Below, piece after piece: positions 1-64,000 of a stretch of DNA of 64,000 nucleotides (position 1 is the stretch's first letter; each line of letters opens with the position of its first letter). Made by a program: the position numbers and the translations under genes. Source of the stretch: Bacteroidia bacterium (lineage in GTDB: Bacteria > Bacteroidota > Bacteroidia > UKL13-3); NCBI GenBank assembly GCA_014376805.1, contig JACMQU010000003.1, positions 62,001 to 126,000 on the forward strand, in the 5' to 3' direction. The notes beneath the pieces were generated by a model, which worked only from the letters and a program-made list of their open reading frames with translations, was not told where the DNA came from and searched no databases.

Positions 1-1
1 A

Positions 2-181
2 ATGAGAAGAGGAAAAATACATCCGCAGGAGTTATCGAGGCTTAAAAATATTCTTGCTATCGCTGAATCTAATTTAGAATTGTCAAAAAGAGATTTCATG
101 GTTTATTATTATCAGCTCGAAACTTTAATGGGTACAAAATTACAAAATTTAAAAAGAGGTAAAGCAGTAAAAAAGAAATGA
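2..181 (+). CDS. C-terminal end of a probable TolC-like outer-membrane efflux protein (5' cut by window edge)
   Basis: An open frame runs from base 2 to a TGA at 179-181 and gives about 59 residues; the ATG at base 2 may be internal because the gene enters from outside the window. The pattern of a helix with AESNLEL and then YYYQLETLMG followed by a basic tail resembles the last helix of TolC-family proteins, where A-x-x-N-L and an L-x-x-L-x-G ending are common. The TGA overlaps the ATG of the next gene (ATGA), so the two are translationally coupled. A TolC-type channel upstream of a Wzc-like protein would fit polysaccharide export. The identity rests on a short tail and is tentative. Confidence 0.45.
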   Translation: MRRGKIHPQELSRLKNILAIAESNLELSKRDFMVYYYQLETLMGTKLQNLKRGKAVKKK

Positions 182-2388
182 CGTTAATCGTATTTTTCAG
201 AATAATACTTAAGAAATTAAAGTGGCTTGTAATCTTTCCTGCTTTGCTGGCCGGAATGGTGACCTATTTTACCCGAAACCTCACTAAAGAATACCAGAGT
301 TCCGCCACTATTTATACAGGCCTTGCATCGGGCTACAGTATTACAGATGATGGTACAGAGAAAGTGGATTATTTTAAAGTGAACAATGCTTTTGATAATT
401 TAATTACCACTGTAAAAGCAAGGGAAACAATTGAAGAAGTCTGTCTTAAACTTTTGGCTCAGCATTTATTATTAAAAGCTCCTGATCCTAATATACTTGA
501 TGTAAAAGGTTTTGAAGATCTTCATTCTTTGTTAAGTGATGAGGATATAGCACAAATGATAGTGCCGGGAAACTTCGATAAAACGGTAAAAAAATTATAT
601 CAGATTAAAGACAGCAGTAATAAAAATGTAGTACAAAATTTACTTACATCAAGTGCTAGTCCGTATGCCACCACTAAAATTTTAGCCAATGTAACTGTTG
701 TTCGTAAATCTACCAGTGATATGTTGGAAATTGGTTATAAAACAAATGATGCAGGTGTATGTGTGAATACACTCCGTTTTTTAATTGAATCCTTTTCTTC
801 CAGGTATAAAGATATCAAAGGTTCTGAAACAACCAATGTGGTAAAGTATTTTGAGGATCAGATGAAACTTGCTTTTAATAACCTGCAAGGTTCGGAAAAT
901 CGCCTGAGAGATTTTGGGGTCAACAATAAAATTATTAATTATTATGAGCAGGCCAAATTTGTAGCCGAATCAAAAGAAGATTTATCTACAGACTATTACA
1001 AAGAAAAAATGAGCTTTGAGGGTGCCCAGACTGCTATTAAACGGATTGAAGAAAAGATGAACAGTTATACTGATTTTGTTTCTGCTAATGAAGTACTAGT
1101 AAAATTAAGAACGGATCTGGCTAATGTTAATTATAAAATTGAGAATGCGAAAATTTTTAAATATGGTGCTGATAAAATTGCAGAAATGCAGGATCAGGCG
1201 GATAATATAAAACTGCAGTTAAAAGAAAAAGCAAGAGAATATTACGACTTCAACAATACCATAGAATGGGTTCCTCAAAACTCCTTATTAAACGAGTGGC
1301 TTGCTAAGGTTGTTGAACTGGAAGAATCTAAAGGACGTCTGATGGTATATGATCAGCGCCTGCGTCAGTACGACGGCATCTATAAAGAATTTGCACCTTT
1401 GGGTTCAACCATTAACAGGCTTGAACGCGAAGTTGGTGTGCAGGAAAAAGAATACTTATCTGTTTTGCATGGCCTCAATCTGGCTAAGCTTCGGCAGCAA
1501 AGTCTGGAGATGAGTAATACATTAAAAGTAGTTGATCATCCCTATTTTCCTTTACAGCCTTTGCCATCAAAACGTGCCATGCTTATCCTGGTTTCTTTTA
1601 TGGCGGGTTTTATTTTGCTGCTGGCTTATTACATTGGATCAGCCATGATGAATAATTCGATTCAGTCTCCTGATAAAGTAGAAAAAATTATTGGACTTCC
1701 TTTATTAAGTGCGTTGCCTGATCGCAAAAATAATGATGACAGAGAGGTGCAGGTTCATGAAATGCAAAGCAGCCTGATGCAACAAATTATCAATACCGTT
1801 TTTATTGATCTTAAGAAAATTGATCCGCTTGCTAAAAGTTATACCATTATTATTTTTAGTACTAAAGGAGATGAAGGCAAATCTTTTTTTGCTGAATTGC
1901 TAGTGAATAAATTAAGTCGTATAAGAAATAAGGTCTTATATTTATATCCTGATTCAAGCGGCGATCACGGTAAAAACTTAGAACCCGAGAATCCTAAATT
2001 ATTAACCTTTTCCTACCAGGTTAATGATGGCATTATTGATTACCATGGCATCAAAGACTTTATTCGTCAGAATGAAAATATTTCTACCGACCTTAGTGAA
2101 GTATCTTATAATGTGCTGGAGATTCCCCGACTAAATAAATATCCTATTCCTGCTAACCTTGTAGAACAGGCTCATTATTCCATTATGGTGGTTCATGCTG
2201 CAAAATCATGGACCTCTGCTGATCAGTTTCTACTTAAAACATACCTCAAATTAACTGCAGGAAAAATAAGTGTGTTACTGAACCATGTGGTGCCTGATTT
2301 GTTAGAATCTATATATGGAGAGATTCCGAAGAAACGCTCTTACTTCAGGCGTAAAATAAAAGAGGCACTGGGTGGAGAGCAGTATTAA
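178..2388 (+). CDS. Wzc-like polysaccharide co-polymerase / chain-length determinant with P-loop domain
   Basis: 736 residues. A short cytoplasmic N-terminus leads into a membrane helix at about 14-32, followed by a long periplasmic alpha/coiled region (to about 460), a second helix at about 465-488, and a cytoplasmic nucleotide-binding domain with a Wzc/CapB-type Walker A (STKGDEGKS, about 561-569). This is the Wzz-plus-kinase layout of proteins that control export and chain length of exopolysaccharide or capsule. The usual C-terminal tyrosine cluster of BY-kinases is absent; only one Tyr is at the very end, and Walker A' is weak (VLYLYPD). It may therefore be a regulator or pseudo-kinase rather than an autokinase. 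It overlaps the TolC-like gene by 4 bases and is followed by an O-antigen ligase-like gene. Confidence 0.82.
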   Translation: MTLIVFFRIILKKLKWLVIFPALLAGMVTYFTRNLTKEYQSSATIYTGLASGYSITDDGTEKVDYFKVNNAFDNLITTVKARETIEEVCLKLLAQHLLLKAPDPNILDVKGFEDLHSLLSDEDIAQMIVPGNFDKTVKKLYQIKDSSNKNVVQNLLTSSASPYATTKILANVTVVRKSTSDMLEIGYKTNDAGVCVNTLRFLIESFSSRYKDIKGSETTNVVKYFEDQMKLAFNNLQGSENRLRDFGVNNKIINYYEQAKFVAESKEDLSTDYYKEKMSFEGAQTAIKRIEEKMNSYTDFVSANEVLVKLRTDLANVNYKIENAKIFKYGADKIAEMQDQADNIKLQLKEKAREYYDFNNTIEWVPQNSLLNEWLAKVVELEESKGRLMVYDQRLRQYDGIYKEFAPLGSTINRLEREVGVQEKEYLSVLHGLNLAKLRQQSLEMSNTLKVVDHPYFPLQPLPSKRAMLILVSFMAGFILLLAYYIGSAMMNNSIQSPDKVEKIIGLPLLSALPDRKNNDDREVQVHEMQSSLMQQIINTVFIDLKKIDPLAKSYTIIIFSTKGDEGKSFFAELLVNKLSRIRNKVLYLYPDSSGDHGKNLEPENPKLLTFSYQVNDGIIDYHGIKDFIRQNENISTDLSEVSYNVLEIPRLNKYPIPANLVEQAHYSIMVVHAAKSWTSADQFLLKTYLKLTAGKISVLLNHVVPDLLESIYGEIPKKRSYFRRKIKEALGGEQY

Positions 2389-2408
2389 GTTTATTAATTA
2401 ATTTTATC

Positions 2409-3905
2409 TTGTTTGATTTATCTTTAAATAAACTGTTGCGTGATGGGATAGCATTTGCCGGCTTCTTAATTATTGCTGTTATATTGGGTTATACCATTAG
2501 TAAAGGACAGATTATTACTGCCGGATTTTATATAGCATTACCTTTTTTAATTGGATACCTGATCCTGTTATTCAGGAATCCCAAAGTTGGGTTGCTTACC
2601 TGTATACATTTTGCATTTATCACAAACGGATTAGGACGTTTTATTCCGGGTGGAATTCCCTTTGGTTTGTTAACAGACGCTATCTTATTACTAACTGTTG
2701 TTGCTACCATTTTTAAGGTAAGCAAGGAAGATGCCAGGCGAATGAATAATCCGCTCTTTTATATAATGCTGATTTGGTTTGCCTACACTATGTTACAGGT
2801 TGTTAATCCTGAAGCAAGAAGTAAAGAGGCCTGGTTTTATGCAGTGCGTGGTGTGTCTTTATATATGATTCAGATGATCCCGCTCATCTTAATTTTAATG
2901 AACAAAAGAGAAGACATGGACCAGCTTATAAAGATATGGTTTATATGGTCTATTATCTCGGCTTTTTATGGATTTAAAATGGATTTGTTTGGCGTTACTA
3001 CCGGCGAACGTCAGTGGTTGGATGAAGGAGGTAAAATAACCCATGAAATTCATGGCCGGTTAAGAATCTTTTCCTTTTACAGTGATGCCGGACAGTTTGG
3101 TGCGGCCATGGCACATACCTGTATAAGCGCATTGTTGCTTGCCATTGGACCGTATACTAACCGGCAAAAATACTTTTACTGGTTTGTATGCGCTGTTTGT
3201 TTTTGGGGTTATGCATTGTCGGGCAGCAGGGGCCCCTTGTTTGTAATTGCCGGAGGAGGATTTCTGTATTTATTTCTGATAGGAAACTTCAGGATATTAT
3301 TAACCGGTGCTATTATAGGCGGATTCTTATTTTGCCTGTTAAAGTTTACACACATAGGTGATGCTAATTACCAGATTCATCGCATGCGTACCGGGCTTGA
3401 TCCAAATGACGCATCTTTACAAGTTCGGATTGATAACCAGAAAAGGCTTGCTGTTTACCTTGCCACAAGGCCTTTAGGCGGAGGCATAGGATCGGGTGGT
3501 AGCTGGGGTGCCAGGTTTAGTCCGGGTTCTTTTTTATCAGATGTAGCCCTTGATAGTTGGTATGTGAAAATTTGGGTAGAAACGGGAATTGTTGGGCTTA
3601 TCTTGCATATTATTACGCTTATTACGGTATTAATTGTTGCCTGTATAAAAGTCTTTCAATTAAAGGATCCCGATCTAAGGCAGAAAATTATCTCACTCAC
3701 CTGTGGTTATTTTGGCATTATTGTAGCAAGTTATGGTAACCAGATTCTTGGGCAAATGCCAACAGGTACAATCATTTATTTTTCTATGGTGTATATGTTC
3801 ATCTGCACGCAGTGGGATCCGGAAACTCAAAATGAATTTGCGGATAATAAAAACCCTGTAAATCCAGCATTAAAGCCCGGCAAAGTGTTCGTTAAAATAA
3901 GTTAA
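2409..3905 (+). CDS. O-antigen ligase / polymerase family membrane protein
   Basis: 498 residues with about ten to twelve hydrophobic segments and a large periplasmic-type loop in the second half, as in Wzy_C/O-antigen ligase proteins. The SGSRGP stretch followed by a hydrophobic helix (about 272-290) and the R-rich loop preceding GGGIGSGGSWG are typical. The protein would join or polymerise undecaprenyl-linked glycans at the outer face of the inner membrane. The start is TTG at 2409; no in-frame ATG occurs before about residue 110, so the TTG is needed. It lies 20 bases after the Wzc-like gene and probably shares its transcript. Whether it acts as ligase or polymerase cannot be decided from sequence. 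Confidence 0.8.
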   Translation: MFDLSLNKLLRDGIAFAGFLIIAVILGYTISKGQIITAGFYIALPFLIGYLILLFRNPKVGLLTCIHFAFITNGLGRFIPGGIPFGLLTDAILLLTVVATIFKVSKEDARRMNNPLFYIMLIWFAYTMLQVVNPEARSKEAWFYAVRGVSLYMIQMIPLILILMNKREDMDQLIKIWFIWSIISAFYGFKMDLFGVTTGERQWLDEGGKITHEIHGRLRIFSFYSDAGQFGAAMAHTCISALLLAIGPYTNRQKYFYWFVCAVCFWGYALSGSRGPLFVIAGGGFLYLFLIGNFRILLTGAIIGGFLFCLLKFTHIGDANYQIHRMRTGLDPNDASLQVRIDNQKRLAVYLATRPLGGGIGSGGSWGARFSPGSFLSDVALDSWYVKIWVETGIVGLILHIITLITVLIVACIKVFQLKDPDLRQKIISLTCGYFGIIVASYGNQILGQMPTGTIIYFSMVYMFICTQWDPETQNEFADNKNPVNPALKPGKVFVKIS

Positions 3906-4035
3906 CTGTAATAACAGTTGGGGTACTTTTAAAATCAGTTTTTAATACATAAACACCTACAAAAAGCAATAGTCAAATAGCGCCATAAATTATTGTTGAA
4001 CCTACTATAGATAAAAGGGTATAAGTTTATCTGTT

Positions 4036-6717
4036 TTATTTTATTTTCTTATTAATTAGCAGTCGCTGTTCACCAAAATTTAAAATCCGATCTATAAACT
4101 CATAAGGCTTATAACCGCTTAAAGCACACTGATGAAAAATGGCGGTGGCGGGAGTCATTCCTGGTAATGAGTTAACTTCTATAAACACTACTTCAATTTT
4201 GTTTTTAGGAAACACCCTTACAAATGCATCGATTCTGCAATAGCCCTCTACTTTTAAAACTTTGGCGGCGGCTTTTAATTCCTCCTGCACTTTAGCGCTA
4301 ATAATAGCATTATACTTTGGTGATGCAGCATAGCGGGCAGGAGTGATGTTCTGGCCCTGCCCTGCTAAAAACTTTTCTTCCAGACTTAATATTTCGGCTT
4401 CCGCCAAAGTCTCACTGGGTTCAAATGTTTCGTAAACTAGTTTTTTGTTTTTATAGTGTGTAAGCATACCACCGGTTACTTCCAGGAAGTGCGTTGCCTT
4501 ACCTTTTTCAATAAATTTTTCTACCAGGAAAAAATTCTTCCTCGGAAACTCTTCTTTGGGTGCAAGTTTTAATCTTGCTCTTAATAATTCATTTAGTTCC
4601 TGTTCTTGCCTGAAAACGCCTTCTGCATAAGCTATTAGTTGTTCACGGTTCTTAATTTTCTTTACGGCACTGCTGCAACCATCATCTGCAGGTTTGGCAA
4701 TAAGCGGATAACCTATTTTTTCTGCTTTATTTATTACCTTTTGTTGGTTCAGTATAAAATCTTTTTGTTGAACCAACATGTGCTCTGCTACCAAAAAACC
4801 ATTCTTCTTTAATAGCTCATTGGTATCAAATTTATTAATGGTGAGTTGTGAACTTTGCACATCGGAACCATTAAACGGCAACTTAATTTTATGGAGTTCT
4901 TTCTGAACTGTGCCATCTTCTCCGGGTCGCCCATGCAAAGCGATAAAAACAGTATCAGCCATATTCTTTAATACTGCATAGCTTATTTTTTTTGGCTCAA
5001 ACAATTGGCTGTTGCTGTATTTATTTATAATACTTTTGCACTCAGCTATGATCTTTTTCATAATGGGTGCCTGATGATAATGCATTACTTTTTCACGAAT
5101 ATCATCTGCATTATCCTTTAACATTACATTAACAGGTAACAGGTATAACTCGTGGTGCTGATCATTGCCGGTTACAAAAACCGGGAACGGTTGATACTTA
5201 TCTGAAGAAGCAAGTTTCTCATAAATATTACGACCGCTCTCTACAGAAATATGCCGTTCTGTGCTATACCCTCCCATAAAAACAGCCACCCGTTTCTTAG
5301 TAGCTTTCTTGCTTTTGTTAATCGTTAATTGTGCCTCAATATTGTCTAGAAGTTTCTTGTGTTCTTCTTGCATAGGCTGTGTTGCAATTCTTTCAGCAAC
5401 AGAAGTGCGGATGATATACGTTAAAAACTGCGAGGGGTTCAGACCAATTTCTGCGGCCTGGTGAAAGAAAAAGGAAGAGGGCATCATACCTGATGTGGTA
5501 TTAGGATCATTTAAAAACAATTCTCCGTTTGCATTTAAAAAACCATCAATGCGGGCATAAACATGAAAATTAAAATAGGTAAATAAATGTTCACAGGCTT
5601 TCCTTATCTCCTGAATTTTTTCTTCCGGCAAATCCATCGGGGTAATTTTGCGGCTGAGACCGGGAAGGTATTTACTGCGGTAATCATATATTTCCCGGCC
5701 TTTCACTATTTCTGTTGGAGGTAAGGCTACTGCCGAACCATCTTCGTTACGCAATACGATGCAGGAGAACTCGCGACCTTCTATAAAAGATTCAATTAAA
5801 CATTCGGTTTCACTGTATATACTTTCAAGTTGCAGACTTTTTTTTGTTTTAAATGTTTTGTCCAGCAACAACCATAATTTATCCGGATGGTAATAGGTTT
5901 TCCTGTTATAAATGGCGGGTAAACCAATTCCTTCTTTTACATTTGTAATCTTCTGAATAAACTGTGTTTTCTCTGATTTAGATTTCTCAACCCACTCTTT
6001 TTTTGTTATAATCTGTATGAAAAAGGCTTTTTTAACAGCCGTTTCAAATACCTCAAATTCATCAGTGGAAATAACACTCACACCAACTGAACTACCCTGA
6101 TTGGCGGGCTTCACAACAAACGGTATGCCCACTTGTTCTTTGGCATCCGCAAAAATTTGTTTTAGGTTTGCGAGTTTACTTTTATCAAATGCATAATACT
6201 TCGGCACATTCATTCCGGCCGCTTTCATCCATTGTTTTTGCAAACGTTTATTCATACCTGCAGCACTAGGCAATATGCCAGACCCGCTGTAAGGAATGGC
6301 ATACCATTCCAGCAAACCCTGAATGGTTCCATCTTCACCAAAATTACCATGCAAAGCTAAAAATGCAAAATCAAACAGTGCTTTAAATTGATCAGGCCGA
6401 ACCAGTTTTCCAATCTTAGAAGCCATCAGTTTACCGTTATCGGCATAGGCAGCCTTCAGGCTTTCTGCATATACCTGCACTTCCTGTTTAGCCGCTTGTA
6501 AAAAATTAACCGACGGGTAAAAATCGCGGATAGAACCTTTATAAATTAAGTGCCAGTCTAATAAAATAAAGTTGTTGAAACTATCTACAAATATGGGTAC
6601 TGCTTCAAAAATTGTTTTATCAAGATTATCATATACAGTGCGGCCACCAGCGAAAGAAACTTCCCGCTCGCGACTATTACCTCCAAAAAATATTCCTATA
6701 CGGATTCGTCCACTCAT
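4036..6717 (-). CDS. Tandem D-alanine--D-alanine ligase-like protein (two ATP-grasp modules in one chain)
   Basis: 893 residues, about twice the usual Ddl length (300-370). Module 1 (about 5-460) has GGNSREREVS, LHGNFGEDGTIQG, KPANQGSSVGV, a YDYRSKY omega-loop and RIDGF, but its metal/ATP strand reads NDPNTTSGM instead of the usual E-x-N-T-x-P-G-M-T. Module 2 (about 480-890) begins again with GGYSTERHISVESG, has LHGRPGEDGTVQ, KPADDGCSS, CRIDAF and an intact IEVNSLPGMTP, but its omega-loop YDY-K-Y is not recognisable. Each module is thus altered at a different active-site element. Known Ddl enzymes make D-Ala-D-Ala for peptidoglycan from two D-Ala and ATP in the cytoplasm. Whether both halves are active, or one makes another D-X dipeptide, is open. 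It stands alone, convergent with the O-antigen ligase gene. Confidence 0.85.
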   Translation of the reverse strand: MSGRIRIGIFFGGNSREREVSFAGGRTVYDNLDKTIFEAVPIFVDSFNNFILLDWHLIYKGSIRDFYPSVNFLQAAKQEVQVYAESLKAAYADNGKLMASKIGKLVRPDQFKALFDFAFLALHGNFGEDGTIQGLLEWYAIPYSGSGILPSAAGMNKRLQKQWMKAAGMNVPKYYAFDKSKLANLKQIFADAKEQVGIPFVVKPANQGSSVGVSVISTDEFEVFETAVKKAFFIQIITKKEWVEKSKSEKTQFIQKITNVKEGIGLPAIYNRKTYYHPDKLWLLLDKTFKTKKSLQLESIYSETECLIESFIEGREFSCIVLRNEDGSAVALPPTEIVKGREIYDYRSKYLPGLSRKITPMDLPEEKIQEIRKACEHLFTYFNFHVYARIDGFLNANGELFLNDPNTTSGMMPSSFFFHQAAEIGLNPSQFLTYIIRTSVAERIATQPMQEEHKKLLDNIEAQLTINKSKKATKKRVAVFMGGYSTERHISVESGRNIYEKLASSDKYQPFPVFVTGNDQHHELYLLPVNVMLKDNADDIREKVMHYHQAPIMKKIIAECKSIINKYSNSQLFEPKKISYAVLKNMADTVFIALHGRPGEDGTVQKELHKIKLPFNGSDVQSSQLTINKFDTNELLKKNGFLVAEHMLVQQKDFILNQQKVINKAEKIGYPLIAKPADDGCSSAVKKIKNREQLIAYAEGVFRQEQELNELLRARLKLAPKEEFPRKNFFLVEKFIEKGKATHFLEVTGGMLTHYKNKKLVYETFEPSETLAEAEILSLEEKFLAGQGQNITPARYAASPKYNAIISAKVQEELKAAAKVLKVEGYCRIDAFVRVFPKNKIEVVFIEVNSLPGMTPATAIFHQCALSGYKPYEFIDRILNFGEQRLLINKKIK

Positions 6718-6898
6718 GTTTCAAACTTAAGGGATGTTTGGCAAATTTCTTAGGGCATCTTATACCTGTTATCATGTGAACAAAATGATAAGTGTATAGG
6801 GAACCACAAATGGTTAAAGTAATTGGTGTTATTCCACTATCCCGCAATGTGCCAAAACAGGTACTCATAACTTTGGCGTGAAGATAAATTCTCCAGAA

Positions 6899-7648
6899 TT
6901 ATTTTTCAACAATTCCGAATATAACCGGCTTTTCAGGGTACTTTATATATGTTTTGAAAACTTTATCCCAATAAGGAAATACTGAACCATAATTACTATT
7001 GGTTTCCAGTTTAATAATTGAATGATGTATGCGGTGCATTTTAGGGGAGGAAATAAAATACCGAAGCAAAAAATCTGTTTTATCTGTAATCCGTAAGTTT
7101 GAATGATGCAAGGTTATTACAATAAATAAAACAATCCCATAGCCTATTGAAATCCAGCTTTGAATGCCCAGTAAACTAAACACAAATATTTTAATAAGTA
7201 TTGATAAGAACAATTCTCCCGGATGAAATCTGAGTGCTGTGGAAGCAGTCATTTTCTCATCCTTATGATGAAATTTATGAAAGTACCATAATAACGGGAG
7301 TTCATGATTAGCCCTGTGCCACCAGTACATAAATAAATCAATGAGTGTAAATTGTAATAGAACGTTTGCATATTTATTCAGAATAAATTGATTTAAGATG
7401 CCGAAATGATGAGCCGTTGACCAATTAATGCAATAGTTAAAGAGGTAGCCACCTGAAAAAATAATAAGAAAGCCAACAAGTCCTGTTATGAAATTGAAGG
7501 CATCGTTTTTAATATCAATAAGTTCTTTCCTTTGCGGAAATACATGTTCTGCGGTATAAATGATCAGGAATACAATGCCTGAAATAAGACCCTGATAGTA
7601 AGTGAGCAGTTTTGGCAGATCTACCGTTATACCTGCATTTAAAATCAT
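6899..7648 (-). CDS. Sterol desaturase / fatty acid hydroxylase superfamily membrane protein
   Basis: 249 residues with about five hydrophobic helices and the histidine clusters of the di-iron family: HRANHE (about 112-117), HKFHH (about 124-128), HHSNLR and HRIHHS near the C-terminus. These enzymes hydroxylate or desaturate lipid substrates in the membrane using O2. The start ATG at 7648 overlaps the stop of the preceding DUF6134 gene by 4 bases, so it is the last gene of the transcript starting at the arsenosugar genes or at the phosphorylase. Its substrate is unknown; a lipid anchor for an arsenolipid or an ordinary membrane lipid are both possible and cannot be told apart here. Confidence 0.88.
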   Translation of the reverse strand: MILNAGITVDLPKLLTYYQGLISGIVFLIIYTAEHVFPQRKELIDIKNDAFNFITGLVGFLIIFSGGYLFNYCINWSTAHHFGILNQFILNKYANVLLQFTLIDLFMYWWHRANHELPLLWYFHKFHHKDEKMTASTALRFHPGELFLSILIKIFVFSLLGIQSWISIGYGIVLFIVITLHHSNLRITDKTDFLLRYFISSPKMHRIHHSIIKLETNSNYGSVFPYWDKVFKTYIKYPEKPVIFGIVEK

Positions 7649-8241
7649 TTTACTTTACGGATAATAAAATTCTTTATCGGACTTTCCATTTCTGCGGTTA
7701 CCAACTCTCCGTTTTCATAAGTGTATTTATTGGTTTTATTGATCACCACTAACTGATATACATTTGGTTTTACAGCCTTTAGCGGAACCATCACTCCATA
7801 GTTTTCCGCAAGTATGGTTTTTTGTGTAGTAGGTTCTTCAAAGAAAAGTTTTGCCACACTAAATGTAATCGATTCATAAATTGATTTGGTGTTTTTGTCT
7901 TTATAGGTATTTGTATGAACATCATAATGGTCTTTCACCCGCTCTATATGCGAGCTGTAATGCTCCTTGTTAACCAATGATCGGATCACCACATACTGGA
8001 GCTCCTTTTTACTGTAAACACAAATCATTTCATGGCTAATTATAAAATGGTAGAACAACCAAAGGCTAACTTTACTTTCGAGTTTATAATAGGTAAAATT
8101 TCCTTTACTGCTCTTAGAGGTAAAAAGGTTGCCAATTTTTATCCCTGCCACTTCAATGTTATACTTACCGTTAATGGTTGAACCAAATGCAGGAAAAATA
8201 AATAACATAAAAACCAGTAAAAAGAATGTGGGTTTGCTCAT
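7645..8241 (-). CDS. DUF6134-like secreted protein of unknown function
   Basis: 198 residues with an N-terminal signal peptide (hydrophobic run to about residue 20 ending FPAFGS). The body has the beta-rich pattern I associate with DUF6134: a YNIEVAGIKIGNL start, a central SITFSVAKLFFEEP segment, and a terminal YTYENGELVTAEMESP strand pair. It would be exported to the periplasm or held at the envelope. No catalytic motif is visible. It overlaps both neighbours (1 base with the phosphorylase gene, 4 with the hydroxylase), so the three are tightly coupled. The family call is from pattern memory and the function is unknown. Confidence 0.7.
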   Translation of the reverse strand: MSKPTFFLLVFMLFIFPAFGSTINGKYNIEVAGIKIGNLFTSKSSKGNFTYYKLESKVSLWLFYHFIISHEMICVYSKKELQYVVIRSLVNKEHYSSHIERVKDHYDVHTNTYKDKNTKSIYESITFSVAKLFFEEPTTQKTILAENYGVMVPLKAVKPNVYQLVVINKTNKYTYENGELVTAEMESPIKNFIIRKVK

Positions 8242-9053
8242 TACAATCTCTTAATAAGCCCCACAAATAATTCCGTAAGCTTTAATTCGGCCTGTCTGGC
8301 TATGGCAATAATATCTGCTATGTCAACCGGTTTAAGGTTATCCGGATCACACGCATCAGTAAGTACAGAAACAGCAGCGCAAGGCAAATTCATGTGATTG
8401 GCTACAATCACTTCCGGAACGGTACTCATACCTACAGCATCTGCGCCAATAATTTTTAAGAACCTGTATTCTGCACGTGTTTCAAGATTTGGACCTGAAA
8501 CAGCAACATAAACACCTTTGCGTAAAGTGATATTTTTTTCAGTTGCTAGCTCCATAAGCAAGGCATTTATTTTCTTTGAATAAGGCTCACTCATATCCGG
8601 AAAACGAGGACCATAAGTATCCAGGTTTTTTCCTGTTAACGGATTGCCCGGGAGTAAATTTATATGGTCATCAATTAACATCAGGTCACCTTTTTTCCAG
8701 TTAAGGTTAATTCCACCGGCAGCATTTGAAAGAAGCAGGTGGCTTATGCCCAAAGATTTCATAACTCGTATTGGAAAGGTTATCTGTTGAAAATTATAGC
8801 CTTCATAATAATGAAAGCGACCATTCATAACAATAATTTTTTTTCCTTCCAAAGTTCCGTAAATAAGTTTGCCTGAATGAAATTCTAAGGTTGCTTCCGG
8901 AAACCAGGGTATGTCTGTATAATTTATTTCAACTTCAATTTCTATTTTTCTCACCAGGTTGCCAAGGCCAGTGCCCAACACAATACCAATCTCTGGAGAA
9001 GTAATACCGTGAATTTTAAGGAAATTTTCCGCTTCTTGTATTTTTGTAATCAT
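8241..9053 (-). CDS. punA: Purine nucleoside phosphorylase (trimeric, PNP/MTAP family)
   Basis: 270 residues, the usual length. Conserved blocks are VLGTGLG near the N-terminus, GRFHYYEGY (79-86), LLSNAAGGIN, the VSGPNLETRAEYRF block with the purine-contacting Glu191, and GMSTVPEV. The enzyme splits purine nucleosides with phosphate to the free base and ribose 1-phosphate in the cytoplasm. The residue matching human Asn243 is Asp233 (in LTDACDP). In human PNP an Asn-to-Asp change at that place is known to shift specificity to 6-amino purines such as adenosine. I believe Asp here is frequent in Bacteroidota, so this is not unique. It lies downstream of the ArsS and glycosyltransferase genes on the same strand, which suggests a role on an adenosine-linked arsenical. 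Confidence 0.92.
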   Translation of the reverse strand: MITKIQEAENFLKIHGITSPEIGIVLGTGLGNLVRKIEIEVEINYTDIPWFPEATLEFHSGKLIYGTLEGKKIIVMNGRFHYYEGYNFQQITFPIRVMKSLGISHLLLSNAAGGINLNWKKGDLMLIDDHINLLPGNPLTGKNLDTYGPRFPDMSEPYSKKINALLMELATEKNITLRKGVYVAVSGPNLETRAEYRFLKIIGADAVGMSTVPEVIVANHMNLPCAAVSVLTDACDPDNLKPVDIADIIAIARQAELKLTELFVGLIKRL

Positions 9054-9200
9054 GTTTTTTATAAATTCAACGATTTATCTGTATGGAAAAATTAACTGGC
9101 AAAGCGGCAATATAGCGGAGTTTTATAACTTATTTAAATGCTGTGGAAAAGCAAATGTTAGCTTCCGCCATTTACTCATTTGGATATAAATTTATAAAAT

Positions 9201-9887
9201 CTATTTCAATTTTGAAGTATAATAATCTCTGATTTTTTTTGGTTCAACATGGCTCATAAACATTTTGTAAGCAGTATAATTTGCGATCATTACTTTTAAC
9301 CAGTTGTTATATTCATATTTGCGGGCAGAAACCAATGTGCTTTTTTTTAGGATCTTAAATTTTGATAAACGATGTGACCTGATGATGAAGTCATATTCTT
9401 CCATTATTACATAATATTCATTGAACCCGTTTAACTGATTAAATAATTTACGGGTTGTGTATAAGGTTTGATCACCACCCCTGCACCACATATAATTAAA
9501 ACGGGTAAACCATTCGTTAATTAAAAAAAGCCTTTTGTCTGATAAAAACTTTAATCGGTAACAACCACATAAGTAGCCCTGGTATACAGCAGTGAAAATA
9601 TCACTGGCAAAAGTTATGGGCGGGGTACTATCTGCATGAACGAAATATAAAATATCGCCACTGGCTTTTAACGCACCCAAGTTCATTTGAGGAGCTCTGC
9701 CCTTAACGGGCGAGATATAAACAACGGCACCGGCATTTTTAGCGATGTTCACGGTATCATCTTTGCTCCCACCATCTATTACTATCAAATCTGCAACAGC
9801 ATTGCCTCCATTTATTTTGAAAAATCTAATTGTTTGGGCAATCATTTTCTCTTCATTATAAACCGGAATGATGATGCTGATTTTCAT
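9201..9887 (-). CDS. Family 2 glycosyltransferase of the arsenosugar / rSAM-selenodomain set (TIGR04283-like)
   Basis: 228 residues. It starts with the GT-A fold (ISIIIPVYNEE, then VIDGGSKDDT, about 34-44), the QMNLGALKASGDILYFVHAD stretch that holds the sugar-nucleotide and metal site, and a WCRGGDQTLY segment characteristic of this small subfamily. Such proteins occur next to ArsS and a DUF2064 protein in many genomes and are annotated as arsenosugar biosynthesis glycosyltransferases; their biochemistry has, to my knowledge, not been fully shown. The gene is in the same direction as ArsS, 150 bases downstream of the DUF2064 gene. It is inferred to transfer or remodel the sugar part of the arsenosugar in the cytoplasm. 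Confidence 0.88.
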   Translation of the reverse strand: MKISIIIPVYNEEKMIAQTIRFFKINGGNAVADLIVIDGGSKDDTVNIAKNAGAVVYISPVKGRAPQMNLGALKASGDILYFVHADSTPPITFASDIFTAVYQGYLCGCYRLKFLSDKRLFLINEWFTRFNYMWCRGGDQTLYTTRKLFNQLNGFNEYYVIMEEYDFIIRSHRLSKFKILKKSTLVSARKYEYNNWLKVMIANYTAYKMFMSHVEPKKIRDYYTSKLK

Positions 9888-10037
9888 TTTTAATTTTCAG
9901 ATTTATACTCGGTGTAATCAAGTATGTATAATTGCCTTTTGTTTATAGATGTTAAATTTGGTGCAAATTAAATTCTATATTATCAATTTAGCCATAATGT
10001 ATCAGTTATAAATAGGTTTAAAACAAAGGCAGCATTT

Positions 10038-10658
10038 TTAACCGGGTATTAAATGCACAGCCAGCAAATTTTTTAATTCTCTCAGGTCAGCTTCTGTGTC
10101 AATATCACTTAATACTACCAATTTAGTATAAGTTGCCCCACTATTTTTAAAATCTGTAAGCGTATCTTCATAAACCGTATCTGTACTCCAGTGTTTATTC
10201 TCGAAAATATTCGGAGTGTTTTTAGTCATTCCCAGTAAATAATAGCCACCATCTACTGCCGGACCAATTACAAATTTATTTGTATTAAGAAGATCGAAAG
10301 CTTCATTAATTATTGATGCATTTATCTCATAACAATCTGTTCCTATAATAATCACTTTTGTAAAGCCGGCATTAAAAACATATTGAAATGCATTTGACAT
10401 CCTTTCACCTAAACCGGAACCCTGTTGTATCATACGCATAAAATCAGAGGTGGTAGCGTTAGATGTTTCTATGAAATCAGAAAAAAACAAAAACTTTTTT
10501 GCATTGGTATCAAAAGATATTGCATAGGTATGATCAACAAGGAATTTGAAAACATTTAAAGCATTTTCTTCACCAACAGTTGCGGCAAGCCGGGTTTTTA
10601 CTTTTCCTTTAACTTTATTTTTCTGAAAAATGATCAGTGCATTTTTGTCTGTTAGCAT
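10038..10658 (-). CDS. DUF2064 glycosyltransferase-like protein, rSAM/selenodomain-associated (TIGR04282-like)
   Basis: 206 residues. Visible family marks are KVKGKVKTRLA near the N-terminus (a nucleotide-binding loop as in nucleotidyltransferase folds), GSGLGERM, IIIGTDCYEI (the acidic metal site) and GPAVDGGYYLLG (about 136-147). These define the DUF2064 group of GT-A-like proteins that travel with ArsS-type radical SAM genes. It is likely cytoplasmic and may activate or transfer a sugar. The gene starts 18 bases after the ArsS stop, so it is almost certainly co-transcribed with it. The exact reaction is unknown. Confidence 0.88.
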   Translation of the reverse strand: MLTDKNALIIFQKNKVKGKVKTRLAATVGEENALNVFKFLVDHTYAISFDTNAKKFLFFSDFIETSNATTSDFMRMIQQGSGLGERMSNAFQYVFNAGFTKVIIIGTDCYEINASIINEAFDLLNTNKFVIGPAVDGGYYLLGMTKNTPNIFENKHWSTDTVYEDTLTDFKNSGATYTKLVVLSDIDTEADLRELKNLLAVHLIPG

Positions 10659-10676
10659 TTAGCTTCTGTTTGATCC

Positions 10677-11711
10677 CTATACTGTAGTACCTCCGCAGCT
10701 TGATCCGGCACCTGCAGTACAACCATAACAATGCTCATTAACCACAATATTTCTGTTCTCCAAAATTTCTGTATTAAAATCAGACAGATGTCTGCTAAGC
10801 GGAGTGGATACATTTAATTCTAACATCTGATTAAAATCACAGTCATACAAGTAACCATCCCAACTCACCGAAATAGTATTCCGGCACATTACACCAGCAG
10901 CAGCACCCGGATTAAATGCATTGACCAGTTTCTCCATATAACCCTCATAATTATTACTAGTGATGAGGTAATTTAAAAAGCGGTTTACAGGTATATTGGT
11001 AATAGCAAATAAACTATTGAATACAATACCATACTGCTTCCATAATTTAAGTTTAAACTCAAGTTCCAAAGCATGTTGAGCAGCAGGCAGAAATGCACCG
11101 GCCGGATTATAAACGAGGTTAATAATCAAATTACTTCCTTCAATACCATACCCAACTTCGTTCAGCATTTTTAAAGCTTTAATAGATTTTTCAAAGACTC
11201 CTTCTCCCCGTTGTGAGTCTGTTTTTATGGCAGTAAAATAGGGCAATGAAGAAACAACTTCTATCTGGTGTTTTTTAAAAAAATCAGGCAGGTCATTATA
11301 TTTGGGATTTGCTACGATGATGGTTAAGTTACATCTAACAATAATTTTTTTGCCCAGGGCAGATAACTCTTCCACAAACCACCTGAAATCAGGATTCATT
11401 TCAGGAGCACCTCCGGTTAGATCAATGGTGGTTACGCTGGTTTTTCTGATGGCAATTAAACATAGTTCCATCATATCCCTGGTCATGATTTCTTTTCTAT
11501 CAGGGCCGGCATCAACGTGGCAATGCTTGCAAACCTGATTGCACATTTTACCCATGTTTATCTGGAAGATATCCAGGTGAGTTGGCTTTAAAGGTAATAA
11601 ACCTATAAGGTCTAATTTTTCAGCAAAAGGAGTAAAGGCCGACTGTTCGAGTGTTTCTATCTGACGTTGTGCGGGAGAGAGCGGATGTTGCTGTACTTTT
11701 AAAGATTTCAT
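10677..11711 (-). CDS. arsS: Arsenosugar biosynthesis radical SAM protein ArsS
   Basis: 344 residues. The radical SAM cluster motif is C57-x3-C61-x2-C64 (CNQVCKHCHVDAGP), followed by the SAM-binding LTGGAPEMNP stretch (about 98-107). The C-terminal Cys-rich DUF3641-type domain shows VMCRN, YDCDFNQ, HCYGC and ends AGAGSSCGGTTV. ArsS uses a 5'-deoxyadenosyl radical to add the deoxyadenosyl group to trivalent dimethylarsenic, giving a dimethylarsinoyl-adenosine, the committed precursor of arsenosugars (known for the cyanobacterial enzyme). The gene lies between a CMD-like partner (9 bases upstream) and the DUF2064 gene (18 bases downstream). No selenocysteine codon is seen in the tail; the Cys form is present. 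An arsM methyltransferase, needed to supply methylarsenic, is not in this window. Confidence 0.93.
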   Translation of the reverse strand: MKSLKVQQHPLSPAQRQIETLEQSAFTPFAEKLDLIGLLPLKPTHLDIFQINMGKMCNQVCKHCHVDAGPDRKEIMTRDMMELCLIAIRKTSVTTIDLTGGAPEMNPDFRWFVEELSALGKKIIVRCNLTIIVANPKYNDLPDFFKKHQIEVVSSLPYFTAIKTDSQRGEGVFEKSIKALKMLNEVGYGIEGSNLIINLVYNPAGAFLPAAQHALELEFKLKLWKQYGIVFNSLFAITNIPVNRFLNYLITSNNYEGYMEKLVNAFNPGAAAGVMCRNTISVSWDGYLYDCDFNQMLELNVSTPLSRHLSDFNTEILENRNIVVNEHCYGCTAGAGSSCGGTTV

Positions 11712-11720
11712 AAAAGGGAA

Positions 11721-12053
11721 TTACATAGAAAGCTCTTTAAATTTATTCATCATTTGAACGCTATGCACCAGCAATGCTCCGCCTTTTATTGCTGCCGCCA
11801 CATGCACTGCCTCCATTACCTGTTGCTCATCACAACCTTTCTCCATTGTATCCACCGTATAGGCATCAATGCAATAAGGGCACTGAACTGCATGCGCCAC
11901 TGCAAGTGCAATCAATGATTTTTCTCGCGCGGTTAAAGCACCTTCTTTAAAAACTTCCCCATAATAATCAAAGAATTTTTTAGCCAGGTTGGGTTCAAAT
12001 TCACCAATGTTTCCAAATTTTTTAAGGTCTTCCGGGTTGTAATAAGTTTTCAT
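11721..12053 (-). CDS. Carboxymuconolactone decarboxylase / peroxidase-like protein associated with ArsS
   Basis: 110 residues, a single CMD/AhpD-like domain. The redox pair is in CPYCIDAYT (about 54-62), preceded by LIALAVAHAVQ and followed by the helix with VMEAVHVAAAIKGGALLVHS, typical of the AhpD fold. In many genomes a protein of this type stands directly before ArsS and is named arsenosugar biosynthesis-associated peroxidase-like protein. A thiol redox role, for example keeping arsenic trivalent for ArsS, is inferred. It is the first gene of the minus-strand operon; its start faces the divergent decayed barrel gene across about 255 bases that should hold both promoters. Confidence 0.88.
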   Translation of the reverse strand: MKTYYNPEDLKKFGNIGEFEPNLAKKFFDYYGEVFKEGALTAREKSLIALAVAHAVQCPYCIDAYTVDTMEKGCDEQQVMEAVHVAAAIKGGALLVHSVQMMNKFKELSM

Positions 12054-12308
12054 GTTTTATGGTTTAAGATTTTTTCATAATTACGAAAATAACAATATGT
12101 TGGATTTTTAACGTAAAATAAGATTATGCAATTTAAAAATATTTAATTGCTTATACATTAAAATTCCTGATTGAGGTAAAGCCATAAATTGTTGCTGATA
12201 TTGCCTTTAAGTATATTACCGGTAAAGGATACTCTTGCCGTATTTATTTTACAGCGCATAGCTAAACGAAATTTTACCAACCCTTCCCGGTTGTGATCAA
12301 TAAAAAAA

Positions 12309-13390
12309 ATGTCTTCTATTTACTGGTGGTTTCTTATAGGATTAAACTCTATGGCACAAGCAGATATCAGTAAAAATAAACCATTAAAAAGGGTCAGGTG
12401 TTTTGTTTTACCACTGATTTTTTATTCCCCTGAAACAAAATTAGGGGGTTGGAGTTTCAGGCATTGTTACCTTTCACTTAAAGAACGATTCACTTAATGG
12501 CCAACCTTTAAACGTGCAGTTTGGTGTTGCTTTTACAGAACTTAAACAACTTTTGTTTTATTTTCCTTTTCAGGTTTTTTTTAATAATGAATATTTTCTG
12601 GTTTATGAAAAAGGAGGTTATTATATCTACAATTATTTGTTTTATGGTATTGGTAATCTTCAATCACCTCCTCAGAGCGAAACTTATAGTGTTACTTTTC
12701 CGAGGGTGCGTTTAAATGTTCTAAAACGCGTTTAAATGTAGTTTTATGCCGGTTTAAGATATTTGTATTCACGACTTTGATATAACCGCTACAGAGCCCT
12801 CGAAACAACTTTACACAGGCATTATTACCGGAAGTAACGGCGGTTTAACATCAGGTGCCGGAATGGTATCAAGATTCGATAACCGGAATAATTTTTTTTA
12901 TCCAAGCAATGGCTTTTAGGCAGAATTCTTTTTTCAGGCTGATGATAAATGGACAGGAAGTAATTTCAGTTTTGTGAAATATTCGCTTGATGTTAGCGCG
13001 TATTTATCAACAAAATTTAACCATACATTTGCTTTAAATCTTTATTCCGTAATTAATACTGGCAATCCTCCATTTAATTAAATGGCACTTATTGGCGGTA
13101 CTAAAAAAATGCGGGGTTATTATGAAGAGAGATTCCGGGATAAAGATCTTACTATGTTACAGGGTAAATACAGCGTTCCTTTGTTCTGGCGCTCCAGTGT
13201 AGTAGCATTTGCAGGTTGTGGCCTCGTTTCTTATAAGTTAATTAATTATCATGTATCAAATCTTAAATATAATTAGGGTGGAGGGTTAAGATTTATGGTA
13301 GACCAAAAGCAAAAAATCAATATTCGCATGGATTATGGTACAGGGGGGAAGGAAGGCAATTTTTATCTGGCAATACCAAAAGCTTTTTAA
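12309..13390 (+). pseudogene. Decayed Omp85/BamA-TamA-type surface antigen beta-barrel protein
   Basis: Fragments in changing frames align to one barrel protein. From 12309 a frame has VLPLIFYSPETKLGG, the usual N-terminal barrel signature. From 12514 the next frame continues QFGVAFTEL, YYIYNYLFYGIGN. Around 12860-12910 comes FDNRNNFFYPSNGF (the D-x-R-x-x-x-F-x-P-x-x-G strand) and then a TAG. From 13082 the frame gives LIGGTKKMRGYYEERFRDK, the conserved GG-x-RGY-RD turn. It ends KAF at 13390. At least two frameshifts and three in-frame stops (after the G-F at about 12918, before MALIGG at about 13079, and at 13273) separate the pieces. These proteins insert in the outer membrane. The gene would have been the first of the divergent arm of the arsenosugar locus. 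Confidence 0.8.
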
Positions 13391-13466
13391 AAGTAAAAAC
13401 TAAATCCTAAACCACTATTTTTTCGTATTTTAGAAAGTAAACAAGCAATATTAAAATGAACCCAGT

Positions 13467-14201
13467 ATGAAATTAAAAATATTCTTAACTTTATGGAGCG
13501 GAATTATTTTGTCAACCCAACTGTCTGCGCAGTTTTCACATGATATCTGGAATAGTTTGCTTAAAAAGCATGTTTCTTCTGCGGGCATTGTAGATTACAA
13601 AGGTTTTATTAAAGATAGCATGGATTTGAATAAATACCTGAAACTTTTAAGTGATAATCCACCCGATGCGTTTAAAAACTCAAAGAATGATCAGATGGCT
13701 TATTGGATAAATGCTTATAATTCTTTTACCATTAAACTAATTATCAGGTATTATCCTGTTAAAAGTATAAAAGACATTGCAGGAAAAATCCCTTTTGTAA
13801 ATACGCCATGGGACATAAAATTTATAAAGATAGGAAATGAAACGTATGACCTTAATAATATTGAACATGGTAAATTGCGTAAAAAATTTAATGATCCTCG
13901 TGTGCACATGGCACTTGTATGCGCTTCCAAATCGTGCCCAATTCTGTTGAATGAAGCCTTTACAGGTGCAAAACTCGATGCACAGTTTGAAAAGCAGGCT
14001 AAGTCATTTCTGGCCGACCCATTCAGAAATAAAATATCTCCGGATAAACCGCAGATAAGCCTAATTTTTAAATGGTACGCAATGGATTTTAAAAAGAATG
14101 GTGGTTCTGTTGTTAGTTTCATTAATAAATATTCATCGCTAAAGATCAATCAGAATGCCACGATTGATCACCTCAATTACGACTGGAGTTTAAATGAGTA
14201 A
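13467..14201 (+). CDS. DUF547 domain protein, exported
   Basis: 244 residues with a signal peptide (LKIFLTLWSGIILSTQLSAQ, cleavage after about residue 21). The DUF547 core is clear: QMAYWINAYNSFTIKL (about 78-93), the NNIEHGKLR helix, and ALVCASKSCPILLNEAF (about 149-165) with a Cys pair. The family has a papain/transglutaminase-like look and no settled function; it is probably periplasmic. In other genomes DUF547 proteins are often encoded with rSAM/selenodomain (arsenosugar) genes. Here it starts 76 bases after the end of the decayed barrel and precedes the FAD oxidoreductase gene by 21 bases, so it is in the same transcript. Confidence 0.88.
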   Translation: MKLKIFLTLWSGIILSTQLSAQFSHDIWNSLLKKHVSSAGIVDYKGFIKDSMDLNKYLKLLSDNPPDAFKNSKNDQMAYWINAYNSFTIKLIIRYYPVKSIKDIAGKIPFVNTPWDIKFIKIGNETYDLNNIEHGKLRKKFNDPRVHMALVCASKSCPILLNEAFTGAKLDAQFEKQAKSFLADPFRNKISPDKPQISLIFKWYAMDFKKNGGSVVSFINKYSSLKINQNATIDHLNYDWSLNE

Positions 14202-14222
14202 TTTTAAAAGAACCGGATCACT

Positions 14223-15512
14223 ATGCAACAACATATTGTAATCATTGGTAATGGAATTTCAGGCATTACCTGTGCCCGGAATATTCGCAAACTAAGTGAT
14301 CATCGCATTACAGTAATTTCTGCTGAAACGAAACACTTTTTTTCGCGCACGGCTTTAATGTATGTTTACATGGGACATATGCGCTTTGAAGATATTAAAC
14401 CTTATGAAGACGGGTTTTGGGAAAAGAACAGGATAGAATTAATGCATCAGCATGTTATCGGGGTTGATCCCATTGCTAAAACTGTTTTATTAGCAAATAG
14501 TTCCCGTTTAACTTTTGATAAGTTGGTTATTGCTTCCGGGTCTGTGTCTGCCAGATTTGATTGGCCGGGCCAAAATCTAAAAGGCGTGCAAAGTTTATAT
14601 TCATTTCAGGACCTGGAGTTAATGAATGAAAATACCAAAGATATTAAACAAGCTGTAATTGTTGGAGGCGGACTTATTGGTATAGAAATGGCGGAGATGC
14701 TACACTCCAGACAAATTGGGGTTACCATGCTGGTTCGTGAAAAAAAATTCTGGGATACCGTTCTTCCAACGCAAGAGGCAAGCATGATCGGAGACCATAT
14801 CAGGGAATACAAGATTGATCTGAGGCAGGAGGAGGAGCTTCTGGAAATTAATGGAGATGAGAACGGAAAAGTTAAATCAGTAACCACAAAAAATGGAGAA
14901 GAAATTGCCTGCCAGTTTGTGGGGTTAACCGTTGGGGTAAAACCGAATATTGCTTTTTTAAGGGAGAGTGGTATAGAAACAGATAAAGGAGTTTTGGTGA
15001 ATGAATTTTTACAAACCAATGTACAAGATGTTTTTGCCATTGGAGATTGTGCGCAATTTAAAACTCTTTTAAAAGGAAGAAAGGCCATCGAGCAAGTTTG
15101 GTATACTGGTCGTATGCAAGCAGAAACATTGGCCAATACCTTATGTAAGCAACCTGTAACCTATAACCCAGGTAACTGGTTTAATTCAGCAAAGTTTTTC
15201 GATATCGAATATCAGACTTATGGCATCGTTTTAAATAAGGCCTTAGAAAATGAGGAGGTATTTTATTGGAAACATAACAGCAATAAACGTTCATTGCGGA
15301 TAGTTTTTATGAATGATACCAAAGTGGTAACGGGTTTTAATGTATTTGGGATGCGTTTAAGACACGAAATTTGTGACAAGTGGCTCAATGAAAAGAGCAC
15401 AGTTGATCAGGTTATAGCAAATCTTCAGGAAGCTGTTTTTGATCCCGAATTTTATAAATCCTATTACAAAGAAATTGCGCATGCTTATCATTCAAAATTA
15501 ATTACAACATAA
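14223..15512 (+). CDS. NAD(P)/FAD-dependent oxidoreductase (pyridine nucleotide-disulfide family)
   Basis: 429 residues. The N-terminal FAD-binding site is IVIIGNGISGITCARNIR (about 5-22). A second dinucleotide site for NAD(P)H is AVIVGGGLIGIEMAEML (about 142-158), and the FAD-closing motif is DVFAIGDCAQF (about 269-279). No redox CxxxxC pair is present near the FAD, so it resembles ferredoxin/rubredoxin reductases or NDH-2-like enzymes rather than disulfide reductases. A C-terminal extension of about 100 residues is unassigned. It is followed within 6 bases by a membrane 4Fe-4S protein, which suggests that electrons flow NAD(P)H to FAD to Fe-S. It is cytoplasmic and part of the divergent arm of the arsenosugar locus. 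Confidence 0.88.
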   Translation: MQQHIVIIGNGISGITCARNIRKLSDHRITVISAETKHFFSRTALMYVYMGHMRFEDIKPYEDGFWEKNRIELMHQHVIGVDPIAKTVLLANSSRLTFDKLVIASGSVSARFDWPGQNLKGVQSLYSFQDLELMNENTKDIKQAVIVGGGLIGIEMAEMLHSRQIGVTMLVREKKFWDTVLPTQEASMIGDHIREYKIDLRQEEELLEINGDENGKVKSVTTKNGEEIACQFVGLTVGVKPNIAFLRESGIETDKGVLVNEFLQTNVQDVFAIGDCAQFKTLLKGRKAIEQVWYTGRMQAETLANTLCKQPVTYNPGNWFNSAKFFDIEYQTYGIVLNKALENEEVFYWKHNSNKRSLRIVFMNDTKVVTGFNVFGMRLRHEICDKWLNEKSTVDQVIANLQEAVFDPEFYKSYYKEIAHAYHSKLITT

Positions 15513-15518
15513 AAATAT

Positions 15519-16883
15519 ATGGACAATACTAATCCCTCATTGAGCATCAGTAATCCACATCCTGAACATACAGACTGGATGCAGAAATCTGGCCTGGTAC
15601 TGGTTTTATCAGGATTATCTGTGCTATTCTTAGCATTTATTGGAATTGCAAAACAGGCACCCTTAATTCTTTTTGTTTTAAGTTTTGGCATGCTCCTGTC
15701 GGGGTCGGTTATTTATACCATAAGAACGTATTTAACCGTGCATGAAGGCGTTAAAAATAACCATAATTTCTCCAGATCACTCACCTCAAGGGGTGTTTTA
15801 GCCTGGATGCTAGGGATTCTTATAACTTTATTCTATATCATAATATACTGGTATCCACAATTGCTTCAAAATGTAATTTCTATTATGAATCCCTTTAGTA
15901 ATTTACTTCGTGGAAGGCCTGCCGATCGATGGTTTTTATATGGTAGTTTGTACACAACCGCAGTATTGGCAATGGGCTTTAAAGCACTATTAAAATACAG
16001 ATACAGCAATTATCAACGCATCAGAACTTCTTCTGTTATTTTCTTTCAGTTAGCTTTTAGTTTTCTAATACCCGGTCTTCTGCAATTGTTTAATCAGCCT
16101 GAATTTTATTTTAGTTATTTCTGGCCTTTAAAATATGATTATTTATTTCCTTCAACAGTACATAGTTTAATTAATCATCCGGGAGGTATGGGTGTGTTTA
16201 TGGTTTTCTGGGGAGCAGCTATTACTTTTATCGCAACACCTATACTCACTTATTTCTTTGGCAAACGATGGTATTGCTCCTGGGTATGCGGTTGCGGAGG
16301 TTTAGCCAATACAGCTGGTGATCCATTCAGACAACTTTCTGATAAATCTATTAAAGCATGGAAGATAGAAAGATGGAGTGTATATTCTGTGTTGGTTTTT
16401 ATCATAATTACAACTATTTTGTTATGGATAAACTCAATTACCAATGGTAGCATCTTTGGTGAGCTTTCACAAAATTTTGCAAAGGCTTACGGATTTTTTA
16501 TTGGAGCCATTTTTTCTGGTGTTATAGGGGTTGGATTTTACCCTATAATGGGAACGAGGGTATGGTGTAGGTTTGGTTGCCCAATGGCAGCTATATTAGG
16601 CATTCAGCAGAAATTTTTTTCCAGGTTTAGAATAACAACTAATGGGGGTCAGTGTATTTCATGCGGTAATTGTTCAACTTATTGCGAGATGGGGATAGAT
16701 GTTCGGTCATACGCACAAAAGGGGCAAAACATTGTTCGGGCTTCATGTGTTGGATGTGGTATTTGTGCTACTGTTTGTCCGCGTGGTGTTTTAAAATTAG
16801 AAAATGGCTCGGTTCAAAACAGAGTAAGTAACCAACCTATTTTGATTGGAAATAATAGTGTAAGACTAAATGAGCAGCTTTAA
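15519..16883 (+). CDS. Membrane-bound 4Fe-4S ferredoxin-type electron transfer protein (NapH/polyferredoxin-like)
   Basis: 454 residues with about seven membrane helices. Cys motifs after helices 5 and 7 (RWYCSWVCGCGG and VWCRFGCPMAAI) are typical of NapH/NosR/CcoG-like proteins. Two ferredoxin clusters lie at the C-terminus: CISCGNCSTYCEMG (about 385-398) and CVGCGICATVCPRG (about 412-425). It would carry electrons across or along the inner membrane. It starts 6 bases after the FAD oxidoreductase stop. A role in giving electrons to the radical SAM enzyme or in reducing arsenicals is inference from position only. Confidence 0.88.
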   Translation: MDNTNPSLSISNPHPEHTDWMQKSGLVLVLSGLSVLFLAFIGIAKQAPLILFVLSFGMLLSGSVIYTIRTYLTVHEGVKNNHNFSRSLTSRGVLAWMLGILITLFYIIIYWYPQLLQNVISIMNPFSNLLRGRPADRWFLYGSLYTTAVLAMGFKALLKYRYSNYQRIRTSSVIFFQLAFSFLIPGLLQLFNQPEFYFSYFWPLKYDYLFPSTVHSLINHPGGMGVFMVFWGAAITFIATPILTYFFGKRWYCSWVCGCGGLANTAGDPFRQLSDKSIKAWKIERWSVYSVLVFIIITTILLWINSITNGSIFGELSQNFAKAYGFFIGAIFSGVIGVGFYPIMGTRVWCRFGCPMAAILGIQQKFFSRFRITTNGGQCISCGNCSTYCEMGIDVRSYAQKGQNIVRASCVGCGICATVCPRGVLKLENGSVQNRVSNQPILIGNNSVRLNEQL

Positions 16884-17077
16884 AGAAGTAATGTATGCAT
16901 ATTTAAACTTATTGATACAATAAAAAGAAGGGTATAAAATACAGGGTAAAATTATAGTTGAAGTATCCTTAAGCGTAAATAATTTGAACCAGGTAATTAT
17001 TAAAAAAGACACAGAAAAGAATTAATAACGTAAGTATGCCAACGCTTACTAAATAATTGATATATACTAAATAAAAA

Positions 17078-17599
17078 ATGAAAAAAAAATTAATGACCAT
17101 CATCGCGCTTGCAACTATATTTATATTTGCCGGCGCACAAAATTCTCCTCAAAAAAAAGTTGTTAGAGCAGAAGTAAAACAAGCTCCGGCTACTATTGAA
17201 ATATTTGATGGAAAAAAAATTCATCATTCTGACGCCGAATGGAAAAAAATACTAAGCAATGATCAATACTATATAACCAGAGAAAAAGGTACTGAACCAA
17301 CATGGAGCAGTGAATTTAATAAAAATAAGGATAAAGGAGTTTATTATTGTGTTAGTTGCAATTTACCTTTATATAGTTCCGATAATAAATTTGAATCCGG
17401 AACGGGATGGCCGAGTTTTTATAAACCGGTTAATCCTAAAAATGTATTTGTAGCCAAAGATAATACAATGGGTATGGAAAGAGATGAAGTGCTTTGTGCG
17501 AGATGTGAGGCGCATTTGGGGCATGTATTTAATGATGGTCCCCAACCAACAGGTTTACGGTATTGCATGAATGGAGTTGCTCTAAAGTTTAAAAAATAA
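17078..17599 (+). CDS. msrB: Peptide-methionine (R)-S-oxide reductase MsrB, exported
   Basis: 173 residues including a signal peptide (to about residue 21, AGAQ). The MsrB fold shows the zinc pairs C91-x2-C94 (CVSCNLPLY) and C140-x2-C143 (CARCEAHLGHVF), the FESGTGWPSF block and catalytic Cys163 in GLRYCMNG. It reduces the R-epimer of methionine sulfoxide in proteins. The signal peptide places it in the periplasm or envelope. Its stop overlaps the start of the DUF1223 gene by one base (TAATG), and msrA follows, so the three form an envelope repair operon. Confidence 0.95.
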   Translation: MKKKLMTIIALATIFIFAGAQNSPQKKVVRAEVKQAPATIEIFDGKKIHHSDAEWKKILSNDQYYITREKGTEPTWSSEFNKNKDKGVYYCVSCNLPLYSSDNKFESGTGWPSFYKPVNPKNVFVAKDNTMGMERDEVLCARCEAHLGHVFNDGPQPTGLRYCMNGVALKFKK

Positions 17600-18390
17600 T
17601 GATGCCATTTAATGCTTTTTCTATTTCAATTATTTTATTTTCATGTTGGTTTGCTGAACCAAATATAGCATCGGGAAAGAAATTGACAAAGGAGGGTTTT
17701 TATAAAAATGATACTGCTCTGAAACCTGTTGTTATAGAAATGTTTTCTTCCGAGGGGTGCTCAAGTTGTCCGCCTGCGGCTATTGTTATGGATAAAATTA
17801 TTTTAAAAGCAGCGAAACAAAATAAGCCTGTTTACCTGTTAGATTTTCATGTAGATTACTGGGATCATATTGGTTGGAAAGATGTACTGGCAAAACCCGA
17901 ATTTACTACCAGGCAAAGGCATTATGGAAAGACTTTGGGTTTAATTGGTATTTATACGCCACAAGCTATCCTTAATGGAATTAAAGAAATGGTGGGCAGC
18001 GACCGGAAAAAAATTAACATCAGTATTATAGAAGAATTAAAGAAGAATAAACAAGTAAAATTAAATTGCCATATTTATGTTGATCCCACAAAAAAAACTT
18101 TATCAGTTAACTATCAGGTTTCTGACAATTGTAATAACGCTGTAATTAATTTTGCATTGGTTCAAACTAAAGTAACCCACAAAATTTTAAGTGGAGAGAA
18201 CAGAGGGGAGACTTTAGCCCATAGAAATGCAGTGCTTTTCTTTGATCAGGATATGCTGCTTGCTTCAAATGGATTAAAATCTATACCTCACACTCCTGAC
18301 CCTTTAAAAGAGTATAGCATGCTCATTTATATTCAGGATAAAACTACTATGGAAATACTGGCTGCTTGTCCGGTAAATCTTTATAAATAG
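17599..18390 (+). CDS. DUF1223 thioredoxin-like exported protein
   Basis: 263 residues with an N-terminal hydrophobic export signal. The thioredoxin-like motif is FSSEGCSSCPPA (about 48-59), with a CxxC pair, followed by VDYWDHIGWKD and a YTPQAILNG strand that resembles the cis-proline region of thioredoxins. These mark the DUF1223 family, whose function is not known. Placement between msrB and msrA suggests it supplies or passes reducing equivalents to the exported Msr enzymes. That partner role is inference. Confidence 0.88.
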   Translation: MMPFNAFSISIILFSCWFAEPNIASGKKLTKEGFYKNDTALKPVVIEMFSSEGCSSCPPAAIVMDKIILKAAKQNKPVYLLDFHVDYWDHIGWKDVLAKPEFTTRQRHYGKTLGLIGIYTPQAILNGIKEMVGSDRKKINISIIEELKKNKQVKLNCHIYVDPTKKTLSVNYQVSDNCNNAVINFALVQTKVTHKILSGENRGETLAHRNAVLFFDQDMLLASNGLKSIPHTPDPLKEYSMLIYIQDKTTMEILAACPVNLYK

Positions 18391-18465
18391 CATTTGCTTT
18401 TTTGTTTAAACAGCTGCAAATATATGGGCGTTAATAAACTATAATAATTACAAATCAAACATATT

Positions 18466-19146
18466 ATGAAAACAACTTCTTTATTATTCATTTCTATATT
18501 TCTCATTCCATTATTCATTTCCTGTTCTCAAACAACGCAAGAATCAAAGCATAAAACAGCCTCGGAAACTGCGCACGTTGCTGAACCAAAAGACTTAACA
18601 GGCTTGTCTGTAGCCACCTTTGCATCCGGATGTTTCTGGTGTATGGAGGGTGTTTACGAAAGTGTTATAGGGGTTGAAGAAGTTGTTTCAGGATACGCCG
18701 GTGGTAATGAAATAAATCCTACTTATGAAGAAGTGGGTTCAGGCAAAACAGACCATGCAGAAACCGTTCAGGTTTATTATGATTCATCTAAAGTTAGTTT
18801 TGAAACGCTCCTAAAAGTTTATTTTGCTTCGCAGAATCCAACCCAAATTGATGGTCAGGGACCGGACAATGGCAGGCAATACCGTTCAATTATTTTCTAT
18901 AATAATGTTTACGAAAAAAAGATAACTCTTGTTTACATTCAACAAATGAATAATTCCGGAAAACTGAATGGAACTGTGGCCGCTCAACTACTTCCTTTTG
19001 TGAAATTCTGGAAAGCGGAAGACTACCATCAGGATTATATTCTGCACAATGAAAATGATTCTTATGTGCAACAAGAATCCATTCCACGTATCGGTAAATT
19101 TCAGAAAAAGTACCCTGAGCTGATAAAAGCGCACAAGAAATATTAA
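18466..19146 (+). CDS. msrA: Peptide-methionine (S)-S-oxide reductase MsrA, lipoprotein
   Basis: 226 residues. A lipoprotein signal with LFISC puts the lipidated Cys at residue 20. The MsrA domain starts at about 50 with ATFASGCFWCMEG, catalytic Cys56, then VVSGYAGG and DHAETVQVYYD. It reduces the S-epimer of methionine sulfoxide. Membrane anchoring in the envelope matches the exported MsrB upstream, so both epimers can be repaired outside the cytoplasm. The gene follows DUF1223 by 75 bases on the same strand. Confidence 0.95.
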   Translation: MKTTSLLFISIFLIPLFISCSQTTQESKHKTASETAHVAEPKDLTGLSVATFASGCFWCMEGVYESVIGVEEVVSGYAGGNEINPTYEEVGSGKTDHAETVQVYYDSSKVSFETLLKVYFASQNPTQIDGQGPDNGRQYRSIIFYNNVYEKKITLVYIQQMNNSGKLNGTVAAQLLPFVKFWKAEDYHQDYILHNENDSYVQQESIPRIGKFQKKYPELIKAHKKY

Positions 19147-19224
19147 TTTATTATTACAAAAGAATCTCAGATTGGATTAGTATAATTACAAGCCTTATAT
19201 TTAATATAAAAAATACTTTTTCTG

Positions 19225-20724
19225 ATGATCGTTGTTCAAATAATTATACTTGTTATTTATTCTTTATCACTATTGTTTATATTTCTGTTCACACTATCTC
19301 AGGCGCATCTGGTGTGGGTGTACGTTCAATCTAAAAACATTCGTACAATACCTGAGAAAAGTTTAGTTTTAACAGTGTTTCCGGAGGTTACAGTACAACT
19401 TCCTGTGTATAATGAAATGTATGTTATAGAAAGATTAATTGATGCTGTATGCCAGCTCAATTATCCTAAAAATAAACTACAGATACAAGTGTTGGATGAT
19501 TCTACAGATGACTCTGTTTTAATTACTGCAAAAAAGATTAAGCAATGGCAATTAAATGGTATAAATATTTTGCATGTGCAAAGGGTAGATCGCAGTGGTT
19601 TTAAAGCAGGGGCTTTAAAGGCAGGTCTTGAATCAGCCACGGGTGAATTTATCGCTATATTTGATGCAGACTTTATACCGGATAAAGATTTTTTAACGTT
19701 AACCTTACCATATTTTATAACAGAGCGGGTTGGATTGGTACAAACAAGGTGGGGGCATATAAACCGTGATTTTTCTATCCTTACTGAACTGCAGGCGTTT
19801 GCATTAGACACACATTTTTCTATTGAGCAAGTGGGCAGAAATTTAATTGGGAGTTTTATAAATTTTAATGGTACGGGCGGTATCTGGCGAAAGGCAACTA
19901 TTGTAGATTCGGGTAACTGGCAAAGCGATACGTTAACAGAAGACCTTGACCTAAGTTACCGTGCACAGCTAAAAGGGTGGAAGTTCAGATACCTCGAAGA
20001 TGTAGTGTCGCCGGCGGAGTTGCCACCTTTAATGAGTGCCTTAAAATCTCAACAATTCAGGTGGACAAAAGGTGGAGCAGAAACAGCTAGAAAACATATC
20101 CGAACATTGTTAAAATCGGATCATCCGATACATATTAAAATTCATGGAGCTATGCACTTATTAAACAGTACTATATTTGTAGCAGTGTTACTATGTGCCC
20201 TTCTTAGTGTTCCCCTTTTGGCCATTAAAAACGACTATCCTCAACTAAAATTTTTATTTTATATCGCTTCTTTTTTTCTCTTCAGTTTTCTTATTATTGG
20301 TGTACAGTATTATATATCTTCTTCGTCAAATCAAGAAAAACCGTTGTTTAAAAAAGTTACTTCTTTTCTCTTTCGCTTCCCTTTATTTTTATCGTTTTCT
20401 ATGGGCTTATCTTTACATAATACCATAGCTGTTATGGAAGGTTTTGCCAATAAGAAAACGGCATTTATAAGAACGCCAAAATTTAATATGCTTAAGAATT
20501 CGGCTATTAAAAACGAAAATAAATATATTGTTAGTGGTATTCCTCCACACACTTTTATAGAAGGGATACTTGCCCTTTATTTTAGTTTCGGCATTTATCA
20601 GGATGTACAATATTTTGATTACACCTTGCTTCTTTTTCATTTGTTTTTATTTACAGGATTTACGGCTGTATTTTATTTTTCTGTACGTCATTCATTTATC
20701 GGATTCAGGAAAAAATCTATATGA
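19225..20724 (+). CDS. Processive-type family 2 glycosyltransferase (cellulose synthase-like), membrane-bound
   Basis: 499 residues. One N-terminal membrane helix (about 2-25), a cytoplasmic GT-A domain with VLDDSTDD (about 93-100), AIFDADF (about 147-153), TEDLDLSYR and the QQFRWTKGG motif (about 284-292, the Q-x-x-RW signature of processive beta-glycosyltransferases), then four C-terminal helices. It would make a beta-linked glycan or glycolipid at the inner membrane. It overlaps the next glycosyltransferase gene by 4 bases. The product is unknown. Confidence 0.88.
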   Translation: MIVVQIIILVIYSLSLLFIFLFTLSQAHLVWVYVQSKNIRTIPEKSLVLTVFPEVTVQLPVYNEMYVIERLIDAVCQLNYPKNKLQIQVLDDSTDDSVLITAKKIKQWQLNGINILHVQRVDRSGFKAGALKAGLESATGEFIAIFDADFIPDKDFLTLTLPYFITERVGLVQTRWGHINRDFSILTELQAFALDTHFSIEQVGRNLIGSFINFNGTGGIWRKATIVDSGNWQSDTLTEDLDLSYRAQLKGWKFRYLEDVVSPAELPPLMSALKSQQFRWTKGGAETARKHIRTLLKSDHPIHIKIHGAMHLLNSTIFVAVLLCALLSVPLLAIKNDYPQLKFLFYIASFFLFSFLIIGVQYYISSSSNQEKPLFKKVTSFLFRFPLFLSFSMGLSLHNTIAVMEGFANKKTAFIRTPKFNMLKNSAIKNENKYIVSGIPPHTFIEGILALYFSFGIYQDVQYFDYTLLLFHLFLFTGFTAVFYFSVRHSFIGFRKKSI

Positions 20725-21416
20725 AAAGATTTCCAGTTATTGATGTTATCATACCTGCCTACAATGAAGAAAATTCTGTAGGAAATGTAATCAGAGATAT
20801 TCCTCAAGAATTAGTGCGGGAGATTATTGTGATAAATAATAATTCAAACGACCGCACTTCCCTTAATGCAAGAGATGCGGGTGCTACAGTTCTGGATGAA
20901 CCACTGCAGGGATATGGAATTGCCTGTTTAAAGGGGCTTTTATATCTTTCGGGCAAGGTTATAAAGCCGGATATTGTTGTTTTTATTGATGCAGATTACT
21001 CTGATGATCCCAGCGAATTGAATAAAATTATAAAGCCGATAATTATGCAGCAAATGGATCTCGTAATAGGGTCGCGGGCTTTAGGAATCAGACAAAAGGG
21101 CTCTATGACTTTTCCGCAAATTTTTGGAAACCTGCTTGCCACCCGATTGATAATGATCTTTTATAAAACAAAATTTACAGACCTTGGCCCTTTCAGAGCT
21201 ATCAGGTATGATAAACTGATGCAGATAAATATGCAGGACAAAACTTACGGTTGGACAGTGGAGATGCAGTTAAAAGCAGCAAAATTGAAAATGAACGTAA
21301 CAGAAGTACCTGTAACTTATCGTAAGCGAATCGGACATTCAAAAATAAGTGGAACAGTAAAGGGTACCTTGCTTGCGGGCTACAAAATTATTACCACAAT
21401 TTTTAAATATTTATAA
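20721..21416 (+). CDS. Family 2 glycosyltransferase, polyprenyl-phosphate sugar synthase-like (DPM1-like)
   Basis: 231 residues, one GT-A domain without membrane helices. Motifs are VIIPAYNEENSV (about 8-19), INNNSNDRT, the VVFIDADYSDDP metal site (about 88-99), DLVIGSRALG and DLGPFRAIRY. This is close to dolichyl/polyprenyl-phosphate mannose or glucose synthases, which load a sugar from a nucleotide onto a lipid phosphate. The next gene encodes a polytopic GT-C-like protein that could use such a lipid-linked sugar as donor. It overlaps the upstream gene by 4 bases. Confidence 0.88.
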   Translation: MKRFPVIDVIIPAYNEENSVGNVIRDIPQELVREIIVINNNSNDRTSLNARDAGATVLDEPLQGYGIACLKGLLYLSGKVIKPDIVVFIDADYSDDPSELNKIIKPIIMQQMDLVIGSRALGIRQKGSMTFPQIFGNLLATRLIMIFYKTKFTDLGPFRAIRYDKLMQINMQDKTYGWTVEMQLKAAKLKMNVTEVPVTYRKRIGHSKISGTVKGTLLAGYKIITTIFKYL

Positions 21417-21434
21417 GTTCTGCCTGCATAACCT

Positions 21435-22775
21435 ATGGAAATAAAGTTAAGCAAAATATATGTTCTAATTCTAATGGCAATTTTTGCAACAGCATCTGTA
21501 ATGTTGTGCTATATAACTAAACGCGAAAATTTTATTCAACTAATCACTTTATACTCCTTCTTGTTTTTGTTGTTTTATATTCTATATAATTCCGCATTGG
21601 ATCATCAAAGAATATATCTGCTGGTGGGTTGTGCATTTGCATGTCGGTTTTTGTTATTATTTAGCTTGCCAAACCTTTCAGATGATTACTTTCGTTTTAT
21701 TTGGGATGGGCAACTTTTACATGCAGGTCTCCTTCCATTTGATCAGTTACCTGTTCATATATCTCCCGGTAATTACCTGCATTATGGTTTAAATAAAGAA
21801 GTATATACAGGGTTAAACTCTGCTTCTTATTATTCTGTTTATCCCCCCGTTCTTCAATTGGTTTTTTACCTTTCAACCTGGTTTACCAATAATACAAACG
21901 GTAGTTTAATTATTATGAAGTTAATTATTTTATTAGCTGAAACGGGTAATGTTTATCTTATGCTAAAACTTTTAAAATGTTTTAAACTCCCTTTAAAAAA
22001 TGTATTACTATATGTGCTCAATCCTTTAGTGATTATTGAGCTTTGCGGCAACATTCATTTCGAATCATTGATGTTGTTTTTTTTGTTGCTTTCAGTTTGG
22101 TTTTTTATTTCACAAAAGTTACTTGTTTCATCCATTTTATTTAGCCTGGCTGTATGTACTAAACTTTTGCCACTCATGTTTTTACCTTTTATGTTTCTGC
22201 TTGCCGGATTTAAAAAGGGATTTATTTATTGCTTAAGCGTATGTTTAATTAGCAGTATTCTATTTTTACCTTTCATTAGCAAAGGATTTATTGCACATAT
22301 ATTTTCAAGTGTAAGTCTCTACTTTCAAAGTTTTGAATTTAATGCTGGAATTTATTATCTTGTAAGGTGGATCGGGTTTAAAGTTATTGGTTACAATATC
22401 ATAGCCTCAGCTGGTTTGCTGCTGTCATTAATTTCCTTCCTTACCATTCTTATCATTTCAGTAAAAAATAAAAATAAGGACAATTATTTTACAGGGTTGT
22501 TATTTATAATCACTTCCTATTTACTTTTTACCACTACAGTTCATCCCTGGTATTTAACTTCCTTAGTTGGCTTAAGTGTATTTACAAAATACCGTTTTAT
22601 AATAGTATGGTCGGCTTTGATTCCATTAAGTTATGTAACATATAAAACTATACCCTATGCGGAGAATTTATTAGTTGTGTTTTTAGAATATGCCGCTGTT
22701 TTTATATGTATGGCAATAGAAATTTACCCTATAAAAACGAATGCTGGTAAAAACCTGCTTAATAATAATCATTAA
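21435..22775 (+). CDS. Polytopic GT-C-like mannosyl/glycosyltransferase
   Basis: 446 residues with about eleven to twelve hydrophobic helices. The first outer loop has SDDYFRFIWDGQLLHAG (about 76-92), the acidic loop expected for a GT-C catalytic site, and SVYPPVLQL follows. Such enzymes transfer sugars from polyprenyl phosphate at the outer face of the membrane. The gene is 18 bases after the DPM1-like gene; together they could form a donor-plus-transferase pair. The exact sugar and acceptor are unknown. Confidence 0.78.
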   Translation: MEIKLSKIYVLILMAIFATASVMLCYITKRENFIQLITLYSFLFLLFYILYNSALDHQRIYLLVGCAFACRFLLLFSLPNLSDDYFRFIWDGQLLHAGLLPFDQLPVHISPGNYLHYGLNKEVYTGLNSASYYSVYPPVLQLVFYLSTWFTNNTNGSLIIMKLIILLAETGNVYLMLKLLKCFKLPLKNVLLYVLNPLVIIELCGNIHFESLMLFFLLLSVWFFISQKLLVSSILFSLAVCTKLLPLMFLPFMFLLAGFKKGFIYCLSVCLISSILFLPFISKGFIAHIFSSVSLYFQSFEFNAGIYYLVRWIGFKVIGYNIIASAGLLLSLISFLTILIISVKNKNKDNYFTGLLFIITSYLLFTTTVHPWYLTSLVGLSVFTKYRFIIVWSALIPLSYVTYKTIPYAENLLVVFLEYAAVFICMAIEIYPIKTNAGKNLLNNNH

Positions 22776-22821
22776 AATAAAATATTAAGTAAGGCGTGGT
22801 TGCAGTATCTATGTTTGCTTC

Positions 22822-23676
22822 TTAATGTAACATCGTGTTTGTAATTGTTTCACAAAGTTTGGTACCATCCGGATCACTAAGTGTTTTGAGTTCAGTAAAT
22901 TTTTCGGCATGTTCTGAAGTTCGAATCCTTAAAGGAGGATGAACCGCTTGTGCACAATGGAGAATAACCGTTGCTACTTCCTCTGGTGTTTGAGCAGAAA
23001 ATGAGGCCCTGTTTTTAGCAGCGTTCCTATAATCTTCTAATACCGGTTTATAAGCATCATTTGCAATTACACCAGAAGTCATAAGTTCATTCATTACGTT
23101 ATTCTCAAACGCTGAAGCTGTGCCACCGGTTCAACAATGCTTATTTTAATATTAAAGTATTTGGTAACATAGGTGGCAAGGCTTTCATAAAAACCTTCCA
23201 ATGCAAATTTAGTTGCACAATATAATTCATTCAGAGGTTGTCCAAACAAGCCTCCAACAGAACTAACTCCTATTATATGTCCGCGGCTCTGCTTGCGCAT
23301 ATAAGGCAACACCGCCTTCACCAATCTGGTATTTCCAAAAAAGTTTATATTAAACAAGTTCTTAGCTTCTTCTTCCGTTGTCTGTTATACAGACTTTATA
23401 AAACCCTGTCCGGCATTGTTTATCAAAAAAATCAATACTGCCTTCAGCCGTTATAATTTCCTGTATGCAGGCATCAATAGTTTCGCTTTTCTGAACATCT
23501 AATTTAAGCACTGTAATATTCAAATTTCCACTTGCAATTGAATCTTTTAACATGGCAGATTTGTTCAGGTTTCTAATTGTTGCAAAAACCTTATATCCTG
23601 CCTTTTCAAATTCTATAGCAGTTGCATAACCTATACCTGTAGAGCAGCCTGTAATGAGTACAACTTTGTTATTCAT
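22822..23676 (-). pseudogene. Short-chain dehydrogenase/reductase, broken by two frameshifts and a nonsense codon
   Basis: Read in pieces, the minus strand gives a complete classical SDR of about 285 residues: VLITGCSTGIGYATA (cofactor site), an LDVQ acidic strand, NNAG, NFFGNTRLVKAVLPYM, VSSVGGLFGQP, YCATKFALEG (catalytic Tyr-x-x-x-Lys) and a C-terminal region ending before 22822. Lesion 1 is an extra base in a T run (A7 on the plus strand, 23425-23431), which throws out the NNAG frame. Lesion 2 is a TAA at 23385-23387 just before the TTEEEA helix. Lesion 3 is a one-base loss at about 23125-23131, changing VEPGGTA to VEPVAQ. It is a recent loss, since the rest is well kept. It converges with the GT-C gene. 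Confidence 0.88.
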
Positions 23677-23786
23677 TTTTATAAATTATGCGGGTTCAAC
23701 TAAAATTACAAATGCAAATAAAGGTATAATCAATTTTGAACGCAATGCTGTTTTGTAACAGAATTTTTGTTTTAACCAATCAAAAA

Positions 23787-24260
23787 CTATGATAATAGAT
23801 TCTGCCTTAATAAAAATTCCATCTGATTTGCACTTCTTTCTGCAAGTTCCGCCTGTTGTGCTCTTTGCCTTAACCTGTCTTCTTCTTTATATTTTATAAC
23901 TGCATTTTCTATGGTTTCCGTTAAAGTAACTTCATCCCAGGGTTTAGTAAGGTAATTAAAAATCTTTCCATAGTTAACAGCATCAACTGTATCTTTCATA
24001 TCAGAAAAACCGGTAAGCATAATTCGTATCGGAAAAGGATGTTTAATTAAGATGATTTTCAAGAACTCCACGCCGGTAATATCCGGCATTCTTTGGTCGG
24101 TAATTACAATATGTATATCCGGATTTTCATCTAAAATTTCTAATGCCATCATCGGGCTAATAGCAGTAAAAACTTTGTACTTTAAGCGATAAACAGCCTT
24201 GAAAGAAATCAGGTTATTCTCTTCGTCATCTACATAAAGTACTTTGATTTTTTCTTGCAT
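23787..24260 (-). CDS. Single-domain response regulator with C-terminal coiled coil
   Basis: 157 residues. A receiver domain (VLYVDDEENNL, acceptor Asp55 in VITDQRMPD, TGFSD, and the KPWDE lysine loop) is followed by a short charged coiled coil and no DNA-binding or enzyme domain. It closely resembles the receiver of the hybrid protein encoded at 28427 (VLYVDDEQNNL, SDFRMPN, KKPWVEE), so both may exchange phosphate with the same kinase. It is divergent from the ThiF-like gene, across 113 bases that should contain both promoters. Confidence 0.9.
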   Translation of the reverse strand: MQEKIKVLYVDDEENNLISFKAVYRLKYKVFTAISPMMALEILDENPDIHIVITDQRMPDITGVEFLKIILIKHPFPIRIMLTGFSDMKDTVDAVNYGKIFNYLTKPWDEVTLTETIENAVIKYKEEDRLRQRAQQAELAERSANQMEFLLRQNLLS

Positions 24261-24373
24261 GAAGTTCTATTTTAAACGGCGGTACAAGTTAATTATTTTT
24301 TAGTATTAATGCAGCCTTCTATGTAATATGAAGTTAAAATAATGTAAATTGCCCTATTTAAACTTTTAGCCTT

Positions 24374-25441
24374 ATGGTAAATAAGATATTTAAGCCTGAG
24401 TTTTTGAGGTTTTCTGTTATTGAACAAAAAGAAAAATACTTTCAATATATAAAATTTAACAGCGATGTTGAAAGGTATGATACCATTCAAGCTCAACTCA
24501 AAGAATTAATTAAAAACAGATATCCCAAGCAAATTCTGACACAAACGGAGCTGGTGGATTTAATCACAGATCACCTTAATGGAGTAGAGCCGGAAGCTTA
24601 TGGTGTATGGGTATATTACCCCTGGAGTAAACGTTTGGTACACTTACTTGATGAAAATGAATTTGTGGAATTACGTACTGTTAGAAATCATTATAAGATT
24701 ACACATGAAGAAGAGCAAAATTTAAGTACAAAAAAGATTTGCATAATTGGTTTAAGTGTTGGGCAGTCTGTTGCGCTCACACTTGCTATGGAGCGATGTT
24801 TTGGTGAACTGCGGCTGGCCGATTTTGATATGCTTGACCTTAGTAACCTTAACAGATTAAGAGCAGGGGTGCATCAGATAGGGTTAGCAAAAACTATTAT
24901 CTGCGCAAGAGAAATAGCGGAAATAGATCCTTTTTTAAAAGTAACTATTTTTGAAACAGGCATCAATGAAAATAATATTGATTCTTTTTTTACGGAAGGT
25001 GGTCTCACCGATTTATTGATAGAAGAATGTGACAGCCTTGAAATAAAAGTGCTGGCAAGAATAAAAGCAAAACAGTACAAAGTGCCTGTAATAATGGAAA
25101 CAAGCGACAGAGGGATGCTAGATATTGAGCGTTATGATCTGGAGCCTGATAGGGCACCGTTTCATGGTCTTATACCCGAGGTACATGCCGCTCAGCTAAA
25201 AGAAATTAGTTCAGAAAAAAGGATGGATTATTTATTAGCGATAGCAGGCTCTGATTACTTATCCGAACGAATGAAGGTAAGCATGCTTGAAATGAATCGC
25301 AGCATAACGGGATGGCCACAATTAGCGTCATCTGTGGTAATGGGGGGAGGCGTAGCTGCCGAAATGAGTCGTAAAATTCTGTTAGGCCAGAGCAAAGTGT
25401 CAGGCAGGTATTATATAGATCTCGATAAAATTATCAGCTAA
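24374..25441 (+). CDS. ThiF/MoeB/E1-like adenylyltransferase family protein (Rv1355c/MoeY-type)
   Basis: 355 residues. An N-terminal region of about 110 residues is unassigned. Then comes a ThiF fold: KICIIGLSVGQSVALTLA (about 118-135, ATP site), LADFDMLDLSNLNRLRAG (about 150-167, the D-x-D and N-x-x-R signature), GLAKTIICAREIAEIDP, and METSDRG. No CxxC zinc pairs are visible. ThiF proteins adenylate a C-terminal carboxylate of a small protein or peptide; the substrate here is unknown. The layout matches the ThiF half of the MoeY/Rv1355c type. It heads a run with an acyltransferase-like gene and a 7TMR-DISM kinase. Confidence 0.8.
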   Translation: MVNKIFKPEFLRFSVIEQKEKYFQYIKFNSDVERYDTIQAQLKELIKNRYPKQILTQTELVDLITDHLNGVEPEAYGVWVYYPWSKRLVHLLDENEFVELRTVRNHYKITHEEEQNLSTKKICIIGLSVGQSVALTLAMERCFGELRLADFDMLDLSNLNRLRAGVHQIGLAKTIICAREIAEIDPFLKVTIFETGINENNIDSFFTEGGLTDLLIEECDSLEIKVLARIKAKQYKVPVIMETSDRGMLDIERYDLEPDRAPFHGLIPEVHAAQLKEISSEKRMDYLLAIAGSDYLSERMKVSMLEMNRSITGWPQLASSVVMGGGVAAEMSRKILLGQSKVSGRYYIDLDKIIS

Positions 25442-25600
25442 AATTTACATAACATAGAAAAGCAAAAGTCTGATCAATAGGATAAAGCAACTTTTACAGG
25501 GTATTATAACACGGGAAGTGTTTTTTATTTTTAGATTAGCCCGCCGAAAGAGACCTTAAAACAACATTTAAACCCGCAAAAGACATTGATGGAATAATAA

Positions 25601-26296
25601 ATGATTAAAATAAGAGCATTTAAGGTTACTACAGATTATGCTGCCTGCTTAAGGTATATAAAAGGCCATCACATGGTTTTGGAATCGTATGGTGTTTCAA
25701 AAGTAACTTCTCTCAATACAGACTGGATAGATGATCCAAATACTTATGCTATTCTTGTAGAATCTGAAGACTCAAAAAAGATATATGGAGGAGGGCGAAT
25801 ACAGGTTAAGAGCAAGTTATTACGTTTGCCTATGGAAGAAGCAATTGCGGTATTAGATGACAGGATTTATGATTATGCCGATACCTTAGGCGTATTAAAT
25901 GTAGCAGAATTTTGTGGCTTGTGGAATTCTAAAGAAATGGCAGGATATGGAATTGGAAGTATTTATATGGGCAGGGTAGGTGTAGCCATTGCTTTTCAAT
26001 TAAACATACAGTATCTGATGGCACTTTGTTCGCCGGGTACTTTAAAAAACTGCCTTAAGGTAGGTTTTGATGTGATAAGAGAACTGGGTAATAATGGAAC
26101 CTTTTATTATCCCAAAGAAGATCTGACTGCCACCGCCTTAATTATCCGCGATCTTCAGAATCTGCCTTTTGCCAACCCTGTAGAACGCAATAATATTTAT
26201 GATATCAGAAATAACCTGTGCGGTACCTCTTTAGAACATGGTCCAAAAGGAGAAATGGAATTTATATATGAACTTCATATTAAAAATGAAGCATAA
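25601..26296 (+). CDS. Acyltransferase-like protein (GNAT / autoinducer-synthase-like fold suspected)
   Basis: 231 residues, no membrane segment. The order of strands and helices (YAILVESEDSKKIYGGGRI, then VAEFCGLWNSKEMAGYGIG, then a long helix VGVAIAFQLNIQYLMALC and KVGFDVIRELG) looks like a GNAT or N-acyl amino acid/acyl-homoserine lactone synthase fold. No single motif is decisive, and I am not sure. It ends inside the start of the histidine kinase gene (11-base overlap), which indicates coupling. If it makes a diffusible acyl signal, the kinase could be the receiver of it; that is inference. Confidence 0.6.
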   Translation: MIKIRAFKVTTDYAACLRYIKGHHMVLESYGVSKVTSLNTDWIDDPNTYAILVESEDSKKIYGGGRIQVKSKLLRLPMEEAIAVLDDRIYDYADTLGVLNVAEFCGLWNSKEMAGYGIGSIYMGRVGVAIAFQLNIQYLMALCSPGTLKNCLKVGFDVIRELGNNGTFYYPKEDLTATALIIRDLQNLPFANPVERNNIYDIRNNLCGTSLEHGPKGEMEFIYELHIKNEA

Positions 26297-28418
26297 ATTT
26301 ATATTATTTGTAGGTGTTTTTTTTGCTGGAATATTTTTGGCAAATGCACAGAAACCAATAGTTTATACCGGTCAAAAACAGCAAATCATTGATCAATGCG
26401 AATTCGTAATTGATCCATTGCATACAGAAAACCTTCAATCGGTAAGGCAGCTCTTTACAAATGGTAAGTCAGTTAAAGCATCGCTTAATCTGGATTATAC
26501 AGACGATGTTATCTGGATCAGATTTAATTTGCAAAACAATTCAGGCGATTCGGCATTAATGGTAAGTATTGAAAATGCCTTAATAGATTCAGTAGAATTA
26601 TATGTTGTATATAACAACTCGATAAATAAACAGCATATTTATTTATCTGAACCCGTTCTTAACAGGAAGTTTAATAGTCCTTACTTTATTTTTCCAATAT
26701 ATGCCGGTTTAAATCAAACTACAGAAATATATATAAAAGTAAGGAATACCGAACTCATGTTACTGCCGGTTTCCATATCATCTGAAAAAATTACTTATGA
26801 AGAAAATGATAAACGTGATCAGATCTATGGAATCTTTATAGGGATTATTCTGGTGATGATTTTTTATAACTTGTTTGTCTTTTTTTCAACCAGAGACAGC
26901 AGTTATTTTTATTACGTATTATACATATTATTTATTGGACTTTCACAAATTACTTTAAGCGGGCATACCTTAAGTATGTTATTTGGTAATAACCCTGCAC
27001 TGTTTAAATATTTCATCGTTCTTTTTCCGGCTTTATCCGGCGTGTTTGCAGTAATTTTTATCCGTAGTTTTTTACAGACAAAACAAGCTGAACCCAATCT
27101 TGACAAAGGCTTGCTTGTTATATTGATAATATATGCAATAAGTGGCTTAACCAGGTTATGGGGATTATATCATATTAGTGCCAGAATTATGGATTTAGTT
27201 GGTATTCCGGGCGGTATCATCGTTTATATTGTTGCGATCAAAATCTATAGAAATGGATTGCGTTCAGCCATTTATTTTTTAATAGCCTGGACTATTTTTA
27301 TAGTAGGAATTATATTATTTATACTTCGTAATTTTAATATATTACCTTTTAATAATTTTACCAATTACACACTTCCGTTTGGTGCTGCCATAGAAGTTGC
27401 CTTGTTATCATTTGCCCTGGCAGATAAAATTAACACACTGCAAAGGCAAAAGCAGGAGAAAGAAAAAGAAATTCTTGCTGCAGCTCTTGAAAATGAAAGG
27501 CTTATAAGAGAACAAAACATTATACTTGAAAAAAAGGTTACCGAAAGGACTTTTGACCTGGCCAGCAGTAATCAGCAACTCTCTACTGCCTTAACCGATC
27601 TGAAAGAAACGCAATCTCAATTAATCGAAAAAGAAAAGATGGCATCACTGGGACAGCTTACTGCAGGTATTGCGCATGAAATAAATAATCCTATCAATTT
27701 TGTTACGGCTAATATAAATCCACTTAAACGCGATTTAAAAATGATGCTGGATTTATATCAAAAAGTAGAAGCCCTTTGTTTAACCACAAAAGATATTTCT
27801 GAAAAGCAACAGCTCATAAACAAGATGAAACAGGAGATTGATTATGATTATCTGCAAGAGGAAGTTAGTTTTTTATTAAAGGGTATTGATGATGGTGCAC
27901 ACCGCACTGCGGAAATTGTAAAAGGACTAAGAATTTTTGCCCATGCGGAAGAAAATTCCATTAAAAATGTTGACTTTGCAGACGGTATTAATTCGGCACT
28001 CATTATCTTAAATAATCTGTTAGGTAGAATTGTTGTTAAACAGGAAATAAACGGAGTAAGAAAAATAGATTGTTATCCGGGGAAATTAAACCAGATATTT
28101 CTTAATTTATTGAGTAATGCCATCTACGCTGTTCACGCCAGATTTGGGGACAATACGGGTGGTGAAATAAATATTTCCTCCTTTTCTGATAATGATTATA
28201 TTTACATCAGATTTTCCGATAATGGAATAGGCATGAATGAAGCCGTACAGAAAAAATTATTTGAACCATTTTTTACTACAAAACCAGTTGGGGAAGGAAC
28301 AGGTTTAGGTATGTCTATTGTGTTTAAAACCGTGGAACTTCATAAGGGAATAATTTCCGTATTATCAACAGTAGGAAAAGGCTCTACCCTGGAGATAAAG
28401 TTATTAAGGATACATTAA
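26286..28418 (+). CDS. 7TMR-DISM sensor histidine kinase
   Basis: About 710 residues if started at ATG 26286, which gives a proper signal peptide (HKFILFVGVFFAGIFLANAQ); a longer frame reaches back to 26238 but has a charged N-terminus. Order: periplasmic DISMED2-like beta-sandwich (about 30-165), seven membrane helices (about 180-385), coiled coil (about 390-450), HisKA with His464 in GIAHEINNP, and HATPase_c with NLLSNAIYAV, DNGIGM and GTGLGMS. DISMED2 domains are thought to bind carbohydrate or small ligands outside the cytoplasm. The gene overlaps the acyltransferase-like gene by 11 bases and precedes a receiver-kinase gene by 8 bases, so the whole block is likely one transcript. Confidence 0.9.
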   Translation: MKHKFILFVGVFFAGIFLANAQKPIVYTGQKQQIIDQCEFVIDPLHTENLQSVRQLFTNGKSVKASLNLDYTDDVIWIRFNLQNNSGDSALMVSIENALIDSVELYVVYNNSINKQHIYLSEPVLNRKFNSPYFIFPIYAGLNQTTEIYIKVRNTELMLLPVSISSEKITYEENDKRDQIYGIFIGIILVMIFYNLFVFFSTRDSSYFYYVLYILFIGLSQITLSGHTLSMLFGNNPALFKYFIVLFPALSGVFAVIFIRSFLQTKQAEPNLDKGLLVILIIYAISGLTRLWGLYHISARIMDLVGIPGGIIVYIVAIKIYRNGLRSAIYFLIAWTIFIVGIILFILRNFNILPFNNFTNYTLPFGAAIEVALLSFALADKINTLQRQKQEKEKEILAAALENERLIREQNIILEKKVTERTFDLASSNQQLSTALTDLKETQSQLIEKEKMASLGQLTAGIAHEINNPINFVTANINPLKRDLKMMLDLYQKVEALCLTTKDISEKQQLINKMKQEIDYDYLQEEVSFLLKGIDDGAHRTAEIVKGLRIFAHAEENSIKNVDFADGINSALIILNNLLGRIVVKQEINGVRKIDCYPGKLNQIFLNLLSNAIYAVHARFGDNTGGEINISSFSDNDYIYIRFSDNGIGMNEAVQKKLFEPFFTTKPVGEGTGLGMSIVFKTVELHKGIISVLSTVGKGSTLEIKLLRIH

Positions 28419-28426
28419 ATTTAAGT

Positions 28427-29524
28427 ATGTTAAACCAGTTAAATACAAACAAACCAAAGGTATTATATGTTGATGATGAACAGAATAACCTGATGTCTTT
28501 TAAAGCAGCATTCAGAATGGATTTTGATGTGGTGCTTGCTAATAGTCCTGAAGATGCAATTGCGTTATTATCAAAAGAAGATGTACAAGTAATTATATCG
28601 GATTTTAGAATGCCCAATATGACGGGGGTTGAGTTATTTGAAAAAATAAGAATTGAATACCCAAAGCCACTTCGCATTCTGTTAACCGCTTATGGGGATG
28701 AGCAAAACCTCATGAATGCCATAAACAAGGGTCAGGTTTTTCGCTATATAAAAAAACCATGGGTGGAAGAAGATATTCGCTCAGCGGTGAAAGAAAGTTT
28801 TGATTTTTTCATTACTAAAAATTCACTTGAACTTAAAAACAAAGAACTGGTTGAAGCTTACCGCGACCTGGATAGATTTGTTTACAGTGTATCACATGAT
28901 CTGCGTTCGCCTTTGATGGGAATTCTTGCCATTGCCAATTTATTGAATAAAGATTCAAATAAAGAAGAAGTGGAAGGGTTGATGCTACTTGTAAAAAAGA
29001 ACATTGCCCGCTTAGATGAATTCATTGTAAATCTGCTTGAATATTACCGGGTGAAAAGAGGAGAATTAACAATCAGAAATGTAGATTTTAAAGCATTATT
29101 TATACAGCTTTCAGAAATTTATCAGGCTGATGCACAAAGCCGGGGAATTAAATTTGAGATTGAAGTAAATCAGGAAGAAGAATTCAGATCTGATCAAGTG
29201 GTATTAATGATAGCATTACAGAACCTTATTTCAAATGCAATTAAATACCAGCGGGAAGATAATGATAATAAGTTTATACGAATGAAAGCTGTTGTAGATA
29301 ATTGTGTGGCTATGGTAAGAATTGAAGATAATGGCATAGGAATAGAAGCTCCTTATCTTCCCAAAATATACGAAATGTTTTTCAGAGCTTCTTCTCAAGC
29401 CTCCGGATCGGGAATAGGGTTGTATAATACAAAGCATGCCATAGAAAAGTTAGGCGCTCAAATACATGTGCGCTCTGTATTTAAAGAGGGCACTTCATTT
29501 GAGGTAATTATTCCGTGTAAATAA
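28427..29524 (+). CDS. Response regulator-histidine kinase hybrid (REC-HisKA-HATPase)
   Basis: 365 residues. The N-terminal receiver has VLYVDDEQ and acceptor Asp59 (ISDFRMPN). After a short linker, HisKA has His157 in SVSHDLRSP, then HATPase_c with NLISNAIKY, DNGIGIE and SGSGIGLYNTKH. No membrane segment, so it is a cytoplasmic receiver-first kinase. It probably takes phosphate from the 7TMR-DISM kinase and passes or senses further. It sits 8 bases downstream of that kinase and is followed by a clear terminator. Confidence 0.92.
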   Translation: MLNQLNTNKPKVLYVDDEQNNLMSFKAAFRMDFDVVLANSPEDAIALLSKEDVQVIISDFRMPNMTGVELFEKIRIEYPKPLRILLTAYGDEQNLMNAINKGQVFRYIKKPWVEEDIRSAVKESFDFFITKNSLELKNKELVEAYRDLDRFVYSVSHDLRSPLMGILAIANLLNKDSNKEEVEGLMLLVKKNIARLDEFIVNLLEYYRVKRGELTIRNVDFKALFIQLSEIYQADAQSRGIKFEIEVNQEEEFRSDQVVLMIALQNLISNAIKYQREDNDNKFIRMKAVVDNCVAMVRIEDNGIGIEAPYLPKIYEMFFRASSQASGSGIGLYNTKHAIEKLGAQIHVRSVFKEGTSFEVIIPCK

Positions 29525-29548
29525 TCATAAAATAAAATTGGATGTTAA

Positions 29549-29574
29549 GGATCCGGGAACGGATATTTTTTTTA
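29549..29574 (+). terminator. Rho-independent terminator after the signalling operon
   Basis: A short GC-rich stem ATCCG-GGAA-CGGAT at 29551-29564 (GGAA tetraloop) is followed by A and a run of eight T. It lies about 25 bases after the hybrid kinase stop and closes the ThiF/acyltransferase/kinase block before the AsmA gene. Confidence 0.8.
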
Positions 29575-29641
29575 GCAAAATTTACAGATAGCTCAGTAAA
29601 ACTGTGTTTTAATTATATTTTTGAAATTAAATTCTAAAACT

Positions 29642-32332
29642 ATGAAAGCCCTCAAAATAATTTTTTTTATCATTATATTTCTGTTTCTTTTACTTTTAAC
29701 GGCACCTTTTTTATTCAAAGGTAAAATTATAGCAATAGTTAAAGAACAAGCCAATAATCAGATAAATGCGCATGTTGCTTTTAGTGACGATATTGATTTA
29801 AGTATCTTTAAAAGCTTTCCAAATCTTACCCTGGGTTTGAAAGAATTGTCTGTTTCCGGCATTAATGAATTTGTGGGAGATACCTTATTCTCAGCGAAAA
29901 AAGTTTTAGCCACTCTTGATATTATGACGGTTATTAAAGGAGATCAAATTAAAATACGCAAAATTATTTTTGATCAGCCCCGCATTCATGCAATTGTATT
30001 AGCTGATGGTAAAACGAATTGGGATATTGCTAAAATGGATAGCACTGCAATAAGTTCCACAGATACTTCCTCCTCCAGGTTTAATGTGCAATTGAAAATG
30101 CTGGAAGTTAAAGATGGCTTTCTTGTATATGATGATAAGCAGGGTAAAATGTATAGCAAAATGGAACACCTTAACTATACACTTGAAGGAGATTTTACAG
30201 AGAAATTATTCACCATGCATCATACGGCAGATATTGCTTCTTTTACAGCGGGTATGGCTGGGATAAATTATTTGTCGGATGTAAAAACAACACTAAAGGC
30301 AGATATTGATGCAGATATAAACAACTTTAAATTTGTTTTTAAAGAAAACCATTTTAGTTTGAATGACCTGGGTTTTGGTTTTGAAGGAACCTTTGAAATG
30401 CCGGGGGAAGATATGGTGATGGATATAAAATTTGATGCAAAACAAAATGAATTTAAAAATTTTCTTTCGCTGATCCCTGCCTTATATACAAAAGATTTTA
30501 AAGACCTTCAATCTAAAGGGACTTTAGCTTTTAGTGGTTTTGTAAAAGGTATTTATAATAATAAACAAATGCCTGCATTTGGACTAGACTTGCTTATTGA
30601 CAAAGGTTGGTTTAAGTACCCTGCACTTCCTGCCCCTGTTGAACAAGTAAATTTAAAGTTGAATGTAAGCAATCCGGATGGTAACCTTGATCACACAAAA
30701 ATAGATTTGAGCAAGTTACATTTTGAATTACAGGGCGATCCTTTTGATGCACATCTGATAGCTACGCATCCCATGAGTGACCCTTTTATTGATGCTGTAA
30801 TGAAGGGTAAAATTAACCTGAATAGTATGGTAAAAATTGCCCCTATGCCTGAAGGAACAAAATTAGCAGGAATAATTATAGCAGATGTGGGAGTTAAAGG
30901 TAAAGTGAATGCAGTTGAAAAAGGACAATATGAAAATTTTGATGCGCATGGAACCTTACAAGCAAGAGATATTCATTATGAATCTAAAGATATTCCAAAG
31001 CCTTTGGATGTAAAAGAGGCGATGCTTTCATTTACCCCTAAATTGGTTCAGCTAAAATCATTTAACGGGATGATTGGAAAGAGTGATATACAAATGAATG
31101 GTGACTTAAGTAATTTCTTTGCCTATTATTTTGGTAAGGGAACTTTAAAAGGTGTTTTAACCTTTGCCTCTAAACATTTTGATGCAAATGAATTTCTAAC
31201 CAGCGATAAAGATGCCGCAGGTAAAGCTAAAGCGGCTGATACTGCTTCCATGACGGTAGTAGAAATTCCGGCCAACATAGATTTTATACTGAACAGTAAA
31301 ATTGATCAGTTACTTTATACCAATATGGAGATTAGTAATTTTACAGGTAATATTCATGTAGCAGAACAGAAATTAACTTTTAATAAGGTTGCCTTAAACA
31401 CCATTGGATCAACCATTAACATGACCGGTTTTTATGAAACTACACATCCTCAAAAACCTACACTGGATTTGGATCTTAGTATTAATAATTTGGACATTCA
31501 AAAGGCTTTTAAAACTTTTAATACGATAAAAAAAATTGCTCCTATTGCAGAAAATATTTTTGGCATCTTTAGTACCAGCATAAAAATGCGTACTGATTTA
31601 ACAAAGAATATGCAACCTGATTACAATACACTTTTTGCTACCGGCGTTTTAAGTATTCCAAATGCTGAAGTTAAAGGAGTAAAAGCTATTGATAAAGTAG
31701 CTGATCTGTTGCATAAACCAGAATTTAAGCAAGTAGGTTTTAAGAATGCAAAAATTAATTATAAGGTTGAACACGGACGTATTTTTACGGAGCCATTTGA
31801 TATGAAATTTGGCGGGCAAGCTATAAACCTTAGCGGATCAACCGGAATAGATCAAACAATTGATTATGCAGGTAAAATCAATATTTCCCGGAAGGATCTG
31901 GGAGCCGTAAGTGGTGCTGCTGATGATTTACTCGGTCAACTTAATAAACAGGCAGGATCTAATATAAAGTTAAGCGAAACAATACCGGTTCAGTTAAATA
32001 TTGGGGGTACGTTTACCAATCCTAAAGTAGGCACCAATATGGGTGATATGGTTAAAAGTTTAACTGGCTCCTTAAAAGACCAGGCCATGGATGAAATTAA
32101 CAGGAGAAAAAAGGAATTGGAAGACAGAGCAAAAGCCGAAATTGAAAAAGTAAAAAATGAAGCCAAACTTAAAGGAGAACAACTTAAAAAAGATGCAGAG
32201 AATAAAGTAAATGCAGAGGCAGACAGATTGAAAAAAGAAGCCGAGGCTAAAGCAAAAGCAGAACAAGATAGAATTAAAAAAGAAGCTGAAGATGCAGCTA
32301 AGAAAAAATTAAAAGGCATCTTTGGAGAATAA
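29642..32332 (+). CDS. AsmA-family protein with Lys/Glu/Ala-rich coiled-coil tail
   Basis: 896 residues from ATG 29642 (a TTG seven codons earlier is possible but less likely). One N-terminal membrane helix (KALKIIFFIIIFLFLLLLTAPF) anchors a very long periplasmic beta-rich body of the AsmA/DUF3971 kind, with the early LKELSV-ISGIN-type strand and the NIGGTFTNPKVG ending typical of the C-terminal AsmA domain. These proteins form lipid-transfer-like bridges between the two membranes. The last about 85 residues (from about 805) are a charged coiled coil of K-A-E-type repeats, an addition not needed for the AsmA fold. Confidence 0.88.
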   Translation: MKALKIIFFIIIFLFLLLLTAPFLFKGKIIAIVKEQANNQINAHVAFSDDIDLSIFKSFPNLTLGLKELSVSGINEFVGDTLFSAKKVLATLDIMTVIKGDQIKIRKIIFDQPRIHAIVLADGKTNWDIAKMDSTAISSTDTSSSRFNVQLKMLEVKDGFLVYDDKQGKMYSKMEHLNYTLEGDFTEKLFTMHHTADIASFTAGMAGINYLSDVKTTLKADIDADINNFKFVFKENHFSLNDLGFGFEGTFEMPGEDMVMDIKFDAKQNEFKNFLSLIPALYTKDFKDLQSKGTLAFSGFVKGIYNNKQMPAFGLDLLIDKGWFKYPALPAPVEQVNLKLNVSNPDGNLDHTKIDLSKLHFELQGDPFDAHLIATHPMSDPFIDAVMKGKINLNSMVKIAPMPEGTKLAGIIIADVGVKGKVNAVEKGQYENFDAHGTLQARDIHYESKDIPKPLDVKEAMLSFTPKLVQLKSFNGMIGKSDIQMNGDLSNFFAYYFGKGTLKGVLTFASKHFDANEFLTSDKDAAGKAKAADTASMTVVEIPANIDFILNSKIDQLLYTNMEISNFTGNIHVAEQKLTFNKVALNTIGSTINMTGFYETTHPQKPTLDLDLSINNLDIQKAFKTFNTIKKIAPIAENIFGIFSTSIKMRTDLTKNMQPDYNTLFATGVLSIPNAEVKGVKAIDKVADLLHKPEFKQVGFKNAKINYKVEHGRIFTEPFDMKFGGQAINLSGSTGIDQTIDYAGKINISRKDLGAVSGAADDLLGQLNKQAGSNIKLSETIPVQLNIGGTFTNPKVGTNMGDMVKSLTGSLKDQAMDEINRRKKELEDRAKAEIEKVKNEAKLKGEQLKKDAENKVNAEADRLKKEAEAKAKAEQDRIKKEAEDAAKKKLKGIFGE

Positions 32333-32512
32333 ATTTAAATTCTCTTCTTTCCCATATCATAAAAACCAGCTCTTCCTTCTCTGTGTTTAAATGAAATTTC
32401 TATCAAACAACAAAATAAAAAGAGTAAGTTGTACTATTATAATTTCCGGCACCAAAGAGAATTTTTTACCTTAGAGGAAGATAAGTAATTCATCTTGCCT
32501 TTTAGGATGATA

Positions 32513-33103
32513 TTAATACAATTTCTTTTTTATAATTCTTCTTATCAAATTTGTAAAGCGTTTATCAGTAGGATATCTTCTGTTGGAAGTGATGTTATTA
32601 AAAATGAGTGCCACCAAAAGCAAGATACATGCACCACTTAAAACCGGGTTTAAAACATACATATATCCCAGTGCTTTAATTCTTTCTGAACCAATTACGG
32701 CTATCAATGCCGTAGCACCACCAGGTGGATGAAGTGTTTTGCTTATTTGCATAAAAACGATGGATAATGACACTGCCAACGGTGCTGTAAGCCAAATAAT
32801 ATCCGGAAGTAATTGAGCAACCGTAACACCTGTAATTGCAGAAATTAAATGTCCGCCTATAAGGTTTCGCGGTTGTGCAAGCGGACTTTGAATTGCGCCA
32901 TAGACCAACACACTTGACGCACCAAAAGATCCGATAAGAAAAAGATTTTCTCCGGGAGCAAAATTGTTTTGAAAATAAGCAATAAGGCCAATGCCCAAAA
33001 AGGAACCAATAAACGCCCAGAAATTTTCTTTGTAATCTACTAAGGTTTCTTTATAAATAACATACCTGGAGATACGAATGCTTCTTTTGATTTTTCTGAT
33101 CAT
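32513..33103 (-). CDS. HPP family membrane protein
   Basis: 196 residues with about four to five membrane helices. The family signature is LHPPGGATAL (about 125-134) and an upstream GSFGASSVLVYG and QPRNLIGGH. HPP proteins are implicated in nitrite transport in plastids and cyanobacteria; the substrate in this setting is unknown. The gene is alone, convergent with the AsmA gene. Confidence 0.9.
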   Translation of the reverse strand: MIRKIKRSIRISRYVIYKETLVDYKENFWAFIGSFLGIGLIAYFQNNFAPGENLFLIGSFGASSVLVYGAIQSPLAQPRNLIGGHLISAITGVTVAQLLPDIIWLTAPLAVSLSIVFMQISKTLHPPGGATALIAVIGSERIKALGYMYVLNPVLSGACILLLVALIFNNITSNRRYPTDKRFTNLIRRIIKKKLY

Positions 33104-33235
33104 AATGTGGCGTTAAATATATAAAGAAGTGAGGCTGAAGAAAAGTTTAAATTTTAGTGCGAGGAATCGGTCACAATTTCTGATATAGGTATAGAAAATA
33201 AGACCGGTAAATTCAAACTATTTTGTTTAAATGTT

Positions 33236-34423
33236 TTATACTTCCAGCTCGCGCAAAGCCATAAAAGCCATCAGACCTGCACCTATAACGAGTGCCTCTT
33301 CGTCTATATCGAATGTAGCTGTATGTACACCAGAAATAATCCCTTTTGCTTCATTACGTGTGCCTAAGCGATAGAAACAAGCGGGGGCTTGCTGACTATA
33401 ATAGGAAAAGTCTTCAGCAGCCATCCATATATCAAGATCAACTACATTTTCTTTTCCTAAATATTCTTCTGCAGATGCTTTTGCTCTCGCAGTTAAAATA
33501 GGTTCATTCCTTAAAAAGGGATACCCTTTTCTAATCTCAAAATTAATAGTTGCACCAAATGCCGCCGCTATTTGAGTAGCTGTAAGCATCATTTTTTCAT
33601 GTGCTGTTTCGCGCCACGTTTCATCTAATGTTCTAAAAGTGCCTTCCAAATAAACTTCATTTGGAATAACATTAGTAGCACCATTGGCAATAACCTTTCC
33701 CCAGCTTAAAACTGTAGGTACAATAGGGTTTGCCTGCCTGCTTACCAGTTGTTGAAGGCCGGTAATAATCTGGGCCATTACAGCCACCGGATCAATACAT
33801 AAATTAGGCATAGCACCATGCCCGCCTTTACCGGTAATAGTCATGTAAAGCTCATCAGTACTGGCCATATACAAGCCACTCCTAAAACCTACCTTACCCA
33901 CTGAAATAAGTGGCATAACATGTTGTCCGATTATACCATTTACAAATGGATTGGTAAGCACACCTTCTTTTATCATTAATGAGGCACCACCGGGTAATTT
34001 TTCTTCACCGGGCTGGAAAATGAGTTTTATGGTGCCTTCAAATTCGTGCCGAAGCTGGTGCAAAATATTGGCTGCTCCTAATAAACAGGTAGTATGAACA
34101 TCATGTCCACAGGCATGCATTACCCCCGGGTTTTTAGATTTGTATGCAACTTCATTAGCTTCAACAATAGGTAATGCATCCATATCACCTCTAAGTGCAA
34201 TGGTTCTTTTACCTGGGTTTTTACCTTCTATTAATACCTCAAAGCCGGTTGTGGCCATAGATTTTATCTTACTAATTCCAATTTGTTCTAACTGGTGTTT
34301 AACAAAAGCTGCTGTCTCAAACTCTTTAAAGGAGAGTTCTGGGTTGCTGTGAAGATGCCTGCGGATTTCCTGTAATTTAGTGGTCTGTTGTTGCGCCAGG
34401 TATTTAATGTTTTGTGGGTTCAT
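33236..34423 (-). CDS. M20 family amidohydrolase (N-acyl-amino acid / hippurate hydrolase type)
   Basis: 395 residues, standard length. Metal ligands and conserved turns: LRGDMDALP (about 77-85), HACGHDVHTTCLLGAA (about 101-116), FQPGEEKLPGGASLM and the dimerisation lid with GKGGHGAMP; the last ligand His is in VHTATFDID near the C-terminus. These cytoplasmic metallopeptidases remove acyl or amide groups from amino acid derivatives. The gene stands alone; the substrate is not evident from context. Confidence 0.92.
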   Translation of the reverse strand: MNPQNIKYLAQQQTTKLQEIRRHLHSNPELSFKEFETAAFVKHQLEQIGISKIKSMATTGFEVLIEGKNPGKRTIALRGDMDALPIVEANEVAYKSKNPGVMHACGHDVHTTCLLGAANILHQLRHEFEGTIKLIFQPGEEKLPGGASLMIKEGVLTNPFVNGIIGQHVMPLISVGKVGFRSGLYMASTDELYMTITGKGGHGAMPNLCIDPVAVMAQIITGLQQLVSRQANPIVPTVLSWGKVIANGATNVIPNEVYLEGTFRTLDETWRETAHEKMMLTATQIAAAFGATINFEIRKGYPFLRNEPILTARAKASAEEYLGKENVVDLDIWMAAEDFSYYSQQAPACFYRLGTRNEAKGIISGVHTATFDIDEEALVIGAGLMAFMALRELEV

Positions 34424-34591
34424 AATAAATTAATAACTGATGCTCTAATTAAAAATAGATGTAACAAATAAAATAAAAAAAAACCAAATTGTATGATTGT
34501 GGTGTTTACTGCGGGCTTAAAAAGTTTTACAGGACTAACTGCATTTAACAAATTAAACTTTTTAATAATTGGTTTACCTGGCATTATCTTA

Positions 34592-36304
34592 TTATTTTAT
34601 AGTTTTTTTAATATAAACATAATAGTCTGATACCTGTTTTTTAAGTTCATAATTTTCAAGAAGTACTTCAGATTTTTCCTCCTCCTTATCTATGATATAA
34701 TACATGGTTTGGTTAAGGCCACATTTTTTTACCTGATAGTTTTGTTGACGAGCCTGATAGTAAATATAAAATGAACCATTTGAACAAGCAACAGTGGATC
34801 CTTCCGGAATCTCAGCTAAAACTTTTTGAGAAGCTGTGTAAGTAAGTCTCAGGTCGTCAAAATATAAAAGAAAATTAAAGGCATCCGAATTTCTAAACCC
34901 CATAATGGCTAACATAACTAATAACAGTACTGGCATAACATACCGGTTTATTAATGTTGTATTTATTTTTTGATCTAATTGGTTCAGCATAAAATGAAGC
35001 ATATAAATACCCGTAAAAAGCAGCACGTAAAAATGGCCTATAAGATTGCGGTGATAGGGAATTCGCCGCATTAAAATCATTATCAGCAAGGTTAACAGCA
35101 TAAATAAAATAGTCAATACCAGTACTTCTTTATGCTTTATTTTTTTGTTGAAAATAAGTACGAATGGCTGTAGTGAAAATATCAATCCGAGGGAAATAAT
35201 ACCGATAGAAATATTTGAAAATGCATATTCAAAATAGGAGGGGAGTGCCAGAAAAGTTTGAAGCGAAAATTGGTAATACGATGTATCAACGGCATGTACA
35301 TATTTATTTTGTGTAAAAGCTGCGAGACCTGAATAACATAGAGAAGGAAGGTAGAAAAGAAAAGTGCCAACTACAATATACAACTGATATCGATAGTAAA
35401 CAAGACCTGCATTTTTTGATTTAAAATATAGCCATAGTCCAAATAATAATTGAGCCAGATGCAGATACAAAAAGGTAGGTAAACAAGTATAGCCTATAAT
35501 AGATGCAATGCAGTTAACAAGAAGGAATTTACGTTGCGGGTTACGTGCATACGCTATAAGAGAGAAGAAAGATATAACCTCAGCTAAACAATATAACTCA
35601 TAACCCCGGGCTTCAAAAGCAAACCCCCAAACCGGAAATTGCAGGGCTAAAACCAGCGTTCCTACAAGGGCAATTTTTTTTGAAAGCAATAACTTTTGAA
35701 GTGTAAAAAAACTAATATAATTTAGTAGCAGATAAGCAACTAATGAAATAATTTTACCACTTAAAACTTTATCCTCAACCCAAAAAAACAATATTTTATT
35801 AAGGAGGTTGAACCCGATATGGTTATTGGGTAACATATAATAAGTGAGCGTTTGAAAAAACGGTAATTCTGCACATTCCCCAGCCGAAAATACTTCATCG
35901 TAACTTACGGCAACATTCATTACACCATATAACCAGGTAAGCACTGATAAACCCGTTATGACAAGATAAAATGGGATAAAATCTTTGGGAATGCGGAAGT
36001 AAAATTCTTCTTTAAAATCAGGTTTTATCAGTTTTATTTTTCTTATTGAAAGATAAATAACGATCCCGCACAGAAGCAATGAAAGAATGGAAAAAATATT
36101 ACCGTAATATTTGGTTGTAATGTTAAAATAGTTCGCAGCAAAACTTTCACTTTTATAAAAGCAATTGTTTAATTTAAAGTAATCAAACAACAGTTGATTA
36201 TGTGAATGAGTGAGGTAATAGAAATTAAATGCTGCAAAACAAATACTAATGAATCCGGCCAGACACCATAGAATTTTTCGAATAGAATGAAGTTGCAATT
36301 TCAA
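34592..36304 (-). CDS. GT-C type polytopic glycosyltransferase (ArnT/PMT-like, hypothetical)
   Basis: 570 residues with about ten to twelve membrane helices. The first large outer loop has VSYDEVFSAGE (about 130-140), the acidic D-E of GT-C enzymes, and the next loop NNHIGFNLLNK; later FEARGYELY resembles the R-x-Y/EXR loop of mannosyl- and arabinosyltransferases. It should transfer a sugar from a polyprenyl carrier outside the inner membrane. It lies 9 bases after pyrB on the same strand, so it may be read through from pyrR-pyrB, though no functional link is obvious. Confidence 0.7.
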   Translation of the reverse strand: MKLQLHSIRKILWCLAGFISICFAAFNFYYLTHSHNQLLFDYFKLNNCFYKSESFAANYFNITTKYYGNIFSILSLLLCGIVIYLSIRKIKLIKPDFKEEFYFRIPKDFIPFYLVITGLSVLTWLYGVMNVAVSYDEVFSAGECAELPFFQTLTYYMLPNNHIGFNLLNKILFFWVEDKVLSGKIISLVAYLLLNYISFFTLQKLLLSKKIALVGTLVLALQFPVWGFAFEARGYELYCLAEVISFFSLIAYARNPQRKFLLVNCIASIIGYTCLPTFLYLHLAQLLFGLWLYFKSKNAGLVYYRYQLYIVVGTFLFYLPSLCYSGLAAFTQNKYVHAVDTSYYQFSLQTFLALPSYFEYAFSNISIGIISLGLIFSLQPFVLIFNKKIKHKEVLVLTILFMLLTLLIMILMRRIPYHRNLIGHFYVLLFTGIYMLHFMLNQLDQKINTTLINRYVMPVLLLVMLAIMGFRNSDAFNFLLYFDDLRLTYTASQKVLAEIPEGSTVACSNGSFYIYYQARQQNYQVKKCGLNQTMYYIIDKEEEKSEVLLENYELKKQVSDYYVYIKKTIK

Positions 36305-36313
36305 CTTATATTT

Positions 36314-37243
36314 TTATTGCGACTTTTGTCCGGCAAGCAAATACATGATGGCCATGCGTGTTGCCACTCCGTTCTCTACTTGATCTAAAATAATGCTGTG
36401 CCGGCTGTCTGCTACTTCACTTGTAATTTCCACACCTCTGTTAATGGGGCCAGGATGCATGATCACGATTTCTTTATCCAGTGCATCAAGCCTTGTTTTA
36501 TTAAGTCCATAAAGCATAGTGTATTCGCGCAGGCTTGGAAAATATTTGATGTCCTGGCGTTCAAGCTGAATCCTTAACATATTTGCTACATCGCACCATT
36601 GCAAAGCTTTCATTAAATTGTGTTCAACCTTTACCCCTAGAGATAAAATGTGTTTTGGAATAAGTGTGGTTGGTCCGCAAACCATTACTTCTGCGCCTAA
36701 TTTTTGCAGGCAGAATATATTTGATAAAGCAACACGCGAGTGAGTGATGTCGCCAACGATAACAACTTTTTTCCCTTTTACTGAACCCAATTTTTCTCTT
36801 ATAGAGTAAGCATCTAATAAGGCCTGTGTGGGATGTTCATGAGTACCGTCGCCGGCATTAATAATCTGTGCTTTAATATGCCTGGCAAGGAACTGGCATG
36901 CCCCGGGAGCAGGATGGCGCATCACCACCATATCCACCTTCATGGCAAGTATATTGTTAACGGTATCAATTAATGTTTCGCCTTTAGATAACGAGGAAGA
37001 GGATGCTGAAAAGTTTACGGTATCTGCACTTAATCGTTTTTGTGCCAGTTCAAAAGAAATGCGGGTACGGGTAGAGTTCTCAAAGAAAATATTGGCAATG
37101 GTGATATCCCGCAACGAGGGCACTTTTTTTATAGGCCTGTTTATAATTTGTTTAAAATTATCTGCGGTTTCAAATACCAGGTTTATATCATCTGCTGTTA
37201 TATCTTTTATCCCTAATAAATGCCGTTGCGAAAATTGTTTCAT
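36314..37243 (-). CDS. pyrB: Aspartate carbamoyltransferase catalytic subunit
   Basis: 309 residues. The carbamoyl-phosphate site is FFENSTRTRISFE (about 53-65), with SSSLSKGET, HPTQALLDA (about 138-146) and the aspartate-binding loop region HPGPINRGVEI. It joins carbamoyl phosphate and aspartate to make carbamoyl-aspartate, the first committed step of pyrimidine synthesis. pyrR lies directly upstream in the same direction; no pyrI is present in the window. Confidence 0.96.
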   Translation of the reverse strand: MKQFSQRHLLGIKDITADDINLVFETADNFKQIINRPIKKVPSLRDITIANIFFENSTRTRISFELAQKRLSADTVNFSASSSSLSKGETLIDTVNNILAMKVDMVVMRHPAPGACQFLARHIKAQIINAGDGTHEHPTQALLDAYSIREKLGSVKGKKVVIVGDITHSRVALSNIFCLQKLGAEVMVCGPTTLIPKHILSLGVKVEHNLMKALQWCDVANMLRIQLERQDIKYFPSLREYTMLYGLNKTRLDALDKEIVIMHPGPINRGVEITSEVADSRHSIILDQVENGVATRMAIMYLLAGQKSQ

Positions 37244-37320
37244 TTTTTAATTTTAGTTAACTGTAAATTAAAGCAGCCATAGATTATTGTTTCTGCATAA
37301 ATTATTTGTGTTGGCTTACC

Positions 37321-37860
37321 TCAATTAGTTACCATGTGTACCACATCTTTTTTGCCATTCTCTTTCCATTCTACTTTTACTTTATCATGTGTGCGGGTAT
37401 CAACGCTCATACCCACGTAATTAGCCTGTATAGGCAAGTCGCGACTGTACTTACGATCAATTAGTACCAATAACTCAACTTTCTCAGGTCTGCCAAAATC
37501 AGTGAGGGCATCTAAGGCGGCTCTAATCGATCTACCAGTATATAGCACATCATCTATCAATACAATTTTTTTACCTTCAACAGTAAAATCAATCTTTAAT
37601 TCACTGGGTACTATTTGTTCATGCCCTCTTCTGTAGTCATCGCGGTAAAAAGAGATATCTAATTCACCGTATAAGAAATTTTGTATACCTGTTATGGATA
37701 TTATTTTTTCTTTAATACGGCGCGATAAAAAAACACCACGCGGCTGCATGCCTATAAATGCCGTATCTTTAAAATCGCCAAGTCTTTCTATCAGTTCATG
37801 ACACAGGCGATCAAGTGTGATATCGAGTTGTTTTTTTTCTAATATTATTCTTGAGTCCAT
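37321..37860 (-). CDS. pyrR: PyrR: pyrimidine operon regulator / uracil phosphoribosyltransferase
   Basis: 179 residues. The PRPP motif is VLIDDVLYTGRSIRAAL (about 100-116), with MQPRGVFLSRRI and DISFYRDD as in the PyrR family. In Firmicutes PyrR binds pyr mRNA; in other phyla it often acts only as a phosphoribosyltransferase. It precedes pyrB by 77 bases. I did not recognise a PyrR-binding loop between them, so the regulatory role is uncertain. Confidence 0.93.
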   Translation of the reverse strand: MDSRIILEKKQLDITLDRLCHELIERLGDFKDTAFIGMQPRGVFLSRRIKEKIISITGIQNFLYGELDISFYRDDYRRGHEQIVPSELKIDFTVEGKKIVLIDDVLYTGRSIRAALDALTDFGRPEKVELLVLIDRKYSRDLPIQANYVGMSVDTRTHDKVKVEWKENGKKDVVHMVTN

Positions 37861-37970
37861 AGCTTATTGCTGCTACATAGGTTTGGTTATTGTTTATTTT
37901 TTGATCCAGATGCCGATGAAAATATGGTGTCAAAGATGCTGAATTAGTTGCCAGGTAAAATAATTATATT

Positions 37971-38384
37971 TCATCTTTTAGCAGCAGCCATTTCCATTAT
38001 CACATCAAATTCTTCGGTTTTCAACGCTGATACAGAAAGGCGGCCAATTCTTACCAGAGCTATATCTTTAAGCCGTTCATCGGCTTTAACCTGTTTTAGG
38101 GTTACCGTATTTTTAAGCTTTTTAAAAGGCTTAAGTTCCACCACCAGCCAGTTAGTGTCATCGGTTGTAGGATCCTGGTAATGTTCTTTAGAAACCTTTG
38201 CTATGCCCACAATTTCTTTGCCCTCATTGCTGTGATACCAGAGCACCAGATCACCTTTTTTCATATCGCGCAGGTTGTTACGGGCTGCATAATTACGCAC
38301 ACCATCCCATACAGCTTTTCCATCTTTTTCAAACTGATCCCAACTGTATTTATAGGGTTCTGATTTTACAAGCCAGTGATTCAT
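37971..38384 (-). CDS. EVE domain protein
   Basis: 137 residues. Starts HWLVKSEPYKYSWDQ, then WDGVRNYAARNNLRDMKKGDLVLWYHS (about 27-52) and ends in a VRIGRLSVSAL strand: the EVE fold of thymocyte nuclear protein 1-like proteins. EVE domains are related to PUA/YTH and are thought to read modified bases in nucleic acids. It is single-gene, between pyrR and the broken hip locus; function in this organism is unknown. Confidence 0.92.
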   Translation of the reverse strand: MNHWLVKSEPYKYSWDQFEKDGKAVWDGVRNYAARNNLRDMKKGDLVLWYHSNEGKEIVGIAKVSKEHYQDPTTDDTNWLVVELKPFKKLKNTVTLKQVKADERLKDIALVRIGRLSVSALKTEEFDVIMEMAAAKR

Positions 38385-38587
38385 GGTATTTTACTATTTG
38401 CTATTTGAACGTTTAGCTGCTGGATTTAATTTGTTTGATTTATATAGATTTTCGATGCAACATACAGAATTTATGACTTGAATCAAACATAGTTTTAATT
38501 TGTTTATGATACTGCCATAATAGTCCTGTATTTTAAAGAACAATCAGCAAATTGCGAGAGTTATGTTTTTCGTAATCTTTATTTCAA

Positions 38588-39622
38588 TTACTGAATCTTA
38601 TGTAAAAAAAGGTAGCGCATTAACGTTAGTAAGTAATTTCGCTTTGTATGGTGCATCAACAAATACTTTCTTTTGTTTGCATTACTTAAAAAGGAACGAC
38701 TTACCAGTGTTTCCATAAAGGGTTGTTTTTCTAAAAAGGGATTCAATAATTTTTCAACTCTGCTTTCTGTTACCCCTATTCTTTGCGCAAATTTTGTAAA
38801 GTCGTATTGAGAAGGATGTCCGCTTTTTTTGTATTGCTCCCTTTTAAAACTATCAGCAAATAATCCTTTAAATAATGTAAAATCTATATCGTCAATATGT
38901 AGTTTCGTATTCACCAAATTATAAGCAGGGCTCAATAGGTAATCCCCGCTGTTGGATTCAAGCAATGAAAAGTTTTTTAAATGCGCGTCACCATTTGAGA
39001 AAAGGAAGTTAAACACCATCAACGAAAAATATTTTTCTATTTCAACCCGCCATGCCGGAACATATTTTTGTATCAGCATTCCAAGTTCTTCATAACTGTG
39101 TTCGTATTTAAAATTGGCTCCTGCATTGACTTTTGTGTTGCCAGCAAGTGTGGCAAAATCTTCCTTACCCCATTTACCTCCATCATCTTTTACATTAAAG
39201 CGTTTTTTTATGTATGCAGGCGAACCATTCTTAAAAAATATCATTGCATTTTCAGCCGTATTAATTCCATAAACCTGCTTGGCAATTTGCATGGTGAGGT
39301 CTTCATTTGCCGGTACCTGGTCAACCTTCTTTAAATCTCTTGGGATAGGTTTGATTAGGTAAGTGCCCTTTTCCCTTTCCTTTGTTAAACGCAACAGATT
39401 TTTTTCAAGCATCAAACTTAATTTTTCCTGCACACCCGATGTGGATATGCGTTTGCGGTTTTCTATAAAATGTTCTGCAACTTCTTCGCTCTGCTGTGGT
39501 TGTTCATAAGGCAAAATATGGTTTGCTTTTTTACTGTTAAACAAATTCTTCAAACAACCCGGACTAATAGTAAAGCCTGGAGCTAATGTACCGGGGCAAT
39601 ATTTCAGTTCTTCCTACTTCAT
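38588..39622 (-). pseudogene. HipT/HipA C-terminal kinase toxin with an amber stop at codon 3
   Basis: The original start is very likely ATG 39620-39622, which overlaps the stop of the hipS-like frame (ATGA). It reads ATG-AAG-TAG, and after the TAG (39614-39616) the frame stays open: EELKYCPGTLAPGF, the Cys-containing head typical of these proteins, and then 321 further residues from a TTG at 39553. The kinase part has TSGVQEKLSLML (P-loop-like), YLIKP and FSNGDAHLKNFSLL (catalytic Asp-x-x-x-x-Asn). HipA-type kinases phosphorylate aminoacyl-tRNA synthetases and stop growth. A low-level start at the TTG would give a protein lacking the Cys head. I read it as a recently silenced toxin. Confidence 0.85.
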
Positions 39623-39947
39623 AGTGTGTCGATTGGTTTAACGGTTATTGCGCCAATCGTATCATATTGCGCCGTTGCCATCTGTAATCCAAAATTGTCC
39701 TCCTCATCAATTCTTAGGTGGGTACATTGCAATTTTTTGTTCACACCTTCAATTACATGTTAAAGAAAAAAGGAAACAAATAATCGCTGTTATATACCTT
39801 CTGCGTTTTTGGAAGTTTTAAACTAATTGCCGGCTTGCTTGCATCATTAAAATAATTGTCACAATACCTGAACACAAAATGCTGACGGTTCTTTTCTGTG
39901 AGCGTACCGGCTAATTCACCGTTGCGGTATACTTCCATTGCTCTCAT
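39619..39947 (-). pseudogene. HipS / HipA N-terminal domain protein, frameshifted
   Basis: From ATG 39947 the frame gives MRAMEVYRNGELAGTL and ISLKLPKTQ, then LFPFFFNM and a TAA at about 39759. One base further the other frame continues EGVNKKLQC, LRIDEEDNFGL, ATAQYDTIGAITVKP to a TGA at 39619-39621. The joined product of about 110 residues is the usual HipA N-terminal (HipS) domain. A single lost base near 39757-39762 explains the break. In three-gene HipBST systems HipS acts as the antitoxin-like partner of HipT. The gene lies between hipB-like and hipT-like frames, in the known order. Confidence 0.85.
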
Positions 39948-39951
39948 TTAC

Positions 39952-40158
39952 TCAATGCTTTTTAACTTGCAGCGTAAATTCCATTCCCAAAACTTCAGCC
40001 AATTTGTTCAATACCTCCAATGATGGATTGCCTTGTCCACGCTCTAATTTATACAAAGTATTGGTGCTCACATTTCCTAATTCAGCTAAATGAGGTTGAG
40101 TGATGCTTAGCTCTTTTCTTCTTTTTCTGATAGCTTCGCCAATCTAGCTGACTAACAT
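39952..40158 (-). pseudogene. HipB-like helix-turn-helix antitoxin with an amber stop at codon 5
   Basis: ATG at 40156-40158 is followed by Leu-Val-Ser and then TAG (40144-40146). The frame continues IGEAIRKRRKELSITQ, HLAELGNVSTNTLYKLERG and ends FTLQVKKH, a complete HTH_3/Xre domain of about 68 codons. The homologous residue at the stop is probably Gln (CAG to TAG). No good start follows the stop. In working systems this protein represses the operon and helps neutralise the kinase. A perfect palindrome lies about 55 bases upstream. Confidence 0.85.
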
Positions 40159-40210
40159 TATAATGTGATTTTTGATGAGTAAGTATGTTGTAGGGTTGAA
40201 ATATGCAAGA

Positions 40211-40232
40211 AAATCACCCTATAGGGTGATTT
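40211..40232. promoter_or_regulatory. Perfect palindrome, probable HipB operator
   Basis: The stretch centred on TCACCCTATAGGGTGA is perfectly self-complementary over 20 bases and lies about 55 bases before the hipB-like start on the minus strand. HTH antitoxins of this kind bind such palindromes to repress their operon. The operator has been kept although the repressor gene carries a nonsense codon. Confidence 0.65.
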
Positions 40233-40324
40233 CTGGAACTAACTTGCTAAAAACAACACAATATTTCCCGGATATTCGGCCAGCCTTAGAACGAGTCGTT
40301 TGATCGAAATCATATGCTGCTTTT

Positions 40325-40717
40325 CTATAGCCGGTCTGACTCGTTCTGATTAAGTCGTACTTGTATCCAATTCTTTATGTTGTCAAACCTCATGTTCCCT
40401 GTAATTGCCTCAATAACCATTTTGTACTTTTCATCTTGTTCTGCAGTAATATCCAAACCCTTATTAAAGAGAATAAGTTTCATTAAAACATAGCCTGTTC
40501 TTTTATTGCCGTCTACAAACGGATGATTAACCAGAATGCTTTAAAGAATTGCAGCGGCCTTTTCCCAAGGAGTAGGATAGAGGTGTTTATCATCAAACGT
40601 TGCAAAGGGCCTATTAATAGCAGATTCAAGCACCCCAATGTTACGTGTACCTTTGCTGCCTCCAAACTTATCTATTAAAATGTTGTGAATAATAAGGACT
40701 TCATTTAATTCAATTAT
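40325..40717 (-). pseudogene. Doc/Fic-type death-on-curing toxin, start codon lost and internal stop
   Basis: The frame starts IELNEVLIIHNILIDKFGG and has the Doc core with the Fic motif NHPFVDGNKRTGYVLM, then LDITAEQDEKY and a final helix to the TAG at 40325-40327. The codon where ATG is expected is ATA (40715-40717), overlapping the antitoxin stop. A TAA at 40541-40543 sits between AAAIL and SILVNHPF, where Glu (GAA) is usual. Doc toxins phosphorylate or otherwise modify EF-Tu; this copy cannot be made intact. The matching antitoxin upstream is open. Confidence 0.88.
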
Positions 40718-40908
40718 TTAGCAAGTCGTTTAAGTAATTCTTTGTCTTCTGAAAGTATTCGACGCAGGTTATTAGCAAGTTTAACTTTTTCTGCAGGCTG
40801 ATCCTGAAGTTCCTTCAAAAAGTCGAGCACATCCTGTAAAATGTTGTCAGGAACATTATCAAGAACTTTTTGGATTTCAGTTTTTATTTGAGTCTTGGTC
40901 ATAATCAA
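40714..40908 (-). CDS. Small antitoxin-like protein upstream of the broken Doc toxin
   Basis: 64 residues, no hydrophobic segment. The stretch VLDNVPDNILQDVLDFLKEL is a short helical antitoxin-type motif and the charged tail RRILSEDKELLKRLAK is the region that would cover a toxin. Its stop overlaps the ATA where the Doc start should be, the normal coupling of an antitoxin-toxin pair. The gene remains open while the toxin is dead, so it may persist only as a relic or serve another toxin elsewhere. Confidence 0.7.
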   Translation of the reverse strand: MIMTKTQIKTEIQKVLDNVPDNILQDVLDFLKELQDQPAEKVKLANNLRRILSEDKELLKRLAK

Positions 40909-40973
40909 ATATAATAAACTTTTCTAGGATGCGATATCAAATAAAATTACCTGCAATCTAACCAGCCGGCACC

Positions 40974-41011
40974 AAAAAAAAAGCCCGGCCAATTGGCCGG
41001 GCTTTTTTTTT
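40974..41011. terminator. Perfect palindromic (bidirectional) terminator of rpsA
   Basis: A 38-base perfect inverted repeat: A-run, GCCCGGCCAA, TTGGCCGGGC, T-run. It works in both directions: at the rpsA stop (41010-41012) on the minus strand, and toward the antitoxin region from the other side. The stop codon of rpsA is inside the right T-run. Confidence 0.9.
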
Positions 41012-42809
41012 ATTTCCCTTCAAGTTTCGCTTTCAATTCAGCTAAGCCTCCAACGTCGGCGAATGTTGATTTTTCATTCGATTCATTTGATTTCTTTACT
41101 GCCTTTACAACTTTCTCTTTTTCTACTTCTGTCTTCTTCACTTCTTCAACTTTTTTCGATTCTACTTCTTCTTTCCAAACCGAAGTATGCGATAATACAA
41201 TTCTACGGTTCTCTTTGTTGAATTCAGTTACTTTAAACATCAGCACTTCATCTTCTTTGGCTGTTTTCTTGTCTTCCTTCTGCAATTGTTTTAGAGGAGC
41301 ATATCCTTCAACACCATAAGGCAAAGCAATAGTTGCACTCTTATCTTCTATTTTCAAAATGGTTCCTTCATGTTCTGAACCAACCGAGAATAAAGATTCG
41401 AATGCTTCCCAAGGATTTTCATCCAGTTGTTTATGACCAAGACTCAAGCGGCGGTTTTCAAGATCAACCTCTAATACCAATACTTCAAGTTCCTGGTTAA
41501 CTTTTACAAACTCATTCGGATGTTTAATTTTCTTTGTCCAGCTAAGATCCGATACGTGAACCAGTCCGTCAACACCTTCTTCAAGTTCTACAAATAAACC
41601 GTAGTTAGTCATGTTGCGTACCACGCCTTTGTGGCGTGAACCAACAGGATATCTCTCCTGGATATTAACCCAAGGATCGGCTTTTAATTGTTTTACGCCT
41701 AAAGACATTTTGCGTTCTTCTTTCTCTAAAGTTAGAATAACCGCTTCCATTTCATCACCCATTTTCAGGAAATCCTGAGGGCTGCGTAAATGCTGGCTCC
41801 AGCTCATTTCACTCACGTGAATAAGGCCTTCAACACCCGGAGCAATCTCAAGGAATGCACCGTAATCAGCTATATTTACAATCTTACCTTTTACTTTGGC
41901 GCCAACAGTTAAGTTTTCTGCCAGGCTATCCCAAGGGTGTGCACCCAATTGTTTCAAGCCTAATGAAATGCGTTTCTTCTCATCATCAAAATCAAGCACA
42001 ACCACATTAATCTTCTGATCCATGTGTAATACTTCTTCCGGATGATTGATACGACCCCATGAAATATCGGTAATATGTAACAAACCATCAACACCACCTA
42101 AATCAATGAACACACCAAATGATGTCATGTTCTTAACAGTACCTTCCAGTACTTGTCCTTTTTCTAATTTAGATAAGATGTCAGATTTTTGTTTTTCAAT
42201 ATCTTCTTCAATCAACACTTTATGTGATATAACCACATTTTTAAATGCATGATTTACTTTAACCACTTTAAAAGGCATGGTCTGTCCCACATAAACATCG
42301 TAATCTTTAATAGGTTTGGTGTCGATTTGCGAACCGGGTAAGAAAGTATCAATACCCATTACATCCACAACTAAACCCCCTTTGGTACGCGATTTTACGT
42401 AACCATTAACAACGATATCATTTTCGTTTGCCGCAAGAATATTTTCCCAGGCGCGTTCGCTTACCGCTTTTTTGCGCGATAAAATCAACTGGCCCATTGG
42501 ATCTTCTTTGGTTTCAAGCAATACCTCTACAGAATCGCCAACTTTAAGATCGGGCATATCGCGAAATTCTGTGCGGGCAATTAATCCATCAGATTTAAAG
42601 CCGATGTTTAATACTACTTCTTTTTCTGTAAAACCTACAACAGTACCTTTTACAATTTCTCTTTCTGTAAAAGCACTCAGCGTGTTTTCATACAGGTGGG
42701 TTAACGTTTGGTGTTCCTCTTGCGAGTAGCCGCCAAATCCGGCTTTGTCCATACTCCAGTCGAAATCTGTTTCGGGAGTTGGTGTGGTTAAATTAGTGTT
42801 TTGTGACAA
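41010..42809 (-). CDS. rpsA: 30S ribosomal protein S1
   Basis: 599 residues with five to six consecutive S1/OB repeats. Repeats three to five show the typical turns YGAFLEIAPGVEGLIHVSEMSW, YGLFVELEEGVDGLVHVSDLSW and GVFIDLGGVDGLLHITDISW (written here in parts of family repeats). S1 binds mRNA on the small subunit. The start is TTG (42807-42809), since the codon before it is TAA. A Shine-Dalgarno-like AAAGGAGAA precedes it by about 10 bases, unusual for this phylum. The C-terminal about 60 residues are a Lys/Glu-rich tail. Confidence 0.96.
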   Translation of the reverse strand: MSQNTNLTTPTPETDFDWSMDKAGFGGYSQEEHQTLTHLYENTLSAFTEREIVKGTVVGFTEKEVVLNIGFKSDGLIARTEFRDMPDLKVGDSVEVLLETKEDPMGQLILSRKKAVSERAWENILAANENDIVVNGYVKSRTKGGLVVDVMGIDTFLPGSQIDTKPIKDYDVYVGQTMPFKVVKVNHAFKNVVISHKVLIEEDIEKQKSDILSKLEKGQVLEGTVKNMTSFGVFIDLGGVDGLLHITDISWGRINHPEEVLHMDQKINVVVLDFDDEKKRISLGLKQLGAHPWDSLAENLTVGAKVKGKIVNIADYGAFLEIAPGVEGLIHVSEMSWSQHLRSPQDFLKMGDEMEAVILTLEKEERKMSLGVKQLKADPWVNIQERYPVGSRHKGVVRNMTNYGLFVELEEGVDGLVHVSDLSWTKKIKHPNEFVKVNQELEVLVLEVDLENRRLSLGHKQLDENPWEAFESLFSVGSEHEGTILKIEDKSATIALPYGVEGYAPLKQLQKEDKKTAKEDEVLMFKVTEFNKENRRIVLSHTSVWKEEVESKKVEEVKKTEVEKEKVVKAVKKSNESNEKSTFADVGGLAELKAKLEGK

Positions 42810-42817
42810 TTAAAAAG

Positions 42818-42828
42818 TTCTCCTTTCG
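42818..42828 (-). promoter_or_regulatory. Shine-Dalgarno-like site of rpsA
   Basis: On the minus strand the leader reads CGAAAGGAGAA, with GGAG ending 10 bases before the TTG start. It would pair with the conserved 16S 3' end. Most genes in this window have no such site, so it stands out and it supports the TTG start. Confidence 0.7.
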
Positions 42829-43050
42829 CTTAAAAAAGCCTGCAAATATAGCTGTTTTATACAAAACGACAAACAAATTATCCATTTAAAAATTAGAAAC
42901 CTTGCAATAAAATAATAAATATCTAAAAATTTTGCAAATTAAAATCTGAATAATATTCTTTTATCAGAATTGTGATTAATGGTTTATTTAAATGCCCCTT
43001 TTACATTTTAAAAACCTACCGTTTACGAATTGATGGTGGAATAATTTGCA

Positions 43051-43069
43051 ATTGATAAAATTTATCAAT
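43051..43069. promoter_or_regulatory. 19-base palindrome upstream of the barrel/lipoprotein pair
   Basis: ATTGATAAA-A-TTTATCAAT is a perfect inverted repeat around one central base, 31 bases before the ATG at 43101. It may be an operator for the two-gene unit that follows. It is AT-only apart from the G/C pair, so chance or a small hairpin is possible. Confidence 0.4.
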
Positions 43070-43100
43070 AACCTTGTATAACAAATTGAAGGTGAGAATT

Positions 43101-43940
43101 ATGAAAATAAAGCAGTTACTTTTTCTATTTATAAATTTATTATTAACTTGCTTTATATGTTATTCACAAAATAAACCTAATACAAATTTACCAGTATCAC
43201 CTGCCAAAGTTCCGGCACCGGCAGCTCCGGCTAAAGCACCTGCTGCAGTAGTAAAACCTTTACCTGTTGCTCCCCCTTTAAAAGCTAGCCCACAAATGAG
43301 TGTAGTACAGCCCTTAAAGCCGGTCAAAGAACCTTTAGGCCCTGGTATAGGGATGGGATTAAAATTTTCTACAAACGGATTAGGAATTGAATTTTCAAAG
43401 TCTCTTACTTCTCAGCGTAAAGTTGTAATGCGCGGTTTCGCCACTTATCTTCCTTATCAGTTAAGTAATTTTCCATTTAAGTTTAACAGAAGTGTTGTTT
43501 TAAATATTAATATGAATGTTAAATTAGGTGCAATAGGCTTATTATTTGATGTTCATCCGTTTAATAATTCTTTTAAATTAACTGTGGGTGCAGCTTATAT
43601 GTTGTTAAATGCTAAAAGTACTGCCATGTTAAAAGATTCTATAAAACAAAATGATATAACATTATCACCGGAAGAAGTAGGAGTAATTAATGCCGAAATT
43701 AGTGGATCACCCATAGCACCTTATGCAGGCATAGGTATTGGACGTGCAATACCCCGCAAACGTATTGGTTTTTCTGTGGAGATTGGCACTTATTACATGG
43801 GAAGTCCAAAAGTTTCTTTTGTATGTAATGGTTTACTTGAACCCACTTCTAACCAGCAAAAAGTACTGGAAGAAAATTTAAAGACAAACAAATGGTTGCC
43901 TCAGATAATGTTTAATTTAAATTTCAGATTAACTAAATAA
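43101..43940 (+). CDS. Predicted outer-membrane beta-barrel-like protein with Pro/Ala-rich linker
   Basis: 279 residues from ATG 43101, chosen because it gives a clean signal peptide (KIKQLLFLFINLLLTCFICYSQ). Residues about 25-80 are a linker rich in Pro, Ala and Lys. The rest (about 85-279) alternates polar and hydrophobic residues with strand-length pieces such as VVLNINMNVKLGAIGLLFD and ends MFNLNFRLTK, as in outer-membrane barrels. No family recognised. It is followed 13 bases later by a lipoprotein gene. Confidence 0.72.
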   Translation: MKIKQLLFLFINLLLTCFICYSQNKPNTNLPVSPAKVPAPAAPAKAPAAVVKPLPVAPPLKASPQMSVVQPLKPVKEPLGPGIGMGLKFSTNGLGIEFSKSLTSQRKVVMRGFATYLPYQLSNFPFKFNRSVVLNINMNVKLGAIGLLFDVHPFNNSFKLTVGAAYMLLNAKSTAMLKDSIKQNDITLSPEEVGVINAEISGSPIAPYAGIGIGRAIPRKRIGFSVEIGTYYMGSPKVSFVCNGLLEPTSNQQKVLEENLKTNKWLPQIMFNLNFRLTK

Positions 43941-43953
43941 TGTAATTATTAAT

Positions 43954-45672
43954 ATGAATAAAAATCTAAGAACCCGTAGAATAGTAACAAGTGTGTTGTT
44001 ATTGTTCACTACTGTATCATTGCTTTATAGCTGTAAAAATCCTATTGAAGGATTTGCACTTACCTTAAAAGCAGATTACACTACTGCTCCTAACACGTTT
44101 AGAATATTGGATGCTAAAACTAATGCACCAGCATCAGTTCCGGCTTTTACAGAAGTAAAGATTACGGGAAAAGATGCCGGACTTGTTTTTGAACCAAGTG
44201 GCAGTAAGATTATTAAAATGGTTGATGGTGCTATTCAACTGGCCTTTAGAAAAGGTGTTAAGCCCACCAAAACAAATCCTTTATTGTTTAACATTGTTAT
44301 AGAAGTTGAAGGCTATCTGCCATTAATCTATCCTGTAGAAATATGTTCAGTTAAGCCTTTGTCGCAAAATATTTCATTGGTAAACATGGCGTCACTTCCG
44401 CTGGGAACGAGCCTTGTTAAAAGTACAGTTACCACAGATAATGGTGGTAAAATGGCGGCAGAGATTTCAATTAAAAATAATATAATTTCCGGAAAGAATG
44501 AATCATCAACGGTAACAATTCCAATGGGTACCCAAATGCAGGAAGCCAATGGAGTACCCATTACAGGGAATATTGAAGCATCAGTTATTCACTTTACCGG
44601 AAATTCCACTGCCGCATTAAATTCATTCCCCGGTGGCTTATTTAGTAATAAGGTAAAAACAAAAGAGGGCATTACATTACCTGCAGGAAGTTTTAATCCG
44701 GTTAGCTGGATAGTAATGGATATGACAGCAGGGAATAAAGTTGTTAAAAAATTTAGTAAACCTGTAAGTGCTACAATGGAATTAAGTGCTTCCTTAATTA
44801 ACCCGGTAACAAAGGTTGTATATAAAGAAGGTGATGGATTAACCATTTGGAGCAGAAGTAATGGAGAAGAATTCTGGATAAAAGAAAGTGTAGCAACAGT
44901 TGCCAAAAATAATTTGAGTGGAAAACTTGAAGTAACTATGCAAATGACTCATTTATCGGCATGGGCAGCAGCAAATTTTAATCAAACCTGCGAGCAGGAT
45001 GTTAAAATTACTATTACCAATAATGATAATTTTATAACCAGATCTAATATCGCTGTTTCAAAAAATATTGATGGCTCAAATTATGTACAGATTGGCGAAT
45101 TTTCTGCCGAATTAATGCCCGGTAGTAATATTATTAATCTAAAAGATTATTTCAATGATTACAGCTTTACTGCAAATGATTTATTTAAAGCTGTAGTTAC
45201 CTTTGATGGAGCCACTCCACTTTTTATAGGTCCAACATTTTTCTGCGGTGCAACTATACCTGTTACTCTTCCAACTACAGATAGAAACACCATTGATTAT
45301 AAATTATCAATCAAATGCAATCAAAACTTTATATTGTTACCTGATAACTATAAAGTGTATTATATTAAAGAGGCGGATTATCAAAATACTATAATCAATG
45401 AACCGGTAGCTCATAAAGTAAATCCTTATGATCTTAATCCATCAGGCCAGTCTTATTACAAACAAGTTTTTGCTAAATCAGTAACCGGAAATGCCAATTT
45501 TTCAATGATAAGTTTATTAAAGTCATCATTGGTAGCAGAAGCTGAATACAGATGTATCATCTATTATCAAAACCAGCGATATGATAAAAAATTCATGGCT
45601 CCTTTAAAGTCAGTTTTAGATGCGGGTCAAACACAAGACCTTGAAGTTACCATTGAAAATTGCCCTTTATAA
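43954..45672 (+). CDS. Large lipoprotein of unknown function
   Basis: 572 residues. Lipoprotein signal with LLYSC puts the lipid on Cys27. The body is beta-rich and resembles adhesion-type or ZU5-like domains only loosely: VTIPMGTQM, a THLSAWAAAN motif at about 329-338 typical of extracellular repeat proteins, and then two more beta domains. Probably displayed on the outer membrane or cell surface together with the barrel encoded upstream. A terminator follows. Confidence 0.75.
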   Translation: MNKNLRTRRIVTSVLLLFTTVSLLYSCKNPIEGFALTLKADYTTAPNTFRILDAKTNAPASVPAFTEVKITGKDAGLVFEPSGSKIIKMVDGAIQLAFRKGVKPTKTNPLLFNIVIEVEGYLPLIYPVEICSVKPLSQNISLVNMASLPLGTSLVKSTVTTDNGGKMAAEISIKNNIISGKNESSTVTIPMGTQMQEANGVPITGNIEASVIHFTGNSTAALNSFPGGLFSNKVKTKEGITLPAGSFNPVSWIVMDMTAGNKVVKKFSKPVSATMELSASLINPVTKVVYKEGDGLTIWSRSNGEEFWIKESVATVAKNNLSGKLEVTMQMTHLSAWAAANFNQTCEQDVKITITNNDNFITRSNIAVSKNIDGSNYVQIGEFSAELMPGSNIINLKDYFNDYSFTANDLFKAVVTFDGATPLFIGPTFFCGATIPVTLPTTDRNTIDYKLSIKCNQNFILLPDNYKVYYIKEADYQNTIINEPVAHKVNPYDLNPSGQSYYKQVFAKSVTGNANFSMISLLKSSLVAEAEYRCIIYYQNQRYDKKFMAPLKSVLDAGQTQDLEVTIENCPL

Positions 45673-45685
45673 TTTATTGATTTTT

Positions 45686-45721
45686 TAAAAAAAAAGTGTT
45701 CATCAATGAGCACTTTTTTTT
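45686..45721. terminator. Terminator after the barrel/lipoprotein unit
   Basis: A hairpin with arms AAAGTGTTCAT and ATGAGCACTTT (one G-T wobble, short CA loop) lies between an A-run and a run of nine T, right after the lipoprotein stop. It can also end transcripts from the facing short gene. Confidence 0.82.
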
Positions 45722-45748
45722 TGTTTTAACAGGTTATAAATTTCTCCA

Positions 45749-45958
45749 TTACTCTTTTTTTGAAATTGATTTTCTATAGATAGAAACTTTTATTCCATAC
45801 ATTAAAGAAGCCGTTATTAGTAGAAGTGTACCATTATCCAAAGGCGCATCCAGCGGCAGATCATTAGACTCATCATCAAAGCCAGGCTGGGTTTGAGCAG
45901 TGTAAGGAATACAACTTAAAAAAAGAAACAGGTATAGCCAGCAGATATATTTTTTCAT
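45749..45958 (-). CDS. Short secreted protein with PID-CTERM-like sorting tail
   Basis: 69 residues. A signal peptide (to about residue 22) is followed by a short acidic spacer FDDESNDLPLDAPLDNG, one hydrophobic segment (TLLLITASLMYGIKV) and a basic end. This is the layout of PID-CTERM-type proteins of Bacteroidota: acidic D-P-(L/I)-D motif, a membrane helix with YG and a Lys-rich end, thought to be cut by an exosortase-like enzyme. No such enzyme is in the window. It lies 64 bases downstream of the T9SS cargo gene on the same strand. Match is by pattern memory. Confidence 0.6.
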   Translation of the reverse strand: MKKYICWLYLFLFLSCIPYTAQTQPGFDDESNDLPLDAPLDNGTLLLITASLMYGIKVSIYRKSISKKE

Positions 45959-46022
45959 AATCTTAAACTTAAACTCAGCTAAGTTAATTTGTACTAATTT
46001 TAGGATGATTTTGAAATAGAAA

Positions 46023-49000
46023 TTACAATTTTATTAATTTGCATATTTGCACATTTCCTAAAGTATCATATAGTTTTAATATATATATACCCGAACCAAG
46101 ATCATGTGTATTAACAAATACTTTTTGTTGAACAATCTTACCATTACAAATTTCCTTACCAACATAATCAGTTAACTGGTAAGCAACATTATTAAAATCG
46201 GGGTAAAGTTCGATATGGAATTGTTCCTCAAATGGATTTGGATACACTGCTCCTATGTTGCTTTTATTACTTAGGTCTTCCTTTATATTCAATGTTTTTT
46301 CATTAAAGAGTAATTCAAATCTGTTTTCACCTTGAGATAAACTATCTTCATTTACATCAAATGAATAATAGCCTAATTTATTAAGTTTTGTTGTTGTATT
46401 CAGAAAGTGGTCTTTTAAATAAATTATTGCGTTTTCAAAACTTTCTATTTCATCAAATTGTAATTTGTAGGAACCTTTTACAGTGCTTATTCCAAGTTTA
46501 ATTTTGTAAGTTTTTAGCTGATCAAAACTATTTAAATAATTAACGGAAATTTTTTGCCCCGGTGCGGGTATAGAATAAATATTGATATTTTTATTCATCA
46601 GTTTTATCACCTCTTCATCGCTATTAAACGTGTCTTTTTTATTGGCTAAAAATCTAATTACACATTCATCATTATTATATGGGTCATAGATTAATTTTAC
46701 ACTTAAGAAATATTTCTTTCCATCCTTAAAAAGATTGGATGGATTACTATTAACTTTTACATACTCGGTACAGGACAGGGAAGGAGAAGCACCATTTGCC
46801 CTAACAAAAAAGGCTTGACCAGATGCAATTATTCCATGCACGCCATTGGTTTGAGTCAGGCCATCCCAGTTTCCATAAGATCCATTGATTGGGTTCCAAA
46901 TCCAGATAACCTGCTTTATATTTGATTTTGTCCAGCCTGTTAGGGCATTCCAGTCGATTGCTGAAGGATAAGGATTAGCCACCAGGTTCCACCCATCATC
47001 TAAATTGGTTGCGCTCGTACCTGCCACATTTATACATCCGTTAGAACAATTAACAGTAAATATCTGTGTTCCTGTTTTAATAAATCCAGATGCCCCCAGA
47101 CATACGCTTTCAGGTAATGGCTTTGTTCCATCAATACAAGTAATGCCTTGCGAAACGGGACCTCTGTAAAATAGTCTGTAACCGGTTCCTGAAGTAAGAG
47201 ACTCACTGCAATTGGTGATACCTTCCCATCTTGTGCCGGAAGCAGTATTATTTTTTGACTCATTATAAGTAAAAACAGAGGTGTCATTTGCAAGAGTATA
47301 ATGAAAGCCGTTTGAGTTATAATTAGTTGCTCCCGGTGATCCTGTTCCCGTTCCAGGGCCTGTTATCCACATGTCATCCCGGTAATCCGTTAAGGTTACC
47401 CCTGATATAAACGGGAATGCCAGAAACCGGTTTCTGCGCGTATTGGCATTAATATATCGTTCAGTATTTATATTGCCTGTTATGTTTGAACCAAATGTAT
47501 TAGCAATGGAAGCAGATGCAGTATTATTTGATTTTAAGGTAAGGTTACCGGATGTAAATAAATTTGATAATCCTGCCGAACCAAAATTAAGCACTCCGCC
47601 TGGCTTAATATTTAGTGTTGATCCAATTGTTGCAGTTGCAGGGTTATTATTACTTCCTATAGTTAGCGATCCTATTGTTTGATGAATAGAGTCAAAGTAT
47701 AAAGTATTGTCTCCAATACCAGTAGAAATAGCAGGTACACCTTTTACCATAATTGCAGAATATGTATACACAGCTAAAGTACCCGCTCCTGTTATAAACA
47801 TAAAAGACAATGGAAATGAATCGAGCGTTAATATGATGTTGGCTGCAATATTTAGTGTTCCCGCAATATTTAATATACGATTGGCAGTTACAGAAGCATT
47901 AATTGTAATGTTATAAGGTACACCAAATATTGGTTGTTGTGTGGCAGTTGGAAATGGTGAAACAGAGGCACCGTTAAAAATGTAACTGGCACTATCATTA
48001 AATGTTCTGTTTAAATAATTGCTTCCAATGCCCGTTTGAATACCTGCAGAATTTGAGGTGATAAGTGTTGCTTTGCTGTTTAGAATAAAATTTGCAAATG
48101 TATTAGTGGTATTATTGTTAATTCCTCCATTAAACGTAAAAATGCCAAGGTCTAAAGTTCCGTTTACGGTTAAGGTGCCCTGGTAACTTAAATTTATAGT
48201 TGTCTCCCTTCTTAATAACAAATTAGATAGTAAGCGAACAGCTGTGCCATAATGGATTTGAAGGTTTGTATAATTTAATGAGTTTGTTGTAAATAACGAT
48301 ATGGTTTGTGGAGTAAGATTACTCTTATAGCCTTTAAAATTTAACATACCATTGCCAACATTGGCAGTTGTTGTAGTGCCAAATAAAGTTGTTTGAATGA
48401 GGTTACCTTTCAGGTTTATTTCTCCGGCTCCGGTGGCACCTGTTGAGGCAAAATCTATGGTTCCTCCATTTATAAGCAAGTCACCTCCAATTGTTAAAAT
48501 CTTTTTTGTTGAAAGTGTAATAGCAAGTACACCGGAAGTAACGGTTACATTATTGCTCACTGTTATTGAATCTGATAAGGTTGCTCTATTAGTTCCGGTA
48601 TAAGTGAGGTTATAATAATTTACTCCTTCAATGGTTAGTAACGCCGGAATTGTTTGTGCCGAAGTGCCGCAAAAATTTAAGGTGGAGGTACCTAACGTAT
48701 AATAATTTGAACCTGGTAAAAAAATACCCTGAATACCAATAATTCCATTGGCAAGCAATCTTGTGTTATTTGTAGAGTTTAAATGATAATAGGAAAATGC
48801 AGGAATTATTTGCCCGTCGGATCCATTAAACTGAAGTGTACCATTATTTGCAGAAGTAAAACTTCCAGGATCAAAAGTGCCTGATACGCGAATAATTCCG
48901 TTAGGAAATATGCGCACCCCACCGCCACTTAAAGTAAGGTTTCCATAGTTTGTTTGAGTAATGCTTTGCGTACCCGTAACAGCACCATAAATGATAGTGC

Positions 49001-49904
49001 TTAAAGAACTGATATTCCCAAACAATGGAATGCCTGAGTTATTTAAGTAAAGAGTGGAGTTAGCAGCAACATCAATTCCGTTAACACTGCTCAATGCAAA
49101 AGCAGCCGGAATTATTAAATTGATGGCATGAATACTATCCCCTAAAATGATTTTTGAACCCGCTCCAGTTACATCCCAAGTGCCCGTGAGGGTTGCATTT
49201 GTCTGGTTTCTTAAATTAAATATCTGGTTGATCGCAGAAAAATTGCCGGGATTATTACCTGAAGATAATGTTGAATCATCTGTCCAACTGCCGGTAAGAT
49301 TGCATGGGCCTGAACTTTTTAAGAAGTAATTGGTAATTAAATTAGTTGAGCTTGTATTTCCACTTATACTTATATTATTAATCCTGAAATTACCTGTTGA
49401 TGATGCCCCATAACCCCATATTCTAAAGGTAATTGTATTAGTTGTTGCAGCAATTGGCAAATTAGTATTAGTTGTAAAATTTAAAAGTGCTGATGTACTT
49501 GTATTAGCTGCACTGCTTAACAGGTTAATGCCTGCAGAGGTAAATCCATCTAAACTATATTGTACAGTAATAGTTTGTGGGCCACTTGAAGTTCTGCCGG
49601 CATCAAAACTAAAACTGCTTATAGTAGTTTGAAAATTTGCTGATGGTGAAATACTTACTTGCCAGTATTTGCCACTAACTGAAAATGTTGGAGAAGTAGA
49701 CCAACTTGCCACACTTACCGCACCAGGACTTGCAATATAGGATATAGTTCCGCTACTTACCGATAGGGCAGTGGCTGTTATATTGGTAAGTAATCCGGTT
49801 TCATTATAATTGGCCGGAGCCGCAGACCAGTTCCATGATGCCACCTGAGCATGCACTGAACTATTTAGCAGGAACAAAATTAATATTGAAATGATTTGTT
49901 TCAT
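46023..49904 (-). CDS. Large secreted protein with T9SS type A sorting domain
   Basis: 1293 residues. Signal peptide (KQIISILILFLLNSSVHAQ), an N-terminal beta-sandwich (about 22-190), a long run of Thr/Ser/Asn-rich beta repeats with pectin-lyase-like or filamentous-adhesin character (about 200-830), a globular part with Trp-rich loops (about 840-1070), and a type IX CTD: VYPNPFEEQFHIEL (about 1220) followed by YQLTDYVGKEICNG and SGIYILKLYD. The CTD directs passage through the outer membrane by the type IX machine and often fixation at the surface. Likely an adhesin or surface-layer protein. Upstream lies a 381-base spacer with repeated palindromes. Confidence 0.9.
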   Translation of the reverse strand: MKQIISILILFLLNSSVHAQVASWNWSAAPANYNETGLLTNITATALSVSSGTISYIASPGAVSVASWSTSPTFSVSGKYWQVSISPSANFQTTISSFSFDAGRTSSGPQTITVQYSLDGFTSAGINLLSSAANTSTSALLNFTTNTNLPIAATTNTITFRIWGYGASSTGNFRINNISISGNTSSTNLITNYFLKSSGPCNLTGSWTDDSTLSSGNNPGNFSAINQIFNLRNQTNATLTGTWDVTGAGSKIILGDSIHAINLIIPAAFALSSVNGIDVAANSTLYLNNSGIPLFGNISSLSTIIYGAVTGTQSITQTNYGNLTLSGGGVRIFPNGIIRVSGTFDPGSFTSANNGTLQFNGSDGQIIPAFSYYHLNSTNNTRLLANGIIGIQGIFLPGSNYYTLGTSTLNFCGTSAQTIPALLTIEGVNYYNLTYTGTNRATLSDSITVSNNVTVTSGVLAITLSTKKILTIGGDLLINGGTIDFASTGATGAGEINLKGNLIQTTLFGTTTTANVGNGMLNFKGYKSNLTPQTISLFTTNSLNYTNLQIHYGTAVRLLSNLLLRRETTINLSYQGTLTVNGTLDLGIFTFNGGINNNTTNTFANFILNSKATLITSNSAGIQTGIGSNYLNRTFNDSASYIFNGASVSPFPTATQQPIFGVPYNITINASVTANRILNIAGTLNIAANIILTLDSFPLSFMFITGAGTLAVYTYSAIMVKGVPAISTGIGDNTLYFDSIHQTIGSLTIGSNNNPATATIGSTLNIKPGGVLNFGSAGLSNLFTSGNLTLKSNNTASASIANTFGSNITGNINTERYINANTRRNRFLAFPFISGVTLTDYRDDMWITGPGTGTGSPGATNYNSNGFHYTLANDTSVFTYNESKNNTASGTRWEGITNCSESLTSGTGYRLFYRGPVSQGITCIDGTKPLPESVCLGASGFIKTGTQIFTVNCSNGCINVAGTSATNLDDGWNLVANPYPSAIDWNALTGWTKSNIKQVIWIWNPINGSYGNWDGLTQTNGVHGIIASGQAFFVRANGASPSLSCTEYVKVNSNPSNLFKDGKKYFLSVKLIYDPYNNDECVIRFLANKKDTFNSDEEVIKLMNKNINIYSIPAPGQKISVNYLNSFDQLKTYKIKLGISTVKGSYKLQFDEIESFENAIIYLKDHFLNTTTKLNKLGYYSFDVNEDSLSQGENRFELLFNEKTLNIKEDLSNKSNIGAVYPNPFEEQFHIELYPDFNNVAYQLTDYVGKEICNGKIVQQKVFVNTHDLGSGIYILKLYDTLGNVQICKLIKL

Positions 49905-50285
49905 GTATAACAGTTTTTAAAATTATTTTGACTGAAAATTAGTTAAGAATTTAAACAGGGTTCAGCCATATGTTTTATGCTGAACGGATGTTTTAAATTT
50001 TTAATAATGGGTTCAAAACTTAAATAATAATGGTTTAAAAAGCTTAAGCTAAGTAAAGCACTTGCTTAAGCAAAATACATGTAGCAGGAAGTTTCTTTAA
50101 ACAGATGTTATAAATTACATTATTAAAGAAAGCTTAAGAAAAATAATAGATCTCTTTGGCAGGTTCAAAGTAAATTGCTTCTGATTAAACAAACAAGTTT
50201 TGAAGGTGTATTAAATCCAATAAATAGGATTTAGATTAACTGAATTTATAATCTTTTATAGGAGTATTATTTGTTTGAACCAAAG
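49905..50285. other. 381-base spacer upstream of the T9SS cargo gene
   Basis: No gene seen. It holds a hairpin with arms GTTCAGC (49960-49966) and GCTGAAC (49979-49985), and three copies of the palindromic core GCTTAAG: AGCTTAAGCT at 50041-50050, GCTTAAGC at 50064-50071 and AGCTTAAG at 50136-50143. As it lies before the minus-strand start at 49904, these may be operator-like sites. Both explanations (control or chance) stay open. Confidence 0.4.
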
Positions 50286-51008
50286 TTAGAAGGTATAACA
50301 TTTGTTGATTTTTTCTCTGCAGAAAGAAAATGTTAATCCTATCGTTTGATTCCACATCCAGTTAAAATGTGGAGCACCATAATAGGAATTATTTCTATTG
50401 GAGGTCCATGCAATATTAGATTGTACATTTAAAGCAAACCGTTTGGTTAATTTAAAATTGAAGCCGAGACCTGCAGGAAGTATGAACTCATAAATACCTT
50501 CTTTGTCATTACCAAAGATTCCAAAAAAGGGAGTTTCAGAAAATGTTTGTACCCTTCGCAAACCAATTCCGAAAGTTAAGTAAGGAATAAAGCGAACATT
50601 ATTTCCTCTTGGCCAGAATTTCCATCTTGGGGTAAATTCTAAACCACTTGCTTTGTGGTGAAAATGATGGCCCGAATCTGAACTTCCGAAATAACCCCAT
50701 TCTCCATGATATGCTTTTAACGACCAGTCAAAATTTTCATCATGATATTTATTGATGGAACCAAATGATATACCCGGACTATTTTTACCCAAAGGGTTAC
50801 CGATATTAGTTCCTATTTCATGACTAGTAAGATCAAATTGAAAAAAACCTATTCCCATGTTGCCCGCATATTCAGAGATACCAATTCCACCTGTTATACT
50901 CCACTTGCACGCTGGCTCACACAAACTTTTGTCCTGTGCGCTTAATTTGGCAAAGAAAAAAACAAGCAGAAATGTTATAAGAAGCCTGGTAGATCTAGTT
51001 ATTAACAT
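50286..51008 (-). CDS. Predicted outer-membrane beta-barrel protein
   Basis: 240 residues from ATG 51008, which gives a signal peptide (LLITFLLVFFFAKLSAQ); a longer frame to 51074 exists but has no signal. The mature part alternates strands and loops: WSITGGIGISEYAGNMGIG, then RFIPYLTFGIGLRRV and AGLGFNFKLTKRFALNVQ, the pattern of small 8-stranded OMP barrels. Function unknown. Two Cys at about 29 and 33 precede the barrel. Confidence 0.72.
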   Translation of the reverse strand: MLITRSTRLLITFLLVFFFAKLSAQDKSLCEPACKWSITGGIGISEYAGNMGIGFFQFDLTSHEIGTNIGNPLGKNSPGISFGSINKYHDENFDWSLKAYHGEWGYFGSSDSGHHFHHKASGLEFTPRWKFWPRGNNVRFIPYLTFGIGLRRVQTFSETPFFGIFGNDKEGIYEFILPAGLGFNFKLTKRFALNVQSNIAWTSNRNNSYYGAPHFNWMWNQTIGLTFSFCREKINKCYTF

Positions 51009-51448
51009 ATTGCTTTTAAAATTGATAATAGTTTTATAAAATAATGGTTTTTTAAACCGTGTTAAATATGTCAAAAATTATACCTGTTAAATTCTGGCTA
51101 ATGGGTTTAAAATAAAAACGTATAAAATTAATCTTAAGGGTAAATAAACTCTACTTCTTAAAAGATTGGGTATTTTTTTAGATTTTATTTTGCTGATTTT
51201 TAAGAATAGCGTTTGGCTTATTAAAAAAGCTAAATGTGTAAAATATTCTACAATGGGATAATTTTAAACATGAATTTTTATAATTTTGAATTCTAACCCA
51301 TTTTATTTCATATTAATTTATGATAACGTATTTTTTTAGATTATGCCGAATTCATTTTTAATACAGGTTATCCTCATAAATTTATTTTTTTTTGTGGATA
51401 GTGTTTTTACATTTTACAATAGCTTTGCTAACTACCGAGAACAGATGA
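51009..51448. other. 440-base very AT-rich divergent spacer before parC
   Basis: No gene seen. It must hold the promoters of the minus-strand barrel gene and of parC. A TAGCTTTG at 51420-51427 fits the Bacteroidota -7 pattern (TAnnTTTG), but the nearest TTTG (51391-51394) is 25 bases before it, longer than usual. TTATCCTCA (51368-51376) and TGTGGATAG (51393-51401) each differ by one base from the DnaA box; they may be chance in such AT-rich DNA. Confidence 0.35.
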
Positions 51449-54136
51449 ATGGACGATAACAATAAAGATAATAACCTTAATAATCCTGTTAATGAAAAGC
51501 CACAGGAGTATCAAATAACAGCAGTTAATGGTTTATATGAAAACTGGTTTCTGGATTATGCTTCCTATGTAATTCTTGAACGTGCAGTACCTGCTATTGA
51601 TGATGGACTTAAACCTGTGCAAAGACGTATTATGCATTCTATGAAGGAAATGGATGATGGTAGGTTTAACAAAGTAGCCAACATAATAGGACAAACAATG
51701 CAGTATCATCCGCATGGAGATGCTGCTATAGGGGATGCGCTGGTAAACCTGGGGCAGAAAGATCTGTTGATGGAAACACAGGGAAACTGGGGTGATGTGA
51801 GAACCGGAGATTCTGCCGCAGCTCCTCGTTATATTGAAGCCCGCTTATCTAAATTTGCTTTAGAAGTTGCGTTCAATAAACAAACAACTTTCTGGCAAAA
51901 CTCTTATGATGGACGGAAGAAAGAACCTGTTGCACTGCCCATGAAATTTCCATTATTGCTGGCTCAAGGGGTTGAAGGGATAGCTGTAGGTTTGGCTACA
52001 AAAGTAATGCCCCACAATTTCTGTGAATTAATACTGGCTTCCATAGATCTGTTAAAGGGCAAAAAAGTTGAACTCTTTCCAGATTTTGCTACCGGTGGAA
52101 CTGTGGATGTGGCAAACTATAACCAGGGTAGAAAGGGTGGAAAAGTAAGGGTAAGAGCCCGCATTGAAGAGTCTGATAAAAAAACATTGTTCGTAAGGGA
52201 TGTTCCTTATGCTACTACAACTAATCAACTCATCGATTCAATAATAAAGGCCAACGATTCAGGTAAAATTAAGATCAAAAAGGTGATTGATAATACCGCC
52301 AAAGATGTTGAAGTAGAAATACAACTTGCTCCTGGTGTATCGCCCGATAAAACGATTGATGCCTTATATGCATTTACTGATTGTGAAATTAGTATTTCGC
52401 CAAATGCCTGTGTAATTGTTGATGATAAACCCATGTTCCTTGGCGTTGATGAGTTATTGCAGATTTCTACAGAAAAAACTAAAGAACTGCTTCGGCAGGA
52501 GCTTGAAATTAAAAAAGGAGAACTTGAAGAACAATGGCATTACAGCAGTATTGAAAAAATATTTATTGAGAAAAGAATTTATCGGGATATTGAAGAAAGC
52601 GAAAGTTTTGAAGAAGTAATTGAAGTGATCTGGAAGGGCATGAACAAATTTAAAAAATTGTTTAGGCGTGAATTAACGGAGAATGATATTTTAAGATTAA
52701 CGGAGATCAGAATTAAACGAATTTCTAAGTATGATTCATTTAGGGCAGATGAGATCATGAAAGGTTTAGAGGCTCAGCTAACACAGGTTATGCATGATTT
52801 GGAAAATCTGAAAATATATGCAATTAAATATTTTGAAAATTTGCTGAAGAAATACAGTAAGGGCCGCGAACGTAAAACTGAAATAAGAACTTTTGATACG
52901 ATTGATTCAAAAACCGTTGCTATTGCTAATCAAAAATTATATGTAAACCGTGCAGAAGGCTTTGTAGGATATGGATTAAAAAAGGATGAATATCTCTGTG
53001 ACTGTTCTGATATTGACGACATCATTGTGTTTAGAAAAGATGGAAAAATGGTGGTTAGTAAAGTACAGGAAAAAGCGTTTATTGGCAAAGATATTATACA
53101 TGTAGATGTGTTTAGAAAAAATGATGAACGCCGTATTTATAATATGATTTACCTGGATGGAAAAACCAAAGTCAGTTATGCAAAACGATTTCCGGTAACG
53201 GGTATAACCAGAGATAAAGAATATGATTTGTCTCAGGGTACTTCTAATTCCAGGGTATTGTATTTTACGGCTAATCCTTCTGGTGAAGCCGAAGTGGTAA
53301 ACATTACTCTTAGTCCGTTAAGTCATGCCAGAAAATTAAGTTTTGATTTTGATTTTACTGAACTTACCATTAAAGGAAGAAGTGTACAGGGAAATATTAT
53401 TAGTAAATACCTTGTTAAAGGGATCAAATTAAAATCGAAAGGAATATCTACCTTAGGTGGAATTAATTTGTGGTATGATGATGCCATAGGTAGAATTAAC
53501 AACAATGAACATGGCAATTATCTGGGTAATTTTTTAGGAAGTGATCTGATATTGTCTGTCTACAAAGATGGCAATTATGAACTAACTAATTTTGATACCA
53601 GCAATCATTATGAGTATGAACAATTATTGCATATCTGCAAATTTAAAGCAAATCGCTCCATCAGTATTGTTTATTATGATGCGAAAGTAAAACACTACAC
53701 AATCAAGCGATTTTTGATTGAAACCCTAACCCTCAATAAAAAATTCCTTTGTATTGCTGAGGAAAAGGGGAATTATATTTTATTAGCTACAGACTATAAA
53801 AACCCTATTGTTATTTTGAGTACCGGAAAAGGAAAGACACTGGTGGAAATGCAAATTAACCTTGTTGAATTTATTGAAGTGAAAGGCTGGAAGAGTATAG
53901 GTAATAAATTTGCCGGGCCTGATTTAAGTAAACTGGAACTATTACCACCAGATCCGCAAGATGAATTGGAAGAGGCTATTCAGGATGTGGCCGGCACGCT
54001 GGTTAATGAAGATCTTTTTAGTGAAGAGGAGGAGAAAATAAAGAAATTGTTAGCAGATGATAGCGAAATGGAAAGCCATAAGAATAAACATAAAGGAAAA
54101 CCTTCTAAAGATTCTGAACAACCTAAACTATTTTAA
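51449..54136 (+). CDS. parC: DNA topoisomerase IV subunit A / GyrA-like
   Basis: 895 residues. The breakage-reunion domain has DGLKPVQRRIMHSM (about 52-65), YHPHGDAAIGDALV (about 86-99) and catalytic Tyr128 in AAPRYIEARLS. The region from about 500 holds beta-pinwheel blades. The Gly-Gln-rich GyrA box is not seen, so ParC is more likely than GyrA. It decatenates DNA together with ParE, which is not in the window. The C-terminus ends in a Lys/Glu-rich tail with SDEP-like stretch and PKLF. Confidence 0.92.
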   Translation: MDDNNKDNNLNNPVNEKPQEYQITAVNGLYENWFLDYASYVILERAVPAIDDGLKPVQRRIMHSMKEMDDGRFNKVANIIGQTMQYHPHGDAAIGDALVNLGQKDLLMETQGNWGDVRTGDSAAAPRYIEARLSKFALEVAFNKQTTFWQNSYDGRKKEPVALPMKFPLLLAQGVEGIAVGLATKVMPHNFCELILASIDLLKGKKVELFPDFATGGTVDVANYNQGRKGGKVRVRARIEESDKKTLFVRDVPYATTTNQLIDSIIKANDSGKIKIKKVIDNTAKDVEVEIQLAPGVSPDKTIDALYAFTDCEISISPNACVIVDDKPMFLGVDELLQISTEKTKELLRQELEIKKGELEEQWHYSSIEKIFIEKRIYRDIEESESFEEVIEVIWKGMNKFKKLFRRELTENDILRLTEIRIKRISKYDSFRADEIMKGLEAQLTQVMHDLENLKIYAIKYFENLLKKYSKGRERKTEIRTFDTIDSKTVAIANQKLYVNRAEGFVGYGLKKDEYLCDCSDIDDIIVFRKDGKMVVSKVQEKAFIGKDIIHVDVFRKNDERRIYNMIYLDGKTKVSYAKRFPVTGITRDKEYDLSQGTSNSRVLYFTANPSGEAEVVNITLSPLSHARKLSFDFDFTELTIKGRSVQGNIISKYLVKGIKLKSKGISTLGGINLWYDDAIGRINNNEHGNYLGNFLGSDLILSVYKDGNYELTNFDTSNHYEYEQLLHICKFKANRSISIVYYDAKVKHYTIKRFLIETLTLNKKFLCIAEEKGNYILLATDYKNPIVILSTGKGKTLVEMQINLVEFIEVKGWKSIGNKFAGPDLSKLELLPPDPQDELEEAIQDVAGTLVNEDLFSEEEEKIKKLLADDSEMESHKNKHKGKPSKDSEQPKLF

Positions 54137-54256
54137 AGTAGGTTAAACAGACTATTTGTAAATTTTTTATGAAACTTTATAGTTCTTAAATTTATTATTA
54201 GTTACGTGTTGATCCAACTATAATTTTTAAATTAAGTTGTTCAGGCTGATTGGTGT

Positions 54257-54607
54257 TTATAAGGTAGTTTTTTGTCCCACTTCAGGCAGGTCTTCATATC
54301 TGATCCCATGATGAGACTCGGTATATATACATTTGCCTTTCTCAATAACAAGTACCTGCGGAGATTCATGTTCAACATTATAATGCGTAGCAAGTTTATT
54401 TGAAATATCTCTGTGAATGAGAAGATCCAGGTAATAAGGTTTTAATTTATTCTGATCCGATTCTTTCCAGTTACTTTCAAGTCTGTTTAATACAGAGGTG
54501 CTAATGCTGCAACGAGTGCTGTGTTTTAATATAATTACCTTCCGATGTGCAGATTCAGCATCAATTTCTTTTATTTGATCTATACTGGTGAGTTGATTCC
54601 ATATCAT
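54257..54607 (-). CDS. ytxJ: YtxJ-like monothiol thioredoxin-fold protein (bacillithiol system)
   Basis: 116 residues, one thioredoxin fold. The active site is ILKHSTRCSIS with single Cys33, followed by the cis-proline segment ESPQVLVIEKG (about 81-91). YtxJ proteins belong to the bacillithiol redox system and act as monothiol bacilliredoxin-like factors. Cytoplasmic. It is convergent with parC; trxB is two genes further along. Confidence 0.88.
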   Translation of the reverse strand: MIWNQLTSIDQIKEIDAESAHRKVIILKHSTRCSISTSVLNRLESNWKESDQNKLKPYYLDLLIHRDISNKLATHYNVEHESPQVLVIEKGKCIYTESHHGIRYEDLPEVGQKTTL

Positions 54608-54702
54608 AATTTTCTTCTCTGTTAAAATTCATAATGTTAAACACTAATTATTTAATTGCTTAGCCATTTAACCTAAATTGCAATTTATTTAATTGTTTGC
54701 TT

Positions 54703-55536
54703 TTACTTTAAGTTAGCCTTTATAAAAACCATTGTTTTAGCATGTGCATCTTCAGCAAACTGATGGTTGTGTTTTGGGTTACTTGGATTTGCAAAAGCAT
54801 GGTCAGCATCATAATTATGTACTATAAGTTTTTTTCCTGCCTTTTTCATATTCTCTTCAAAAGTTTTTACCAGGCCTACATTTATAAATTTGTCCTGCAA
54901 TCCAAAAATACCCAGCACCGGGCAATTTAATGTTTTAAGGCGATCTATATTCAATTCAGGCATACCATAATATATAACACATGCTTTAGCCTGAGTGCGG
55001 GCAATAAGTGCACATTGTAAACTCCAGGCTCCGCCCAGGCACCAGCCAGTTGTTGCCAGGTGTTTGTCTGAACCCACATAGCCTAGTAAACCTTTAATTA
55101 TTTGTGAGCCCCGTTCCTGCGTTAACCTGGCTAAAAGACCTTGAGCATTGGGAACATCAGTGGCTATTGCTCCGTCATATAAATCAACGGCATATACGGT
55201 TACATCTGGCATTTCATTTGCAAAACGTTCTGCCTCCTGTTTTATATAATCGTTTAATCCCCACCATTCATGAAAAACAAAAAGTACTTTTTTACCCGGT
55301 TGTTTTGCTCTAATCATATATGCTGCTCCGTTCATTCCTGCAATGGTAGGAAACGTTATCATTTCCCCTTTTTGATCTTGTAACACAAATGGTTCGGGTG
55401 CAAGGTGAGCCAGAGCAAAATTTTGATTCATAGCAAGCGTAACTGTTTTTTGTGTAACGCTTAAATCGCAGCAACTGTGTTGTTGTGCAATGGCAATATT
55501 ACTTGTAACTAGTAAAAGGAAAAGAAGTTTTTTCAT
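54703..55536 (-). CDS. Dienelactone hydrolase family protein, exported
   Basis: 277 residues with a signal peptide (KKLLFLLLVTSNIAIAQ). The alpha/beta hydrolase has VFHEWWGLNDYI (oxyanion region), nucleophile Cys in GWCLGGAWS (about 165-173), Asp in GLQDKFI and His in DADHAFANP (about 244-252). Dienelactone hydrolase-type enzymes open lactones or cleave esters. The Cys nucleophile is typical of the true family. Envelope location follows from the signal. Substrate unknown. Confidence 0.9.
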   Translation of the reverse strand: MKKLLFLLLVTSNIAIAQQHSCCDLSVTQKTVTLAMNQNFALAHLAPEPFVLQDQKGEMITFPTIAGMNGAAYMIRAKQPGKKVLFVFHEWWGLNDYIKQEAERFANEMPDVTVYAVDLYDGAIATDVPNAQGLLARLTQERGSQIIKGLLGYVGSDKHLATTGWCLGGAWSLQCALIARTQAKACVIYYGMPELNIDRLKTLNCPVLGIFGLQDKFINVGLVKTFEENMKKAGKKLIVHNYDADHAFANPSNPKHNHQFAEDAHAKTMVFIKANLK

Positions 55537-55592
55537 GTTAATATAATTTTATAAGTTGATAATATTATTGAAAGCAGTTATAGATTCAATTA

Positions 55593-56540
55593 TTAATAAT
55601 CAGCTTTAGCGGCAAGATAACGCTCGGCATCAAGTGCAGCAATACAACCGCTTCCCGCAGCAGTTACAGCCTGTCGGTAAACTTTATCCTGTGCATCTCC
55701 ACAGGCAAATACTCCTTCAATATTTGTTTTGCTTGTGCCTGGTGTGGTTTTTAAATAACCTGTTTCATCCATTTCTAAAAAGCCTTTAAAAATGTCTGTA
55801 TTGGGGTGATGTCCGATCGCTACAAAAAAACCGGATAAATCAACTGTAGTCATTTCTCCGGTAACATGGTTTTTAAAACGGGCACCCGATACTTTTTCTT
55901 CACCAAGTATTTCATCGGTTTCAGTATTAAAAAGCACTTCTATATTATGCGTATTTAAAACGCGGTGTTGCATGGCTTTAGAAGCACGAAACTCATTTCT
56001 GCGTACAATCATATAAACCTTGCTGCATATTTTAGCCAGGTACGAAGCTTCTTCACAAGCAGTATCTCCGGCCCCAACAATGGCAACCTCCTTACCTTTA
56101 AAAAAGAACCCATCGCATACCGCACAGGCACTAACTCCTCTGCCGTTTAATTTTTCTTCAGATGGTATCCCAAGCCATTTGGCACTGGCACCAGTTGCTA
56201 TAATAATTGTATCGGCAAGCAGTTCCTTACTTTCATCAGCAATTACTTTAAAAGGTGCTTTTCCGTTAAAATCAACCGAAGTAATCATACCATAACGCAC
56301 ATCCGTTCCAAATCTTTCGGCTTGTTTACGAAATAATTCCATCATTTCCGGCCCCATAATTCCATCAGGATAACCCGGATAATTTTCTACATCTGTAGTT
56401 ATCGTTAACTGACCGCCGGGCTGCATACCAGCATACATTATGGGTTTCATATCAGCGCGGGCAGCATAAATTGCGGCAGTATAGCCGGCAGGGCCGCTAC
56501 CTATAATAAGGCATTCAATATGTTCGATGATTTCACTCAT
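55593..56540 (-). CDS. trxB: Thioredoxin-disulfide reductase
   Basis: 315 residues. FAD site LIIGSGPAGYTAAIYAAR (about 11-28), active disulfide C139-x2-C142 in SACAVCDGFF, NADPH site VAIVGAGDTACEEA (about 150-163), and FACGDAQD near the C-terminus. It reduces thioredoxin with NADPH in the cytoplasm. It is alone, 56 bases upstream of the dienelactone hydrolase gene on the same strand. Confidence 0.95.
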   Translation of the reverse strand: MSEIIEHIECLIIGSGPAGYTAAIYAARADMKPIMYAGMQPGGQLTITTDVENYPGYPDGIMGPEMMELFRKQAERFGTDVRYGMITSVDFNGKAPFKVIADESKELLADTIIIATGASAKWLGIPSEEKLNGRGVSACAVCDGFFFKGKEVAIVGAGDTACEEASYLAKICSKVYMIVRRNEFRASKAMQHRVLNTHNIEVLFNTETDEILGEEKVSGARFKNHVTGEMTTVDLSGFFVAIGHHPNTDIFKGFLEMDETGYLKTTPGTSKTNIEGVFACGDAQDKVYRQAVTAAGSGCIAALDAERYLAAKADY

Positions 56541-57209
56541 TTTATTTATTTTAGGTTCAATGTTAAATTAAATTATGTTTGCGTTTTTAACAAGTTATAA
56601 GATTAACAAAAGCAGTAGTTTTTAGTTTGGGCCTTAGAGAAATGGGAATGCTATACCTTAAATTGCTAACCCCGGTTTTTTTTTATATTATTTTTTGAAC
56701 CACTTTGGAGTTTTTTTCTTGTAAAAAATTCTAATTCTTTTATCATTCTTAAATTTAAAATGAGCTATCATTTTTAAAAGATGAACAAACTTTAGAGTTA
56801 TTGAAAAAGTAAGTCTGACAACCGTATTTTAAGGCCTCAAAAAGTAAATTAGGGAACCTGTAATACTTTGATTGCATAATTGCACTTATGATAGTTTTTT
56901 TGCCGGAACTGTTTGGTACGGCTAATATTCTTAATCTTAGCATTTCACTTTTATCAAACAAAAGTTTTCAAATAAACAATTAAAATTTACTCATTTATTA
57001 GCTATACCCGTCAGCAATTTTTTTTTACAACCCATCCATCATATACAACACTTACGAAGCCCATTACGTGCGTTGCTTCTTTGGCGGCTTACTGCAAAGA
57101 TAAGAAATTACTGAAATATATTTTGTTTTGTGCCAATATTATATAGCCAAAAATCAAATTTTTATTTAGCTTGCCTGATCCAAAATTGATGGTTTTTCTA
57201 CTCCGTATT
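56541..57209. other. 669-base spacer between trxB and the ACMSD gene
   Basis: No gene that I can support. An open frame of 68 codons at 56755-56961 (minus) has no recognisable motif. A 17-codon frame at 57011-57064 (minus) starts MGFVSVVYDG and is preceded by TATCTTTG (57095-57102), a possible -7 element, but no fitting -33 box is seen. A leader peptide, small RNA or relic are all possible. Confidence 0.3.
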
Positions 57210-58220
57210 TTAAATCCCTAACCATTCTTTAGCGGTATCTCTAAGTAGTTTTACCTTGGTTTCTTCATCAATTGATTTCATTAACTCAATAAATTTACCA
57301 TGTTCAAGATCGCCAAGGGGAAAAGGGAAATCAGATCCCATTGCAATTTTGCCGGCACCAAACATTTTTAACAAAAACGAGAATGTTTCTTCATCATGCA
57401 CGAGTGAATCTATATAAAATTTATCGGTATATGTTCTGGGATCAGCCACTTTATGAATGTTACACAAATCGGGGCGGGCATGGTATGCGTGCGATATCCG
57501 TCCGATGGTTTGAGGAAAGCATCCACCGCCGTGGGCAAACAATACGCGAAGCTTTGGGTACTTATCAAAAATACCGCCAAATAACATGCTGCAGATAGCA
57601 AGCGAAGTTTCTGCCGGCATGCCTATTAACCAAGGTAAAAAATAATTGGGCATCTTTTCTTGTCCCATCATATCCCAAGGGTGCACAAAAATACACATAC
57701 CCAGTTTTTCGGCAGTCTCATAAAAAGGATAATAATAGGGATCGTCGAGGTTGCGGTGTTTAATATGCGTCCCAATCTCTACACCCGGCAAGTTCAGTTC
57801 ATATTTACAACGTGATAATTCCTCACAGGCAAGGGTTATATCCTGCATGGGTAAAGTTCCAAGGCCAACAAAACGCGTTGGGTAGTTTTCCTGTATTTTA
57901 GCTACATGGTTATTATAATATTTAGCCCAATCATGCGTGTGTTCTGGTTTGGCCCAATAATAAAATAAAACAGGTACAATAGATAAAGCCATCAATTGCA
58001 CATCTTGTTTATCCATGTGTTCAATAATAACTTCCGGGTTCCAGCACAACTCATCAATCGTTCTGAAAAACGTGCCATCTGCGAGCATCATATTTGCTCT
58101 TCCGGGTTGAAAATGATCCAGGTAAATAAACTCATCGCCATAGCCATATTTATCTTTTAGGTTGGGCATAAATTCTGGCAGGATATGGGCGTGTACGTCA
58201 ATCTTTTTATAACGGGTCAT
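57210..58220 (-). CDS. 2-amino-3-carboxymuconate-6-semialdehyde decarboxylase (ACMSD-type amidohydrolase)
   Basis: 336 residues. Near-complete agreement with the ACMSD family: metal pair H10-x-H12 in DVHAHILP, LSIVPVLFYYWAKPEHT, RFVGLGTLPMQ, FVHPWDMMG, LPWLIGMPAET, FAHGGGCFPQTIGRISH and MGSDFPFPLG. The enzyme decarboxylates ACMS in the kynurenine route (tryptophan breakdown) or in 2-nitrobenzoate/anthranilate pathways, diverting it from quinolinate. No other kynurenine gene is visible in the window, so the pathway would be finished by genes elsewhere. It is followed by the AIM24-like gene upstream in the same direction (17 bases). Confidence 0.9.
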   Translation of the reverse strand: MTRYKKIDVHAHILPEFMPNLKDKYGYGDEFIYLDHFQPGRANMMLADGTFFRTIDELCWNPEVIIEHMDKQDVQLMALSIVPVLFYYWAKPEHTHDWAKYYNNHVAKIQENYPTRFVGLGTLPMQDITLACEELSRCKYELNLPGVEIGTHIKHRNLDDPYYYPFYETAEKLGMCIFVHPWDMMGQEKMPNYFLPWLIGMPAETSLAICSMLFGGIFDKYPKLRVLFAHGGGCFPQTIGRISHAYHARPDLCNIHKVADPRTYTDKFYIDSLVHDEETFSFLLKMFGAGKIAMGSDFPFPLGDLEHGKFIELMKSIDEETKVKLLRDTAKEWLGI

Positions 58221-58237
58221 AGGTTCAAACCTAAAGA

Positions 58238-59032
58238 TTAAATCCCATCGCCGTCAAAAATATTTCCAAGTCCACCTAATATACCTCCTTCTTCTCTTCT
58301 ACCTCCAACACTTCCAAAACTCATTATTCTGCTTGCCAGGCGTGAAATAGGCAATGATTGAATCCAAACCTTACCAGGTCCTTTTAGCGTTGCGAAAAAT
58401 ACACCTTCACCACCAAAAAGCGTATTTTTTATGCCACCCACAAATTGTATGTCGTACTCCACATCTTTTGTAAAGGCTACAATACAACCTGTGTCAATTT
58501 TTAACAGTTCACCTGGTTGTAATTGACGTTCTTCTACATGTCCGCCGGCATGCACAAAAGCCATTCCGTCACCTTCCAGTTTCTCCATTATAAAACCCTC
58601 ACCACCAAATAAACCGGTACCAAGTTTTCTCTGAAATTCAATGCCAATACTAACGCCTTTAGCAGCGCATAAAAATGCATCTTTCTGACAGGTTATCCTT
58701 CCACCTAACCGGGATAGATCCATTGGAATAATTTTACCTGGATAAGGAGCTGCAAAGGTAACCTGACGTTTTCCGGTGCCAATATTAGTATATGCAGTCA
58801 TAAACAAACTTTCACCTGTAAGCATTCTTTTACCCGCCGAAAACAACTTTCCTAAAATGCCTGCCTGTTGCTGTGAGCCATCACCAAAAATGGTGTTCAT
58901 TTGAATGCCATCACTCATCATCATAAAACTTCCGGGTTCAGCCATAACAGTTTCCTGCGGGTCTAATTCAACTTCTACACACTGCATTTCACTGCCAAAT
59001 ATGCGGTAATCAATTTCGTGATTATAAATCAT
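58238..59032 (-). CDS. AIM24 / TIGR00266 family protein
   Basis: 264 residues, beta-rich, no signal. It starts DYRIFGSEMQCVEVELDPQETVMAEPGSFMMM, has a GLFGGEGFIMEKL repeat (about 149-161) and again NTLFGGEGVFFATL (about 208-221), and ends in a GGRREEGG glycine tail. This is the TIGR00266 / AIM24 family, whose function in bacteria is not established. It lies 17 bases upstream of the ACMSD gene on the same strand. Confidence 0.9.
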   Translation of the reverse strand: MIYNHEIDYRIFGSEMQCVEVELDPQETVMAEPGSFMMMSDGIQMNTIFGDGSQQQAGILGKLFSAGKRMLTGESLFMTAYTNIGTGKRQVTFAAPYPGKIIPMDLSRLGGRITCQKDAFLCAAKGVSIGIEFQRKLGTGLFGGEGFIMEKLEGDGMAFVHAGGHVEERQLQPGELLKIDTGCIVAFTKDVEYDIQFVGGIKNTLFGGEGVFFATLKGPGKVWIQSLPISRLASRIMSFGSVGGRREEGGILGGLGNIFDGDGI

Positions 59033-59224
59033 GTTTTTTGTTTAATTGCCGGCAAAAGTATTTAAAATTTGGGTTGCCATCAAACATGCTGAATTGTTTT
59101 TTCTTAATTTTTTCTTAGCAAAGGCTTACAAAATAGCCCTCAGCACCACAGTAGTTCCAAAAAAATGAGAAGTTATGGTTAAATAAATTTGTGTTAATTT
59201 CATAAAAAATGCTTACTTTGTATA

Positions 59225-59872
59225 ATGCGTGTAGCCATATTGGTAGGTATTTCAGGAAAAACAGGTAAAGCTTTAATGGAGGGTTTGATTAAAAGCCGAC
59301 ATTACAAAAAAGTGATTATCCTTACCCGAAGAGAAAACCGAAGGTTAAAAAACCTGCACCTTAAAAAAGTTATTGTTGATTTTAGCAGGATTGAAGATTA
59401 TTCTCAGGAATTTGAGGAGGCTGATGATGTATTTTGTTTGTTAGGTACTGATTATATTAGTACATATAAACTTGATGATGCTGCCATGTTTGAGTATGAG
59501 TATCCGGTTAAACTTGCACATGCAGCAAAAAATAATGGTGTTAAAAATTTTTTTCTGTTAAACCCAACCCGGGCTGATCTGAAGTCTACTAAAGATAAAA
59601 TGAAAGTAAGGGCAAAATTAGCAGAAGAAATTCAGCAAATGGGATTTGATAATTTTTGTTTATTTAAAGTAAATGCCATTGCTGAACCGGTTGATACGGA
59701 TAGCAGTATGTTTGCAGCCCGTAAAGGATTAGGTACAATTATTAATATGGTAGGAATGGGTTTAATAGATAAGTTGCGGCCAACACCTGCCAACCTGGTG
59801 GCAAATAAAATGATAGCTGTTGCTATTTCAAATCCGTTGGAGAAAAAGGAATTTCTTCCACAGGATTACTAA
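59225..59872 (+). CDS. NAD(P)-binding atypical SDR (HTATIP2/YwnB-like), copy 1
   Basis: 215 residues. The N-terminus AILVGISGKTGKALMEGL is a Rossmann dinucleotide site in which the usual G-A-T-G is changed to G-I-S-G. Then VIILTRRENRR and DDVFCLLGTDY. The catalytic Tyr-x-x-x-Lys is not clear. It is a close relative of the next gene, with the same FCLLG/FCCLG and EYPVKLA/EYPITIA blocks. Role unknown; these proteins often sense redox state. Confidence 0.82.
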   Translation: MRVAILVGISGKTGKALMEGLIKSRHYKKVIILTRRENRRLKNLHLKKVIVDFSRIEDYSQEFEEADDVFCLLGTDYISTYKLDDAAMFEYEYPVKLAHAAKNNGVKNFFLLNPTRADLKSTKDKMKVRAKLAEEIQQMGFDNFCLFKVNAIAEPVDTDSSMFAARKGLGTIINMVGMGLIDKLRPTPANLVANKMIAVAISNPLEKKEFLPQDY

Positions 59873-59879
59873 TCTTACT

Positions 59880-60542
59880 ATGTTGCGAAAAGCTTTGGTA
59901 ATTGGTGCTACCGGCCTCATTGGTAGAAGTCTAGTGTATGAATTACTAAAAAGTAATGAGTATGATAAGGTAGTGGTAATGGCGAGAAAAGACCTCGTGA
60001 TAAGACATACTAAACTGGAGCAATATTTAATTGATTTTGATAGTCTTGAACACTACCAGGATTATATGCAGGTTAATGATGTTTTTTGCTGTTTAGGTTC
60101 AACCCGAGCTAAAACACCCGACCTTAATATGTACCGTAAAATTGATTATGAATATCCGATAACAATTGCGAAATTAGCATTAGCAAGAGGAGCAGAACAA
60201 TTTTTATTGGTCTCTTCAATGGGTGCTGATAAACGTTCAAGAATTTTTTATAACCGTGTTAAAGGTGATGTAGAAGATGCCATTACTCGGCTTAACTATC
60301 CGATACTCCATATTTTCAGACCTGCCTTATTATTAGGCAACAGATTAGAAAAGCGACCTATGGAAATGATTTCAAAGTTTTTATTTAAAGTATTAAACCC
60401 GTTTCTGATAGGCCCATTAAGTGGTTTTAAAGCAATACAAGGAGAAACCGTGGCTAAGGTAATGGTTAAAATTGCAATTCAACATATAATGGGAACAAAA
60501 ATATGGCTCAACCAACAGATAATGGATATAGGTAAGAAATAG
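59880..60542 (+). CDS. NAD(P)-binding atypical SDR (HTATIP2/YwnB-like), copy 2
   Basis: 220 residues from ATG 59880; a longer frame back to 59820 lies inside copy 1 and is unlikely. It starts ALVIGATGLIGRSLVYELL, the standard G-A-T-G-x-x-G site, and has VFCCLGSTRAKTPD, LLVSSMGADKRSR and an NRVKGDVEDAI helix, the known HTATIP2-type order. It follows copy 1 by 7 bases. The two look like an old tandem duplication, copy 2 keeping the family motifs better. Confidence 0.87.
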   Translation: MLRKALVIGATGLIGRSLVYELLKSNEYDKVVVMARKDLVIRHTKLEQYLIDFDSLEHYQDYMQVNDVFCCLGSTRAKTPDLNMYRKIDYEYPITIAKLALARGAEQFLLVSSMGADKRSRIFYNRVKGDVEDAITRLNYPILHIFRPALLLGNRLEKRPMEMISKFLFKVLNPFLIGPLSGFKAIQGETVAKVMVKIAIQHIMGTKIWLNQQIMDIGKK

Positions 60543-60643
60543 CTTTGTAAGATTTTATTGATACATTTTATTTAGAAAGTAACTATAAAATGCTATTAGA
60601 TGGCTTAACTTAAGAACTATTTAAATTAACATAAAAAAACCAT

Positions 60644-61105
60644 ATTTATCAATCAAAAATAACCTGGAAAAGAAAAAAAGGTGAAGGCACGAAAAACTGC
60701 AAAAGTTATGAGCGGGATTATCTCCTTCAGATAAATAATAAAGTGGATATTTCCTGATCTATCGATTCATCATTACAGGGAAATTATAAAAAAAATTATC
60801 CGGAAGAATTATTCCTTGCTTCCTTATTTGCATGCTATATGCTTTGGTAATTACACCTCTGTTGCGGCAGTTAAATTTTAGTTATGGATTATATAGATAA
60901 TGCAACGGGTACAATACACTCAGATATTAATGGTGGTGGACGTTTATCATTAGTGGAACTTCATCCGGTGGTTACCTTTGCAGTTGGATCAGACAGTGAA
61001 AAAGATAAATTATTGCATGAACTTGCCCATCAAAAATGTTTTATTACAAACTCTTTTATTTTGCTGGTAGAACATATACCGATTTTTTTATGGGAAAAGA
61101 AATAA
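60644..61105 (+). pseudogene. OsmC-family peroxiredoxin-like protein broken only by nonsense codons
   Basis: One uninterrupted frame from about 60644 (ATT where ATG is expected) to the TAA at 61103-61105 reads like a full OsmC protein: KITWKRKKGEGTK, SYERDYLLQINNKVDI, NYPEELFLASLFACYMLW (resolving Cys region), then LVMDYIDNATGTI, LSLVELHPVVTF and AHQKCFITNSF (second Cys). Three stops interrupt it: TGA 60755-60757, TAA 60848-60850 (after MLW, where Tyr is usual) and TAA 60872-60874. No frameshift is needed. The longest remaining open piece, 60884-61105, encodes 73 residues. OsmC proteins reduce organic hydroperoxides with a Cys pair. Confidence 0.85.
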
Positions 61106-61280
61106 CAATTGTTTTTTAAATAGCAATCAACATCGGCATTTTATATATCTACTTATAATAAGTACACATTTACGGTTCATTACATGCTACCCACAACTAA
61201 AGAAATACAGGCAGATTTAAGATAATTCTAAATCTCTAATTTATACTTATATAACTGTAATTATAATGAGTTATGCTTAC

Positions 61281-62036
61281 TTAATTAATATTTAAACCAA
61301 TAAACACCCCAAGCCAGGGTTTATTCTGATAAATCCAGTTGTTCCTGTTTTTATCAGCAAGGTAATCATAGCCAATAGCTACTCCGGTGCTAATTTTCTT
61401 GTATCCAAACAGAAAGGCTAAACCATAATTTAATGATACAGCATCATATTCATAGGTTATTGTATTGCGCACAAATTCAGGCTTTATATTTGCAGAACTA
61501 ATGCCCCCGAAAACTCCAACTCCACATCCTATATTATTAATTTTAGATAAATGAACTGGGGTTTTTAGCGGATGGTTTTTAATGGTGAAAAAATCTGAAC
61601 GAATTCCGGCATAAACTGCCGCATTAAAACTTGTGGTTATTTGTAAAGGAATTCCATCTGTGGCAAATCTGAATTTAAATGGGGTGGTAAATACATCCAT
61701 ATCATAAGAGTTGTTTATAAGCAGTAAATGTTTAGGGTGTGGCTCATAAAAAGGGTACACATAATTTATAGCATTTTTAAATGGTGTGGTGGTATCAATA
61801 GACGTTATAAATAAGGTATCTCTTAAATTAAATAAAAACACTTTCTGTTTTTCAGCCCATGCATTAATCTGGATGGTGTCATTTTCATGTGAATAATAGT
61901 GTTGTTGTTTTGGCATTATATAAAAATCATCAGGGATACCTGAAGTTGGGTTTGTTACAAGCGTACTGCATGCAGATATATAAAGCAAACTATAAGTAAG
62001 CAATAGATAAGGAGAAAATTTTTTTAAGAGAGCCAT
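61281..62036 (-). CDS. Lipoprotein of unknown function, beta-rich
   Basis: 251 residues. Lipoprotein signal with LYISAC places the lipid on Cys23. The rest is beta-rich with many aromatic residues and ends in alternating strands (ISTGVAIGYDYLAD, WLGVFIGLNI) like an outer-membrane barrel or barrel-associated protein. No family recognised. Single gene, convergent with the OsmC relic. Confidence 0.7.
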   Translation of the reverse strand: MALLKKFSPYLLLTYSLLYISACSTLVTNPTSGIPDDFYIMPKQQHYYSHENDTIQINAWAEKQKVFLFNLRDTLFITSIDTTTPFKNAINYVYPFYEPHPKHLLLINNSYDMDVFTTPFKFRFATDGIPLQITTSFNAAVYAGIRSDFFTIKNHPLKTPVHLSKINNIGCGVGVFGGISSANIKPEFVRNTITYEYDAVSLNYGLAFLFGYKKISTGVAIGYDYLADKNRNNWIYQNKPWLGVFIGLNIN

Positions 62037-62247
62037 TCTTTACAGATTGAGTTTTTTTTAATGATACAAATATCTTAAAATACTTCAGCCATCTTAAGTA
62101 ATTTATTATGTTTTAATTGATAAATACAATTGTAACCGGCATGAGTTATTTTTATGCTTATCTTACTAATACAAGAAGTGCTATAAATACTTACATTTGT
62201 TAACCAATTGGCAGTTTCAGCAATCACAGATTTATACGCCATTTATT

Positions 62248-62637
62248 ATGAAAGAATTTAAAAAATATTATACTATACCGGCCCCCCCGCAAGATGTTTA
62301 CCTTGCCTTAACTTACGAAACTACCATTATGTTATGGACTGGTGATACAGCAAAAATGAAAGCCGAGGTGGGTTCTGAATTTTCATTGTGGGATGGAAGC
62401 ATAGTTGGTAAAAATCTGGAATTTGAGGAAAACAAAAGAATTGTGCAGCAATGGTATTTTGGCGAAGAGCAGACAGATACACCCTCAATTGTAACAATTA
62501 AATTACATCCACTTAAAGAAACACAAACTTCAGTTGAACTTCGTCATACCAATATACCAGATGAAGAATACGAAGATATAGTAGCCGGCTGGAATCAAAG
62601 TTATTTTGGGGAGTTACATGATTTTTATGAGGAGTAA
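62248..62637 (+). CDS. SRPBCC / AHSA1-like domain protein
   Basis: 129 residues from ATG 62248; a longer frame from 62197 adds an unlikely N-terminus. It reads FKKYYTIPAPPQDVYLALTY, the first strand and helix of the START/SRPBCC fold, FSLWDGSIVGKNLEFEENKRIVQQW (AHSA1-type strand pair) and ends with a helix GWNQSYFGELHDFYEE. Such domains bind hydrophobic ligands or Hsp90. Function here unknown. Confidence 0.85.
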   Translation: MKEFKKYYTIPAPPQDVYLALTYETTIMLWTGDTAKMKAEVGSEFSLWDGSIVGKNLEFEENKRIVQQWYFGEEQTDTPSIVTIKLHPLKETQTSVELRHTNIPDEEYEDIVAGWNQSYFGELHDFYEE

Positions 62638-62720
62638 ATTTACAGGCAAGCCTTTCATAAAAATTACAGATCAAAATAAAAGTTTTAAAAAATGAACTGG
62701 ATAACTTTGATCACAGAATA

Positions 62721-63398
62721 TTACAAATTCCAATCAATAGGTTCGATACCTTGTTTTATCAAATAATTATTAGTCATACTAAAATGTTTACAACCAAAAA
62801 AACCATTGTGTGCAGAGAGGGGTGAAGGATGGGCAGCTTTTAATATAAGATGCTTATCCGGATCGATAAAAGCCACTTTACTTTGAGCAAAATTACCCCA
62901 TAAAATAAATACCAGGTGATTTCTTTGTTTAGATAATTCCCTGATCACCTCATCTGTAAAATGTTCCCATCCTAGTTTTTGATGCGAGCCTGCTTGTCCC
63001 GTTCTAACAGTTAAGATAGCATTAAGCAATAATACCCCGCGGGTTGTCCATTTTGTTAAATTGCCACTTTCGGGAATTGTAAAATCCGGCACATCCTGCT
63101 GCAATTCTTTAAAGATGTTTTTTAATGAAGGAGGTAATGGTATGCCATCGTTTACAGAAAAACACAAACCGTGGGCCTGAAATAGTCTGTGGTATGGATC
63201 CTGTCCCAGAATTACAACTTTAACTTTTTCAAATGGAATACTATTGAATGCAGCAAAAATTTGTTGTTCGGGTGGAAAGATTATTTTATTTGCAGCCTTC
63301 TCTTTAAATAAAAAATCTTTAAGTTGTATAAAAGCAGCATTGTTAAGAGCATCGGATAATTTTATTTTCCAACTGCTTTCTATATTTATTTCATTCAT
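62721..63398 (-). CDS. ung: Uracil-DNA glycosylase
   Basis: 225 residues, standard family-1 UDG. The water-activating motif is GQDPYHRLF (65-73, catalytic Asp67), uracil pocket CFSVNDGIPLPPSLKNI, the VFILWGNFAQ strand and the Leu loop HPSPLSAHNGFFGCKHF (about 190-206). It removes uracil from DNA. It is divergent from dapD. Confidence 0.96.
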   Translation of the reverse strand: MNEINIESSWKIKLSDALNNAAFIQLKDFLFKEKAANKIIFPPEQQIFAAFNSIPFEKVKVVILGQDPYHRLFQAHGLCFSVNDGIPLPPSLKNIFKELQQDVPDFTIPESGNLTKWTTRGVLLLNAILTVRTGQAGSHQKLGWEHFTDEVIRELSKQRNHLVFILWGNFAQSKVAFIDPDKHLILKAAHPSPLSAHNGFFGCKHFSMTNNYLIKQGIEPIDWNL

Positions 63399-63441
63399 AA
63401 TATTGTTTGTAAATATCCAATAAGGTTTTGAATATTGCCAG

Positions 63442-64000
63442 ATGGAATTTCAACAAATTATTGAGAAGGCATGGGATAACCGGGAGCTGTTAAAAGAAGC
63501 CGGTACACAAGATGCCATTAATGCCGTTATGGAAGAATTGGATAAAGGTCGTTTGCGTGTGGCAGAGCCTGTATTAGATGGCTGGAAAGTAAACGACTGG
63601 GTTAAAAAAGCAGTAATCCTTTATTTTCCTATTCGTAAAATGGAAACAATTTTTGCCGGGCCTTTAGAATTTCATGACAAGATGGCCCTCAAAAAAAATT
63701 ATGCTGAATTAGGTGTACGTGTAGTACCAAATGCTGTTGCGCGTTATGGTTCCTATTTGGCTAAAGGTACCATCTTAATGCCAAGTTATATAAACATTGG
63801 TGCTTATGTGGATGAAGGTACTATGGTGGATACATGGGCTACCGTTGGTAGTTGTGCGCAAATAGGAAAGCATGTGCACCTGAGTGGTGGTGTAGGTATA
63901 GGAGGGGTACTTGAACCCGTGCAGGCCGCCCCTGTTATTATAGAAGACTATTGTTTTATCGGTTCAAGATGTATTGTTGTGGAAGGCGTGCATGTGAAAA
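63442..64000 (+). CDS. dapD: 2,3,4,5-tetrahydropyridine-2,6-dicarboxylate N-succinyltransferase (3' cut by window edge)
   Basis: ATG 63442 opens a frame that runs past the window end (about 186 residues seen of about 270). It shows [15 protein letters not shown], the linker [29 protein letters not shown] and left-handed beta-helix repeats [20 protein letters not shown] and [18 protein letters not shown]. DapD succinylates tetrahydrodipicolinate in lysine and diaminopimelate synthesis. Confidence 0.95.

Follow-up and report, generated by a model that had tools for sequence, protein, structure and literature searches.

An arsenosugar gene cluster facing a membrane redox and glycosyltransferase module in a Bacteroidia genome

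ArsS homologues are reported to form a C-As bond with a deoxyadenosyl group. To our knowledge, the steps that follow ArsS in arsenosugar and arsenolipid synthesis are known mostly by family names, and their reactions have not been demonstrated. The 64,000-nucleotide stretch of DNA from a Bacteroidia bacterium analysed here (the window) encodes an ArsS on its minus strand and, facing it, a set of redox genes on its plus strand, which raises the question of what the one arm has to do with the other. A preliminary description had recognized an arsenosugar-type locus and proposed that its redox arm feeds electrons to arsenic reduction or to the radical SAM cluster; the first part of this interpretation was upheld, the second was not.

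As a description, the observation was confirmed. Open reading frames and family profiles established that all of the genes named earlier are present and intact, with the exception of an outer-membrane barrel that is decayed, as had been said. The extent of the locus (8241-16883) required correction at both ends: the hydroxylase and DUF6134 genes that complete the minus-strand run fall outside it, and past 16883 the plus arm carries on as far as 22775, its added part encoding MsrB, DUF1223, MsrA, and three glycosyltransferases. The minus-strand genes are as follows.

6899-7648, minus strand: membrane protein of the fatty-acid-hydroxylase superfamily (PF04116, 102.5 bits)
7645-8241, minus strand: DUF6134 protein with a signal-like N-terminus (PF19630, 65.7 bits)
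8241-9053, minus strand: purine nucleoside phosphorylase, PNP (NF006054, 347.6 bits, cut-off 218; TIGR01700, 299.7 bits, cut-off 293.35)
9201-9887, minus strand: arsenosugar-associated GT2 glycosyltransferase (TIGR04283, 196.1 bits, cut-off 182)
10038-10658, minus strand: DUF2064 protein, a CofC-like nucleotidyl- or glycosyltransferase (TIGR04282, 188 bits, cut-off 134)
10677-11711, minus strand: ArsS, arsenosugar radical SAM enzyme (TIGR04167, 443.7 bits, cut-off 300)
11721-12053, minus strand: AhpD/CMD-like, peroxidase-like protein with a CXXC motif (TIGR04169, 188.3 bits, cut-off 120)

Four curated families (TIGR04167, TIGR04169, TIGR04282, and TIGR04283) score above their cut-offs, four of the five in the NCBIfam arsenosugar set that they form with NF038099 (ArsM), which was not found; the sequence of the minus-strand run identifies it as an arsenosugar locus. 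ArsS retains its radical SAM CX3CX2C motif (Cys57, Cys61, and Cys64) and is the only match in the window's genome at E ≤0.001. A weak resemblance of this protein to the prokaryotic viperins in PADLOC was rejected (22.1 bits against 443.7 for ArsS). The sole solved structure matching the DUF2064 protein is 3cgx (E 8.3e-23). Neighbouring genes were grouped by single linkage, Louvain clustering having placed the window's ArsS alone in one cluster, and the resulting counts for 146 ArsS loci and 86 FAD loci are minimum values, since in some of these loci real genes gave way to long antisense ORFs (ArsS was missed in L120, and the displaced FAD gene of L264 leaves that locus absent from the 86). Among the ArsS loci, the CMD-like cluster is represented in 107 of 146, PNP in 45, the TIGR04283 glycosyltransferase in 37, and DUF6134 in 8, the window counted; the family profile recovered a further five CMD-like members. 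Every one of the 66 class-sample genomes with ArsS has a TIGR04282 match above cut-off. The hydroxylase gene overlaps that of DUF6134 by 4 bases and closes the run, and its membership in the pathway is uncertain.

With these components, ArsS would join methylated arsenic to the 5'-deoxyadenosyl moiety that SAM supplies, as reported for its homologues. It is proposed that PNP then cleaves the dimethylarsinoyl-deoxyadenosine, removing adenine to yield arsenoribose-1-phosphate, which the DUF2064 protein may activate or transfer before the TIGR04283 glycosyltransferase adds an aglycone. The ArsM-ArsS pathway of Synechocystis PCC 6803, as presented in PMC8552651 and PMC12159101, shares with the window the ArsS family and the proposed first dedicated step. 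The window differs from it in that ArsM was not found in its genome, and in that its ArsS has neighbours beyond that pathway, namely the AhpD-like protein, PNP, DUF2064, the GT2, the barrel, and the redox and glycosyltransferase arm.

Facing this run are ten features on the plus strand.

12445-13387, plus strand: pseudogene of an Omp85-type outer-membrane barrel, in five pieces (fragment BLAST)
13467-14201, plus strand: DUF547 protein with a signal-like N-terminus (PF04784, 93.0 bits, cut-off 27)
14223-15512, plus strand: FAD/NAD(P)H oxidoreductase of the NirB-N/ferredoxin-reductase type (PF07992, 185.4 bits; PDB profile matches)
15519-16883, plus strand: NapH-like membrane Fe-S protein (TIGR02163, 58.3 bits, below the cut-off of 213.05)
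17078-17599, plus strand: MsrB with a signal-like N-terminus (TIGR00357, 183.4 bits, cut-off 113.05)
17599-18390, plus strand: DUF1223 protein, between MsrB and MsrA (PF06764, 162.7 bits)
18466-19146, plus strand: MsrA with a lipoprotein-like N-terminus (TIGR00401, 156.5 bits, cut-off 108.1)
19225-20724, plus strand: GTbig, membrane GT2 of the cellulose/PgaC synthase type, processive-type (PF13641, 83.1 bits)
20721-21416, plus strand: GTdpm, GT2 resembling polyprenyl/dolichyl-phosphate-sugar synthases (AglJ, 119.5 bits, below the cut-off of 325)
21435-22775, plus strand: GTC, GT-C glycosyltransferase with approximately 11 transmembrane segments (AlphaFold model and Foldseek)

BLAST of the five barrel fragments (12445-12732, 12758-12916, 12920-13078, 13082-13273, and 13277-13387) demonstrated that they match, in order, successive parts of one protein of approximately 365 residues, and hence the decayed barrel described previously is real. 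Its relatives are intact in five ArsS loci and one FAD locus, and the two that were scanned (L114 and L100) belong to PF01103 (Omp85). The window's barrel lies divergent and beyond the CMD-like gene, as do intact barrels in L093, L100, and L114, the last with DUF547 between; the DUF547 cluster is itself found in 45 of the 146 ArsS loci and 25 of the 86 FAD loci. The earlier suggestion was that methylated arsenic must come from a gene elsewhere or from outside. The best matches to ArsM in the window's genome were 28.6 bits to NF038099 (cut-off 400) and 45.5 bits to NF008823 (cut-off 263), the latter reading by eye as a UbiE/MenG-type protein, and inspection by eye of eight methyltransferase candidates of this genome revealed no ArsM. 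As the genome is 88.5% complete, this absence is not final, and what remains of the suggestion is an outside source or the missing part of the genome. A locus in decay, with its barrel broken, ArsM missing, and genes being lost, would account for both of these features and for its isolated occurrence within the family, where ArsS is above cut-off in one of 64 genomes. Decay is nevertheless very improbable, as no named ORF except the barrel is broken, cut-offs are exceeded by the proteins of the arsenosugar families, by PNP, and by the Msr proteins, the cysteines of ArsS and the NapH-like protein are preserved, and 13 other ArsS genomes of the 66 likewise have no NF038099 match of at least 80 bits.

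The FAD protein has no signal-like N-terminus, and examination of its cysteine columns revealed neither a CXXXXC pair nor an active-site Cys as in CoA-disulfide reductase, at what we take to be the position of that residue; the sole invariant Cys (276) sits in a GDC motif. It is thus like the NirB-N/ferredoxin-reductase flavoproteins in being without a disulfide pair. The NapH-like protein, with some seven transmembrane segments by a crude hydropathy count and a poor structural model (pLDDT 57.8), has two 4Fe-4S ferredoxin motifs and, in addition, one exact CX3CP at residues 350-355 and a second motif of the form CX3CX1C, its cysteines being intact. The protein may in this resemble the membrane-embedded Fe-S proteins, with CX3CP and two 4Fe-4S motifs, of systems that combine NapH/MauN-like and NirB-N/ferredoxin-reductase proteins. 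Its score is far under the cut-off for NapH itself, and unlike in NapH systems, no nitrate reductase was seen among the window proteins scanned, a subset of the ORFs (39 proteins or fragments in the Pfam scans).

The three glycosyltransferases that end the arm also have recognizable relatives. GTbig matches PgaC_IcaA at 112.8 bits, below the cut-off of 422.3. GTdpm aligns over residues 7-212 with the dolichol monophosphate mannose synthase 5mlz (E 1.5e-7), but its best solved match is glucosyl-3-phosphoglycerate synthase, over the first part of the protein (residues 6-126, E 8.6e-11). For GTC, the AlphaFold model (pLDDT 86.6) returned ALG6, GPI mannosyltransferase I, PimE, and ALG3 among the first seven Foldseek matches, with modest E values of 7.4e-4 to 7.0e-3 and TM-scores by query length of 0.51-0.57, and its match to MptB (NF038066) is 28.6 bits, below the cut-off of 40; the model predicts that GTC has the GT-C fold of enzymes using polyprenyl- or dolichyl-phosphate-mannose or -glucose. 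A GT-C enzyme beside a GT2 that may be DPM-synthase-like would also be the arrangement of the dolichyl- and polyprenyl-phosphate-mannose pairs (DPM synthase with a GT-C of the PimE, MptB, ALG3, or PIG-M type), although the window's proteins are under the MptB and AglJ cut-offs and are joined to the FAD and NapH-like genes. No NCBIfam arsenosugar model was above cut-off among the matches listed for the FAD protein, the NapH-like protein, GTbig, GTdpm, or GTC.

These five genes form a conserved cluster. In 81 of 86 FAD loci, the FAD gene is followed downstream by the NapH-like gene in the same orientation, and within 7 kb of FAD are found GTdpm (36/86), GTbig (36/86), and GTC (22/86); FAD and GTC lie no more than 10 kb apart in 26 of the 73 genomes that possess both. 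For MsrB and MsrA alike, the closest BLAST match among the fetched loci is in L076. A single locus of Salinimicrobium xinjiangense (L214) combines ArsS, CMD, DUF2064, and PNP with FAD, the NapH-like gene, and all three glycosyltransferases; that of Zunongwangia atlantica (L185) also includes ArsM, GTC not being seen within the stretch fetched.

The relationship between this cluster and ArsS was examined in a class sample of 395 genomes and a phylum sample of 128, with some genomes in both; those best ArsS matches that carry names suggest that the phylum is Bacteroidota. ArsS was found in 66 and 47 of these, respectively, and on 51 of 72,556 plasmid records, 46 of them from Burkholderia and one from Hymenobacter. 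Within the class, where FAD is present in 78 genomes and GTC in 84, ArsS occurs with FAD in 55 genomes (13.0 expected) and with GTC in 61 (14.0 expected), and FAD with GTC in 73 (16.6 expected). The best GTC match is below 300 bits in 11 of the 84, some being split or within longer proteins, and without these the conclusion stands (ArsS with GTC 58, 12.2 expected; FAD with GTC 66, 14.4 expected). When permuted within families, using the 234 of 395 genomes that carry a family label, the association of ArsS with FAD persisted (45 against 30.8 expected, 0/20000 permutations). In the family to which the window belongs, where one of 64 genomes has ArsS above cut-off, one of 62 has an orthologue-level FAD match. 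As a physical neighbourhood, the recurrence of glycosyltransferase and redox genes with ArsS claimed by the preliminary description is only partly true. Among 65 class-sample ArsS loci, the clustered neighbours include FAD in at least 9, the NapH-like gene in at least 7, DUF547 in at least 22, TIGR04283 in at least 12, and TIGR04282 in at least 41, all lower bounds from stretches of 20 kb or less, several ended by contig ends. Of 55 genomes, 15 have FAD no more than 25 kb from ArsS; for FAD and the arsenosugar ArsM, the corresponding figure is 14 of 29. The neighbourhood claim fails by the criterion that the preliminary description set, absence of these neighbours from ArsS homologues in most relatives, and what holds is a looser link through genome-wide co-occurrence in the class.

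Could the FAD and NapH-like pair nonetheless supply electrons to the [4Fe-4S] cluster of ArsS, or reduce As(V) intermediates? The ferredoxin-reductase type of the FAD protein and the adjoining membrane Fe-S protein would suit such a role, and in G249, G351, G163, G463, and G522 the start of the FAD gene is no more than 2.5 kb from ArsS. Against this, 11 of the 66 class genomes that carry ArsS have no FAD, nor do 32 of the 37 ArsS genomes outside the class, while 23 of the 78 class genomes with FAD are without ArsS; the partners that follow the NapH-like gene are chiefly glycosyltransferases (36/86 loci within 7 kb, compared to 12/86 for ArsS). Ordinary reductants, moreover, reportedly sufficed for ArsS homologues in vitro. 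Given the genomes with FAD only, those with ArsS only, and the lack of association outside the class, the pair is unlikely to be the ArsS electron donor, and little credence is left for the proposal as a whole, reduction of As(V) included. It is more likely that the pair works in a pathway for a membrane glycoconjugate, one that accompanies the making of arsenosugars.

Two units are distinguished, the arsenosugar minus arm and a proposed membrane glycoconjugate plus arm (13467-22775). In the second, families, fold, and neighbourhood suggest that GTdpm would load a hexose onto polyprenyl-phosphate, GTC would transfer the polyprenyl-linked sugar on the periplasmic side of the membrane, and GTbig would make or extend the acceptor; the FAD protein would take electrons from NAD(P)H and hand them to the NapH-like Fe-S protein, to be used by the module in a redox step within the membrane or the periplasm, the pair not being ArsS's own supply. 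Co-inheritance in the class would then reflect a module that acts on a membrane-associated arsenosugar product or operates in parallel with it. We put this explanation forward tentatively and as a whole, separability of the units included, at a little less than an even chance. A more specific version, in which a lipid-carrier-linked or cell-surface arsenosugar is decorated by the polyprenyl-phosphate-mannose and GT-C enzymes, adjusted in its redox state by the NAD(P)H-FAD-NapH-like relay, and displayed or exported by the Omp85-type barrel and DUF547, is considered unlikely.

The arms may instead be functionally unrelated, the module making a mannose-type glycolipid or glycan of its own, with co-transfer or a shared free-living niche explaining the co-occurrence, and common use of DUF2064 may reinforce the pattern. 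The whole FAD-NapH-GT cluster is present without ArsS in G155 and G186, assemblies rated 100% complete, and the genomes with only FAD or only ArsS also count against two linked units. G144 and G286 have the ArsS, CMD, TIGR04283, or PNP nearest to the window's yet neither FAD nor GTC, G144 combining the minus arm with ArsM. Outside the class, FAD is found in 5 of 37 ArsS genomes and in 3 of 43 without ArsS, and hence no association. A GH113-type gene lies near FAD in 12 of 86 FAD loci, which, given the activity of GH113 enzymes, hints at mannan. The two arms also have different nearest relatives by BLAST against the fetched loci, and thus their joining may be recent; GC content is even across the window (0.319-0.381 in 2-kb steps), so that composition marks no island boundary, and neither Rfam nor a tRNA scan found anything in the window. 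Unrelated arms, however, fit less readily with an excess of co-occurrence that survives within families, with FAD lying near ArsM where ArsS is distant or on another contig (G424, G360, G440, and G380), or with the instances outside the class in which FAD is one gene from ArsS (the Ignavibacteria locus L191) or starts within 3 kb of it (G463, G519, and G522). We regard their independence as rather doubtful, if a serious contender.

On the preferred reading of two co-inherited units, the FAD-NapH-GT module provides named genes, and products to seek, for the question of what lies downstream of ArsS, in a class and phylum where ArsS carriers are widespread. It tracks ArsS through the class (GTC in 61 of 66 ArsS genomes) and has a recognizable biochemistry of polyprenyl-phosphate sugar, GT-C, and an FAD/Fe-S relay. 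A conserved membrane set for sugar and electron transfer that tends to be inherited with the arsenosugar genes may signal a hitherto unrecognized late step of arsenosugar synthesis.

The assembly behind the window comprises 3.88 Mb in 183 contigs and is 88.5% complete, the window being bases 62001-126000 of one contig. Every gene named in the preliminary description was found within it. On curated families, the minus-strand arm is assigned as an arsenosugar locus because its ArsS (443.7 bits against a cut-off of 300), AhpD-like TIGR04169 protein (CMD; 188.3 against 120), TIGR04282 protein (188 against 134) and TIGR04283 glycosyltransferase (196.1 against 182) all exceed their cut-offs. ArsS carries the radical SAM motif CX3CX2C at residues 57-64; a search of its own genome returned the window copy as sole match, and its 80 best matches from named genomes were mostly Bacteroidota by their titles. 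Two papers describe adenosylation of arsenic by a radical SAM enzyme and an arsenosugar synthesis in Synechocystis that begins with ArsM and ArsS (PMC12159101, PMC8552651); the literature consulted also included PMC13171826, PMC10456119, PMC13188914 and PMC13077682.

It had been proposed that methylated arsenic must come from an arsM elsewhere in the genome or from outside; the genome search recognised no ArsM in the 88.5%-complete assembly. Among the 66 genomes of the class sample with ArsS, the arsenosugar ArsM family NF038099 exceeded its cut-off in 34 and gave best matches of 80-116 bits in 18 more, with nothing above 36 bits in the remaining 14, the host genome included. With family NF008823, the best match in the host genome reached 45.5 bits against a cut-off of 263, and reads as a UbiE/MenG-type protein. 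The other 13 genomes lacking an NF038099 match of at least 80 bits are rated 97% complete or better, so it is not unusual for ArsS to occur where no ArsM can be recognised. The host may thus either import methylated arsenic or carry arsM in the missing part of the assembly.

Between the two arms lie five consecutive fragments of one barrel protein. Six loci hold an intact relative of 361-383 aa: in five it is 1.5-5.1 kb away from ArsS, and in the sixth it is near the FAD oxidoreductase gene (FAD). Both of the relatives scanned belong to the Omp85 family. In three ArsS loci (L093, L100 and L114) the barrel lies beyond the CMD gene and divergent from ArsS, as it does in the window.

The genes of the plus-strand run were borne out, but the extent first given to it was too short, the arm reaching 22775. 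Its added genes, and two others of the window, are as follows.

downstream of the NapH-like gene, to 22775, plus strand: MsrB, DUF1223, MsrA and three glycosyltransferases (family scans)
17078-19146, plus strand, between the NapH-like and glycosyltransferase genes: MsrB and MsrA, with export-type N-termini, flanking the DUF1223 gene
4036-6717, minus strand: single 893-aa chain bearing two D-Ala-D-Ala-ligase-like modules (Pfam: two N-terminal and four C-terminal-domain stretches)
38588-39553, minus strand: protein with a HipA-like kinase C-terminal domain

The three terminal glycosyltransferase genes, a cellulose/PgaC-type GT2 (GTbig), a polyprenyl/dolichyl-phosphate-sugar-synthase-like GT2 (GTdpm) and a GT-C enzyme (GTC), overlap or lie 18 bases apart. 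In another locus (L190), MsrB/MsrA also adjoin GTbig/GTC. The FAD protein is closest to ferredoxin reductases, NADH oxidases, CoA-disulfide reductases and NirB N-terminal domains; its sequence holds no disulfide pair, and its single invariant cysteine sits in a GDC motif. The NapH-like protein, which falls below the curated NapH cut-off, has about seven membrane segments by crude count and 13 cysteines, which fall in a CX3CX1C, a CX3CP and two ferredoxin motifs. GTdpm aligned with dolichol-phosphate mannose synthase over residues 7-212, but its best solved match was glucosyl-3-phosphoglycerate synthase, over the first half. The structure model of GTC (pLDDT 86.6) matched ALG6, a GPI transamidase subunit, GPI mannosyltransferase I, PimE and ALG3; all of these but the transamidase subunit take their sugar from a lipid phosphate, and several entry titles name the substrates. 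DUF547, MsrB and MsrA have signal-like N-termini, as judged by eye. The plus arm therefore resembles a membrane or periplasmic glycoconjugate module, which may act on arsenosugar.

Co-occurrence with ArsS was counted within the class. Among its 395 sampled genomes, ArsS (over cut-off) was carried by 66, FAD (each match at least 490 bits) by 78, GTC by 84 and TIGR04282 (over cut-off) by 92. ArsS occurred with FAD in 55 genomes (13.0 expected), with GTC in 61 (14.0 expected) and with TIGR04282 in all 66 (15.4 expected), while FAD and GTC were found together in 73 (16.6 expected). Without the 11 GTC matches below 300 bits, GTC accompanied ArsS in 58/66 (12.2 expected) and FAD in 66/78 (14.4 expected); at the genus level, FAD was present in 49 of 53 ArsS genera (16.5 expected). 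Permutation within taxonomic families (126 labelled genomes, 17 mixed families) gave 45 against an expected 30.8 for ArsS-FAD, 50 against 36.0 for ArsS-GTC and 54 against 35.7 for ArsS-TIGR04282, and none of 20000 shuffles reached the observed value for any pair. In the host's own family, ArsS exceeded the cut-off in 1/64 genomes. With a threshold of E 1e-40, FAD was matched in 7/62; six of these seven matches scored 139-145 bits, compared with 737 for the host genome. FAD lay within 25 kb of ArsS in 15 of the 55 genomes with both, where rough arithmetic for a 4-Mb genome gives about 1% by chance, and within 25 kb of the arsenosugar ArsM in 14/29; in G424, G360, G440 and G380 it was near ArsM though ArsS was far away or on a different contig.

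Neighbourhoods were clustered de novo for 146 ArsS loci, made up of the window, 65 loci of class genomes and the 80 named best matches; ArsS was recovered in 145. The redox genes had been said to recur with ArsS, and did so in part in these counts, which are lower bounds (FAD 18, NapH-like 17), although FAD clustered near ArsS in just 9/65 class-sample loci. The glycosyltransferases were similar to them in frequency (GTdpm 19, GTbig 17, GTC 14), against higher counts for CMD (107), DUF2064 (84), arsenosugar ArsM (58), DUF547 (45), PNP (45), TIGR04283 (37) and rhodanese (26). The contiguous order FAD-NapH-GTdpm-GTbig-GTC was seen in four loci (L128, L105, L149 and L214). After 69 further FAD loci of the class sample had been added, there were 86 loci with a called FAD gene. 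A NapH-like gene lies downstream on the same strand in 81/86, so FAD and NapH are almost always paired; the three glycosyltransferases frequently come next, whether or not ArsS is present. Within 7 kb of FAD were GTdpm (36/86), GTbig (36/86), GTC (22/86), ArsS (12/86), DUF547 (25/86) and a separate cluster of longer DUF547-like proteins (12/86); many loci have the FAD-NapH pair without the three glycosyltransferases. In 12/86 loci (e.g. L239, L240 and L242) the 7 kb around FAD also include a GH113-type glycoside hydrolase gene (Pfam scan of one member), each time on the opposite strand. One genome, G163, has two FAD-NapH pairs, on contigs C151 (L125) and C30 (L278), one adjoining ArsS and the other elsewhere. 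Among the matches listed (titles and abstract starts), no paper placed a FAD-NapH-glycosyltransferase module with ArsS, the open-literature searching being centred on ArsS, arsenosugar, TIGR04282/04283/04167/DUF2064 and PNP.

Several observations argue against a tight link between ArsS and the module. In the class, 11/66 ArsS genomes lack FAD and 5/66 lack GTC, while 23/78 FAD genomes lack ArsS, 18 of these 23 having TIGR04282. Outside the class, FAD was found in 5/37 ArsS genomes against 3/43 without ArsS (Fisher p 0.46), these 43 being the first by number, a subset of all; it did, however, start less than 3 kb from ArsS in three of the five (G463, G519 and G522), and in an Ignavibacteria locus (L191) FAD lies one gene from ArsS. 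Nearest relatives, taken as best BLAST matches among the fetched loci, also differed between the arms: ArsS and CMD matched L093, TIGR04283 and PNP L114, and TIGR04282 L155, while FAD, NapH-like, MsrB and MsrA matched L076, GTdpm and GTC L067, and GTbig and DUF547 L269. Neither FAD nor GTC is present in the genomes bearing L114 (G144) and L093 (G286). The arms are separable units, which may have been joined only recently in this organism.
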